A DNA stretch of 64,000 nucleotides from Warburgia ugandensis (taxonomy: Eukaryota; Streptophyta; Magnoliopsida; Canellales; Canellaceae): the NCBI GenBank assembly GCA_035236585.1, contig CP141132.1:60547880-60611879 (forward strand), read 5' to 3'. The position numbers were made by a program, and so were the translations under genes. The notes beneath the pieces are model-generated. The model made no database searches, had not been told where the DNA came from, and saw nothing but the letters and a program-made list of their open reading frames with translations. Shown piece by piece: positions 1 to 64,000 of this stretch (the first letter of the stretch is position 1; each line of letters begins with the position of its first letter).

Positions 1-66
1 GGTGGAGAGTATAGAGCATGCAAGTTCAATTGATAACCACAATCCTAAGCTAGGAACCTTGAATGA

Positions 67-79
67 GGCTCTAATACCA
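67..79 (-). other. Primer binding site, tRNA-iMet type
   Basis: The minus strand reads TGGTATTAGAGCC, against TGGTATCAGAGC for the canonical plant iMet primer site. It sits two bases inside the LTR end. Confidence 0.68.
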
Positions 80-81
80 AT

Positions 82-412
82 TGAGACATGACAAAAGCAC
101 AAAAGTCTAGATATGTTCTAGATGATGCCCTTGATACAAGGAATTTTATAAAATATTCAACTCTAGAATTGTAGGGAAGAAGAAAACAATACTTAGATTC
201 TCAATACTTTGATGATCTCAAACAAGTTTGAGAAGCCACTTATTTATACTAGCTTATAAGCTTGTTGTTAAGTTACACAAGCAATGTGGGACTAATGAAA
301 ACAAAGAAAGTACACATCTTATAAACTTGCTTAGTTAGCCTTCTTCTTGAGTTGGCTTGGTTTATCTTTTCAAAGAACTCACGTATACATTGTTCCACAT
401 TAATCACCAACA
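82..412 (-). repeat. Copia-type LTR, 331 bp
   Basis: The LTR has TG...CA ends on the minus strand. A phrase reading AGTCCCACATTG on that strand (about 283-294) is common in plant Copia LTRs. The TATA element lies inside, so the U3 part is the right-hand side. There is no second copy in this window to date it against. Confidence 0.68.
241..248 (-). promoter_or_regulatory. TATA box of the Copia LTR
   Basis: TATAAATA on the minus strand, about 165 bases from the LTR start, is the expected place for the core promoter. Transcription would run leftwards out of the window. Confidence 0.5.
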
Positions 413-799
413 CGTCCAAGCAAAACGAATAATCCAATTCACCTTCCTTAAGTTTCACAACTTCTAGTCACTCCTTATATGATCAACCCAAATTTCCCAT
501 AATTTCTCCTTTAACTACCAAAATTACCAATCAATCCATGTCAACTTCTCCAAGTATGCCCGACACATCTAATTTTGAATCAATTTCTATTTAAGATCCA
601 AATCATAAAATTCAAGAGTGCTACTCAACCTCTTTTGGAGACCTCAAATACAGGTGCACCCCAAACCCACTCAATGAAGTTATGTAATATTCCACATGAA
701 GATGGGATGCATGCTTACATTGTTGCAAAACACCCCTTTCTCCACAAGAACTTTAGGCAACACTATTTTAAAGACAATCTACAAGTTTTACTAAGGCAA

Positions 800-1450
800 T
801 GAAAAGCCTCATCTAGACAGCTGATGTGATTGAAGAATTAAATGCTCTTTTAAAGAATTGAAGATGACATCTTGTTCCACCATTTATAAATAAGTTTTGG
901 AACAAAATGACAAGCTTATGGTACTATCAAAAAATACAAGAAGAGACTTGTAACAAAGGGCAACGATCATAAACATGGTGTCAACTATAAAAAGATGTGT
1001 GGTCTAGAAGTGAAATCAACGAGAATACATACAATATTCTCACTTGCTCACTATAATGGCTTCACACAAGGGCTTATGGATTCCTTTATATGCAAACTCA
1101 ATAAGTCCTTGTATAGCTTAAAGAAGTCTCCTCGTGCTTGGACCTCTAAGACAAGCATTTAGTTATTCAGTTTAGATTCAAGGGCTCAAAAACAGGCAGT
1201 TCTCTATTCATATACAATAAGAACAAAGTCATCATTTACATACTTGTGTATGTTAATGATATCATTTTGATGAGGAACTTCTTTGAGGTGTTATGGACAC
1301 TTGCTGTCTAAATCTGCACTTTGCTATGAAAGGCTTTGGAGAACTCACTTACCTTCTTGGTATACAAACTTTAGGTTTTCTATTCATTTAGTTCCTTCTT
1401 TCAAGGGAGGGTATGGGTTATTGTCACAAAGAAGGTATATCTAGACTTAC
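800..1450 (+). mobile_element. Ty1/Copia reverse transcriptase fossil
   Basis: The plus strand shows the order of motifs found in Copia reverse transcriptase. A GTIxRYKxRLVxKG-like start lies near 920-975, SLKKSPRAW near 1110-1140, the YVDD-box equivalent YVNDI near 1248-1262, and FAMKxxGxLxYxLG near 1320-1365. Copia RT domains normally have these in this order. The copy is broken several times and has no open frame, so it is old. I see no LTR, gag or integrase attached. It is in the opposite orientation to the LTR at 82-412 and there is no evidence that they belong together. Confidence 0.8.
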
Positions 1451-3429
1451 TCGTTGGTGCCAACATGCAAAATGAAAAAGGGGTAGCAGGCCCACTTTTT
1501 GTACGTTTCCAAAAATCTAAACCATTCATTGGATTCGTTTATTCTTGATGTTCAACTAACCAAAACCTAGATATAAAGGATACCTTTAAGACCCACTTTC
1601 ATTGGCCTTTTTTGGTTGTAAAATGGATGGTATTCTTCAAAGAGGAAGATTTTTTCTTTTTCTTTTTCTTTTTTTGTGAGAGGGAGAAAAGCGTGCAGTA
1701 GAGTTCTAGAAGAAAGAGGGAAATGTGTCATTAAACTCTAAACTACTACCCATGTTCGACTAAGCTGCCCAAAAGAATTGATGAATTTTATGGCCCCAAA
1801 CTAGCAAGAGGGGTTCAATTTGGTCCTTCCTTCCATTTTTTTCGTCAAATTCAAATATGAAACTAACATGCAAGTTCCAAGTAGGACCATATTCTTCCAC
1901 CCTCTTTCTCATAAAGTCTTGTTCGTGTAAGTATTTCATCTAGTAATATTTTTGCAAGTATAGAAAGGGTATTATTGGGATTTTAAGATTGAATTTTTTT
2001 CAGCCTTTTATATGCTTTCTATTTCTTTAGATTTCCAAACCCGATTTGTCATTGATGGTTGTTCAAAACACAAACAAAGAGTTGAAACAATCATTATACT
2101 TGGAAGTTTTAGGTTGACTTCATGTTAGAAACTGATGAATGAGTTCATTTTAGATAGCAATAGATTCAAAGCTTTTAGGTTGAATGCACTGACATAAGAT
2201 GCACCTTTCATCATTATATTTGGAAGGAAGTACTTTGTTCTAAAATATTAGTCGTAGAGGCATAATTAGAATAAGAAGGTTAAGGGAATGTGGTAGCTCA
2301 TTCAATAAAAATACCTCTTTGTAGGTAACTCAAGATTATAGATCTTCAAGTGCCAATCATAGCTAAAAAGACTACAGTATGTCACAATTCACTCAAGTGG
2401 TACAAAAATTAATCGATAGACCAAAGTTCTTTGTTTTTTTGAACTTGAAATTCACACGGAGGTTCATCTATATGCCATAATGTTGAGAACTTCAGTTTGT
2501 AATCTTACTATGAACCAAATAAATCCTTATGTTGAAACCACAACAGTAGTTCATTTGCATAGCAAACCCATTATCTAATTACCTTTGTCCAAAGGCAACA
2601 TGAACTCATGATCCCTATCTTGATTTGTGTTTGGGAGCTTCTTTGATTTCATCCCTGACATTTTGAAAATAGAGTTGCAATAAAATGTTATTGGACAGAC
2701 ACTAATGCTACAATTATGATCCTTAGAAGAATAGATTTTTGCAGTAGAGACTAATGGTTGCATTTTGAACTATTAATATATATATATATATAAGGGTAGT
2801 TTTGTGATTTGAGTGAATATGAGAAGAAGATGGGTCCCACTTGGGAGCCACATATAAATTTTGTCTTCTAATTTGACAAAAAAAAGAAAAAAGAAAAATG
2901 TAAGAACCAGATTAAATCCCTCTTGATAGTTGAGGCCCATAAATTTTTTTGTTGGGGAATTGGCAACAATTGAGGGGTCTAATGATACTTGATCTAAAAA
3001 ACTACTAAGAATTTTTTGTATTAAGATAGTGAATCAACATAAATGACTTTCCTTTTGGTAGAGAAAGAGTGAGAAGAAAGATGCCTTATGAGGTGACTTC
3101 TTGTACTTCTAAAGAGTTACCATTGGTCTAGATACTCTTAAGTGTCCTAAGAGTTGATAGTCTTTTCTCAATAATGCTGATTATGTTTGGAATAGCTTCG
3201 AAAGGCTACAAATCAAATGTCATGACCGATGAATGCTTTTAGCCCATGTTTCTTTAGGTGAAAAATGAAGACCATCCATTTCTATTTAATTTTTCAAAGA
3301 CCTAAAACAAGTTTGTCTAAATGCAATGATTTCCTATGAGTTACCAAATTTCTATATATTGCACATGATGAATAGCTTAGATCTTTCAAAAATTACTGTA
3401 GGAGTAGCATCTACTTCTTATGATGCTTA
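1451..3429. other. AT-rich host sequence, nothing identified
   Basis: No coding block, RNA gene or clear repeat is visible. There are short T-rich and A-rich runs (about 1651-1673, 2877-2897) and a short TA run near 2779-2793. The small open frames here have no recognisable domain. Confidence 0.5.
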
Positions 3430-3498
3430 AGAGCATCTACTCTTATCGAAACTCTTTTCTAAATTAAACATTAGAGTCTTGGTAGAAATAGATGCTCT
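3430..3498. mobile_element. Short hairpin MITE
   Basis: Two arms of about 26 bases, 3430-3456 and 3473-3498, are inverted copies that start AGAGCATCTA and share most positions after that, around a loop of about 17 bases. GAGCATC-type termini are common in plant MITEs. No confident target duplication was found, so the superfamily is not assigned. Confidence 0.45.
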
Positions 3499-5828
<2,330 letters not shown>

Positions 5829-5988
5829 GGGCAGCCCTGCATATGCCAGTCTGGAAAAAGGGCAGATCACAAGGGCTAATAGTATTTAGCTTTATCTTGC
5901 ATTTTGTGAGAGATTATTTTCACACCTTAAACATGTACTCTCAAGATCACACAATGATAACTCTACTATTACGCCAAGACTCTCCTTC
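5829..5988 (-). mobile_element. Au-like SINE, copy 1
   Basis: Read on the minus strand it follows the plan of the Au SINE, a tRNA-derived element widespread in flowering plants. A tRNA-like head with a TTGTGTGATCTTGAG-type stretch comes first, then a CTCTCACAAAATGCAAGAT core, then CCCTTGTGATCTGCCC, and finally a tail with GGGCTGCCC at the left end (5829-5837). It is diverged. No clear target duplication was seen. Two further copies in the same orientation lie within 1.8 kb. Confidence 0.72.
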
Positions 5989-6967
5989 GTTGACCATCAG
6001 CAGAGAGGATTGGCTTAATTTACTTCAACGCGTCAGACACGAACCTTTGGAATTCACATTTCCAATATGTGTATATGCACGGATTAGTAAAAACTGGCCA
6101 TAGATGAATGGTGTAGATATTGTAGTCCCTCTGCTAGAGCTATGTCAACTACCCTTTACATTTGCTAGAATTCCATGTGGTTGTGAAAAGATGGTCACAA
6201 GTAGAGGTAAAATTTAGACATTCCTGCTTCAGGCGATCGTAACCGACGCCATCAGAGTATTTTTATTATTTTTTATTTTTTTATAACTATATCGTTCATC
6301 ATGTGGTGGGTCCAGTCATGCAAGAGGAATTTATACATTTGGGAGGATTCCAAGTGCCATAATTGAACCTTTGAAAATAAAATATGAGCGGATGATGTTG
6401 ATTATGTACTTAAATGTAATTGAGCCAAAAGATTTGACTGGTAAAGAAATCTGATCTGTAGCCAATATGAGTTATTCCAAAGGCTCTGCACATTAAGGTG
6501 TTCAAAAAAGTCGACCCTCTATTTTGTACAGGATAACTTCTTTTACAAGATCCATTCCGTTCATCCTATTTGGAACGGTTTGTATAGGTTGGATATAAGA
6601 TTTCACTACCATTAGATGCTTACAGCTTGTTTTATTTGCATTGAAATCACACCCTTAATCTTATTTTAGTTGTAAGTTTGAGTCACTCCAGATTAGATTT
6701 AAGAGAGCCGGCGAGTGAGCCTATGTCTATATGTAATTTGCTTTCTGATTTTAAATTAAGGTCAAATAACATATAATTCGGTCACCAACAAGTTAGCACG
6801 TCAAGTTCTACGGAGACCAGCCACATGGCATTGTGTTCCGTCACGCTTCCCTGGTGCAGCTGAAAGCGACATTTGAATACGGAATATAATTGAAAGAATT
6901 TATTGTTCAAGTTAGACTTAAGAAATTGGAAAGGGAAAGGCGTTTTGTTATAATTTTTTCTTAATAA
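5989..6967. other. Host sequence, nothing identified
   Basis: No gene or named repeat is seen. It contains the second occurrence of the CGTTCATCATGTG phrase (about 6293-6305), followed by a TTTATACATTTGGG stretch that parallels TATACATTCGGG near 5635. This hints at two old copies of one unknown repeat. Confidence 0.4.
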
Positions 6968-7137
6968 AAGGGCAGTCCACTTCACGAAGTTTCTGTATAC
7001 ATGGGGTTCGAGGAGGGTAGATCACAAGGATCAATAGTACACAGTTTTATCTTGATTTTTATAAGAGGTTGTTTTCACATCTTGAACTCTTAACCTCAAG
7101 ATTATATGCCACACAATTTCACCATTGAGTCAAGGCT
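6968..7137 (-). mobile_element. Au-like SINE, copy 2
   Basis: It has the same order of blocks as copy 1 when read on the minus strand, with the head near 7137, the CTCTTATAAAAATCAAGAT-like core near 7052 and a GGGCAG-type tail at 6968. It is diverged from copy 1 and contains an internal AGGAGGGTAGATCACAAGG block that matches copy 1's AGATCACAAGGGCTAAT. Confidence 0.72.
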
Positions 7138-7492
7138 TCCCTAAGTTAATCCTAGTTGACCTAAGTATTATCCTTATACAACATATAGAAGAAATTGCAG
7201 ATAAATGACTTTAAAATTTCATGCCTACTATTATAAGATGTCTTAAGCGCAAATAATCAGTATACTTACTAAGCACAGGTAAATGTACATACAAGGCTCA
7301 AATGAATCAAAGCTGTCTTCTTTTGGGTAAATGTACATACAAGGCTCAAATGTAATTCTTGCCTTGAATTTGTCAAAGGCAACAATATACAAGGATCACA
7401 GCCTCCTAAAGGTTTTCATTTTTTTGCTTGGAAAGAAAAAAAGCTTTGCTTAGAGAGCCTTAGAGAAGCATTTTAGCATGTCATTTGTTACA
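7138..7492. other. Host sequence with a short direct repeat
   Basis: A 27-base sequence beginning GGTAAATGTACATACAAGG occurs at 7278-7304 and again at 7326-7352, a 48-base period with two units. This looks like a local tandem duplication. Nothing else was identified. Confidence 0.6.
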
Positions 7493-7615
7493 TAAAAGGG
7501 CTGCCTAATATACGAAAAATCTATAGTATGAAGCCTTATCTTACATTTTTGGTAAGAGGCTGATTTCATGCCTCTATGAAGTCATAATATGCAGTCTCAT
7601 AACTGTGTCTCTTGC
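7493..7615 (-). mobile_element. Au-like SINE, copy 3 (short or worn)
   Basis: The left end GGGCTGCC (7499-7506), the CTTACCAAAAATGTAAGATAAGG-like core (about 7535-7557) and a CATGCCTCTATGAAG stretch match the other SINE copies on the minus strand. The tRNA-like head is poorly preserved. It ends about 40 bases before the insertion point of element A. Confidence 0.5.
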
Positions 7616-9367
7616 AATATTTCTAAAGCTATCTATCAAGTCATGCAAGATGAAGCTGTAGCACCCCAGGCTTTTCTCAAAAAAAATTCGCATTTATTTT
7701 GGAAAGGTGGTGCACCAATATATTTAGAAATTCAAAAACAACAAAAAACATGTTCTTTGAAATTCATTTTTTCAAAAACCTGGATGTCACCTCAACTCCC
7801 ATACTATACATAATACAGTTTTTATAGAAGATAGACATGCATTTTATGAAACAACAGAACTCATCCAGTGGTTCACATAAACAACCCCTATAATCATTAA
7901 ACTAAATGTCCAAGCAACAATGCAAATAACTAACAACACAATACAAAACCTTTAACAAAATATATACCATAAATGCCTTTTTATCACAATAATAGCTATG
8001 ATATTTTTAAAAACAAATCGCATGTATCTTTTAATATCATTCAGTAGGCTTCAATTATAAGCATGTCATTCATGTAGCATTTCAAATCACAAATTTTTAT
8101 CATTCACAAAAAAACATTTTTTATCATCATATATCATATGAAATGCACAATTTAAATGACATAATATCTATCATAAGAATAAGATCATGTTTAAAACATG
8201 CATCTTACTATTAAGACATGCTTTCTTAATTTTTCACCTACATCTTGTGGCGAGTTCATCTATTTCCCACTAGCTGATCGACGACGCTTGCAAAGTCTCG
8301 CAGATCCATATTGATCTAGTCTTTGTTCTTCACCTGAATCCACCAAATCAAGTAACCAATCAGTAATCCTAGGGGGATAATCCTTTTTAAACTACTTTTA
8401 TGGTATGGACCATAGAATTTGATCCTATTCCATACCTAAATTCCTTAATTGATCTCAGCTGTGGCTCTAGGTTAGCGAGATCATCTTTAGTAGGCTTCTA
8501 ATCCTAATATCTTATAAGATTTGTGATTTGCATGTCCTAAAGGTCATGATAGACTATTTGGATAGGAAAAGTGAAGCCAGATCATCATTGGTCAGATGAC
8601 CTGATCTCTGATCATAGGTCGGATAATTTCAATGGTTGGATCTTCCTGGATTGATATTTGGGAAGATGTGTTTTGTTGCTCACGTCACAAGGATCAAGGG
8701 TACTCTTAGACTTCCAAAATGTAACAACCCTAAAAATTTACTATTGCATGATCAAAGTATGAGCTTTCTAGGAGAATAACTTTTTATGAAATTAAAATCA
8801 GGAACTAAAATATAAATAATTAGATTCTACTTAAAAATAGAATCCAACGACCTAAAGAATGCTAAAAACAGAGTCTGGATGAGGAAGTTATGGGACTTCA
8901 AAGTCAGGGCTATTTTGGTAATTAAAAGTTAAAAAACGAAAAACATGAAATTGAAATTACTAAATCTAGATTATACTTGACAATACGAATCCAATGAGAT
9001 TAAGTTCGCTAAAATCGGAGATTGGATGAATCAATGGTAATTTTCTTACAAAAGGGTATTTTAGTAATTTTGCTAAGTGGGCCCCACTTGTAGGAGTTAG
9101 AATGTGACATTTAATGGAGTTGAAAAACATCATTAGTATATCTTACCTTTTCTTTGATTGATATCATGGTGTTCAGAATAGTAAAAACACCATTATGAAA
9201 CTTTAAAATAAATAAGTAAAATAATAAAAGGGTCGGGGGGGGGGGGGTACATTTGATAACGGTACCCCCCACTTAAGTGAAACGTATCCCAGAACCCAAC
9301 GAAGAGGAGGAAAGAAAGAGAAGAAGAAAGAAAAGAAGAAGGAAGAGGAGGGAAAGAAGAAAGAGGA

Positions 9368-9488
<121 letters not shown>

Positions 9489-10132
9489 CACCAAGGAAAC
9501 TAATCATGCTGGTGAGCATGAGAAAATGGATCTAGGTAGGGTTTTCATGTAGTCGAGAAAAATGGAGCTCGCCTGCGAAGATGGAAGCTCAGATTCAAAA
9601 TCCAAAACCCCCACCTTGCTTGCCTCAAGGTCTAGGGCAAAAGCCCTTTGTTTCCATTTCGATCGTATGAAGATTTCATGGGGTTTTTCGGCTAGCCAGA
9701 GTTGTGGGCCATCTCCGGAGACGATGACAAATCAGATCAACGATTAGAGCCGCTCGTCTTCTATGGCTGGCCTAGAAGAACCAAAACCCCATGGTTTTGG
9801 ACGAATCTGGGATGATATAGGCCATCAATTGAAGAGGACTCTTCTGTGCGACTAGATTGAGGAGAGTTCACCTAAAATCTATGTCAATTTGGCTCATCCA
9901 AGGGTAGAGAAAGCACAGAAACACACTTTGAATGTAAGATCCATGAAGCCCATCTTTTTATTTGATGTAATTTGTTAAATCCATGAGAATTATATGCTAG
10001 ATCTAGGTTTAAAGACGATCCAACCATCCATTTCTTAATATACGCTTATGGATAGGTATATACATGGTTGACAAACCTTAAAATCAACTCAGATTGCTTA
10101 TCTATACTATATGACCTATCGGACGATCTCAG

Positions 10133-10502
10133 CTGTCCGATCGGGTATTGCTCATACAGTAAAATTTGATGTCTGATCGCTGATCAGATACCATAGATGA
10201 ATTAAATAGCCCTAAAATTACTATAATACAAGAGGAATTGATGAATTTAGATGTAAATTGACTGCAAACCGGTTGGACAATCTCAGTCATCCGATCAGGT
10301 ACTGTTCACAAAGTAATTTTGCAGTGTGTGATAGACGATCAGACACCACGGTTGAATCCTATGACCCTGAATTAGCTAGGATGTGACTAGAATGTTGTAA
10401 TTTGGATGAAAACCTATCAAGAAACCTCAGCCGTCCGATCTATCACTATTCAAACAATGACTTGTTGATGTCAAATCGACGATCAAACCCCACAGATGAG
10501 TT
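10133..10502 (+). repeat. Three degenerate direct repeats, period about 143 bp, in LTR B
   Basis: Blocks of about 83 bases start near 10133, 10275 and 10421. Each has a CTCAGnnnTCCGATC core, then an AC/TTGTTCA-type stretch, then a CGATCAGA or CGATCAAA segment and CCACAGATGA-like end. The copies are strongly diverged, so this is an old internal amplification within the LTR. It may also be older than the family. Confidence 0.55.
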
Positions 10503-11422
10503 CTAATCGTCAATCCAAAGCTAGAAGTGGTCTATCCGACCAATGTACGCCCTTAAATTAGTTAAATCTGACCATGTAATATGATGGAAAACACAATTTA
10601 GATGCCCACACAAATCCAACCATAGATATCAACCCTAAACTAAGGACAGACATCCACAGAAGCCCTGATCAACTCACATGAGTCTTGATTATCCATGTAA
10701 AGATCTGATAATGATGATCTCCGCCTTGGATTGCATCGGATTCTTAAAATTATGATGATAATCAAATCTAAATATCTATATGTATGTGATGGTATTAAAA
10801 ATAGAATTTTTATGCGTTGTATAGATTGAAGCACACATGATCGATTGTGGAGAAGAGGGCGATTAAAGCTAATGGAATCCTGTGAACGCGTCACACGAGG
10901 TAGGTGAAAATTTAAGACAACATATTTAAATAATAAAATGCATGTTCTAAACATGATCTTATTTCTAATTATAGATGTTATGAAACTAAAATGTTATAAT
11001 TGATATTCGACATGCTTTAAATTGAAATATAACGCCCGAGCAATTTATGCTATTTTTAACAAAAAATTAGACATCTTATAGAACATGAACTGTGTTAAAT
11101 GTTTCACTTTATTTAAAATAGTAAACGAATGAATTTGTGAGGAAACCATTAAATTCTACTCGAAAAATGGAATCCAACGCCTCAAAAATCACCCAAAACG
11201 GAGTTCATATGAAGAAGTTACGGCAGTTTAAACATCAAGGGCAGTTTTGGAATTTAAACAGAAAAACGAAAAAACGAAAAACGTAGGAGGCCGTTTTGAT
11301 AACGGCACCCCCTGTCGTCTTCAACCACTAGACCCCTCTAGAAACCCATTTTTCCTGATTTCTCCAGAACACCCCAGGGGAAAGGGCGACATCGCCATTG
11401 AGGGGCACCGCCTTCTCCCCTC

Positions 11423-11429
11423 TATAAAA
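11423..11429 (+). promoter_or_regulatory. TATA box of solo LTR C
   Basis: TATAAAA lies in a C-rich setting (CTCTATAAAAGCCCC), about 395 bases from the LTR start. The two LTRs of D have the same TATAAAA at the matching place (about 390 bases in), and E has TATAAAC, which supports it as the family's core promoter. Confidence 0.65.
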
Positions 11430-11668
11430 GCCCCAACTCCCCCTCTCTAAAAACACGTTTTGTGGCAACTTTTGGACTGGGGTTTCTGGAAAAAACCGAA
11501 AACCCGTCTCTCTGTGTTTTCCGGCAATGGCCAGGCCCAAGTCAGGCCGGCCATTGCCATTTCCCATGTCCCCTTTCTCCTTTCCAGTCTGGCAATAGGG
11601 TTTTCCCCCTTGTTCTAGTTTTTCGGCGAGCAGGCACACCCACCGGGGAAAAAGGGCGTTTCTAGGCT

Positions 11669-11676
11669 ACAGGTAA
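11669..11676 (+). promoter_or_regulatory. Splice-donor-like site in the leader of LTR C
   Basis: ACAG|GTAAGC is a near-consensus 5' splice site about 250 bases after the TATA box. D has CCAG|GTAATA and E has TAAG|GTAATC in corresponding places. Spliced leaders are known from plant gypsy elements, but whether these sites are used is inference. Confidence 0.4.
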
Positions 11677-11840
11677 GCCGTTCTTACCTTTTCCTCTTCG
11701 TTTTGCTTCCCCAAGGCCAGATCCATGCTGGATCTGGTCTTTTCCAGTCGTTTTCTAGCCGGGTTCCTAGCCGAAAAACGTTCCAAGCCGACTTAGGCCA
11801 GCCCTGCACGAACCAGGCGTCCCAGGGACGCCATGCTGCA

Positions 11841-11900
11841 CGTACACCTGGGACTGGGTCCCTGGGACGGGTTCCAGGTGTACGACAGTGTGTACACTGT
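11841..11900 (+). other. GC-rich hairpin pair in the LTR C leader
   Basis: CGTACACCTGG (11841-11851) is perfectly mirrored by CCAGGTGTACG (11874-11884). The adjoining sequence ACAGTGT-GT-ACACTGT (11885-11900) can form a second stem. The surrounding 11700-12120 block is far more GC-rich than the rest of the window and would give a strongly folded leader RNA. Confidence 0.6.
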
Positions 11901-12514
11901 CCCAGGTACGGCCTTCAGGTGCGCGCGCGACATGGGGCATGGGTCCTGGCTCGCCCAGGGTGCACGGAGTGCCCTGGGAGTTGAGACGCGCCATGCTACA
12001 AGGTGCATCTGTGCGATGATGCGTGTCATAGCACGTCACTTGAGTAGGCATGTGCGCGTGCAAAATGCGGTCCCTGGCATGGCCTTTGGGCGCGCACGCA
12101 CGTAAGGCGGTTGCGGTTCAACCAGGATACACAGGTGTCCTAAGAACTGGGGCACGCAGGGGATAAATTACAGAGTCTAACTATTGGAAAGTAGATCCAC
12201 ACCATAGGATCTAGCTTGACGAATGAATTAGGCAAGGACCATAGACCCAATAGGAAGATTTAGCGATCTAATGTCTAAATAGAATGAAATTAATAAGGAC
12301 TCCTTGTATCCATTCATACCCAGGAGTTTATAAATGAGACCCAGGGACGGGTTAAAATGATAAAGGACGCGACTCCAGGAGACTTTGAGGTAGGTGCTCT
12401 ATCGCTAAAAGACTTTTTAAAATAGCCATGATTGTTTTGAAAATGCATGTTTTAAGTATAAGTATATGACTTATTTAGCATGACTTAATTCAGCGTATAT
12501 ATGATAAATGCTTT

Positions 12515-12628
12515 ATGCATAGATATGTTTTGCAAATAATTGCATATACATTATGCATAGATATGTTTTGCAAATAATTACATATACGTGATGCATTGAT
12601 ATATTTTGCAAACAAATGCATATATTGT
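12515..12628 (+). repeat. Three 38-bp tandem repeats in LTR C
   Basis: Units start at 12515, 12553 and 12591 with ATGCATAGATAT or ATGCATTGATAT, followed by TTTTGCAAA and CATATA. The first two are nearly identical and the third is more diverged. Confidence 0.8.
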
Positions 12629-12852
12629 ATGATTTGTGAGCATTGAGTTTTTAAAAGATTGCATGTCCTTGAAGGTTACCAAAAGACGTTGGAGTGCCCA
12701 AAAGACGCTGGGTAGGCAGTTGTGAGGGCCAGGCAGTTGTGAGGGACCCAAAGAGGACAGGTTTTGAAAAAGAGGTTTTTCGCTTGTTCGATCTGATATG
12801 ATTTGGGCTGATAAGCTCGTAGGCGCTATGTCAAGAGGTTTGGGTTGGCCTC

Positions 12853-14185
12853 TGTTAAGTGTTTAATTTTGGTCAAAATTCCCCTAATTTAGCGTTCAAT
12901 TAGATCATCTAACCGTTCAATTTTACAAAACTTAGCTTGATTTTGAATATAAATCCAATTGACCATCCAAACCTTAATTTGTCAAAATCAACGGTCAGAT
13001 GATCATTAGAGTTCATTAGATGACTAATGTACGGTTCAGATGAGTCTAATTTAGTCTATTCTTTTGCAGATCAACCAAAGGACGCACGGATGGCTGTGAT
13101 TAAAAGATAACGGTGCAGATCATCTTAAAGGGCGATGGATGGACCAGATCACCCATGGAGATAGATGAAATAGAAATCATGGACAAAATGGAAAGAACAT
13201 GTAAAGGGCAACTCTTTCCCCCACTTCTTTCTTTCCTTTTCTTCCTTTTTCCTTTTTCCTTTTTCCTTTTCCTTTTCCTCTTTCCCTTCCTTTTTCTCTT
13301 TTCCTTTTCTTTTTCCTTCCTTTTCCTCTTTTCTTTCTTTCCTTTTCCTTCTCCTCTTTCTTTTTCCTTCTTTCCTTTTTCTTTTTCCCTTCCTCATTCT
13401 CACGTACCCAACTCTCTCTTTCTCTCTCTATCGCCTTCCTAGGCTGGAAGAGGAAACCCATCACGCCTCTTTCCCTCTTTCATCTCTCTTCTTCTTAATA
13501 ATATCTCCTTGGCTAGAACATTAGAGGAGACAGACCCGTCAATCCCTCCTCTCTTATTTTCCTCTCCTCTCCACCTTTCTCCCTCTCAACTCCATCTTTG
13601 GCTGGATCACGTTGGAGGCAAACCCGTCAAACCCCACTTCTTCTCTTCCCAACGTTCTTCTCGTCTTCTTCTCTCAATCCCCTCTACCCGCTTTCCCACG
13701 TCTCTTTCTCTATACTCTCTTTCCCAATCGTACACAGCCCGTTCTCTTCTCTTCTCTTCCCTCTTTCTCAACCACATTCTCACCGTACCCAATCTCTCTC
13801 TTTACTCCACTCTCTCTTTCTCTCGTCTTTCTCCTCTTTGGCTGGACGGATCTTCCCCCTGCCCAGCTCCCACCGTGATCTATGTCACGGACTTCTGCCC
13901 CCAATCCGAACCAGACCAGCATCGCCTAGCCCTGCTCATCCTTAGCTTCACCTTCTCTTGTTCACCGGCACTGGACACTCCCAATCTCCAGACTTAAGAC
14001 ACCCCGGCCTCTCTTCTCTTCCCCTCTGTCTCTCCCGGCACCATTCATCTCTAGACAAGAGACGACATCACCGGACGACACCCCTTTCCGGCTTCTGTCT
14101 TCCAGAGTCCAACCCGTCGATCCTCTGCTCCCTTCTCCAGTCCCCACTGGACAAGCACCTCCCATCTTCATCATCACCGCCCAGA

Positions 14186-14251
<66 letters not shown>

Positions 14252-14932
14252 CCCCCGCGTTTCTGCTTCTCTCCGGTCTGGCTTCCTTCTCCGTCGTCTT
14301 TCTCTGCAGCACCAGACGGTCCTGGGGGAGAAAACCCAGAACCCATCTTCCTTCTCTTCCTCTTCTCCCTTCTTCCTTCTTCCTCTTCTCTTCCGGTTTT
14401 CTCCTCTTCTTCCATCGTTGTTTTCCTGGTTTTTTTTCGTTAAAAAACCAGAAACCCCCGAATTCCACATTTGCCCCTGGAAGATCCCAGTAATCCCATT
14501 TGAGTCCCTGTTTTAATTCCACTTCTATCCTTTATCAGAAATTCCATTTGGGTCCCCTGTTTAATTCCATTTGAGTCCCCGAGTTAATTCCAACTGGGTC
14601 CCTATTCTATTTACATCTATGTCCCGGTTCTGTTTTATCATCATTTTGACTATCCAAGGACAGTGCAATCTAGGACAGGCTTATCCAGGACTGATCATTT
14701 TATTGCATTTTCTGTGTTTTTGGAATAAATAATTGTGTACATTGCAACAATTGAATAAATATAGATTTTATTTTATTGTTAGTTGAATTTTGCTATATTC
14801 TTTGTTTTGATTCTTTTATTAATTAGATTTTATTGAAACTCCATCATTTTAAATCAAGTCCTCGTGGGATCGACCCGTACTTGCATAAGCTACCCTACAA
14901 TAGCCCGTGCACTTGCGATAAAACAATCAACA
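12853..14932 (+). repeat. Athila-type 5' LTR, 2080 bp
   Basis: It starts TGTTAAGTGTTTAATTTTGG and ends CAATCAACA. It contains a long pyrimidine-rich tract (about 13211-13440) and a (CT)n tract. Open frames called across it are compositional artefacts of these pyrimidine runs and occur in both strands. Confidence 0.93.
14187..14248. repeat. (CT)n microsatellite in the 5' LTR
   Basis: A pure CT tract of about 62 bp. The same place in the 3' LTR (22521-22545) holds only about 25 bp, so it has changed length since insertion. Confidence 0.95.
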
Positions 14933-14938
14933 AGTTTT

Positions 14939-14956
14939 TGGCGCTGTTGCCGGGGA
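14939..14956 (+). other. Primer binding site, tRNA-Asp type
   Basis: TGGCGCTGTTGCCGGGGA, six bases after the LTR end, matches the TGGCGCCGTTGCCGGGGA site typical of Athila-type elements at all but one base. Confidence 0.88.
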
Positions 14957-16149
14957 CTTGCAAAAGAGTTTTCATAAAATTTAATTAAAAAATCCAAAAA
15001 AATTTAAAAAAAATCAGAAAAATACATAAAATTAGGAATTGCAATTTTTAGCATTTTAGGAAATTTTAGCTGCATTTTTCAATTTTTTTTTTGGGCATAA
15101 TCACCTTGTTTCCTGAATTTGGTACTAATTTCTAATTTTATTTTTCAGGAAATAGGAAAGTGGAGGAATTTGGCAAGTGGATCTTCACCAAATTGGAAAC
15201 TTCCCTGCTTTCCTAGAATAAGACTTTCTTTTTCCTTTTGAGTGAATCTTGTAGTGAAGATCCTTGTAAATTGCAATTTCCATTTTAAAATTTAAAGGGT
15301 TGTATAATACAGGGCAAGTGTGGGATAAGGTGGTTCACACTTGATCTTCATCAGAAACCCCACTGTGAGTTTCCTCACTCATTTATTTCCTAGATTAGGG
15401 TTTGCATTTAGAATAATTTGCATCGTTTGGTAGTGTAACTCATATAGAAGCATTTTTTTTTTATAATTGTTGCATTTTAGGATTTTGCATTAGTTTACTG
15501 CTTTTAATTGCATTCTTAGGGCATGTTTAAAGTTTTAAGGTGATTTATATGCTGATCGAATTGCTATGGTGTGTGAAAATTAATTAGTAAGGGCACCCTA
15601 CCCCCATAAGATCAAGGGTGGATTTCATCACCACCTCTTGGCCCACTCAGGATAATCACCTCAAGCGCGCAAACCTTCCTTTCACGTTAATTTAAAATCA
15701 ATCAGAAGAGACCTATAGGGCCATCACATGCTCGTAGGACCCTCTTAATAGGACGCGATTTACTGTCAGTCCAGTGGCTTTTGATCACTGTGGTTATTGG
15801 GGGTTATCTAATAGAGCCTCGCTCTTCCCCCACCTCCTATTGACGTTTGTTGAGGTTTAAACGCCTCCTTACACGAGGGTTGCATTAACCACCTTGGTTA
15901 GAACCTAATTGGTAAGCAGTAATCAACTCCTAAAGAGAGGAGGAGCGCTAGTCTAGGCTAATAAAAGCATCGTCCCCACAGATAATCAAGAAAATCAAAT
16001 ATATTGCTGCTTATTAGCCTTAGGATTATTTGAGTGTGCCCTTTTGTTTGCGCATCATTCTAGAAGTTAGGTTGCATCATTTAGGTTAGCTTTCTCAAAA
16101 AACAAAAAAAAACAAAAAACAAAAAAAAACAAAAAGAAGCTTCCCTTGT
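14957..16149 (+). other. Untranslated leader of the Athila-type element
   Basis: About 1.2 kb between the primer site and gag, with A-rich runs at 14985-15025 and 16096-16137 and no long open frame. A long leader before gag is usual in Athila relatives. Confidence 0.7.
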
Positions 16150-18126
16150 ATGCACTTTTGGCGACGCGACAAACCCGGAAGGTTAGTCAAGTACGACCAA
16201 AAAGACATACTGCAAGATCAGGCCACATCTATGGCTGATCAACGCTCAAGGGGTAATTCACCCCATGGAAGTCAAGGGGCTCCACTCATCATGAATGAGG
16301 ACCCACCACCCTTGATAGAAGATGAATATCAACCTCCACCAAGGAGGAATAATCATCAACCAAATAGAGATTGGAGAAGAAACAATAGGGAGTGGGACCA
16401 ACAAAGTGAACATGGGGATGATAATATTGAGGGTCATCAAAACTTTCGTGGTAGAACTTTAAAAGACTACCTTCAGCCTACACACACCAGCACACCATCC
16501 TGTGTAATTCTTCCTCAAAATGCTGGTGCGTTAGAATTAAAAACGGGAGTAATCCAATTACTTCCCAAATTCCATGGTCTAGATAGTGAGAGTCCTTATT
16601 TGCACCTTAAAGAATTTGATGAGGTATGTAGTACCCAGAGAACTCAAAATATAGGTCTAGATCTTGTCGGACTTAAACTTTTTCCTTTCTCTTTAAAGGA
16701 AAAAGCAAAAATGTGGTTTAATGCATCGCCATCAGGTTCCATAAGAACCTGGAATGAAATGACTAGGGAATTCTTAAAGAAGTTTTTCCCTACCCATAAA
16801 ACCAATACGCTTCGCCGCAAAATAATGAACTTTACCCAGAAGGATAAAGAATCATTCTATCAATGCTGGGAAAGGTTCAAAGAACTACAACTCACTTGCC
16901 CACATCATGGCTATGAACCATGGCGCATCATCAGCTTCTTTTATGAAGGACTAAATTCTGACATGCTCCAGTTTGTAGAGATGATGTGTAATGGCAACTT
17001 TCTCAACAAACAACCAGATGAGGCAGAGGAGTATTTGGAATGGTTACGCGCAAGTGCACAGACTTGGGCTGACTCAGAAAGAATAGAACATACAGATAGA
17101 CCTAAGCCCAATAGCACCCATGCTAGGGGAGGCATGTATGCTATGTCTGAAAAAGATGATATCAATGCCAAAGTAGCATCCCTAGCGAGAAAAGTAGAAG
17201 CCATAGAAATGGGAAAGAAAAACTCAAATAAAGAAGAACAAGTGTGTAGTATTTGTGAAAGTACGTCACATCTTACTCAGGAATGTCCTACAATCCCTGC
17301 TTTTCAAGATGTACTTCATGATCAAGCTAATGCACTTAACACATATAAAAGACCTTTCTCCCCATATTCAGACACTTATAACCCCAACTGGAGAAACCAT
17401 CCAAACTTTAGTTGGAAAAATGGACTTACTGCTAATGTTCCACAATCAAGACAATATCAACCTCATCAACAAAACCAAGGACTTCTTACCTTACCTTATC
17501 AAACTCATCAACCTCCTTCTGGACCTTACTTGCCCCCACCTAAAAGGCATGTTGAGGATAATCAAAACATTCAAAACCAGGAAAGGAAAATTTCTCAATT
17601 AGAAAGTCAAATAAAACAAACCAACCAGTCCATGAATGAATTAAAAAACATGATGAGTCAAATGATGCAAAGTATGGAAAAAGGAAAGTTCCCAGCTCAA
17701 CCACAAGCAAACCCTAAGGGAGTGCATGCGGTTAGCATTAATGCATCTAATGAAACATCTAGCTCTACCATGGAACAAACTAAGGCTATTACTATTCTTA
17801 GGAGTGGTAAAAGAATTGAGAAAGATGAGCCTCAAAAGACTGAAAAGGTAGAAAAATCCACGAAATTTAAAGAAAACTCTAAACAAAAGGACCCTGTTTC
17901 ACCTGTTGACCCATGTCCTATACCTGCTCCATTTCCTCAAAGGTTGCGTCAAGCCCCAAAGTCTGCATCTAATGATGAGATTTTAGAGATTTTCAAGCAC
18001 GTCAAGATCAACATACCGATCTTAGATGCTATAAAACAAATCCCATCATATGCCAAATTCTTAAAAGACTTATGTACCATAAAGAGAAAATTGAATGTCC
18101 AAAAGAAGGCATTTTTGACTGAATAG
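16150..18126 (+). CDS. gag: Athila-type Gag polyprotein
   Basis: A 658-codon open frame encodes the capsid-nucleocapsid precursor, which would form the cytoplasmic particle that packages element RNA. Residues about 130-310 are the retrotransposon gag domain, with LPKFHGLDSESPYLHLKEF, LKLFPFSLKEKAKMWF, TREFLKKFFP and QCWERFKELQLTCPHHG, a motif series typical of Athila-type Gag. Residues 366-379 form a CCHC zinc knuckle (CX2CX4HX4C). Residues about 478-515 (ISQLESQIK onward) look like a coiled coil. The frame may really start at the second methionine (MADQRSRG, about residue 28), since the first 27 residues look unlike other Gag starts. The Athila assignment also rests on the primer site and 3' domain. 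Confidence 0.88.
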   Translation: MHFWRRDKPGRLVKYDQKDILQDQATSMADQRSRGNSPHGSQGAPLIMNEDPPPLIEDEYQPPPRRNNHQPNRDWRRNNREWDQQSEHGDDNIEGHQNFRGRTLKDYLQPTHTSTPSCVILPQNAGALELKTGVIQLLPKFHGLDSESPYLHLKEFDEVCSTQRTQNIGLDLVGLKLFPFSLKEKAKMWFNASPSGSIRTWNEMTREFLKKFFPTHKTNTLRRKIMNFTQKDKESFYQCWERFKELQLTCPHHGYEPWRIISFFYEGLNSDMLQFVEMMCNGNFLNKQPDEAEEYLEWLRASAQTWADSERIEHTDRPKPNSTHARGGMYAMSEKDDINAKVASLARKVEAIEMGKKNSNKEEQVCSICESTSHLTQECPTIPAFQDVLHDQANALNTYKRPFSPYSDTYNPNWRNHPNFSWKNGLTANVPQSRQYQPHQQNQGLLTLPYQTHQPPSGPYLPPPKRHVEDNQNIQNQERKISQLESQIKQTNQSMNELKNMMSQMMQSMEKGKFPAQPQANPKGVHAVSINASNETSSSTMEQTKAITILRSGKRIEKDEPQKTEKVEKSTKFKENSKQKDPVSPVDPCPIPAPFPQRLRQAPKSASNDEILEIFKHVKINIPILDAIKQIPSYAKFLKDLCTIKRKLNVQKKAFLTE

Positions 18127-19440
18127 GTTAGTTCTATTCTTCAACACCATACACCACTAAAGTACAAAGATCCTGGTTGCCCCACTCTTACTTGCATTAT
18201 TGGCAGCTACAAGATTAACCAAGCTCTTCTTGATTTAGGATCTAGTGTAAATCTATTACCATACTCAGTATACGAATAGTTAGGTCTGGGTGAACTGAAA
18301 CCTACATCTACTACGCTCCAGCTAGCTGATCGTTCTATAAAAATACCGAGAGGGGTAATAGAGGATGTGTTAGTCCAGGTAGAACAATTTTGCTTCCCTG
18401 TCGATTTTCTAGTTCTAGATACACAACCGGTGGTGAATGAGAAGAATGAAATACCAGTTATCCTGGGATGACCATTTTTGGCTACGTCCAATGCCTTAAT
18501 CAACTGTAGAAATGGTGTCATGAAACTATCTTTTGGCAATATGACATTAGAGCTAAACATCTTTAACATTTGTAACCAACCTAGTGAAACTACTGATGAT
18601 TTGCACAGTATTAACATGATCAATTCAGTTGTGCAAGATCAGTTTCAGTCGTCTTCCTTGTCAGACCCACTGGAGGCCTGTTTGGCCCATTTTAATGAGT
18701 TTAATGAGGATGCATTAATAGAGGAAGTTAATGCCCTCCTTGATTCTGTTCCTATCATGGATACAGGTAAATGGAAACCTCATTTTGAGGAGCTTCCATT
18801 AAGTGAGATCACTTACCTCCCATCATCAGTAGAACCACTTGCAGAGCCTGAAATTCCAAATAAGTCTTTTAATGTAGAATATGTACCTGATTGGGACCTA
18901 CAGCCTTTGTTTGAAAAATCATTAAATAAGAAATTAGGCCCACATGAAGTATTGCATGTGCCAATAGAACAGGACAAGAAAGAGTCCATTGATCTACTGT
19001 CCATACATCAACTAACTCTAAGGTACACACTAGAAGAAAATCAGGATGTAAGCAAAACCATGCTCCCTCCTCTATTAATACAAGAACAATCTTTTAAGGA
19101 AGGACAGAGTCAGCTTATGTCTCAATGTCAAGAAAATGTAAGGGAAAAAGAGGACCCTCCACATGGTTTAAAAGAATTCACGGTAGTTCACATTGTTATA
19201 GAGATTCCACCACCTAAATTTTCAAGGTGGAGGAGTTATATTGATTACCGTGAAATTTTGAAGATAGGAGATCATCAAAGTGGTCTCATTCAATGGACAT
19301 TCATGGTAGTCTATTGTGTTATAATTATACCATCACCAAAAATTTCAGGGTGGATGAACTATATAGACTATCGTGAGATTTTGAAGTGGTGTGAGAAATC
19401 TTGCCATTTCATTATTGGAATCAGGAACACTCAAAGATAA
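18127..19440 (+). pseudogene. Protease-like region after gag, Athila-type, fossil
   Basis: An aspartic-protease-like stretch follows gag, with LDLGSSVNLLP near 18229-18261 in the place of the usual D-S/T-G active-site block (Athila relatives often have LDLGASVN here). LQLADRS lies nearby. Farther on is a 320-codon open frame (18478-19440) with a repeated WxxYIDYREILK phrase near its end. It does not resemble RT, RNase H or integrase. The region is broken about two to three times in all. Whether the last part had its own function is unknown. Confidence 0.6.
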
Positions 19441-21137
19441 ATGAGGATATATGTCTGGCTGAAGACGTTAAACTTAGCGCTCACTGGGAGGCAACCCAGA
19501 GTTTTTCATTTTTGTTGTTTTCTACATCACCCATATTCATTTTAGGTCCTACTTTTTACAACATTGAGGACAATGTTTCTCTCAGGTTGGGGGGTGTAGA
19601 ATTCTAGCAAATTCTAGTTTTTTTTTAGTTTTATAGGTGCTTTCCTTGACTTTAAAAAAAAAAAAATGAAATGAAAAAAATGAAAAAATTTAGGTTAATT
19701 TCCTACACTATGATGAGAATTGGATTTTCTGAAGTATAATCTAGATAACTTTAGCTTATTAATAGAATTGAATATGATTAATTCATCTTTTTACTCATTT
19801 TCTAAAGTATTCTATGAAAGCAAAGTCTCAGATCACATCTGTACACGCAGTTGCATATAGATAGTCTAGATTGATAAGTGACTATAATTTGGAGATTCTG
19901 AAGAAATTCAGTGGAGACCTATAACCTAAGTGAGTTTTAGAGATATTCATCCTTTGTGAGAGGTTATAAATGTTCCTAATTTTCTTCAGCATGCTTAAAG
20001 AAAATTGATCCCATACTCTTAATTTGGCTAATTACCTGAATAATTAGAATATTACCTTTAAAATTTTAGAAGTTCATTGAATTTGATGGATTATAGGAAA
20101 CCTAGAAAATGATTTAGGCCATCCTTGTTATAACCTAGAGACATAAAGCCTACCCATAAAGTATTGTTACCACTAGTCAGCCAACTTGAGCCTTTAATAT
20201 AAGCCTTTTCTTTTGCCACCCAAATTACCCTTTACTCATATTAACCCAGTATAAATTATCCATTACCCATTTTCTTTGAAAAATAAGTTAGAGAAGAATG
20301 AAGAAATACCTTTTAGTTGTAATGAAAAGTGGATATCAAGAAAAGAAATATTCTTCAAAGTGATTCAAAAGTACTGAAATAGTTTGAAAAAAAAAAAATG
20401 TTTGAAGAATGCAAAAAAAAAAAGAGAAAAGAAAAAGAAGAAATATTCACTTCATCAAAGAAAGAAAGAATTATCAACTTTAGAAGACCTCTACTTATTT
20501 TCTGAAGAAACTTTGAATATCCTTATACCCTTTCTTTGATACCTTGTCCTAAGCCTACGTTTCGTCCCAATTAAAGACCTATTGATTCTAGGAGAAATAT
20601 AGTCTTGATGAGGAAATGAATGGACAGGATATAAAAGAGTGGTATTTCTAAATATTCAAAGGTAATGACATCTATTCTAAAGGGATCAAAACAATGAAAT
20701 TCCTTAGTAACTCCCAATTTTCATGAGTGCATGTGAGAAAATGTTACTTTTATTGACTCAACTCACATAATTAAAAGAGAGATATGATTTGACCCCTTTA
20801 TCTGAGAGATTTTGTTTCTGAGTGTATGTCATTAGTGAGGCTTGAGGTCAAAACATATTTCGGATGGAGTTCAAAAGTTAGAAGTTTACTTAGAGATTAA
20901 GATGATTCTATATGTAAACTGTACATGCACACACTCACTCTGAGATTTGAGCTTAATTGGAATTATTTTGGCATATGGGTAGGGTTTTGAATTTTTTAGT
21001 CATTTTTATTAGTATGATAAAGTTGATGTGATTTATTGAAGATAATTCTCTAAGAAAAAAGAGGAGTTGACTTAAAAATAAAATTTGAAATCTTGAAATT
21101 TGGTTTTTCACATGTTTTGCTAGGGACTAGCAAAATG
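19441..21137 (+). other. Non-coding 3' domain of the Athila-type element
   Basis: It begins with GACGTTAAACTTAGCGCTC and GGGAGGCAACCCAGAG (about 19464-19502) and then ATTGAGGACAATGT and GGTTGGGGGGTGT (about 19563-19597). This phrase order is a hallmark of the segment downstream of pol in Athila-type elements. The rest is AT-rich with no open frame of note and an A-rich stretch near 20385-20445. Confidence 0.7.
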
Positions 21138-21151
21138 CTGGTTGGGGGGTG
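21138..21151 (+). other. Polypurine tract of the Athila-type element
   Basis: GCTGGTTGGGGGGTG lies directly before the 3' LTR start TGTTAAGTG, in the position where plus-strand priming occurs. Confidence 0.75.
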
Positions 21152-23226
21152 TGTTAAGTGTTTAATTTTGGTCAAAATTCCCCTAATTTAGCGTTCAATT
21201 AGATCATCTAACCGTTCAATTTTACAAAACTTAGCTTGATTTTGAATATAAATCCAATTGACCATCCAAACCTTAATTTGTCAAAATCAACGGTCAGATG
21301 ATCATTAGAGTTCATTAGATGACTAATGTACGGTTCAGATGAGTCTAATTTAGTCTAGTCTTTTGCAGATCAACCAAAGGACGCACGGATGGCTGTGATT
21401 AAAAGATAACGGTGCAGATCATCTTAAAGGGCGATGGATGGACCAGATCACCCATGGAGATAGATGAAATAGAAATCATGGACAAAATGGAAAGAACATG
21501 TAAAGGGCAACTCTTTCCCCCACTTCTTTCTTTCCTTTTCTTCCTCTTTCCTTTTCTTCCTTTTTCCTTTTCCTTTTCCTTTTCCTTTTCCTCTTTCCCT
21601 TCCTTTTTTTCTTTTCCTTTTCTTTCTTTTCTTTTTCCTTCCTTTTCCTCTTTTCTTTCTTTTCTTTTCCTTTTCCTTCTCCTCTTTCTTTTTCCTTCTT
21701 TCCTTTTTCTTTTTCCCTTCCTCATTCTCAAGTACCCAACTCTCTCTTTCTCTCTCTATCGCCTTCCTAGGCTGGAAGAGGAAACCCATCACGCCTCTTT
21801 CCCTCTTTCATCTCTCTTCTTCTTAATAATATCTCCTTGGCTAGAACATTAGAGGAGACAGACCCGTCAATCCCTCCTCTCTTATTTTCCTCTCCTCTCC
21901 ACCTTTCTCCCTCTCAACTCCATCTTTGGCTGGATCACGTTGGAGGCAAACCCGTCAAACCCCACTTCTTCTCTTCCCAACGTTCTTCTCGTCTTCTTCT
22001 CTCAATCCCCTCTACCCGCTTTCCCACGTCTCTTTCTCTATACTCTCTTTCCCAATCGTACACAGCCCGTTCTCTTCTCTTCTCTTCCCTCTTTCTCAAC
22101 CACATTCTCACCGTACCCAATCTCTCTCTTTACTCCACTCTCTCTTTCTCTCGTCTTTCTCCTCTTTGGCTGGACGGATCTTCCCCCTGCCCAGCTCCCA
22201 CCGTGATCTATGTCACGGACTTCTGCCCCCAATCCGAACTAGACCAGCATCGCCTAGCCCTGCTCACCCTTAGCTTCACCTTCTCTTGTTCACCGGCACT
22301 GGACACTCCCAATCTCCAGACTCAAGACACCCCGGCCTCTCTTCTCTTCCCCTCTGTCTCTCCTGGCACCATTCATCTGCCTAGACAGCACCAGACGACA
22401 TCACCGGACGACACCCCTTTCCGGCTTCTGTCTTCCAGAGTCCAACCCGTCGATCCTCTGCTCCCTTCTCCAGTCCCCACTGGACAAGCACCTCCCATCT
22501 TCATCATCACCGCCCAGACATCTCTCTCTCTCTCTCTCTCTCTCTGCACCCCCGCGTTTCTGCTTCTCTCCGGTCTGGCTTCCTTCTCCGGCGTCTTTCT
22601 CTGCAGCACCAGACGGTCCTGGGGGAGAAAACCCAGAACCCATCTTCCTTCTCTTCCTCTTCTCCCTTCTTCCTTCTTCCTCTTCTCTTCCGGTTTTCTC
22701 CTCTTCTTCCATCGTTGTTTTCCTGGTTTTTTTTCGTTATAAAACCAGAAACCCCCGAATTCCACATTTGCCCCTGGAAGATCCCAGTAATCCCATTTGA
22801 GTCCCTGTTTTAATTCCACTTCTATCCTTTATCAGAAATTCCATTTGGGTCCCCTGTTTAATTCCATTTGAGTCCCCGAGTTAATTCCAACTGGGTCCCT
22901 ATTCTATTTACATCTATGTCCCGGTTCTGTTTTATCATCATTTTGACTATCCAGGGACAGTGCAATCTAGGACAGGCTTATCCAGGACTGATCATTTTAT
23001 TGTATTTTTTGTGTTTTTGGAATAAATAATTGTGTACATTGCAACAATTGAATAAATATAGATTTTATTTTATTGTTAGTTGAATTTTGCTATATTCTTT
23101 GTTTTGATTCTTTTATTAATTAGATTTTATTGAAACTCCATTTTAAATCAAGTCCTCGTGGGATCGACCCGTACTTGCATAAGCTACCCTACAATAGCCC
23201 GTGCACTTGCGGTAAAACAATCAACA
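21152..23226 (+). repeat. Athila-type 3' LTR, 2075 bp
   Basis: It is almost identical to 12853-14932. The differences are a handful of scattered substitutions and length changes in the pyrimidine tract and CT repeat. GCCTC follows at 23227. Confidence 0.93.
22521..22545. repeat. (CT)n microsatellite in the 3' LTR
   Basis: A CT tract of about 25 bp, the counterpart of the 62-bp tract at 14187-14248. Confidence 0.93.
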
Positions 23227-23469
23227 GCCTCCAGCCTCTACCACTATTAGGTGGATGGGTACCATGCCCAAAAAGGGCAACGTCCCTGCTTCGACTGCAT
23301 GTGGTACAGGGGGCTACCACTGGTGTCACGGCACTGGGTCGAAGTGTCATATGTCCCGTGGAGGCATATGACCCTATGTCCTCAGGTACCCGGGGACCAC
23401 ATGGCGACGAGGTCGTGGGCATAGTTGGACCCTATGGTTTGAGGATTTACTTGCATTGCATATGGCATG

Positions 23470-23481
23470 ACATGAGGTTGG
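23470..23481 (+). other. Short palindrome TGGTCGACCA in LTR C
   Basis: A 10-bp perfect palindrome sits where D and E have a longer palindrome. In D, TGGTC and GACCA flank ACGAGTACTCGT. Here the outer arms are joined directly. Confidence 0.6.
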
Positions 23482-24954
23482 TCGACCATACCAAATCTCC
23501 ATGAGTTGGATTCAGTGGAGCATCTTATACATATCATTATGTTTATGATATATGATACTTTCGACTTGGATTATGCTATTCTTTAAGTCGTCAGTATTTC
23601 AGTTTGACAGTGGTTTTTAATATCGATATTGAACATGATTGTTCGAACATGCACATGTTTTTAAGAGCACATGATTTTAAACGTAGCATGCATTGCAAAA
23701 CTAGTAGTGATAGACTCCTATTGAGTATAGTATATACTCACCCTATCCTTAACATTTTTCAGGATAGTTCCACTTACAAATAGAAGACGCCTTAGGAGAT
23801 ATTAGTGCTATGAGCAAGTGAATAAATAAAGGAGAAAACTATACATGTGAGTAAACTCTCTACCCTTTGGACATGCATTTATATTTAATTACAGTTGGGC
23901 TGTGTGCTGTGACTAGATAGACCTGGGAAAAAACATTTATGATTTCTAAAGTTTTTCAAAAACTACTTTGGCTGTTGTGAAAGCAAATGACACTCGCTGT
24001 TTTCAAAATGAGTTTAAAACCAAAGATTTTTCGCTGCAATGCATGGTTTTTATAAAATGGTTTTCAAATAGGGATGCATCCCGCCTTAGGAATTAGATAT
24101 TGCATTTAAAAATGCATGAGAAAACCCGGGTCGTCACATGAAATGATGAAAATAATGTTAATTAAAAGAATTGCATGTTATAATTGGTGCTTATGTGTGA
24201 CGACCCAGGTTTTCACATGCATTTTTAAATGTAATAACTAATTCCTAGGGTGGGATCGATCCCTATTTGAAAACACTTTTAGAAAATATATGCAATGCAA
24301 CGGAAAAATCTTTTTCTTTTAAACTCATTTTGAAAACCCCGAGTGTCATTTTCTCTCGAGACTAGTAAAGTAGTTGTTGAAATTTTTTGAAAATCATAAA
24401 TGTCTTCCTAGGTCTATCCAGTCACAGCTCACAGCCCAACTGTAAATAAGTACAGCTACATGTCCAAAAGGTAAAGGGTTTACTTACATTCATACTTGTC
24501 TTCTCTTCATTCACTTGATCGTAGCACTAACATGTTCTCATGCTTCTTCTAATTCTGTGTGGAGCTAATTTGGAAAAATAATAGATTAGGGTGAGTATTT
24601 CTCATACCCAGTAGGTGATTTGATACTATTATTTTGAAAACACTATGGCAACATGCATGATTCCAAGAGCTTTTCATGTAAAACATCAGTGATTCCTTTT
24701 GTGTAAGCATGCATAATTATGCATAAAACATAAGCTTATTGATGCAATTTCAATCATAGAATCCTTATGCAAATCACGTCATATAAATATGACTAAAATA
24801 GAAATCAATCGATCCATATACGAAGATCTCGGCAAATGCATCAAACTAGCGAGTCAAATATAATAATGATGAAACTCTTAAAATAGTGATCATTTAAGCA
24901 GATGCTAGTATCATGCACATGAGTCTCTCAGCGTACACGTCACGCCAACTGGTC

Positions 24955-24966
24955 ACGAGTACTCGT
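24955..24966. other. 12-bp palindrome ACGAGTACTCGT, D 3' LTR
   Basis: A perfect palindrome, flanked by GGTC on the left and a GACC-bearing segment on the right (TATACGACC), which makes a longer imperfect hairpin. The same 12 bases occur in the sister LTR (29108-29119) and in solo LTR E (47103-47114). Confidence 0.8.
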
Positions 24967-26658
24967 ATACGACCATCTCAATGCTATATACATATCGATC
25001 ACACCGAAATCATTGGGCCACTACGCTCATACTCAGCATACATCTAGAATCTATCATAGCCTCCACAGCAACTATGGATGTCCCCGAAAGGGTGCCGTGA
25101 ATACCTCCAGTGGTCGTCCCTGTTTACCACAGCAATCAGGGAAGGGACAATGCCTTTTTGGCAGTGATACCATCCACCCTTTCCGTGGTAGAGGCCGGGA
25201 GGCCAATCCCGTACCTCCTTTCAGCATAATGCCCACCAGGCTTATCAACCCATAAAATATAAAAATCATGTCCTCTTTGGGTCCCTCACACTGCCTCACC
25301 AGCGTCTTTTGGTAATCCTCAAGGTTATGCTTTTATCCGGATCGCAATAATCGTAAATCATGCAATTTATGCACTTATTCATTGTAAATCATGCAATTTA
25401 TGCAATCATTTTCAATGTCCACTTTGGGTCCCTCACACTGCCTGGCCCTCACAACTGCCTAACCAGCGTCTTTTGGGCACTCCAATGTCTTTTGGCAATG
25501 CTCAAGGATAGGCAATGCAATTGTTTTAATTCATGCAATTTATGCCATCCATTCTAAAGTATGTGAGCAATGCATTCATATAATCATCTCAATGTAAATG
25601 ATCACATTCAAGACCATACATTATGAAAATAACTCGATAATATAAGATTAATAAATCAAGTACATTTGGAAATGCATTAAAAATGTAGCAGTATCAGACT
25701 ACTTACCTCGATGTCTCTTGAATTGCGTTCATCACTACTCGTCCTTGAATCATCTTGTGAAATTCTGGATGTTAATGGAGAACAAGGATTCAAATATTAT
25801 TTTCTATCAATTTACAAATCACTACTTAAAACTTTAAATTATAGTTAGATCTGCCTTTTTGGTCAAATTGCATGTCTTGATGCTTCGAATGGGTTTACAC
25901 TTGACTTGGATAGTCAGATCTAAAATTCAAAGGTTAATATAAGGAATTTAGACTCTAATAGACCCAAGGAATCCATCTATGAAGTTCAATCATTTTTATC
26001 TTATAGATCTATGAGATCGCTAGAGTTTTTGGTCTCTAATCATATAAAATAGTCCTCGGATCCTAAGTTTTATAGTCTAATTAGGTATGCGTCATTAATA
26101 CGGACACAACGGTTCTTTCGAATGGTCAATCAGAGTCCTACAACCCCTGTAATTGCATCTTTAGTGTCCTAAAGTCATGAACGAACTAAATTCGTCTACG
26201 CGGGCCTCGTGTCATGGTTCCCAGGAAGCGTTCATGTACTAGTCGAACAGAAACAGTAGCTGTATTCTCACGTGCGCGCATGCGCCAGCGACGTCCTTGG
26301 GCACGCATTCTAGACAGTGTCCCGCAGACGCATCTTCGGCGGGGGTGCGACGTCATGGTTCCCGAGGTGCTTGCGCACCCTGGTCAAAGCAGGACTCATG
26401 CACCCACATCGCACGTGCCCGAAGGCCTGGTTGAGTCCCGATCTAACCAGGGACAGCACCTGTACATGGTTGCACGCTCAAGGTCTGCCCCATGGGGCGC
26501 GTTCTAGGCATGCATCAAGCACCTTGCCCTAGGACAGTTTCCTTCGCTGGGTTGGTTATGGAATTGGCGATTTTCAGCCGGGAAACTCCAGATCCGTCAT
26601 GGATTTGGCCTGGGGAAGGGGAAAACCAGAGAAAGGAAAGAGGAGGGAAAAGGGTATT

Positions 26659-26665
26659 ACCTGGA
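26659..26665 (-). promoter_or_regulatory. Splice-donor-like site, D 3' LTR
   Basis: The minus strand reads CCAG|GTAATA about 280 bases after the TATA box. The sister LTR has the same site at about 30839-30845. Use in splicing is inferred from sequence only. Confidence 0.38.
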
Positions 26666-26935
26666 AGCCTAAGAGGGTGCCATAGTCGGTGGGTCCGAGT
26701 TCACCGTGCTACAAAAAACCCTCCCGTCGGAAGTGTAGAAACGGCTGAAGTTGTAGGGAAGAAACAAAGGAGATGCAAGTGAGAGAGAATAAGGGAAGAG
26801 GCACGCTCCATTCCGGTGGTGCCTGTGCCATGGGAGAAAGGAAAAAATTGGGAGGGGAGATTTTCCGACGAAGGAGAAACCCTTGCCGGAGATGAGGGAG
26901 AAGAAGGGATGCCCAAAGGGAGATGGGTAGAGGGC

Positions 26936-26942
26936 TTTTATA
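26936..26942 (-). promoter_or_regulatory. TATA box, D 3' LTR
   Basis: TATAAAA on the minus strand within GGGCTATAAAAGCCC, about 390 bases from the LTR start. Its setting closely matches LTR C. Confidence 0.65.
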
Positions 26943-27331
26943 GCCCACGAAGGCGGTGCCGCCATCCTTTCTAGCACCGTCCTACAGAGGCTGTTCTGGA
27001 AGGTTCGCGAATGGCGGTGGCTGGAGGTAGGGGATGACTTGGGGGGTGTTGTTAGTAAAACGGCCCCCTGTGTTTTCGGATCGTTCTGTTTTAATTATAT
27101 TTTACAAAAATGCCCCTTCATCTTCAAAAGGCCATAACTTAGTCATATGAACTTCGTTTTTGGTGTTCTTCGAGGCGTTGGATTCCATTTTGAATGTAGA
27201 ATCTAATGGTACTAATTTTTCTCACAAATTCCTTTGTTTTATATTTTTATTAATATTAAACATCTAAAACATATATTAATTTTTAGAATTAACCACTTTT
27301 ACATAATATCTTCAAAATTTGAGGCATTACA

Positions 27332-28349
27332 TCATTACCCCCTTAAAAGAATTTCACCCTCAAAATTCTATAAATTATTACCTTCAAGTTATCAGTCTCT
27401 TGGACTACTTCTAAATGAGTGTGGTCCTTAGAACTCGAACTACGAAAAATTTCTTTGCTTTATTCCATAATTCTTTCTTCTAACATTCCCTTATTCTTTT
27501 ATCCAATACTTTAATTGGGTTAATGACCAGGGAATTGCATCCTTCAAATTCCGTTCATGTTATCATGTGACCAATCTTAGGCACACTCTCAACTTACCAT
27601 CCTCATACTTTCTTCCACAAGATCTTAAATATACCTAAAATTTATCATATCTTTATGCCTACCTTAAGTACGTAAGAGCCGCTTCCGCTGCGTACTCTAA
27701 TACTTAGTCCCTTTCATGCTAATTTATCAATACTAGTGCATATAATTTCTATCAAGTTTATAAAATTACAACCCCTTATCCAGGCTTTGTCATCATCCAT
27801 TAAGGCTTAATTGTCAGGAGATATCATCCTAAGTAATGATTTTCTCAATTCCTCGAATTTCATCTTCCTATTATACTCAATTTCTTTGTCATTCCTATCA
27901 TGCTCACATTGTATCCCTCTTGCTAATATACTCATATCGTGATCTTCTCTATGATGGTAAAATAGCCCTAAGGTTCCAATTATGCCATCTAAGTTCTTCG
28001 ATGTTCCCACTTGATTGATCTAGTATAGGTCAAAGTTATCTACTGGTAAGTTCACTAACATCCTTCTTCATCATTATAATCTGATTCATATACGAGTTTG
28101 CCTGTTTGCACCACTGCACAACAATCCAACAAAAAGCACCTTGGAGTTTAGCCATCCAAGACCTATGTATTTGCTAAATCTATCTTCTTTATGGTGCGGT
28201 GCATTTCTTTGTGGTCTAATATTATTTTTTATTCTAGTCATCTCTACTACTTCTATTTATACTACTTCTTCTTAATTTTCTCGATTGTCTATGACCCTTG
28301 GACAAGCTAGACTGACTGTAAAAGGATAAAACTAAGCTCTGATACCAAC
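27332..28349 (-). other. Interior of element D, non-coding
   Basis: 1018 bases between the two LTRs. A polypurine tract lies at the left end (27336-27350, TTTTAAGGGGGTAATGA-like on the minus strand) and the primer site at the right end. The only sizeable open frame (27807-28010, 67 codons, minus strand) has no recognisable domain. A GCGTACTCTAATA phrase near 27687-27700 is shared with the interior of element A near 34749-34765, linking the two families' interiors. Confidence 0.75.
28336..28347 (-). other. Primer binding site of element D, tRNA-iMet type
   Basis: The minus strand reads TGGTATCAGAGC, an exact match to the plant initiator-methionine primer site, two bases inside the 5' LTR end. 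Confidence 0.88.
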
Positions 28350-29107
28350 TGTGACAACCTGGGTTTTCACATGCATTTTTAAATGTAATAACTAATTCCT
28401 AGGGCTGGATCAATCCCTATTTGAAAACACTTTTAGAAAATCAATGCAATGCAACGAAAAAATATTTTTGTTTTAAACTCATTTTGAAAATCCAAAGTGT
28501 CATTTACTCTTGAGACTAGTAAAGTAGTTGCTGAAAAATTTTGAAAATCATATGTCTTCCCAGGTCTATCCAGTCACAGCTCACAACCCAACTGTAAATA
28601 AGTACAGCTACATGTCCAAAAGGTAAAGGGCTTTCTTACATTCATACTTGTCTTCTCTTCACTCACTTGATCGTAGCACTAACATGTTCTGATGCTTCTT
28701 CTAATTCTGTGTGGAGCTAATTTGGAAAAATAATATATTAGGGTGAGTATTTCTCATACCCAGTAGGTGATCTGATGCTACTATTTTGAAAACACGATAG
28801 CCAACATGCATGATTCCAAGAGCTTTTCATGTAAAACATCAGTGATTCCTTTTGTGTAAGCATGCATAATTATGCATAAAACATAAGCTTATTGATACAA
28901 TTTCATTCATGGAATCCTTATGCAAATCACGTCATATAAATATGACCAAAATAGAAATCAATAGATCCATATACGAAGATCTCGACAAATGCATCAAACC
29001 AGCGAGTCAAATATAATAATGATGAAACTCTTAAAATAGTGATCATTTAAGCAAATGCTAGTATCATGCATATGAGTCTCTCGGCGTACACGTTATGCCA
29101 ACTGGTC

Positions 29108-29119
29108 ACGAGTACTCGT
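29108..29119. other. 12-bp palindrome ACGAGTACTCGT, D 5' LTR
   Basis: Identical to the copy at 24955-24966 although the surrounding LTR sequence has several differences. Confidence 0.8.
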
Positions 29120-31116
29120 ATACGACCATCTCAATGTTATATGCATATCAATCACACTGAAATCATAGGGCCACTACGCTCATACTCAACATACAGCTGG
29201 AATCCACCATAGCCTCCACGGCGATTATGGATGTCCCCAAAAGGGTGCCGTAAACACCTCCAGTGGTCGTCCCTATTTACCAAAGCAGTCAGGGAAGGGA
29301 CAATGCCTTTTTGGCAGTGATACCATCCACCCTTTTCGTGGTAGAGGCCGGGAGGCCAACCCCGTACCTCCTTTCAGCATAATGCCCACCAGGCTTATCA
29401 ACCCATAAAATATAAAAATCATATCCTCTTTGGGTCCCTCACACTATCTCACCAGCGTCTTTTGGTAATCCTCAAGGTTATGCTTTTATCCGGATCGCAA
29501 TAATCATAAATCATGCAATTTATGCACTTATTCATTGTAAATCATGCAATTTATGCAATCATTTTCAATGTCCTCTTTGGGTCCCTCACACTGCCTGGCC
29601 CTCACAACTGCCTAACCAGCATCTTTTGGGCACTCCAATGTCTTTTGGCAACCCTCGAGGATAGGCAATGCAATTGTTTTAATTCATGCAATTTATGCCA
29701 TCCATTCTAAAGTATGCGAGCAATGCATTCATAAAATCATCTCAATGCAAATGATCGCATTCAAGACCATATATTATGAAAATAACTCGATAATATAAGA
29801 TTAATAAATCAAGTACATTTGGAAATGCATTAAAAACGTAGCAGTATCAGACTACTTACCTCGATGTCTCTTAAATCGCGTTCATCACTACTCTTCCCTA
29901 AATCATCTTGTGAAATCCTGGATGTTAATGGATAACAAGGATTCAAATATTATTTTCTATATATTTACAAATCACTACTTAAATCTTTAGATTACGGCTA
30001 GATCTGCCTTTTTAGTCAGATCTCCTATCTTGATGCTTCGAATGGGCTTACACTTGACTTGGATAGTCAGATCTAAAATTCAAAATTCAAAGGTTAATAT
30101 AGGGAATTTAGACTCTAATAGACCCAATGAATCCATCTATGAAGTTTGATCATTTTTTATCTTGTAGATCTATGAGATCTCTAGAGTTTTTGGGCTCTAA
30201 TCACATAAAATAGTCCTCTGATCCTAAGTTTTATAGTCTAATTAGGTCTACGTCATTAATACAGACACAATGGTTCTTTCAAATGGTTAATCAGAGTCCT
30301 ACAGCCCCAGAGTCCTACAGCCCTTGTAATTGCATCTTTAGTGTGCCAAAGTCACGAACGAACTATATTTGTCTATGCGGACCCTGCGCGTCATGGTTCC
30401 CAGGACGTGTATGCATACCGGTCGAACAAAGACCGTAGTTGTGCTCGCACGCGTGCGCATGCCCGAGCGACGCGCTTGGGTGCACATTCTAGATAGTGTC
30501 GCGCGGACGCATCTTCGGCGCAGGTGCACGCGTCATGGTTCCCGGGGCGCTCATGCGCCCTGGTCGAACCAAGACTAATGCACCCACATCGCACGTGCTC
30601 GAAGGCCTGGTTGAGTCCTGGTCGAACTAGGGACAATGCCTATATGTGGTCGCACGCTCAAGGTCCGCCCCACGGGGCGCGTTCCGGGCATGCATCACGC
30701 ACCTTGCCCTAGGACAGTTTCCTTCGCTGGGCTGGTTATGGAACCGGCAATTTTCAGTCAGGAAACACCAGAGCCGGCATGGATTTGGCCTGGGGAAGGG
30801 GAAAACCAGAGAAAGGGAAAGAGGAGGGAAAAGGGTATTACCTGGAAGCCTAAGAGGGTGCCATAGCCGGTGGGTGCGAGTTCGTCGTGCTGCAGAAAAC
30901 CCTCCCGTCGGCAGTGCAAAAACGGCTAAAGCTGTAGGGAAGAAACAAAGGAGAAGCAAGCGAGAGAGAAGAAGGGAAGAGGCACGCCCCATTTCGGTGG
31001 TGCCTGTGTCGTGGGAGAAAGGAAAAAACTGAGAGGGGAGGTTTTCCGACGAAGGAGAAACCCTTGCTGGAGATGAGGGAGAAGAAGGGATGCCCAGAGG
31101 GAGATGGGTAGAGGAC

Positions 31117-31123
31117 TTTTATA
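31117..31123 (-). promoter_or_regulatory. TATA box, D 5' LTR
   Basis: TATAAAA on the minus strand. This is the copy that would drive transcription through the element, starting leftwards into the GC-rich leader. Confidence 0.65.
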
Positions 31124-34100
31124 GCCCACGAAGGCGGTGCTGCCCAAAGGCGGTGCCACCATGCTTTCCACCACCGTCCTACAGAGGCAGTTCTGAAAGG
31201 GTCAAGAATGGCAATGGCTGGACGTAGGGGATGACCTGGGGGTGCCGTTAGTAAAATGACCCCCTGTGTTTTCGAATCGTTCTATTTTACTTATATTTTA
31301 CAAAAATCCCCCTTCATCTTCAAAAGGTCATAACTTAGTCATATGAACTCCGTTTTTGGCGTTCTTTGAGGCGTTGGATTCCATTTTGAATGTAGAATCT
31401 AATGGTACTAATTTTTCTCACAAATTCCTTTGTTTTATATTTTTATTAATATTAAACATCTAAAACATATATTAATTTTTAGAATTAACCACTTTTACAT
31501 AATATCTTCAAAATTTGAGGCATTACATTATGACTTGTACATCATATATGTGAATTGTGAAATTATGTTTATAGTACATGGGTACCATGTCAATAATGGT
31601 GGTGTGTGAGTCTAGGTTTATAGGATACATCCTTGGTGGATTATCACCAAATAAGTGAGGATGTTATTCTTGTTATGCAATATATGAACAGGCAAATTAC
31701 CTGCTATTATGAATGTTTTACATCCGTGCATGGAAGCTTGAGAGTTTGTTTTAGACAGGCATAGGCCTAGGGATGCTATGCTAGGAGAGTTGTGAGGGTT
31801 TGGCCACCTACTCTCCGAAATTGTGATGATATGGATACCAAGGGAGGCTAAAAGTAGGGTACAACCAATCATGGGAAGGCCACCATAGTGATTTTGTCAT
31901 TTCCACCTCAGTATTAGTGAATTATTATGCAGTTATCCAGGCGCGTTGTACGAATTTAGATTGCGGCATAATAGTCCTTATATTTGATGCACTATGGTGC
32001 TTATATGATGGTATTATGAGATGCCTTATATGATGTGGTATGATGATATGCCTTATATTATTTTCTCAGCAATGGCTGAAGGATTGCGGACCTCGTATGG
32101 TGAGGGGCATGAGAATTATATTGATATACTAGTAGAGGCTGGATGATTATGAACCCCACATGATGAGGGGTATGATTCTGAAACCCAGTATAGTCTGGGA
32201 ATGTAAATTAGATGATATTGATTATATTCATAATTTTGTATGTCTTTTAACAATTTCCATATATGTGTTTGTATGCTATACGTATATGATTGAGGGCATA
32301 GTTTTATATAAGTTTCATATGGGTATATGCATGGGTAGAACTGTTATGGAGAGTGGTTTATGGAATTGGATTATCTTATTTAAATGATAAAGGATAATTG
32401 TAAATACTTTATTTATTAATGGATTATTGATATTTATGAAATATGCTCTTATTTGATTATCAATTGGTTATTAAATTATAAAACATGTTAATACTTGGTT
32501 TAACAATGAAGTAATGAATTATGAAACGTATTGTAAATTCAAGTCAATATAAATGTTATGAGAATGAATATTCTGAATAATGCAAATTAATTAATTCATA
32601 TTTAAATTTAGCATGCTTCTTAAACTCCCCTACCAAGCATAGCTTATTGAGATATTGTAAATGTTTTATGTTTACAATATCTCAAATACAGATAAATAGG
32701 AGAAGATGTACACAAGAAGAGGAATTCAGCAACCATACTTCTATGTTCAAGTATACATTTTATTAAAGCTTTTGTATTGTGTAGTTAGACATTTGAATTG
32801 TGATATTAGACATTTAATATAATATTATAGGGGTTATACAACCATTGGATGGGTCCTATTTTAAGAAATAAATTTCTATCTTCTAGAAAACTATATGTGT
32901 GTGTGTAGTGTGAGCATGAAAGTGACATCTGGGTTTTGAAAAAATGAATTTCAAAGAAAAATATTCCACTATTTTTGTATTTTAAAATTTAGAGGTGCGC
33001 CATCTTTTGAAAATAAAAGCAAAAAATTTCATGAAAAACCCTGTGTGTCACACAAAACTCCTCCTGGATTGCTCAAAATCCAGGTTTGAAGGTCAAGGGT
33101 TAAACTGGGTCAACTCAATCCTGTCCAACCGAGTCGGAGGTGACCAACTCAGGTGATTGTGAAATAGTAGGGAAAACAGGGGTGGATGGTGACCAGTGGC
33201 CAGACTAGCACTGTCCGATCCTAGCCACCAAAAAACAGAGGCACGCCTGAAAGCTAGGTCGTGTTAGTGACAAAGAAACACATGGGACAATGGTAAGGAT
33301 GGTGGTGGTTAGGTGGCTTCCAATTCCTAGCCACCACCCGATCTGGTCAAGGAGAACAAAGCACACTAGTAGACCTGAAAGCTTGGCCGTGGGGGTGCCT
33401 GGGGAAGACGAAGAAAAAGAGGGAATCAAGGGAATCCTAGGCTGATGGTAGTTGGATCGTGCACCGTCCGATCCAGGTCACCGGAAAATCACATAGGGAA
33501 TAAAACAATGGGGGATAGAGCATAGATCTTTGGCATGGGTCTTAGTACATTGGCCTTCCAGGTCTGGCTATGCCATGCCATGGAAAACTAGAGGGGAGCT
33601 CGGGTGGCTAGTGACTATGGGATTGTCACTTGCCTAAGCCCGACAGAAGAAGAGGGAAAAACCTCAAGGGCACTTGTGACCTCAACGTGAAAAACCCAGC
33701 ATGGATTTCTGGTATTACTGGAGAACAGATCATCGGTGGATTTCAATGTAGAAAAAAATGGGTTTTTCACGTGTTGCTTGTGACAAAGGGGAAAGAAATC
33801 AGAGAAATGGTTGTGGCCGGTGATGGAGGCCTTCCTCGTGGAAGACACATGAAAATAAACTTGAAAAAAAACCCGATCTGGGTTTTGAAAAACACATATC
33901 CACTATGGATCTGCTCAGAGAAGAGGAGCTAGAGGGGAAACTACCGGGGCTTTGCCGGGGATGAAAAACCCGATGAGGGCTAGGCACGTCAGGCCATGCT
34001 TGGATGCCAGTCCAGTGATCGCCAAAAATAAGGGAGAGCAAGGGTTTGGGGGTTGTCAATGTCGAGTTTTAGAAAGAACTAGACTTGATATTACGTCGGG

Positions 34101-34571
34101 TTTCCTATGTGAGGGGGGTGCCAATATCAATTTGGCCCCCTTCGTTGAGTTATATCGTTTTTTCTTTTAATTACCGTATTGCCTCTAACTTCGAAGTCCC
34201 ACAACTTCTTCATCCAAACTCTATTTTTAGCGTTCTTTGGCTTGTCGGTTCCATTTTCTGAGTACTATCTCATGGTTTCAGTTTTAGTTCCAAATTATTA
34301 TCCTATTAAAAGATATACTTCTTAAAAACTCATAACTTGATCATAAAATAGTAAAAATTTGGGGTGAAATTCATCCAAACTCCAATTTCATAGTTCTTTA
34401 TGTCATTGGACTCGATTTTTCCAATACATTCCAAATATTCATGTTTTCACTCCAAATTCCATTTCTATAAAAATTTATTTTCGTTGGGTCAAAAATTCCA
34501 ATTATATTCTAAAATTCCAATTTTACATAATAACGACTAGAATAGTATTTACAAAATTTGGGGTTGCTACA

Positions 34572-37500
34572 ATCTTCCCCCCTTAATTGAATTTTGTCCT
34601 TTGAAACTCTTTTCATACTATCTTTCAAACCAATTTAGGAGTATTCTTATCTCATCATAAACTTAATTTCTTCTAATTCCTTCCATGTAATAATATCTTC
34701 AAAATGTAACTGATCTTTAACTTAAACTAAATATCATATCACTTTTGTTGCGTACTCTAATATTTGGTCGTTACTAGGTAGTCCATCAAAATCTCAATTC
34801 ATAACTCATACTCCTATCACCACATTAGTGAGATCATGTTTCAATCCAATTAATTTCCAATCTCTGTTTTCTTAACATCCAACATATGTTTTTCTTAACC
34901 TTCCACAATAATTACCCATTGATTGGAATAGGGATATTAACTTCTATCCACCATTCCTACTCTTTCTACCATCTTAAATAGCAATAGATTTATGACTAAA
35001 TTCTTCTTTTTATTTCTACCTTCATAGCTTCTTTGATTGTAATGATCTTAAGAACATATACCCTTTATCTGCATCTCAAACTTTCTATTTTCTCATCCCT
35101 TTTTCTCATTATAATAACTTTAAAGAGTTGCTATGCATCTCTCAACTTAAATTAAATCTCTTCTGCATGTATTTAATCAATCCTAACATTAGGAAATTGC
35201 CTATCTTTTAGAAAATCAAGTGTCACATTTCTAACAAAATTTCAACAGAGTCTCCTCTGTTGTCCAGACTTATGCATTTAACTCATGCAATTGTGATACA
35301 CCTGATAAACATTCACTCATACATATAATTGTCTGAGACTCCGTCTCATCACATCCCAACATCCATCATAAGAAAAGAAATCATTCATCCCTCACATTCA
35401 CCTGATATGACAAATTTTCAAGATAATGCAATTACTTACCCATTTCCACAACATAAGGTATAATATTCAGATCATTCCTAGGTACATTGTCATTTCATTT
35501 CAACATCATCAATTGATAACTGTATAAAAACGCATGCATCACCATAGAATTCTATCAACATCTACTGAATCACATTGGTTTAGATATATGGAAGTTTCAA
35601 TTTCAATGACAAATCAAAGACACTTTAATAAATCTTATCTAGGTTGTAAAATGACAACCTTTCACCAAACACTTTCCATCACTTCATCATATGTTCAAAA
35701 CATATAACTTTTCATTTCATCAACAATCACTTAATATAAGATATCATTTCATATCGTAACATTTCATTGTATTCACTAATAACTCTTTCAAGCTCATTCC
35801 ACAATTTCACATATGGAATCAAAATAAAGTGATCACCATTTAAATCAAAGAACATCTTTGACATTATTAGATTCCAATTTATTAAAATAAGATGCACAAC
35901 CTTAAAATCTTGTAATCAACAACAATGATCTTTAACTTAAGCATCAATGAAATCATACAAACATAGATGTTGAAGATACCACATATGGTTCAGAATTTAA
36001 TACCTGAACTTATATCCTTTTGTGTATTCAAATTCAAACAACAAATTAATGCATTCATTGTTTCTCAAATGCAATTATGAATCTAATATCATTAAATGAA
36101 CAACTAAATTTGCACTAACTGTGCATTCACATTCAAATACATAAATATCATCATTGGTGTTTTCAACCTCAATACATTACCATCACAATTTCAATACTGA
36201 GGCTTCAATGCTTTCATCAATACAAACAAACACAAATGTTCGTCATATTCTCCAATGACACATGATTCAAAGGAATTTCTTTAGTTCATTTATCACATAA
36301 GATTTATATCCTCTATTCTCATATATATTAACAAATGCTCTTCATCAGAAGACTCCAATTTCACATAGTCGATCAATTGCGAGTGGAATAAACTTGAAGC
36401 CCATCAAATAACTGAAGGAATATCTCAAATTCTGATACAATTCACACATCAGATTTGATCTTTCAAAATACATAGTTTGACAACCTTTCTCAAAATAAAG
36501 TACATACTCACATCACTTATTTTCTTAAAGTATGCCAACCTTCATAGCTAGTGTCTGTTTTTCATTTCTCATGATTACCATCTTTTTACATATCCTACAA
36601 GCCATCCTGCCTGTGTCAGGATATGAATTCCTCATCAAAATCATCACTAGTCAACCAACTAGTGATGTTTATTAGAAACATTACTTTCTCTTTTAACAAA
36701 GATTTATTGTAATGTAATTTACTTATTTATCAAGCACTGTTTTTCTTGATTTAGTGGTTTATTTTACCAAGCACACATCCCATTTACAAAGAGAAGGAAT
36801 AGATCAATGTGTTGATAATTTCTGGGGCTCATAAGATGGACAATGGAAAGAAAAGGAGTATCATCTAGGTTAGCCAGAGGGAAAAATCCTAGAGTTTTCT
36901 GTGGGTGCAATTATTTTGGCTTCAAGTAGAGTAGCTAGATTACTAGAATGTCGATAGTAAGGGAAATTGAAGAGGAAAGAGCAAAAGGAAAAACAATAGT
37001 TTATTGTACTCAAATTTTAATGTTTCTCATGCACACTTAATTTTAACTAAATAACTTTTACTTTAAGGAGCACACACATGTATATACAATGTATAAGGGA
37101 AAGTGAATAGAAAGGAGGGAAAAGAAAACAACAATTTGTTGTAATAAAGTCTAAGCCTTCATCATGCATAGTTATTTGCAACCAAGCAGTTTTTTATTTA
37201 TGGAGCATACACATAGATGCAAAATATAGGGAACTGTAATAAGCAAGAGCAATTGTGGAAGGCACAAATAATGAGAAAATATGGAAAATCGAATGACACT
37301 AGTCTAGGGAAGTTGGAGATAAAGTGGAAGAAGGTTACAAATCTAAGTAGAGCCAGAAGAATACAATGAGGTACATGAAGAGAATAGCAATAATGAAGAA
37401 AACATTTAAAAGCTAGAATTTGGGAATGCATAGGATGTCTCTTGTGCAATGATTTTAACTCATTTTCATTTTCTTATATTTATCAACCTTTACCTCCTTC

Positions 37501-38962
37501 TTTCTTCTTAATCTTACATCATTTATCATTTATAATAACTAGTTGTCAATGATACATGTTATTCTCATGAAAAGTATTCATTCATTTATAGTTGATATAG
37601 TGCATGATTTTAACATATTTTGTCTTCTAAATAAGAAGACTATCACACCATTACAATGTGCTTTCATCTTTGTGGCAATCCATATTGTCTAACAGTTTGC
37701 AATTCGATATAATATGGGTATCATACTCATGTCCATCATACCAAATGATGGTATCATGCCCAAATCCATCATAACAATGAGGATATGCATATCAATCTTT
37801 CAACAAGCCATAATAAACATTTCTTTGAATAAGTCCTTGTAACATTGACTTATCCATCAACTGGAGGTATCATATCAACTCCCTCATTCAACTTTTTATT
37901 AACACATTCATATTTTGCATGCTTATACATAATAGAGAAATTCACAATTCTTAATTTATCTAGAGTTTTGGTGTGGATCATTGGTTTCTTAAACATATAT
38001 GAGATTATATATACATACATACATATATATATATATCTTATACATAATGCTTCATAATTAGCTTTGCCTTGAGTTTTTCTCGATTTTAAAAGTTATCTCA
38101 CACTATTATTATAATAAGTTTCTTATCAATAACTCAAAATTTTAGATTAAGGTATAATTCTTTCAACATAGATAGTCATATGTGATGTATGAGTCTCACT
38201 CTAGGACTCTATCCTGATGAAATTCTACCATAAACTCAAAATTTCCTTGAATTCCTTCAAGCAGTATTGTCTCTACAGATTCCTTTAACCTATAGTTTCA
38301 AAAATACTCTTTTAGTCTCGTGTCATATGGTAGTTCTAACTTTCATTTCTATGAAAGTCTACAATTCTTCTAAGCTTTCTTCTATTGAACCTACCCTTTC
38401 TCAATTGTTTCTATTTCCCCTTTTCAATTTGTCATTCCTGAATCATCTCTATTTCATCCTATTCTAATATCAACCAAGGCTACACTCTATACCTTCTGTA
38501 TAAGCCTTTCTAACCTCTCATTTGCCTCTTTTCTACTCTTACACTTGGTCTACATGACCAATGAGTTCATACATATGTTGGGAATTTACATTGATACTAG
38601 GCATAATTTCTACCTACCCAAGTGGAAGCATTTTGCAATGCTATATGCTAGGGTATTTAGGTATCCTTATAGATAAAGGATGTCTTACAACACTCACTAA
38701 ACCATTTCTACTATATGCTTATTCACCATAATGGAATCCATAATTCCTTAAATCATCCTACTAGTGGTCTTACTAAAGGCATCTCCTCATGGTTTACTAT
38801 CCCTCAGTTAGCTAGTTATACTAACTTACTCTTTATAATACTTAACTCATTCCATTCTAATCATATCTCAACTCGCTACATCCTAACCTATATTTGGATT
38901 ATTATCCTTTTTGTTGAACATAAAGGGCTACAAGTGACTAGATGAACCTCTCTGATACCAAC
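34572..38962 (-). other. Interior of element A, non-coding, 4.4 kb
   Basis: The polypurine tract (34573-34588, AATTAAGGGGGGAAGA on the minus strand) abuts the 3' LTR. The iMet primer site (38950-38962) abuts the 5' LTR. In between, the sequence is very AT-rich. The longest open frame is 83 codons (37198-37449, minus strand) and carries no domain I recognise. A short TA-rich repeat lies at about 38008-38036. An interior of this size without coding capacity matches the LARD description. Confidence 0.75.
38950..38962 (-). other. Primer binding site of element A, tRNA-iMet type
   Basis: The minus strand reads GTTGGTATCAGAG, directly next to the LTR end at 38963. Confidence 0.82.
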
Positions 38963-41900
38963 TGTGGTACCTTGGGTTTGTCCCAAAACAAAATTTTCAT
39001 TTATTTTGGAAAGGTGGTGCACCAATATTTTTAGAAATTCAAAAACAGTGGAAAACATGTTCTTTGAAATTCATTTTTTCAAAACCCGAATGTCACCTCA
39101 ACTCCCATACTATATATAATATAGTTTTTATAGAAGATAGACATGCATTTTATGAAACAACAAGACCCATCTAGTGGTTCACATACACAGCCTCTATAAT
39201 CATTATACTAAATGTCCAAGTAGCATAGTCTAAATAACTAACTACACAATACAAAAACTCTAACAAAATATATACCTGAGAGCAAAGGTATGGATGTTGA
39301 ACTCCTCTTACTTGTGTATGTCTTCTCCTGTGCATCTATATCTAAGATATTGTAAACATAAAATATTTATAATATCTCAACAAGCTATGCTTAGTAGGGG
39401 AGAGTTAAGAAAACATGTTAATTACATATGAATTAAGTATTTTACATCAATTAAAATATTCAATTTCATCATGATGCTTCTATGGTATGAAGTTTACAAC
39501 ATAGTTCATAATTCAATAATTTCATTAATAATTCAATTATCTGCAAGTCATTGATAAAATAGCTATTTATAATTCTTCTTCTTTCTATGAATATAATAAT
39601 CACACTTTAGGGATTACACTTTACATGATATATTCAATATATATATAATTCACTGGTATTTTAAATATTTATCATTATCATTTTTCATATGATACCATAC
39701 TCCAATTCTATGAACTATACTCTGCATAATATATCTACCCATTCACTTCCCCATACGAAAACTTTTATGAAACTATGCCCTCCAGCACACACACACACAT
39801 ATATATAGAACTACATCATATATATTAAAATTGTTAAAATTCATACGAAGTTATAAACATTGTCCCTAGGTTTTATAACCTACATTCTCATACTATACTG
39901 AGTCTCATACATATACCTGTTACCATACAGGGTTTATAAAACTCCAGTCACTGCTGTAACATCATATAAAGAATCTCATCATGCCATCATCATATAAAAG
40001 CATCTCATCATGCTATCATATGCGTATGTTATCATGCTATCATATATGCACCATAGTGCATCAAATACAAGGACTACTATGCCGCAATCTAAATCGGTAC
40101 AGCGCGCTTGGATAACTGCATCATAATCCACTGATACTTATGTGGAAATAACAAAATTCATGTCCGCATGGGTGAGGACCATGAATTTCACAGTGACAAC
40201 CTTCCCATGATTGTCCCACCCAACTTTTAACCTCCCTTCGAGCTTGGTATCCATATCAGCGCAATTTAGGAGAGCGAGTGGCCAAACTCTCATAACTCTC
40301 CTAGCATAGCATCCTCAGGCTTATTCCTGTCTAAAACAAAACTCTTAGGCCACCACGCTTGGATGTGAAATAATAATATACAGGCATCTTGTTTATCCAT
40401 AATATATATGAATATCTCATCATAATCATAACATCCTCAATTATTAGGTGATCGCCCACCAAGGATGTACTTTAAAATCTTATACTCATACATCACATAT
40501 GATGTAATGGTACCCATATACCATAAATGCCTTTTTATCACAATAATAACTATGATATTTTTAAGAAAAGATCGTGTATATCCTTTAATATCATTTAGTA
40601 AGCTTTAATTATAAGCATGTCATTCATGTAGCATTTCAAATCACAAATTTTCATCATTCACAAGTAAACATTTTTCATCATCATATATTATATGAAATGC
40701 ATAATTTAAATGGCATAATATCTATCATAAGAATAAGATATGTTTAAAACATACATCTTACTATTAAGACATGCTTTCTTAATTCTCCACCTACCTCGTG
40801 GCGAGTTCATCCATTTACCACTAGCTGATCGACGACGCTTGCAAAGTCTTGTAAATCCATATTGATCTAGTCCTTGTTCTTCACTTAGATCCACCAAATC
40901 AAGTAAGTAATCAATAATCCTAAGGGAATAAACCTTTTTAAACAATTTTTATGGTATGGACCATAGAATTTGATCCTATTCCATACCTAAATTCCTCGAT
41001 TGATCTCATCCATGGCTCCAGGTTAGTGGGATCATCTCTAGCAAGATTTTAATCCTAATATCGTATAGGATTTTTTATTTGCATGTCCTAAGGGTCATGA
41101 TAGACTATTTGGATAGGAAAAGTGAAGTTAGATCATCACTGATCAGATGACCTGACCTCTGATCATAGGTCTGATCATTTTAATGGCTGGATCTTCCCAG
41201 ATTAATATTTGGGAAGATGGGTTTTGTTCCTCACGTCACAAGGATCGCAAGGGTACTCTCGGACTTCTAAAAATCCTCATGGCTTGCTCAGAATCCAGGT
41301 TTGAAGGTTAAGGGTTAAACTGAGTCAACTCAGTCCTGTCCAACCGAGTCAGAGGCAACCAACTACGGTGACTCTGAAACAGCAGGGAAAATAGGGGTGG
41401 ATGGTGACTAGTGACCGAACTAGCACTGTCCGATCTCAGCCATTGAAAAACGCAGGCACGCCTGAAAACTGGGTCGTGCTAGTGACAGGGAAATGCAGGG
41501 GACAATGGGAAGGATGGTGGTGGTTAGGTGGCTTCCAATTCCTGACCACCACTCAATCTGGTCAGGGGGAATAGAGCACACAGGCTAGCCTGAAGGCCTG
41601 GTTGTCAGGGTGCTTGAGGAAGATGAGGAAAAAGAGGGAATCAAGGGAAACCCATGTTGCTAGTGGCCGGATCGTGCATAATGGGGGATAATGTAGAGAT
41701 CTCTGGCATGGATCTTAGCATGTTGGCCTTCTGGGTCTAGCTATGCCGTGCCATGGAAAACCAGTGGGGAGCTCGGGTGGCCAATGACTGTGGGATTGTC
41801 ACTCACCTGACCCCAACAAAAGAAGAGGGAAAAACCTCAAGGGCACTTGTAACCTCAAGGTGAAAAACCCAGCGTGGGTTTCTGGTATTACTGAAGAACA

Positions 41901-42795
41901 GATCATCGGTGGGTTTCAACACAGAAAAAGATGGGTTTTTCCGTGTGTTGCCTATGATAGAGGGGAAAGAAATTGAAGAAAGGGTTGTAGTGATGGAGGT
42001 CTTCCCCATGAAAGACGCATGAAAATAAACTTGACGATGAACTCGATCTGGATTTCTTCTTAGTCGCCGAAAAACATAAATTCACTATGGATCTGCTTGA
42101 AGAAGAGGAGAGCTAGAGGGAAAAGTACCGGGGCTTTGCTAGGGATGAAAAACTCGACGAGGGCTAGGCACGCCGGCTTGCCCAAGGGCTGGCCGTGCTT
42201 GGATGCCCGTCTGGTGATCGCTGAAAATAAGGGAGAGCTGGGGTTTAGGGGTTGTCGGTGTCGGTGTCGGTGTCGGTGTCGGGTTTTAGAAAGAACCAGA
42301 CTCGACATTACATCAAGTTTCCTATGTGAGGGGGGTTCCAATATCAATTTGGCCCCCTCCATTGAGTTATGTTGTTTTTTTCCTTTTAAGTACAGTATTG
42401 TCCCTGACTTCGAAGTCCCGTAACTTTTTCATCTGGACTTTGTTTTTAGCGTTCTTTGGCTCATTGGATTCCATTTTTGAGTACTATCTAATGGTTTTAG
42501 TTTTAGTTCCAAACTATTATCCTATTAAAAGATATACTTCTTGAAAACTCATAACCTGATCATAGAATAGTAAAATTTTGGGGTGAAATTCATCCGAGCT
42601 TCGATTTCAGTGTTCTTTATGTCGTTGGACTCAATTTTTTTTAATACATTCCAAATATTCATGGTTCCACTCCAAATTCCATTTCTATAAAAAAAAATTA
42701 TTTTCATTGGGTTTAAAATTCCAATTATATTCCAAAATTCCAATTTTCACATAACAATGCCCAGAATAGTATTTACATAATTTGGGGTTGTTATA
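38963..42795 (-). repeat. Element A 5' LTR, 3833 bp
   Basis: The minus-strand start is TATAACAACCCC at 42795 and the end is CAAGGTACCACA at 38963. The left part (38963-40530) is inverted relative to 31533-33052 in solo LTR B. It contains a local (TGTCGG)n expansion that the left LTR lacks. Confidence 0.87.
42253..42282 (+). repeat. (TGTCGG)5 hexamer repeat in the A 5' LTR
   Basis: Five tandem hexamers. The matching place in the left LTR (about 34051-34062) has the motif unexpanded, so the expansion is specific to this copy. Confidence 0.9.
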
Positions 42796-42880
42796 GAAGC
42801 TCTCCATTATCATAAACATTTTGGCTCATAGTTTAATGGCATGTTTCGTTAAGAGTTCTAGTAAGGGTCCATGCTAGTTG

Positions 42881-43176
42881 TTGGAACCCGCTCTTAATTT
42901 TTCTAAGCAATCCAGCACATTCATTGGATTCGCATCCCCTCAAGAGAGGTAGGTACCAAAAATCTCATCCAATAAAAACTTCTCTAGTAGGCCCTTTCAA
43001 CTAAAATATGGATAGTATTAAGAAAAAACACAAATTTGTCCATATTTCAAGGGAAGAACCTACTAGAGATGCATTTGTTGCATGAGGGCTTTGGTACCTA
43101 CCCATCCTGAGGGAATATGAATCTGATGAATGGGTTGAATCACTCAAATTAAGGTGTGGGCTCCAAAGTGATCCCA
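42881..43176. mobile_element. Foldback element / MITE, about 300 bp
   Basis: Long imperfect inverted arms lie at about 42881-43017 and 43037-43176. Matching anchors include TTGGAACCC/GGCTCCAA, CATTCAT/ATGAATG, GGTAGGTACC/GGTACCTACC, CTCTAGTAGG/CCTACTAGAG and ATATGGA/TCCATAT. The arms meet around a short AT-rich loop. No open frame is present. The exact termini and target duplication could not be fixed, so the superfamily is open. Confidence 0.65.
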
Positions 43177-43547
43177 CATAGCTCTTTTTGTGCATTTATC
43201 TTTAGGGTCAGAAACTGCTGTGAACTAGCAAAGCAAAGCATTTGCAAATTTTTTGTGTGTTCTCCCATATGTAGTGTAGATGAACATATGATCGTCATAT
43301 CATATCAAAGATTTAAGGTCTATGCATTTCCACTTTGAACGGCTCATCAATTGGAGAAGAACTTTGCCCTCAATAATTAATGGACATATCTATTTGTGTA
43401 CAACTCCCTTTAAACACTTACAGGTTTGCTTAGATTCTCTCAGCCCTGGTAACTGAGATGGGCCATTTAACATGTACCATGTGGGTATGACAAGGAAATT
43501 GGAGTCGTGTCAGATCCAAAATCTTTGGGCATGGGAAGGGGAGTGGG
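43177..43547. other. Host sequence, nothing identified
   Basis: No gene or repeat was recognised between the foldback element and the SINE. Confidence 0.4.
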
Positions 43548-43711
43548 GCACAATGATAGAGTTGTCATCGTGTGACCTTGAGGTTATGGATTGAAGATGG
43601 GAAATAGCCTCGTGCAAAATGTAGGGTAAGATTGGGTACTATTGACCCTTGTGGTCTACCCTTCCCCAGACACCATATATGTTGAAGCTTTGGGCATTGG
43701 GGCTGCCCTAT
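43548..43711 (+). mobile_element. Au-like SINE, copy 4
   Basis: The best preserved of the five SINEs. From left to right it has a tRNA-like head (GATAGAGTTGTCATCGTGTG, then GGTTATGGATTGAAGA in B-box position), AATAGCCTCGTGCAAAATGT, ACCCTTGTGGTCTACCC, TTCCCCAGACACC and GGGGCTGCCCTA at the end. This matches the Au SINE plan. No A-rich tail is expected for this family, and none is seen. Confidence 0.82.
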
Positions 43712-44722
43712 GGGCTTATAGAGCTTACCTAAGGAACCATGGTAATTTCATCTCATGACTCTCTACATAACATATACTTGGAAGGTTATAAGATAAATAT
43801 GGTAATAAAGCCAAGAATAAGCACGTTTATATACAGAGCCAAATTACAAAGTTTATAATGTATTTGGCTCTTCAGACCATTGTTTCTTAACATCTTCCCA
43901 CATGCACCAGAAGTTGAATATATCTACATGCCATAAGGTCCAAGTGTTTCTAAGTATCCTCTAGTTATGATTTAGCCTTTCATTAATTAAAGGATCGGCT
44001 AAGCCATTTTCCCTTAATGTCCTTTCTGCTAATAATATCACTAATTACCTTATATTTTCTCTTGATTTTCCCTTCATTCTTCAATAAGATGCTGTCTCCT
44101 TTTCTTATGGAATTACCTCATGATTGTCATAACACAAAACCAGAGAAGGCATAGGTAGGATAAGTGAGAAAAGAAAAATGGACAAATAAAAATATAGAAT
44201 TAGTGTGAACAAGAATAGGAGAAGTTATAGCAAAGCCAGTAAAAATTCAAGAAGTTATGATAAGTGATTATGATACAATATTTTACTCATAAAATGTTTA
44301 AAATGGGATATAAACAAATTTTAGTAAGGATATATACTTTAAGCTAACCACCACCCTAAAGATATTTAGTACACTATAACAAATTTAGTGTTTTAATTAC
44401 CCCTAAAAATAGTTTTGGGAATTTGCTTTACATATAGTGTGGATGAAGCTTGCACTTCATGATGAAAATCCAAAAACTATTTTATCCACCCCACCAAGTG
44501 TGTGTTTGGGAAATTTGTTTTGGGTGTCTCTTATTTCTGTTAATAGTAGGTGCGTGTGTAGTTTCTTAGTGCCTCCATAAGAAAGTGATTCTGCAATTTC
44601 TACTTCTAAACACTAGAAATAGAAATGGAAAAAATAGTTTAGTATTTTTCTCTTCTTATTTGAATACTACTTGGAGACTAAGACACTTCTTCTAATTATT
44701 TACTGCAAAGTGTCTTGACAAC
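43712..44722. other. AT-rich host sequence, nothing identified
   Basis: No open frame, RNA gene or recognised repeat over about 1 kb before solo LTR E. Confidence 0.45.
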
Positions 44723-45116
44723 TATAATAACTTGAATTTTTAAGTTATATTTGAATATTGAAAGAGAGATTTTTATAGAAATCAAATTTTGTTGAAATAT
44801 CCCCATAATTAGATTCTACTCAAAAAATGGAATCCAACGACATAAAGAATGCTGGAAACAGAGATCAAATGAAAAAGTTATGGACATTTAAAGATTGAGA
44901 GCATTTTAGTAGCTTTAAATTAAAAAAGGAAAAGAGTCAAAAAATGCACGAGGTCATTTTGATAATGACACCCTTCGTCATCATCGCTAACCGACGTGTC
45001 ATCCCTCATTTGCACATGAAAAGTGGCAGGCACCACCCCCTTTCTTCGGTCAGTCTTTGCAGCATAGGGAAAAATGGCAGCACCGCCACAGAGAGCGTTC
45101 CACCGCCTTTCACCCT

Positions 45117-45123
45117 TATAAAC
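45117..45123 (+). promoter_or_regulatory. TATA box of solo LTR E
   Basis: TATAAAC in a C-rich setting (CCCTTATAAACCTCCCC), about 395 bases from the LTR start, as in C and D. Confidence 0.55.
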
Positions 45124-45435
45124 CTCCCCTTCTCCTCCTCCGCTCAACGATTCTCTCTCCCTCTCCTTCAACTTTGGCAACCTAGGGTTCCAAAGGGTAC
45201 AAACAAACCCGCACTCACCAGAGAGCCTTCTCTATTCTTTCCTCCTCCGACAAAGACCTGTCACCCTTTTTCCTTCTCTTTCCCTTATTTTCCCTCTCTT
45301 TTACCATTTGTTCTCTCCTGCAATTGGGTTTTCCCCTTTCCTCTTTGTTGTGTTTTCCAACAACCCAGAATCCAAGATAATCGAGATCCCAGTCATCGGC
45401 TAGAATCCAGATCGTTTCCTTTCCACCAGTTCAAA

Positions 45436-45444
45436 TAAGGTAAT
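45436..45444 (+). promoter_or_regulatory. Splice-donor-like site in LTR E
   Basis: ATAAG|GTAAT about 320 bases after the TATA box, in the same relative place as in C and D. Confidence 0.35.
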
Positions 45445-46780
45445 CTCCTCCCTTTTTTCTCTTTGTTTCTCTCTTCTCTAGTAGAAATCAGATTAGATCC
45501 ATATCGGATCTGCTCTAACCGGCTAGAATATCACCGGTAAAAGATAGATCTGACAGATTTGATGGGAATCATCACCAGGACAGCTCTTATGGATATCCAA
45601 GCCGTCCAATGAGTCGGTAGGACCCCGAAACCCTAAGAAATATAGGACAATGGAAACATTAGGGCATCCTGGACGTTTATCAGGGACCAAGATGATTGGA
45701 TGGTCCAGATTGGATCTTCTCATCCAATCGACCTAATCAAGTATCCAGGACGCACGCACATAACACACGATCAGAACGCGCACACTGTAGTGTCCTTCGA
45801 GCGTCCGTGGGCATACGGGTGTTGTCCAGGTTTGACTAGGACGCAAGCGCGTCCTACGAACCATGATGTGCAGGGCCTATCTTGTCCCGTTCTAGATCCA
45901 GAGATCTAATCTGGATCTTTTATTTGATCTGAGACACTAAAATTGCAATGAAGAAGGTTATATAACTATGATTAACAATCCAAAAAGTCCGTTGTGTTCG
46001 TATTGACGACACATGCCTAATTATACAATAAAATTTAGTATCATAGGACTATTTAATGAGACCATATCCTAAAAATTATATAAATCTTATAGATCTACAA
46101 GATCAAAGATGATCAGATCTCATAAATTGATACATTGGATGCATTAGGAGATTAATATTCCAAGATCAACCTTGAATCACATAGATCAACCTTTGAATTA
46201 TAGATCTAACAGTCCAAATCATGTACAAACCAGATCTAAGCATCAGGATAGGTGATCTGTGAGATCTGACCATTCAATTACAAGATATTGATGACACAAA
46301 GGTTATTAAAGGCAATGTAACCATTAAACATTAGAGCTATATGTGAGATCTAGCTTGAAGACACACAAATTAATGATCTATAACCTAAAGGATAGATCTA
46401 GCCATTGATCTGTAAATCTAATTGATGATATATAAAGAATAGGAAATAATACTTGGATTCTTATTTCTAAATAATATCTAGGACCTAATCCAGGACTCGA
46501 ATTGAAGAGAAACGCAATCCAAGAAACATTGAGGAGGTAGTCTGATGCCACTGAGTTTTTAAATGCATTCCAAAATCCAAATGATTTACTTGACTCTATT
46601 ACTGTGTTTAGTATGCTTTTTGAGATATGATATCCTTATAACAAACATGCCGATTGTCTTCATGATTTATAATCTTGAATGTGATTGCTAGCATTGAACA
46701 GATTTTATGTATACATTGCTCGCATGTCTTGAAACTAGTTGCATAATTGCATGATTTATGATGATTGAGATTTGGAATAT

Positions 46781-46804
46781 ATGTATATATATATATATAT
46801 ATAT
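46781..46804. repeat. Short (TA)n tract in LTR E
   Basis: An alternating TA run of about 24 bp. Confidence 0.9.
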
Positions 46805-47102
46805 TTCGGGCTAAGGAACCCTGTGGACACTATGCTAAGAGGTTGTTTGTGTACGAGGTTAGCCTCTCGGCCTCTAACCACCAAAGGTGGTAGGTAGAAC
46901 TGATGTGGTAAATAGGGACAACCACTAGAGGTATTCATAGCACCCTTTTCGAGGACATATCCATAGTCACCGTGAAGGCTATGGTAGGCTAGTCTCTAAA
47001 TACTGGAGACACAATTTCAGAATAGGTTTTAGTTGTGAGCATAGTTGACCCTATGATTTTGGTTTTGATATTGATAAGCATACTGCATTGAGATAGTCCT
47101 AG

Positions 47103-47114
47103 ACGAGTACTCGT
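47103..47114. other. 12-bp palindrome ACGAGTACTCGT, LTR E
   Basis: The same perfect palindrome as in both LTRs of D, in the same place relative to the mid-LTR block. Confidence 0.8.
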
Positions 47115-47950
47115 GATTAGTCGGCTTGATGTGTTTGCTGACCCATTGGCTTGATGTGTTCACTGAGAGACCCATTTGCATAATATCTATAGTGGGTTTG
47201 AGATGTTATCATCTGTTTTGACCAATTACTACTTTAAGGATTTCATAATTATTATTATTTTATGAATCATTGACTTTGACTAGTCAACTTGATGTGTTTG
47301 CTGAGATTTTAGTACATGGATTGATTTATTGATTACTACTCTTTGATTTTCGTAATATTTATATTGCTGATTATTGGATTTCGATAAAAGATTCCATGGT
47401 TGAAAATGTGTAAATGATCTTATGATTTATGCATAAATGTGCGCAAAAAGGAATTGCATGATTATAATTTTTACATGAAAAGCCCCTCTTGAAATTATGC
47501 ATATTGCATACTGTGTTTTCAAAATATTAGTATATGATCACCTACTAAGTATGAGGAATACTCATCCAAATATATTATTTTTATAGATTAGTTCCAACAG
47601 GATTGGAAGAAGCATCAAGAAATGTTAGTGCTATGATCAAGTGAATGAAGAGAAAGACAAGTATGAATGTAAGTATATGATCTACCCTTTGGACATGTAT
47701 ATGTAATTATTACAGTTGGGTTGTGAGCTGTGACTGGATAGATCTGGGATGCATATATGTTTGTCTTAGTTTGAAAATTTACTTTGTTCAACTTGAAAGA
47801 AATGACACTCGCGGTTTTCAAAATGAATTTAAAATAAAAGATTTTTCCTCTGCATTACATTGTTTTTATAAAAGTATTTTCAAATAGGGATCGATCCCAC
47901 ATTAGGAATTGGTTTTGCATTTAAAAATGCATGTGAAAACCCAAGTTGTC

Positions 47951-48241
47951 AAAACTACCAAATCTTCGTGGTTGTAATTTTGGTTATTCTCAATGAGTAG
48001 GACGTTGAGGGGGATTGCCATTGAGCTCCCACAAATTTTCCATTTTCTATTGTACAAGTTAAACTCTTTATCTGCCTTATCAAACTTGATACTCCAACTA
48101 CAAGAGCTTGTTTTCAATCTACAAATGGATTCGATTACCAAAACAACTTTTGATTCTTCTGCTCAACATATCAAGGATGCTTTATATAAACTAAACACAC
48201 AACTTTCCATAGACAAAACATATGCAAGTATAGACAAAGAA
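47951..48241. other. Unassigned sequence between LTR E and a SINE
   Basis: An open frame covers much of it on the plus strand (from 47993) and a shorter one on the minus strand. The plus-strand frame reads on through the SINE, so it is not a conserved gene end. No domain was recognised in either reading. Confidence 0.35.
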
Positions 48242-48374
48242 AGGGGCAGCCCAATGCACACAAAGCTCTCGTGTATGTGGGGTTCGGGAAAGGGGTGGAC
48301 CGCATGGATTAGTTGTACACAACCTTATCTTGCATTTTGCAAGAGGCTATTTTCATGCCTTGAACATGTGTTAG
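48242..48374 (-). mobile_element. Au-like SINE, copy 5
   Basis: On the minus strand it shows the CTTGCAAAATGCAAGATAAG core (about 48330-48349), the block before GGTCCACCCC, then CCCGAACCCC and the GGGCTGCCCC end at 48243. The tRNA-like head is missing or very worn. Confidence 0.65.
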
Positions 48375-48489
48375 CAAATGTATATTATTGGATATAGTGA
48401 TACAAAAGGGCTCTTTTAACATTCATTGTGCTAATATCATGTCAACAAATGTACAATGATTGATGATAATATCCTCAAATATTTTTCTC

Positions 48490-50653
48490 ATAAATCAATT
48501 ACAGCCTCCACTATGACTATGGATATGTTCTAAAAAAGTGTGCAAGAATACCTCTAGTGGTCATCTCATTACCACAGCAGTGGAGAAAAGGAACAAGTTC
48601 CACTTTGGGCAATGATATCTACCACCATGGTGGTTAAAGGCCGAGAGGCCAACCCCATACACAAACAACCTCTTAACATAGTGCCAACTAGGCTCACTAG
48701 CCTAAAAAGATAAATGTATATGTGTGTTCCAATTTTAAGCATTTGACACATGCTAAGTCATGCAATTTATGCAATACAATTTCAAAACCTGCAATAAAAC
48801 ATATATAAAACTGTTTTGTCATTCAAGAGTAAAATTGGGCTATGAAAGATATAAGCGGTAACTTTTTTAATCAAGATCATAAATCATCATCATCACTAAG
48901 ACCTTATCCTAATTAGGGGTAGGCCACACGAATCTTATTCCTCCATTCCTCTCTATTAAGTACCATGGCTCCATTTAGTCCCAAAGTTTTTAAATCTTTC
49001 CTAACCACTTCTATTCATATTCTTTTGGGCCTTCCCTTGCCCTTTTAAAACCTTCAATCATGATCATAAATCATGAAAATAATTTGCATGCTCATAATAA
49101 GAATACCATATCACAATATCATTTCAAAATCATACTAAATACAGAATAATTTCAAGTAGATCGTTTAGGTTTGGAATTCAGTCAAAAACTGAGCAGCATC
49201 AGACAACCTACCTCAAGGATATCACTTAATTTTGCTTTTTTCTTTAGTTTGAATCATGAATGTCCTTTAGAGTCTTTGTAGAATCCTGGATATAATTTAG
49301 GGCAAGAATCTAACTATTATTTCTCAATCTTTATTAATCAATGGTCAAATTCATAGATTAACGGCCTAGATCATCGATCTAGACACCGATCCTATCTATT
49401 AATGGTCAGATCTATGATCCAAGGATTTGTGTCCTTAATTTAGGGTTGATCTAGGTATATAGATCTGTTAAATTATTCAATTGATCATTTCTTAGAGTCT
49501 GATCATCTTTGATCTTATAGATCTATGAGATTTTTATAGTTTCTAGGTCATGATTAGTTAAAAATGTTCTCTGATCCTAAATTTTATTGTATAGTTAGGT
49601 CAACATCATCAAGATGAAACTAACAGACCTTTTTTTTATCCTCAATCGGACTTGTATAGCCCTCAGAATTGGATCCAGAATGCGAAAAACGAGGTCACTG
49701 GTGGTGATTGGCCGTCGCCTAAGAAGATGACTGGTGTAGCCGCTGCTGATGATGTTTTTTAAGTCAGATCAACTCCTCATGAAAAGGATTTGTAGATTTG
49801 GCTCTTACCATCACTCCCATCAAGTTTGGAGTTGTTTTGGGTTCATTTGATGCCGAAAAACATGATTTTCTCATTGGATGCTCGCCTAAAAACTCTATGT
49901 AGCCAAATTGAAGCTTCAACCTGATCACTGTTGAAACTAGCTCGGATTTAGAAATTTTGAGAGGGCTTTTGATTCTCTCTTCAAGAGAAACCCAATGGTG
50001 GTGTCAAAACTGTGATCCACCACCATTCGGGTGGCTGTTGTTGAGATTTAGACAACAGCCATGGTTATAGTTGCTGGAATTGTTGGAGAAATAGGTGGCC
50101 AAAACCCTTGGTTACTAAAGGAGATGGAGAAGAAAAGGGAGAGGGAAGAGAAGTGTGAGATGGGGAGAGATAAGAGCGCATTTATCATCGGTGATTCGCT
50201 TTCCTCATGAGCAATGCGATCATCGACTTTCTCCCATATGGGAACGAAGTCACAGATAGAGGGGGATGTCATTATAAAAGATGGCCCCATCTACCTCTGA
50301 ATCCCTTTTTACCAAAATGTCCTTATACTTAAAAGTTTCATAACTTTCTCATTCAAACTCTATTTTCAATGTTCTTTGTGTCATCGAACTCTATGTTTTA
50401 AGTAGAATCTAATTATGAGGATATTTCTAACAAATTTGACTTCTATAAATTCTCACTTCTAAAATTCAAAATTTATAAAGCATTCACCCTTCTATTCCGT
50501 CCAACTTTTCAAAATGATTGTCCTTCATTTCCAATTATTAAGGTTTTAACACTTTATGCGGCTTCTATAAAATTCTCATTCATAAAATTCTATTTTACCT
50601 CTTTTTTAGTAAAAATTGCATAAAATAAGCTTTTAAATTTTTGGGTTATTATA
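48490..50653 (-). mobile_element. LTR fragment F, related to D and E
   Basis: The minus-strand start TATAATAACCCAAAAATTT is at 50653. The U3 block (about 50335-50412) and the mid block (AGCCTCCACTATGACTATGG at 48504) align with D's LTR. The far end is not recognisable, so this is a partial LTR with no primer site or target duplication found. It carries an RTE LINE scrap inside. Sequence decay suggests it is old. Confidence 0.65.
48888..49061 (-). mobile_element. RTE-clade LINE, 5'-truncated scrap with target duplication
   Basis: About 174 bases match the left end of the longer LINE at 54601-56700 (for example TTGCTCCTCCATTC-like and AGTACCATGGCT/AGTACCATGACT stretches). This is the 3' end of the element's single reading frame. 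GATCATAAATCAT occurs at 48875-48887 and 49062-49074, a 13-bp target duplication typical of LINE insertion, followed by a short ATC-rich tail. It lies inside LTR fragment F, so it inserted after F. Confidence 0.8.
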
Positions 50654-50657
50654 CAGA

Positions 50658-50675
50658 CTCTCTCTCTCTCTCTCT
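50658..50675. repeat. Short (CT)n tract next to LTR fragment F
   Basis: A CT run of about 18 bp right beside the LTR start. Confidence 0.85.
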
Positions 50676-50972
50676 AAGCATATATACCAGACCTATTGTA
50701 GCAGTAGAATCTAATCTTAATGTATAATAAAGTGCCCTTTCATTGGCATAAGTAGTGATTTCGCCTATATAAAGTGCCCTTCTTTGACATAAGTGGCAAT
50801 GCCATAATACAATCCAAAATGTTCGTTGAAAGAATCATTTTACACCCCCTTTATGTCTGCAAATGCTAGTTCTCTCCTTTCTTTCCAATCTCATTTTCTC
50901 CTATACTTTGAAAATGTTTTTCTCCAAAAAAAAATTCTTATTTTCTTTGTTTTCACACTTCATGTTATCCCT

Positions 50973-51138
<166 letters not shown>

Positions 51139-51150
51139 AATATATATATA

Positions 51151-51321
51151 TGGGGAGCGGTAATTTTAGCAAGAAGTTGCTGGTGTAAAGTGAAGGTGAT
51201 ATTTGATTGGGTAGGAAAAAGTTTCTAACTATCATTTCCTTTAATTTTTTTCTATTTTTTACTTTTTTTCAGCCAATCAAATGTCACCTACTCCTTACAC
51301 CTGTATAAATCTAACACCATT
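51151..51321. mobile_element. MITE with inverted arms
   Basis: The arm GTGTAAAGTGAAGGTGATAT, continuing TTGATTGG (51184-51211), is mirrored by CCAATCAAATGTCACCTACT, continuing CCTTACAC (about 51273-51300). The similarity extends outward to roughly 51155 and 51321. The loop is pyrimidine-rich. The arrangement is that of a non-autonomous DNA transposon. Termini and target duplication are blurred by the adjacent TA run. Confidence 0.55.
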
Positions 51322-52395
51322 CACAAACTTGCAGATTATTAGAGATAGTAAGAATTACCCATTTGTGTGTTGATACAGGCATTATCTATTTGGTTATATG
51401 TAGTTCCTTTCTCAATTGGTCTTGTTCTATCATTTATGTTTGATCTAGAGGGTGCACTTGTTTTTGTCATCAAAAACTACTAACCAAGTGGTTGAACCAT
51501 AGATTAAGTTGTTAGGCAGAGCACTCCAATGTGCTCATGTCAACTTCTCGTATACTTGAAAACATTATGTTTTCCAACTAGCGTTGGTGATTTTCCTATC
51601 TCATACAAGAAATTGTAGAAATTGAGGCCGCTATTATGCGTTTGACTCGTAGGTCTATTAGATGTTGACTTATCAACACTTTTGGTTCAGTGAGTGGGCA
51701 AAGGCTTTATGATCATAAATTCAGAAGATCATCTCCGCAATTAAAAATAGATTTTCCATCTCCACTAAATTCAATTTCAGTCCCTTACTGCCTCTCAAAT
51801 GCTTCACAGGCACCTAATGTTAAGTGGACCAATTAGGATAATAGGAAACATGTCTTTTTATATACTTTGTAACAAAAACATAAAACATGGCTCACCTGAT
51901 AGGTACCAAGTGCTTCAGCAAAGCATTTGGGCTTCTTGAATCCAAAGAATTCATGAAACATTTCTTTTAATTGATTTTGTCTTTTGAATGGTGATAATAT
52001 TGCTAGAAATCTTAATAAGAGAGAATTTCATTGATCTTGTTAATGGATGCTATCAAGAATCTAAGAGATTTGGGCCTCAGAGTTCTATTATCTAACTCTT
52101 CCTTCAGGTTTTCATATGCTACTTCTATATCATCTTTGTATTGATAAGTTTGTTGTATGTTAACAAATTCTCCCAATCAAATCTTCTAGCACAAGGGATT
52201 TCCTAGGATCATTGTCAATCTAATTAGGTTTTTAATTCTTTTGTTAGGCACCCAAATGGTTGATAGTTGACTGAGCTGCAATGTCTTATTGTCCTTTTAT
52301 ATTACTTTTAGTTTCTAACACTAGTTTTTCTCTGAAAATGTTTCTTTCTATAAGAGTTAGTGTGAGGCAAACAAGGTGAGCCTTTTATAGCACAA
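51322..52395. other. Host sequence, possibly intronic, nothing identified
   Basis: No clear exon was recognised. An ACAAG|GTGAG donor-like site lies near 52371, just before the first duplication unit, but the reading upstream of it is not convincing. Confidence 0.35.
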
Positions 52396-54045
52396 TGCAT
52401 GTGGTGATATTTTTCCCAAGTCTTCAACACGTTCATACTTTGATGGTGGTTGCTTTTGGAATATCGTGCACTCAGTTAAAGCTTTAATTGGTAATTAAGT
52501 GCCAAATGCTCTTGAAGGCTACAAGGGTTAAATAGCATTAAATAAATGTACACTATACATATACATGGATACATATATGAGAATCCCTACCTTATAATTT
52601 TCTGTACTAGGATCCTCAGAAAAAGTGAGGCAAAGAATATGCTTCAAGTGATTCTGATTGGTGTTTTCTTTTGCTTTCCTAGTTTATATCTCAAGTAAGG
52701 TTAGGTTCATGTTGACTATATGAAATCTTATTTTCTAGTCAATGATGTATCAGACCCTTGTCCTCTAAAACATCTTATCCTATTTCCCTTCTTAGTCTCA
52801 TAAGGATTGGAGCATACTATGTTGCTATTGGAATGATTTATGTTTCTTGAATACCTTGAACCAATAATCTGTTGAATAACTCAGCCAGCTTAAGGTTGTT
52901 CAGCAAAGAATATATGGTCATATTATGAGTCTATTGTTTAACAAGGACCAGATTAAGAAAGTTAAATTATGTGTTAATATGTCATACTTTTATTTAGGTT
53001 ACACAATTTTATTAATAATTGTTCTAGCTAAATTGGTTCATCGTTGCTCATGTGTTGCATAGTTCCCTTATATCCAAACGCATTAAGGATCTTAACTATT
53101 TTGCATGAAGCATGTATGCTCTTCATCATTCCTATATCCTATAAGTTTGGGATTCATGGGATCTTACACCTGATTCTTATGTCGTATTTGATTCTTATCC
53201 TGATACCATAGCTAGAAAGTCACATCTTTGCATTGAAGCAGCTATGAAAAACCAATTCAAAAGGCGATAATAAGTGCTTAGTTCAACGGTGTTTATATGA
53301 AATTAGCACCCTAGATTTTTTTTATTAATTTTGTATGGTTCACTAGTCTAGCTCATTTAACTATTGCATTTCTGATAAAAGGGTCCTCATGATGATTCTT
53401 TTGCTAACATGGAGTATGCTTTGGATATTAAGCAATTTTAAACATAATTTGCAAAATCAAGTTAGTTAGATATCTTAGACTTTCTTAACTTGTTTAAGAT
53501 TGTTTGATTTTGAAAAATTATGTAGTTTCAAGCTCACACCTCTGCCTACCTACTGGGTACTGAATATAAATGCATAAACTATAGGCTAAATGAAATTAGA
53601 AACTACAATGTGACATTCACATGAAAATACTACTTCATCATTTGAAAGATTTAACAAATTAGAAGTGAATAATAATTCAGAAAGTTGGCTTAAATGAGTA
53701 AAGAAATGGTGAATCTAATGCAGGAGTGTTTTTCTCTTTTGTCATTTGCAGAAGATATGATTCCACTTTTCTATATGAAAACTAAAAATTAGTTAAGTCT
53801 TATTGTCTACAGGAAAGGCTACTGTTAGAACCGTTGCAGACCTTGTTGCTGGTGCAGTGTTGCGATCAGCAGTTGAGGATTGGTTGGAAGTATATAAACC
53901 CATTTCCTGGTATCCATTCAGCAGCTATAATAAGAAGTGAATTCATTAATCAAACTCTCTTAGTTCTTCATACCGCCATATGTATTATAGATTTGAAGCT
54001 GAACTATTGTATGCCACAACAGCATTATCATCATGCTTCTATAAG
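52396..54045 (+). repeat. Tandem duplication, unit 1 (about 1.65 kb)
   Basis: Unit 1 starts with TGCATGTGGTG and runs to the end of the exon-like block. It aligns along its length with 54053-57738, for example TTTGATGGTGGTTGCTT (52440 versus 54096) and AAGGCTACAAGGGTTAAATA (52515 versus 54169). The two units are diverged by many substitutions and small length changes, so the duplication is old. Apart from the exon-like block the unit looks intronic. Confidence 0.85.
53813..54045 (+). pseudogene. Exon-like block 1, unidentified host gene
   Basis: A 233-bp block sits between an acceptor-like CTACAG (ending 53812) and a donor-like AAG|GTACAT. Its first third reads KATVRTVADLVAGAVLRS, then AVEDW, and its last third reads RFEAELLYATTALSSC in the same frame. 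The middle third reads GIHSAAIIRSEF in a shifted frame, so the frame is lost and regained. In the main frame two stops fall there. The composition suggests a membrane-associated or hydrophobic helical protein, but I do not recognise the family. It is a decayed exon, or an exon with assembly errors. The second copy supports it being a real exon. Confidence 0.45.
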
Positions 54046-54600
54046 GTACATATGCATGTGGTGCTCTTTTTCCCAAGTCTTTGACAAGTTCATACTTTGA
54101 TGGTGGTTGCTTCTAGAATATCATGCACTCAAAGTTTTAAGTGGTAATTGAGGGCCAAATGTGCTTGAAGGCTACAAGGGTTAAATAGCATTAAATACAT
54201 GTACACTATACATATACATGAATACATATATGAGCATCCATGCCTTACAATTTTCTGTACTAGGATCCTCAGATAAAGGCAAAGAATATGCTTCAAGTCA
54301 TTCTGATTGGTGTTTTCTTTTATTTTCCTTGTTTATATCTTGGGTAAGGTTTGGTTCATGTTGACAATAAAAGATCTTACTTTCTAGTCAATGATGTATC
54401 AAACACTTCTCCTCTAAAACATCTGATCCTAGTTTCCTTTTTAATCTCCTAAGGATTAGAGCATACTGTGTCACTATTGAAATTATTTATGTTTCTTAAA
54501 TGACTTGAACCAATAATCTTTTGGATAGCTAAGCCAGCTTAAAGTTGGCCTGCAGAGGACATATGTCATATTAGAATTCTAATGTTTAACAGGGACCATA

Positions 54601-56700
54601 TTCATCATCGTCGTCAAGACCATTATCCCAATTAGGAGTCAACCACATGAATCTTATTCCTCCATTCCTCTATATTAAGTACCATGACTTCATTTAATCC
54701 CAAAGTTTTTAAATCTTTCCTCACCACTTCTATCCATGTTCTTTTGGGCCTTCCCCTTGCCCTTTTAGAACCTTCTGCTTGCATTGCCTCACTTCTAATT
54801 GATGTCATATTATGTCTCCTTTGGACATGTCCAAACTGTCTAAGTCTAATCTCCCTCATCTTATTACCTATTGGTACTACCCCTAAGTTTTCTCTAATAT
54901 TTTCATTCCTAATTTTATCCTTTCTTATCTTACCACTCATCCATCTCAACATCCTCATTTCTGCAATGCTCATCCTATGAGCATGATGTTCCTTAACTGC
55001 CCAACACTCTAATTCATAGAGCATGGCCGACCTTAGGGCCATCCTATAGAATTTTCCTTTTAGTTTGAGTGGCACCCACTGATCACACAAACCTCCAGAT
55101 GCACATCTCCATTTGTTCCAACCCGTTTGGATTCTCTGGGCAACTTTCCCATAACTCTAGCTTTGTGTTTACACCCTCCCTTATATCATCAAGTAAGACA
55201 TTATCATCTGCAAATAGCATGCACCAAGGAATCTTCTCGTGCAGATGTTTTGTTAACTCATCCATAACCAACATAAAAAGGTATGGGCTCAATGCTGATC
55301 CTTGGTGCAATCCTACAGTGATAGAAAAATCACTGATCTCGTCAGTAGTGGCCTTAACATTTGTTACTGCTCCCTCATACGTATCTTTAATTATGTCTAT
55401 ATACCCTTATAAAACCCCTTTCTCGCCCAACACCTTCCATATTACCTCTCTAGGGACTCTCTCATAAGCTTTCTCTAAGTCGATAAAGACCATGTGGAGG
55501 TCTTTCATCCTCTCCCTATATTTCTTTACCTATTATCTTAGTAAGAAAATAGCTTCCATGGTAGACCTCCTAAGCATGAAACCAAACTGATTCTATGATA
55601 CACTAGTCTCATGCCATAGCCTCTCCTCAATCACTCTTTCAAAAAATTTCATAGTGTGGCTCATAAGTTTAATCCTTCGATAATTAGTATAGCTCTTTAT
55701 GTCCCCTTTATTCTTATAAATTAGTACAATAGAGCTTTTCCTCCACTCATCAGGCATTTTCTTTGATTTTATAATTTTGTTAAACAACATGGTCAACCAA
55801 ACTATCCCAATATCTCCCATGTGCTTCCAAACCTCTATTGGTATACCATCAGGCCCCATGGTCTTTCCTAATTTCATCTTTTTGAAGGCCTCTTTCTCTT
55901 CAGGTATTCTAATCTTACATTCATATCTACGATATCCAATGTTATTTAGATTTATAATATTTTCAATCCCTATATTCTCAAAGCCATTATCATTTAACAA
56001 TTTTTGAAAGTACGTTTCCTACCTCTGTTTGATTTCATCATCTTTGACTAATACCCTTTGATCATCACTTCTAATGCACCTAACATGATCTAAGTCCTTA
56101 CCCTTCTATTCTTTTACTTTTGCAAGTTTAAACACATCTTTCTCACCTTTTCTTGTTCCTAGGCTATTATAAAGCTCATCATATGCCTTAACTTTAGCCT
56201 CACTTACTATTCTCTTAGCAACCTTTTTAGTATTCTTATATTGTTCATAGTTTTCATTATTTCTAGTCTTCTGTCATGCTTTAAAACACATTTGTTTTTT
56301 CTTTAATAACTTTTTGCACTGTTTCACTCCACCACCATGTTTCCTATACTAATTGATTTTTACCTTTAGATACTCTTAAGACATCTTTTGTCACTTTATT
56401 AATGGACTCAGCAATATTAATCCACATGATGTTTACTTCTATTTCATAATTCCAGTTTCCTTTCTACCATCAACTTATTTGTTAATGAGGTTATTTTCTC
56501 TCCTTTTAAGTTCCACCACTTAGTTTTTGGATACCTATTAAGTTCATTTCCTTTCTTCCAGCTTTTGATATGGACATCCATAACCATTAACGTATGTTGT
56601 GAGGTTAAACTCTCACCGAGTATCACCTTACAATCCTTACACATTGATCATTTAGTATTCCTAAGTAGAAAAAAGTCTATTTGGCTTTTATGAAGTCCAA
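54601..56700 (-). mobile_element. RTE-clade LINE, 5'-truncated
   Basis: On the minus strand the single frame of an RTE-type LINE is visible in pieces. The end of the endonuclease (SQIDFFLLR near 56680, then GESLTSQHTLMVMD) comes first. The start of RT follows (KLGKTMGPDGIPIEVWK, YTNYRRIKLMSHTMKFFE, 55593-56000). Next comes the catalytic FADD region with HQGSALSPYLF (55083-55310), and then the conserved C-terminal WAVKEHHAHRMSIAEMRMLRWMSG (54632-55090). A short ATG/GAT-rich tail is at 54601-54620. The first part of the endonuclease is missing. At least three breaks separate the pieces, so it is dead. Confidence 0.88.
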
Positions 56701-57506
56701 TTTTATTTAGATTATAAAATTTATTATTACTTTCTAGCTGAATTAGTTCAATGTTGCTCATATGTTGTGTAGTTCCCATATATCCAAAGGTTCTAAGGAT
56801 CTTAACTATTCTGCATGAAGCATGTATGTTCATCATAATTCCTATATCTTAAATTTTTGGATTCATGGGATATTTACACTTGGTTCTTATGTTTTATTTG
56901 ATTCTTATCTTGATAACATAGCTAGAAAGTCACATCTTTGCATATGGAGCAACTATGAAACACTGCTTCAGAAGGCAATAATAAGTACACTCAGTTCAAC
57001 AATGTTTATATGAAATTAGCACCCTAGATTATGCATTAATTTTGTTTGGTTCACTAGTCTAGCTCGTTTAGTTATTACTTTTCTGATAAAAGGTTTGTCA
57101 TCATGATTCTTTCCCTAACATGGTGCATGCTTTGGACATATAAACATTTTAACACATAATTTGCAAAATCAACTTAATTAGATAGCTTATACTTTCTTAA
57201 CTGTTTAAGATTGTTTGACTTGGAAAAATATATCGTAGTTTCAAGAAAACATCTCTGCCTACCTACATAAATGCATAAACTCTAGACTAAATGAAATAAA
57301 ACACTTGAATGAGGCATTCACATTGAAACATTGTTTGAAAATTTTAACAAATTAGAAGTGAATAGTATTTTTGGAAGTTGATCTAAATGAGTAAAGAAAT
57401 GGTGGATGTAAATGCTGGCAGGTTTTCATCTTTTGTCATTTCCAGAAGATAGGATTCCACTTTTATGTATAAAAACTAAAAATTAGTTGTGTATTATTAC
57501 CTACAG

Positions 57507-57738
57507 GAATGGCAACTCATAGAACAATTGGAGGCCTTGTTGCTAGAGCAGTGTTGAGATCAGCAGTTGAGAATTGATTGGGAGTATATAATCTCATTTT
57601 CTGGCATCCATTCAGCATCTATAATTGTAAGTGAATATATTAAACGAACTCCCTCAGTTGTTTGTATAACCATATGTAATCAGATTTGACGAAGAACTAT
57701 TGTATGCCACAACCGCATTAGTGTCATGCTTATATAAG
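57507..57738 (+). pseudogene. Exon-like block 2, decayed duplicate of block 1
   Basis: A 232-bp block bounded by the same kind of sites (CTACAG before 57507, AAG|GTATAA after 57738) and in the same phase. It reads GGLVARAVLRSAVEN and then a stop. The last third again reads RFDEELLYATTALVSC. Retention of both splice-like boundaries, the length and the end motif in two diverged copies argues for an ancestral coding exon. The product is unknown. This copy looks non-functional. Confidence 0.42.
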
Positions 57739-58515
57739 GTATAAGTGACAATGTTTACAAGAATTAGAGCTTACTCCATTCATGGTTTCATCTGTGGTTA
57801 GCTAAACATTCACATGTATTCAGTTCATGCCCACTCATATATAACTTGTGTGACTGTTCAGGTCTATTTGTTCTCCTTATTCATGCATAAATGGACTAAC
57901 AAAAAAAATTAGTTAGTTTATACTATCATCAAACTCATGTTAGAATATGTTTACATGAAATAGCTATCTTGAGCATAGGGCAGCTTACCATTTAAATCTT
58001 CAAAATTGAGGAAATTTAGATAAATTTATGTGGTAGTTAGTCACTTAGATTGAAGAATCATTTCTAATATTTTCCCCTGAAATGCATAGATCAAGTATCA
58101 GTTTTCTCTTTATCCATATTTTTTTATTTTAGCTTCTCAAACGAAATTAGGAGTTGGATATCTTGAGCAGGTTCTTGATCAGTACGAGGACACTCTTCAC
58201 ATATTATTGTTATATTTCTTCTTGATCTACCATTCCAAGTAGGGATCATAGAACTATGATTAATCAATATAAATAACTGCCCTTCTATAGCCAAAGATTG
58301 TGACAATTTGTGTTTAGTTCGTAAATGCGATATGATTGAAGTTTGAATCAATATACTTAATGGCTCACTGCATGAAATGCACCTGACACTAACTGCTCAC
58401 ACTATCACCAAGCCAAGATTGTGCTATGTTTACATCTAATTGTTCCATTCTTTTTCTTTTTATACTTTAGTTTATCACCTAACATTGTGGAAATTAAGTG
58501 TATTAGGATATCAAG
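57739..58515. other. Host sequence with a doubtful exon
   Basis: A pyrimidine-rich tract with TTTTAG (ending 58132) precedes a reading SQTKLGVGYLEQVLDQYEDT (from about 58135) that stays open for about 35 codons. The phase does not fit simply with the exon-like block upstream. Too weak to call. Confidence 0.25.
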
Positions 58516-60633
58516 TGTTGATTGTTTTACCGCAAGTGCACAGGCTATTGTAGTGTAGCTTATGCAAGTACGGGTCGATCCCACGAGGACTTGATTTAAA
58601 AAGTAGGAATTTCAATAAAATTTAATTATGTAAAATTAAAAAGAAATCATGCAAAAATACTGGAATTATTGAAATGAGAATCAATGTTCAGATTTAATCA
58701 ACTTCTCAAAAATACAGAATTTCCAGTTCCTAAAGAAAACAAACAAAATCAAATAATGAGAAAAAACTACTTCCCTAGATCAATTTTCATCAAAATCTTC
58801 ACTTCTGGTCTTCTAAAATCTGATCCTCCTTTACAGATATCTTCAACCTGTTCTTGATTAGTGATCCACCGGTCGGATTTGATAGATTCTTCAAAATGGT
58901 CAAGATTTGGGCTAATTTGTGATTTCAAGATTTGGACGGTTCAGATTGATTTTTGAATTTCAGATCTGAGATCAGAAGCGTTGGTTATGTCTAGAGATGT
59001 CCTAAGAATGACTCTGTAAAATTAATTTGAAATATAAGAAGAATCGAAGGAGAAATCGAAGATTTGGTTTTGATTAAGGCTAACCCGTTGATTGGTTAGG
59101 CCTTAATTGATCTGATTCAGATTGGACAGTTCCTGGATAGTCAAAAGACGGATAAAACAGAACTGGAATAAAGCAGGACACAGATGTAAATAAACTGGGG
59201 ACACAAATGAAATTAACCAGAAAGAACATAAATGCAATTTCTTTTAAAGAGGAGGGGCAAACTTGGAATTTCGTGAAAATCTGGTTTTTAAGAGAAAAAC
59301 CAGACGAACCCGATGAAGAAGGGAGATGGGGAAGGAGGAGGAGAAGAGAAAGAGGAAAAGGAGAAAGAGAGAGAGAGGAAAGGGAGGAAAACCCATTTCG
59401 GGTTTCCTCCTATGGGACGTCCAAAGGCGAGAAAAAAAAACCCAGAGATGCCGGTGAAGAACTCCAGCGCAAAGGTAGTGGTGTACTGGTTCCGTTCGTG
59501 CGATGGAGGCAGGAGCGTCTGTGGTGGTGGTGGGCAGATAAGGACAAAGGATGAAGGAGGAGAAAAGGAGAAGAAGGGGAGGTGATGAGAAAGTCGGGTG
59601 GTGCTTGACGGGAAGAGAGAACAAGGAAGAGAGATAGAGAGAAAGAAGATGTGAAGGGAGGTAAGAGGAAGGGGGTGATGCGGTAATGAAGAAGAGGGTG
59701 GTGTGTAGAGATGGGTAGGAGAGGAGAAATGGTATGGGGCAGTTGAGGCTGGGGAGTGAGAGAAGGGAGTAGAGAGGAAGATGAGAAGAGAGAAAGAGAG
59801 GAGAAAAGAGAAGTGGGAGATGGTGGAAGAGGAGAGAGAGCAAGAGGAAGGGTAGAACGTGAAGATGGGAAGAGAGGAGAAGAAGAGGGAGAGTTGGGTA
59901 CGGTTGGGTGTAGGGAAGAAGAGGTTGGGAAAGAGAGGAAGATGGGGATAGAGGGAGGAGAGAAAGTAGAATAGAAGAAGGGAAAACGAATAGGAGAGAA
60001 TGGATAGAGTTAAAGAAAAATATGGTAAGTGGGTACGTGAGAGTGAGAGTGAGGAAAGGAAAAAGAAAAGGAAAGAAGGAAAAAGAAGGAAAAGGAAAGA
60101 AAGAAAAGAGAAAAGAAAAAGGAAAAAGAAAGAAAAGAGAAAAGGAAGGAAAGAGGAAAAAGGAAAAGGAGGAAAAAGAAAAGAAGGAGTGGGAAAGGAA
60201 AGAGAGAATGAAGGAAAGAAAAAGAGAATAAGGAGGGAAAGAGGAAGAAAAGGAAAGAGAAGTGGGGGAAAGAGTTGCCCTTTACATGTTCTTTCCATTT
60301 TGTCCATGATTTTTATTCCATTTATCTTCATGGGTGATCTGGTCCATCCATTGCCCTTTAAGATGATCTGCACCGTTATCTTTTAATCACAGCCGTCCGT
60401 GCGTCCTTTGGTTGATCTGCAAAAGAAAAGACTAAATTAGAATCATCTGAACCGTACATTAGTCATCTAATGAGCTCTAATGATCATCTGACCGTTGATT
60501 TTGACAAATTAAGGTTTGGATGGTCAATTGGATTTATATTCAAAATCAAGCTAAGTTTTGTAAAATTGAACGGTTAGATGATCTAATTGAACGCTAAATT
60601 AGGGGAATTTTGACCAAAATTAAACACTTAACA
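58516..60633 (-). mobile_element. Athila-type solo LTR, same family as 12853-23226
   Basis: On the minus strand it starts TGTTAAGTGTTTAATTTTGG at 60633 and ends ACAATCAACA at 58516, as in the complete Athila-type element. TCAAG is duplicated at 58511-58515 and 60634-60638. It is 2118 bp. The outer parts match closely, while the pyrimidine-rich middle (here purine-rich, about 59310-60270) differs much more in length and sequence, so it is a different subfamily member. No primer site follows, so it is a solo LTR. The long open frames across it are compositional. Confidence 0.9.
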
Positions 60634-60639
60634 TCAAGC

Positions 60640-60762
60640 CATGGTCTTGTCAAAGCTGCCTTTACATATTCTAGGTATATTATCAATGGCTTCAGGTTTC
60701 ATACCAAGTACCGCCAGATAGGAATAGATACCAGAATAGCTGAGTTGTTGTCACTGCAATGA
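60640..60762 (+). mobile_element. Possible CACTA (TNP2-like) transposase scrap
   Basis: Right after the solo LTR the plus strand reads HGLVKAAFTYSRYIINGFRF, continuing HTKYRQIGIDTRIAE, for about 40 codons. The INGFRFHTK core resembles a segment in the C-terminal part of plant CACTA TNP2-type transposases, often followed by a TQNSGV motif that is absent here. A second weak reading (DQDDFILVLWKNDVPSWRID, about 61737-61796) could belong to the same domain. No terminal inverted repeats were found. Confidence 0.35.
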
Positions 60763-63700
60763 CACTGAGCTTTTCAAGTGTAAGGGATCAAAATCCTATG
60801 GAGGGAGATGTGTGTATGCATGTAGTTCTTTCTTTTCATGGAACCATGAAATTATAACATCTATGTCTATGCAAAATTGTAGAAGCCAAGTCATATAAAT
60901 AGGGCTAATTGACCAAAGCAGAAAATGCCAAAAACAAAAGAGGAACAAAAGCAATGCACGCTTGTGCAAGGAGGTAATGTGTTAATACACATGTAGCAAT
61001 TTTAAAACATACTACACTTATCTTGTGTCTGAAATTGAAACTGCTAGTGCATGTATGACTATAGTGAGCGAAGAGATCTGATGGAAGCTAGCCCACTCAC
61101 ATAGAAATCTTCTTCTTAACTCATAAACATAAGGATGGAACATCAATAGATGTGGCATTAGCTATAGCGGTGATATGTACGTGTGAATGTCAATTATTTA
61201 GTTTAATTTTGTTTACTATAAAACTTAAAATCTATTTCTACATTGCATGAAAAACTTATCCAGCTAGTATATTAAGAGGGAGACAACTTAAAGGAAGAGA
61301 TTGATAGGAATGATCTTTTTTTTGTCCTTGGACTAGATAAGAATGGTTATGTACGAACATAGGTGTCTCTCCTCCTTTTGACATATATGGTGCGATCCCT
61401 ACCTAGCAGAATATGCAACCAAGGAACAAATGCTATAATTGCAATAAGTATGAAGTTCTAGTCAGTGAATTGGGGATGGTGTAAGAGAATATGGATGAAG
61501 GAAATAATTCTCATGCAAATAAGCTTCTAACGACGACGATGGAGCGTTCTTTGAATAATTTGATGCATCTTTCACCACTTTGGTTACTGATAGGTAACAT
61601 GATATATTAACTTTGATTTTGATCTGTGTGAATTTAGGATGCATGTCATTTACTCATTGCTTTGTTAATCATGATAGGTTCCCGACATTGGCACCCCCTT
61701 AAACAGTCATAAAGTTCCATTCAAAGAATGATGGATCAAGATGATTTCATTCTAGTTCTCTGGAAAAATGATGTTCCTAGTTGGCGTATTGACTGTATTG
61801 ATTTTAGAAATAGACTTTTGGCATCTGAAGTTTATATTTCCCACTAGTTGTAAATCAAACTTTGATACGTAAATAAGATTTTCTATCATTGTTAAATAGT
61901 CCTTTCTTCTCTTATTTTTATGACCATTTTGCTACAAGTCTTGTTAAATTTTTAACATCTTAATTCCATAACTAGGCATTTTCCCCTTTATCCTTTGTCT
62001 TTAATGTTTAGTTTACCTTAATTAATCTTCAAATGCTTATTATGTTTTCTTTTTTATTTTGCAATTATCACTTGAATGGACAAGTTTTTGGTGAAAGGGA
62101 GATCAATATGGTTGCTATGCAAGTACCAGAAAAAGACCTGAGGAAATGCGCAATTGAGCTAGAGTAGTAGTCTCACCTTTGATTGTTTGTAGATTTTGAT
62201 TGTAGTAGTAAGAACAACAATTTACCATGTTGAGCTAAGCTCATTTAAGATTATCCTCTCATGAACATTACCAATAAGCTTTAGGTTGTGATTCACAAGT
62301 TGGAAAGAAGTAGGTCATAGTTTCTCTTGTCCATATGATTTCTTTAGAAATTTTCTCTGTTCACAATTTCTGCAACATTTGAACTTGGAGATGACAGGTA
62401 TGTGTTGAAGAATATTTGCCTCTCACAAGAAACAGATCATTGTAGGAGATTTGCTCGTTAGTAGGTATACTAAATGAACATAGATCTTTTTAGTTAAATA
62501 GATATTATTTCACAGATATAATATCTTCGTATTTTTATTAAATTTGGACAAGTAGATGGCTCTCATATCTCAAGTTCATCACCCTTTCATTGCTAAATTC
62601 AAGGAAGCATAGTTGAAAAAAATGAGGTACTTTGTGGGATACATCATTCTTCTTACTTCTTTCCATTATTTAGTTCATGAAGTATATATTGTTTTGTAGG
62701 GATGCTATGTTTGCATTGTAATGGGATACTGCAAAAGTGAACACATATGAGTGTTATAACATGAAGGTCAATGTCAAAGATGTTAACTTCTTATATCATG
62801 TATTATCGTCTATTGCTTCTTACCTGCGACTAGGTTGAATAAATGAAGAGTGTGAATGGGGTGTATTTCTCAGAGGAGGTATTAACATGTTCTTGCTTAT
62901 ATTTACTAGTCAAATTTCTGATTTTTGATAGTGTATTGATAGTGCTGCCATTGATTAGAAAATCTACAAGTGGTTTACACAACTATCATTGGCTGATGAG
63001 TATCTGCATTCAAACATTCTCCTGCATCATAACCTCAAGGTTTGTGTAGTGAAATTATGTAGAAACACATTTGAATAATTTTTACTAGTGTGAGGACACA
63101 GATTGATAGCCTTTAGTATCCACTTGCCAGTGATCGAGTATATCCCTTACAAAGGATCAGGATGTTTGTCTCAATAAGTGCTTCTCTGTGTGCTAGTTCT
63201 AGTTATAAAGGATGTTAATTCTTTCTACCCCAAGAGATGACCACTACAGTTCTGTATACATGTTTTCCTAATGCAATTTTTCTTGGTGAGTAGGAGATTT
63301 TGGGTTTGCCAAATCTCTAAAGGCAAATAACTTGGCTTCTTTTATACATTCATTTTTTGTGCTATATTTGCTTTTAAGTAGTGTTTTTCTAGTTGTTTGT
63401 TCCAGTTTTTACATTTGTTATGATAGTGCTGGATTCAAGAATGGAAGAGCTTAGTTGACGTCCTCATTTGCAAAACTTGCATGAATATTTGAATCTATGA
63501 GCTTTTAACTTACTAGCCATTGCATTCATCAGCTGTCTGAGCCTTCCCACTAAAGAGTTCTGACTAGCCTATATCTAGCTGGCTTTTCTGGTAACTTCAT
63601 TCTTTTGTAAAATTGATCTGTCTTCTCAATGATAATTTTCTAACTTTTTCATTTAACGGTTGTTTGTGCTTGAGTAATTCTTCTTTTCTCATTATTCGGT

Positions 63701-64000
63701 TGATGCGGTTAACCAAATGAAAAAAGGCAAACTTCTGTGCATTCAAAAGCTGCTTATTCTTCTAATATGTTGTTTTTAATTTTACTAAGCGAAGTCCTGA
63801 ACTCTTTTTAAAAACATAAATGAACTTATGAAATTTGAAGATTGAAGATTGAAGATTGAAATGTTGCTTATTAGAATGGTTTGCTATTGTAGAAGAACAA
63901 ATAGATGATGCTTGTTGTGATATATAATACCATGTAGTAGTTTCTATCTTTGCAGCAGCACATTTAGGTTGCACAACCTTCCATGTCACATGTTTATTCA
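60763..64000. other. AT-rich host sequence, nothing firmly identified
   Basis: No convincing gene was found. Weak points are the reading near 61737 noted under the CACTA scrap, and a short reading INMVAMQVPEKDLRKCAIEL near 62105-62166. A threefold GAAGATT repeat lies at about 63836-63860. Open frames of 60-75 codons have no recognisable domain. Confidence 0.4.

What the first reader, a model, noticed from the sequence alone, without database searches (positions are those of the whole stretch)
24196..31527. Element D: complete element with 3.1-3.2-kb LTRs and only a 1.0-kb non-coding interior
LTRs make up about 86 percent of the element. It keeps everything needed in cis (ends, primer site, polypurine tract, TATA box) but has no recognisable intact gene. 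LARDs described in grasses have long LTRs with interiors of several kilobases, so this ratio is extreme. Its sisters C, E and F show the family was mobile. I know of no named family matching this description.
Basis: partly seen in the sequence, partly recalled or inferred. Interest (0 to 1): 0.75.

Follow-up and report, generated by a model that had tools for sequence, protein, structure and literature searches.

The report
Gene-less retrotransposon with long repeats
This is a real but old plant retrotransposon copy made almost entirely of its two long end repeats; it belongs to a gene-less family that probably borrows proteins from other elements, and its very short middle is partly its own private deletion, so it is a new example of a known kind.

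Summary
Element D is real and complete: LTRs 24196-27331 and 28350-31527 (92.3% identical), interior 1018 bp, 86.1% LTR, TSD TTATG, minus strand. It is not just a deleted coding element. Sixteen interiors read from 15 of 20 fetched copies have no frame over 120 codons. D and 15 of those 16 were aligned to a longer relative: all 16 share one large gap, so a shortened gene-less form probably spread as a lineage. The relatives that could be measured have interiors of about 3.0-3.8 kb, too small for gag-pol; the four read in part or whole are gene-less, though one (L041) was not read to its end. But D's own length is private: its deletion junction is found once in the genome; 14 of 16 sisters have 1.2-1.7 kb. 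Several features point to the Del/Tekay lineage, none decisively. The partner supplying proteins was not found. A printed family is more extreme: Medicago Mtr77, LTR 2191 of 4668 bp, interior about 200 bp. Verdict: an old LARD family with a shortened sublineage; D is an individual extreme. New member of a known kind.

The parts
24191..24195 (.). target-site duplication TTATG, left copy
   Evidence: TSD5 True
24196..27331 (-). LTR-A (3136 bp), the 3' LTR in element orientation
27332..28349 (-). non-coding interior, 1018 bp
27338..27344 (-). polypurine tract AAGGGGG, then a 6-nt TAATGA spacer before the 3' LTR
   Evidence: sequence; PPT+LTR-start pattern at 3267 places genome-wide, reversed control 0
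27858..27892 (-). 35-mer across the junction of D's private interior deletion
   Evidence: found once in the genome at up to 3 mismatches; gap 570-2127
28336..28347 (-). primer-binding site TGGTATCAGAGC (initiator-Met type by recall)
   Evidence: PBS+leader pattern at 989 places, reversed control 0
28350..31527 (-). LTR-B (3178 bp), the 5' LTR in element orientation
30328..30727 (-). GC- and CpG-rich stretch of the LTR (positions 801-1200, CpG o/e 1.0-1.47)
   Evidence: no island-calling program was run
31116..31123 (-). TATAAAAG at LTR position 405
31528..31532 (.). target-site duplication TTATG, right copy
11028..24138 (+). element C: related solo LTR (about 2.74 kb without the insert), flanks TGAAA, split by an Athila-like element at about 12853-23226

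Best explanation
D is one old copy of a gene-less (non-autonomous) LTR retrotransposon family, a LARD, most likely of the Ty3/gypsy Del/Tekay (chromovirus) type. Inferred cycle: the LTR promoter makes an RNA with PBS, leader and PPT; proteins of a coding chromovirus package it, copy it from a Met-type tRNA primer and integrate the DNA through the LTR ends, giving the 5-bp TSD. A class with interiors of about 3.4 kb most simply gave rise, by internal deletions, to class I (about 1.2-1.7 kb), which spread. D is a class I copy that lost about 0.6 kb more on its own, before or after insertion. Shown: anatomy, TSDs, gene-less interiors in the copies read, shared gaps, private junction. Inferred: mobilisation in trans, the lineage, the direction of the length change.
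For: Anatomy and TSD of D. Of six complete copies including D, five have perfect TSDs; LTRs 2.36-3.19 kb, interiors 1.02-1.62 kb. No frame over 120 codons in 16 sister interiors, none over 131 in L041-L044 as fetched. Relative to L042, gap 2744-3194 in 16 of 16 and gap 2229-2650 with the same ends in 15 of 16 (D and 15 sisters); L042 and L044 share most of the extra sequence. PBS-leader at 989 places, PPT-LTR at 3267, U5-PBS at 7314, reversed controls 0. Paired sites: 9 of 9 on C1 have 2958-3654 bp; of 12, 9 have 832-3838 bp, 2 are longer through inserts, 1 spans two elements. Del-like traits: CpG-rich 5' part of the LTR, U5 bases -1, -2, -3, -6. Tails of 8 of 20 interiors match, over 21-36 bp at 81-92%, a stretch behind a chromovirus-type integrase domain.
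Against: No coding element with D's LTR was found, so lineage and partner rest on short motifs. In one search D's own tail gave no match at E 0.01, and D's LTR matched none of L045-L047. D's U5 GGG sits one base further out than in published type A. L041 has over 4.2 kb of interior without reaching an LTR and matches L042 only over its first 0.8 kb. Only L042 among the longer relatives was read whole. The direction of the length change is not rooted, and a joint alignment can pull gap ends together. No copy dated here is young.
Confidence: 0.8

Rival explanations
1. D is merely a deleted individual of a coding family: an ordinary full-length element that lost gag-pol after insertion.
For: D's last 0.6-kb deletion is private, and sisters vary in interior length.
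Against: The 16 sister interiors read are gene-less, and D shares gap ends with 15 of them (L028 left out). Of 20 element-sized pairs of sites, 18 have interiors of 3.84 kb or less and the two longer ones hold inserts.
Confidence: 0.06
2. D's shortness is a product of recombination between copies, not an ancestral short form.
For: The genome holds LTR-INT-LTR-INT-LTR tandems (L029, L033) and a U5+interior array (L038), so recombination has acted on the family.
Against: D is one clean element with a perfect TSD and collinear LTRs; the shared short form is seen in copies on five contigs (C2, C3, C6, C7, C8). Recombination may explain the private deletion.
Confidence: 0.04
3. The family is a TR-GAG type: it keeps, or recently kept, a gag gene and lost pol only.
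For: The interiors have short open pieces that could be decayed gag.
Against: No TE domain in the 10 of 23 plus-strand pieces of 40 aa or more given to Pfam; no frame over 131 codons.
Confidence: 0.05

Closest known systems
Medicago truncatula Mtr77, classed LARD (PMC2533021, passages)
   Same: Non-autonomous, 2191-bp LTRs, very short degenerated interior, called abundant
   Different: More extreme (4668 bp in all, interior about 200 bp); no sequence comparison made here
LARDs such as barley Sukkula (passages of PMC7215508 and PMC4668562; the original paper is not held)
   Same: Gene-less LTR elements with a non-coding core that are assumed to depend on proteins of others
   Different: D and class I have interiors of 0.8-1.7 kb instead of 'usually >4 kb'; the longer class (3.0-3.8 kb) comes closer
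Wheat RLG_WHAM and RLG_Sabrina with likely partner RLG_Wilma (PMC9744471, passages and section 13)
   Same: High-copy non-autonomous families judged to be mobilised through shared PBS and LTR 5' ends
   Different: There a partner was proposed by five criteria; here none was identified. Their primer is tRNA-Asp, here Met-type by recall
Del/Tekay chromoviruses (PMC4029996, abstract and sections 12, 14, 15, 19)
   Same: LTR 1.1-4.8 kb, CpG-rich 5' part of the LTR, conserved LTR ends; a Medicago Tekay family has a Met PBS and 2.1-kb LTRs
   Different: Del elements there were recognised by coding domains; D has none

Membership tests
LARD (large retrotransposon derivative) | LTR element with two LTRs, PBS, PPT and TSD | tested here: met
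   sisters
LARD (large retrotransposon derivative) | No protein-coding domain in the interior, across the group | tested here: met
   For the copies read: D, 16 sister interiors, L041-L044 as fetched, 10 pieces against Pfam
LARD (large retrotransposon derivative) | Element of 2 kb or more (Inpactor rule) or 4 kb or more (Medicago rule) | tested here: met
   7332 bp
LARD (large retrotransposon derivative) | Large conserved non-coding interior, usually over 4 kb | tested here: not met
   1018 bp in D, 1.2-1.7 kb in 14 of 16 sisters, 2958-3838 bp in the longer class. The rule says 'usually'; Mtr77 is called LARD with about 200 bp. I therefore file D as a LARD by lack of genes and size only
Del/Tekay chromovirus lineage | RT or integrase with chromodomain placing it in the lineage | not testable with these tools
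   D and the relatives read have no coding region
[quoted passage not shown]
   Ends and CpG-rich stretch agree in the main (against 27-29); GGG shifted by one base; the paper's logos are not held; no CpG program run
TRIM | Small element with short LTRs | tested here: not met
   LTRs 3.1-3.2 kb
TR-GAG | A gag domain in the interior | tested here: not met
   In the copies read: no gag hit among 10 pieces, no frame over 120 codons in 16 interiors

The most novel reading that the evidence does not exclude
The family is a natural deletion series (interiors of about 3.4 kb, then 1.6 kb, then 0.8-1.0 kb) that stayed mobile while its interior shrank, so that nearly all signals for packaging, reverse transcription and integration lie in the 3-kb LTRs plus a few hundred bases of leader and tail; the long LTRs would be the selected, working part of such parasites.
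Probability: 0.2. Interest if true: 0.45.

Novelty: new member of a known kind. Interest (0 to 1): 0.25.

Why it matters
It adds a gene-less, long-LTR family with thousands of matching U5-PBS junctions in one plant genome (7314; how many are gene-less is not known) and a shortened-interior form that also spread. That gives a natural deletion series for asking which interior sequences such an element needs. For D itself the lesson is caution: a striking ratio in one copy can be a private deletion.

Tried and rejected
Rejected: D as a deletion of a coding element; TRIM and TR-GAG; D's 1018-bp interior as a family trait. Caveat: a sister sharing the deletion but 10% diverged could exceed 3 mismatches in 35; but no other place matched 1-1011 without a break.

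Partner search, no result. The SH3_Tf2-1 search scored 150 of 11348 candidates. L045-L047 gave no match to D's LTR or interior, only short tail matches of some sisters to L045 and L046. One search found 18 places with the same U5-PBS and a different leader, which could not be read on.

Solo-LTR ratio: not settled. The LTR-start pattern (1074 places, 48 in the control) fits only D-like LTRs, while the PPT pattern (3267) is wider, so they cannot be divided.

Left out of counts: L028 from the alignment (its leader is missing and it holds foreign sequence); L026 from the six complete copies (right end not found); L027 from the dates (rearranged LTR, K2P 0.44); 15 of 100 PPT places (contigs C10-C14), where no PBS place was listed. 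Searches for long-LTR, short-interior wording in papers returned nothing.
Full report
Observation. D is where it was reported. LTR-A is 24196-27331 (3136 bp), the interior 27332-28349 (1018 bp), LTR-B 28350-31527 (3178 bp), flanked by TTATG on both sides. The LTRs are 92.3% identical over 3133 aligned sites (179 transitions, 63 transversions, K2P 0.082). Read on the minus strand the element begins TGTAATGCC, ends in GTCACA, has PBS TGGTATCAGAGC two bases after the 5' LTR and AAGGGGG six bases before the 3' LTR. TATAAAAG lies at LTR position 405 and a GC- and CpG-rich stretch at about 801-1200. No frame of 100 aa lies in the interior.

The family. The interior was searched in the window's own genome (1.12 Gb, 14 contigs). 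Of 4973 first-look candidates 40 were scored, giving 77 matches. Only D matched the whole query in one piece; many others matched 1-536 and 545-1011 with several hundred bases between. I fetched 20 stretches of 10 kb. By my reading, 17 of 20 have D-like LTR sequence on both sides of interior sequence on one strand; L032, L037 and L040 do not. Sixteen interiors cut from 15 of these loci measure 805-1801 bp, 14 of them 1186-1666 bp; the longest stop-to-stop frame is 120 codons. The 1801-bp one (L028) lacks the leader and holds foreign sequence; the 805-bp one (L039) includes 14 bases of LTR, being 791 bp from its PBS. Of six complete copies including D, five have perfect 5-bp TSDs and L036 has four of five bases; LTR K2P is 0.057-0.106 in five, while L027 aligned poorly (0.44) and gives no date. 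I give no years, as the host and its rate are unknown.

Is the short interior inherited? D and 15 sister interiors were aligned with L042, a relative with a 3454-bp interior. Gap 2744-3194 is in 16 of 16 and gap 2229-2650 in 15 of 16 (in L030 inside a larger gap). The set 1141-1296, 1340-1403, 1427-1668, 1679-1731, 1745-1852 is in 13 of 16 (one end off by one in L033); D, L034 and L039 have larger gaps over it. L044 holds most of the same extra sequence as L042 (73.6% over 1741 columns), so it is not private to L042. The shared gaps suggest one shortened ancestor that spread over at least five contigs. The direction is not rooted, and a joint alignment can sharpen gap ends; loss is the simpler reading.

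Is D's own length inherited? No. D has a further gap, columns 570-2127. The 35-mer across the junction is found once at up to 3 mismatches, in D itself. The 86% ratio is therefore D's: the other five measured copies have 77-83%. Nor is D the shortest (L039; 832 bp at C5:4104045). Whether D lost this piece before or after it inserted cannot be told, so D as it stands is not shown to be mobile.

Genome-wide counts. Patterns gave 989 places for PBS plus leader (3 mismatches), 3267 for PPT plus LTR start (3 mismatches), 7314 for U5 end plus PBS (2 mismatches), each with 0 in the reversed control, and 1074 against 48 in the control for D's LTR start. Each answer lists 100 places. Pairing 100 PBS-leader places with 85 of 100 PPT places gave 12 pairs: 832, 1412, 1479, 1607, 3546, 3646, 3649, 3727 and 3838 bp; one of 4602 bp whose leader is split; one of 6351 bp that is L043, with D-like LTR pieces nested in it; one of 9582 bp that spans two elements. 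Pairing 100 U5-PBS places (all C1) with 32 PPT places on C1 gave 9 pairs of 2958-3654 bp. A Del-type gag-pol needs over 4 kb (recalled; frames around the SH3 domain here reach 1439 aa), so none of the 18 uninterrupted pairs can hold it. These lists are sorted by mismatch and contig and are a biased sample.

The longer relatives. L042 was read whole (3454 bp interior); L043 and L044 lack about their first 0.25 and 0.56 kb; L041 was read for 4254 bp of interior without reaching an LTR and matches L042 only over about its first 0.8 kb. The longest frames are 105, 112, 131 and 117 codons in L041, L042, L043 and L044. L041 is thus not explained by the 3.4-kb class and may hold inserts.

Lineage and mechanism. 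LTR length, CpG-rich 5' part, end motifs and PBS agree with Del/Tekay as described in PMC4029996 (abstract and sections 12, 14, 15, 19) and PMC2533021 (passages). The U5 end has A, C, A and G at -1, -2, -3 and -6; the GGG is one base further out than in type A. The tails of eight of 20 interiors (L021, L024, L026, L029a, L029b, L033, L039, L044) match a stretch behind the integrase domain in L045 or L046, 21-36 bp at 81-92%; D's own tail gave no match at E 0.01. Calling that stretch the end of a chromodomain gene is recall. The likely mechanism is mobilisation by a coding chromovirus, as argued for wheat WHAM and Sabrina (PMC9744471, passages and section 13). That step is inferred. Only 18 places keep the exact U5-PBS with a leader free of T at four set positions, 8 of them of the type CCARACCCC; they could not be read on.

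Known or new. Printed rules call gene-less elements of this size LARDs, though the usual interior is over 4 kb. The Medicago family Mtr77, classed LARD, has 2191-bp LTRs in 4668 bp and an interior of about 200 bp, more extreme than D. The present family is a new member of a known kind.

Noticed in passing
window 12853-23226: Athila-like element (name recalled) with 95.8% identical LTRs and a 658-aa gag frame at 16150-18126 (Pfam Retrotrans_gag, E 4.5e-22), nested inside solo LTR C.
   Followed up: partly
L038 1914-8279: Tandem array of U5 end plus interior 1-779, period about 1116 bp, with five U5-PBS junctions in a row.
   Followed up: partly
L029 and L033: LTR-interior-LTR-interior-LTR tandems, as from unequal recombination.
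   Followed up: partly
G000 C1 32.38-43.89 Mb: 28 of the 30 listed one-mismatch PPT-LTR places lie here, 26 of these 28 with the variant TAATAATGTAATGCC; the list stops at 43.9 Mb. Possibly a clustered subfamily of the longer class.
   Followed up: partly
window 44808-47951 (+) and 48503-50436 (-): Diverged D-like LTR remnants in opposite orientation, next to each other.
   Followed up: no
window 4541-4638, 9370-9486, 50978-51135: Perfect CT/GA dinucleotide runs of 49, 58.5 and 79 units; GA/CT runs also show in some sister interiors.
   Followed up: no
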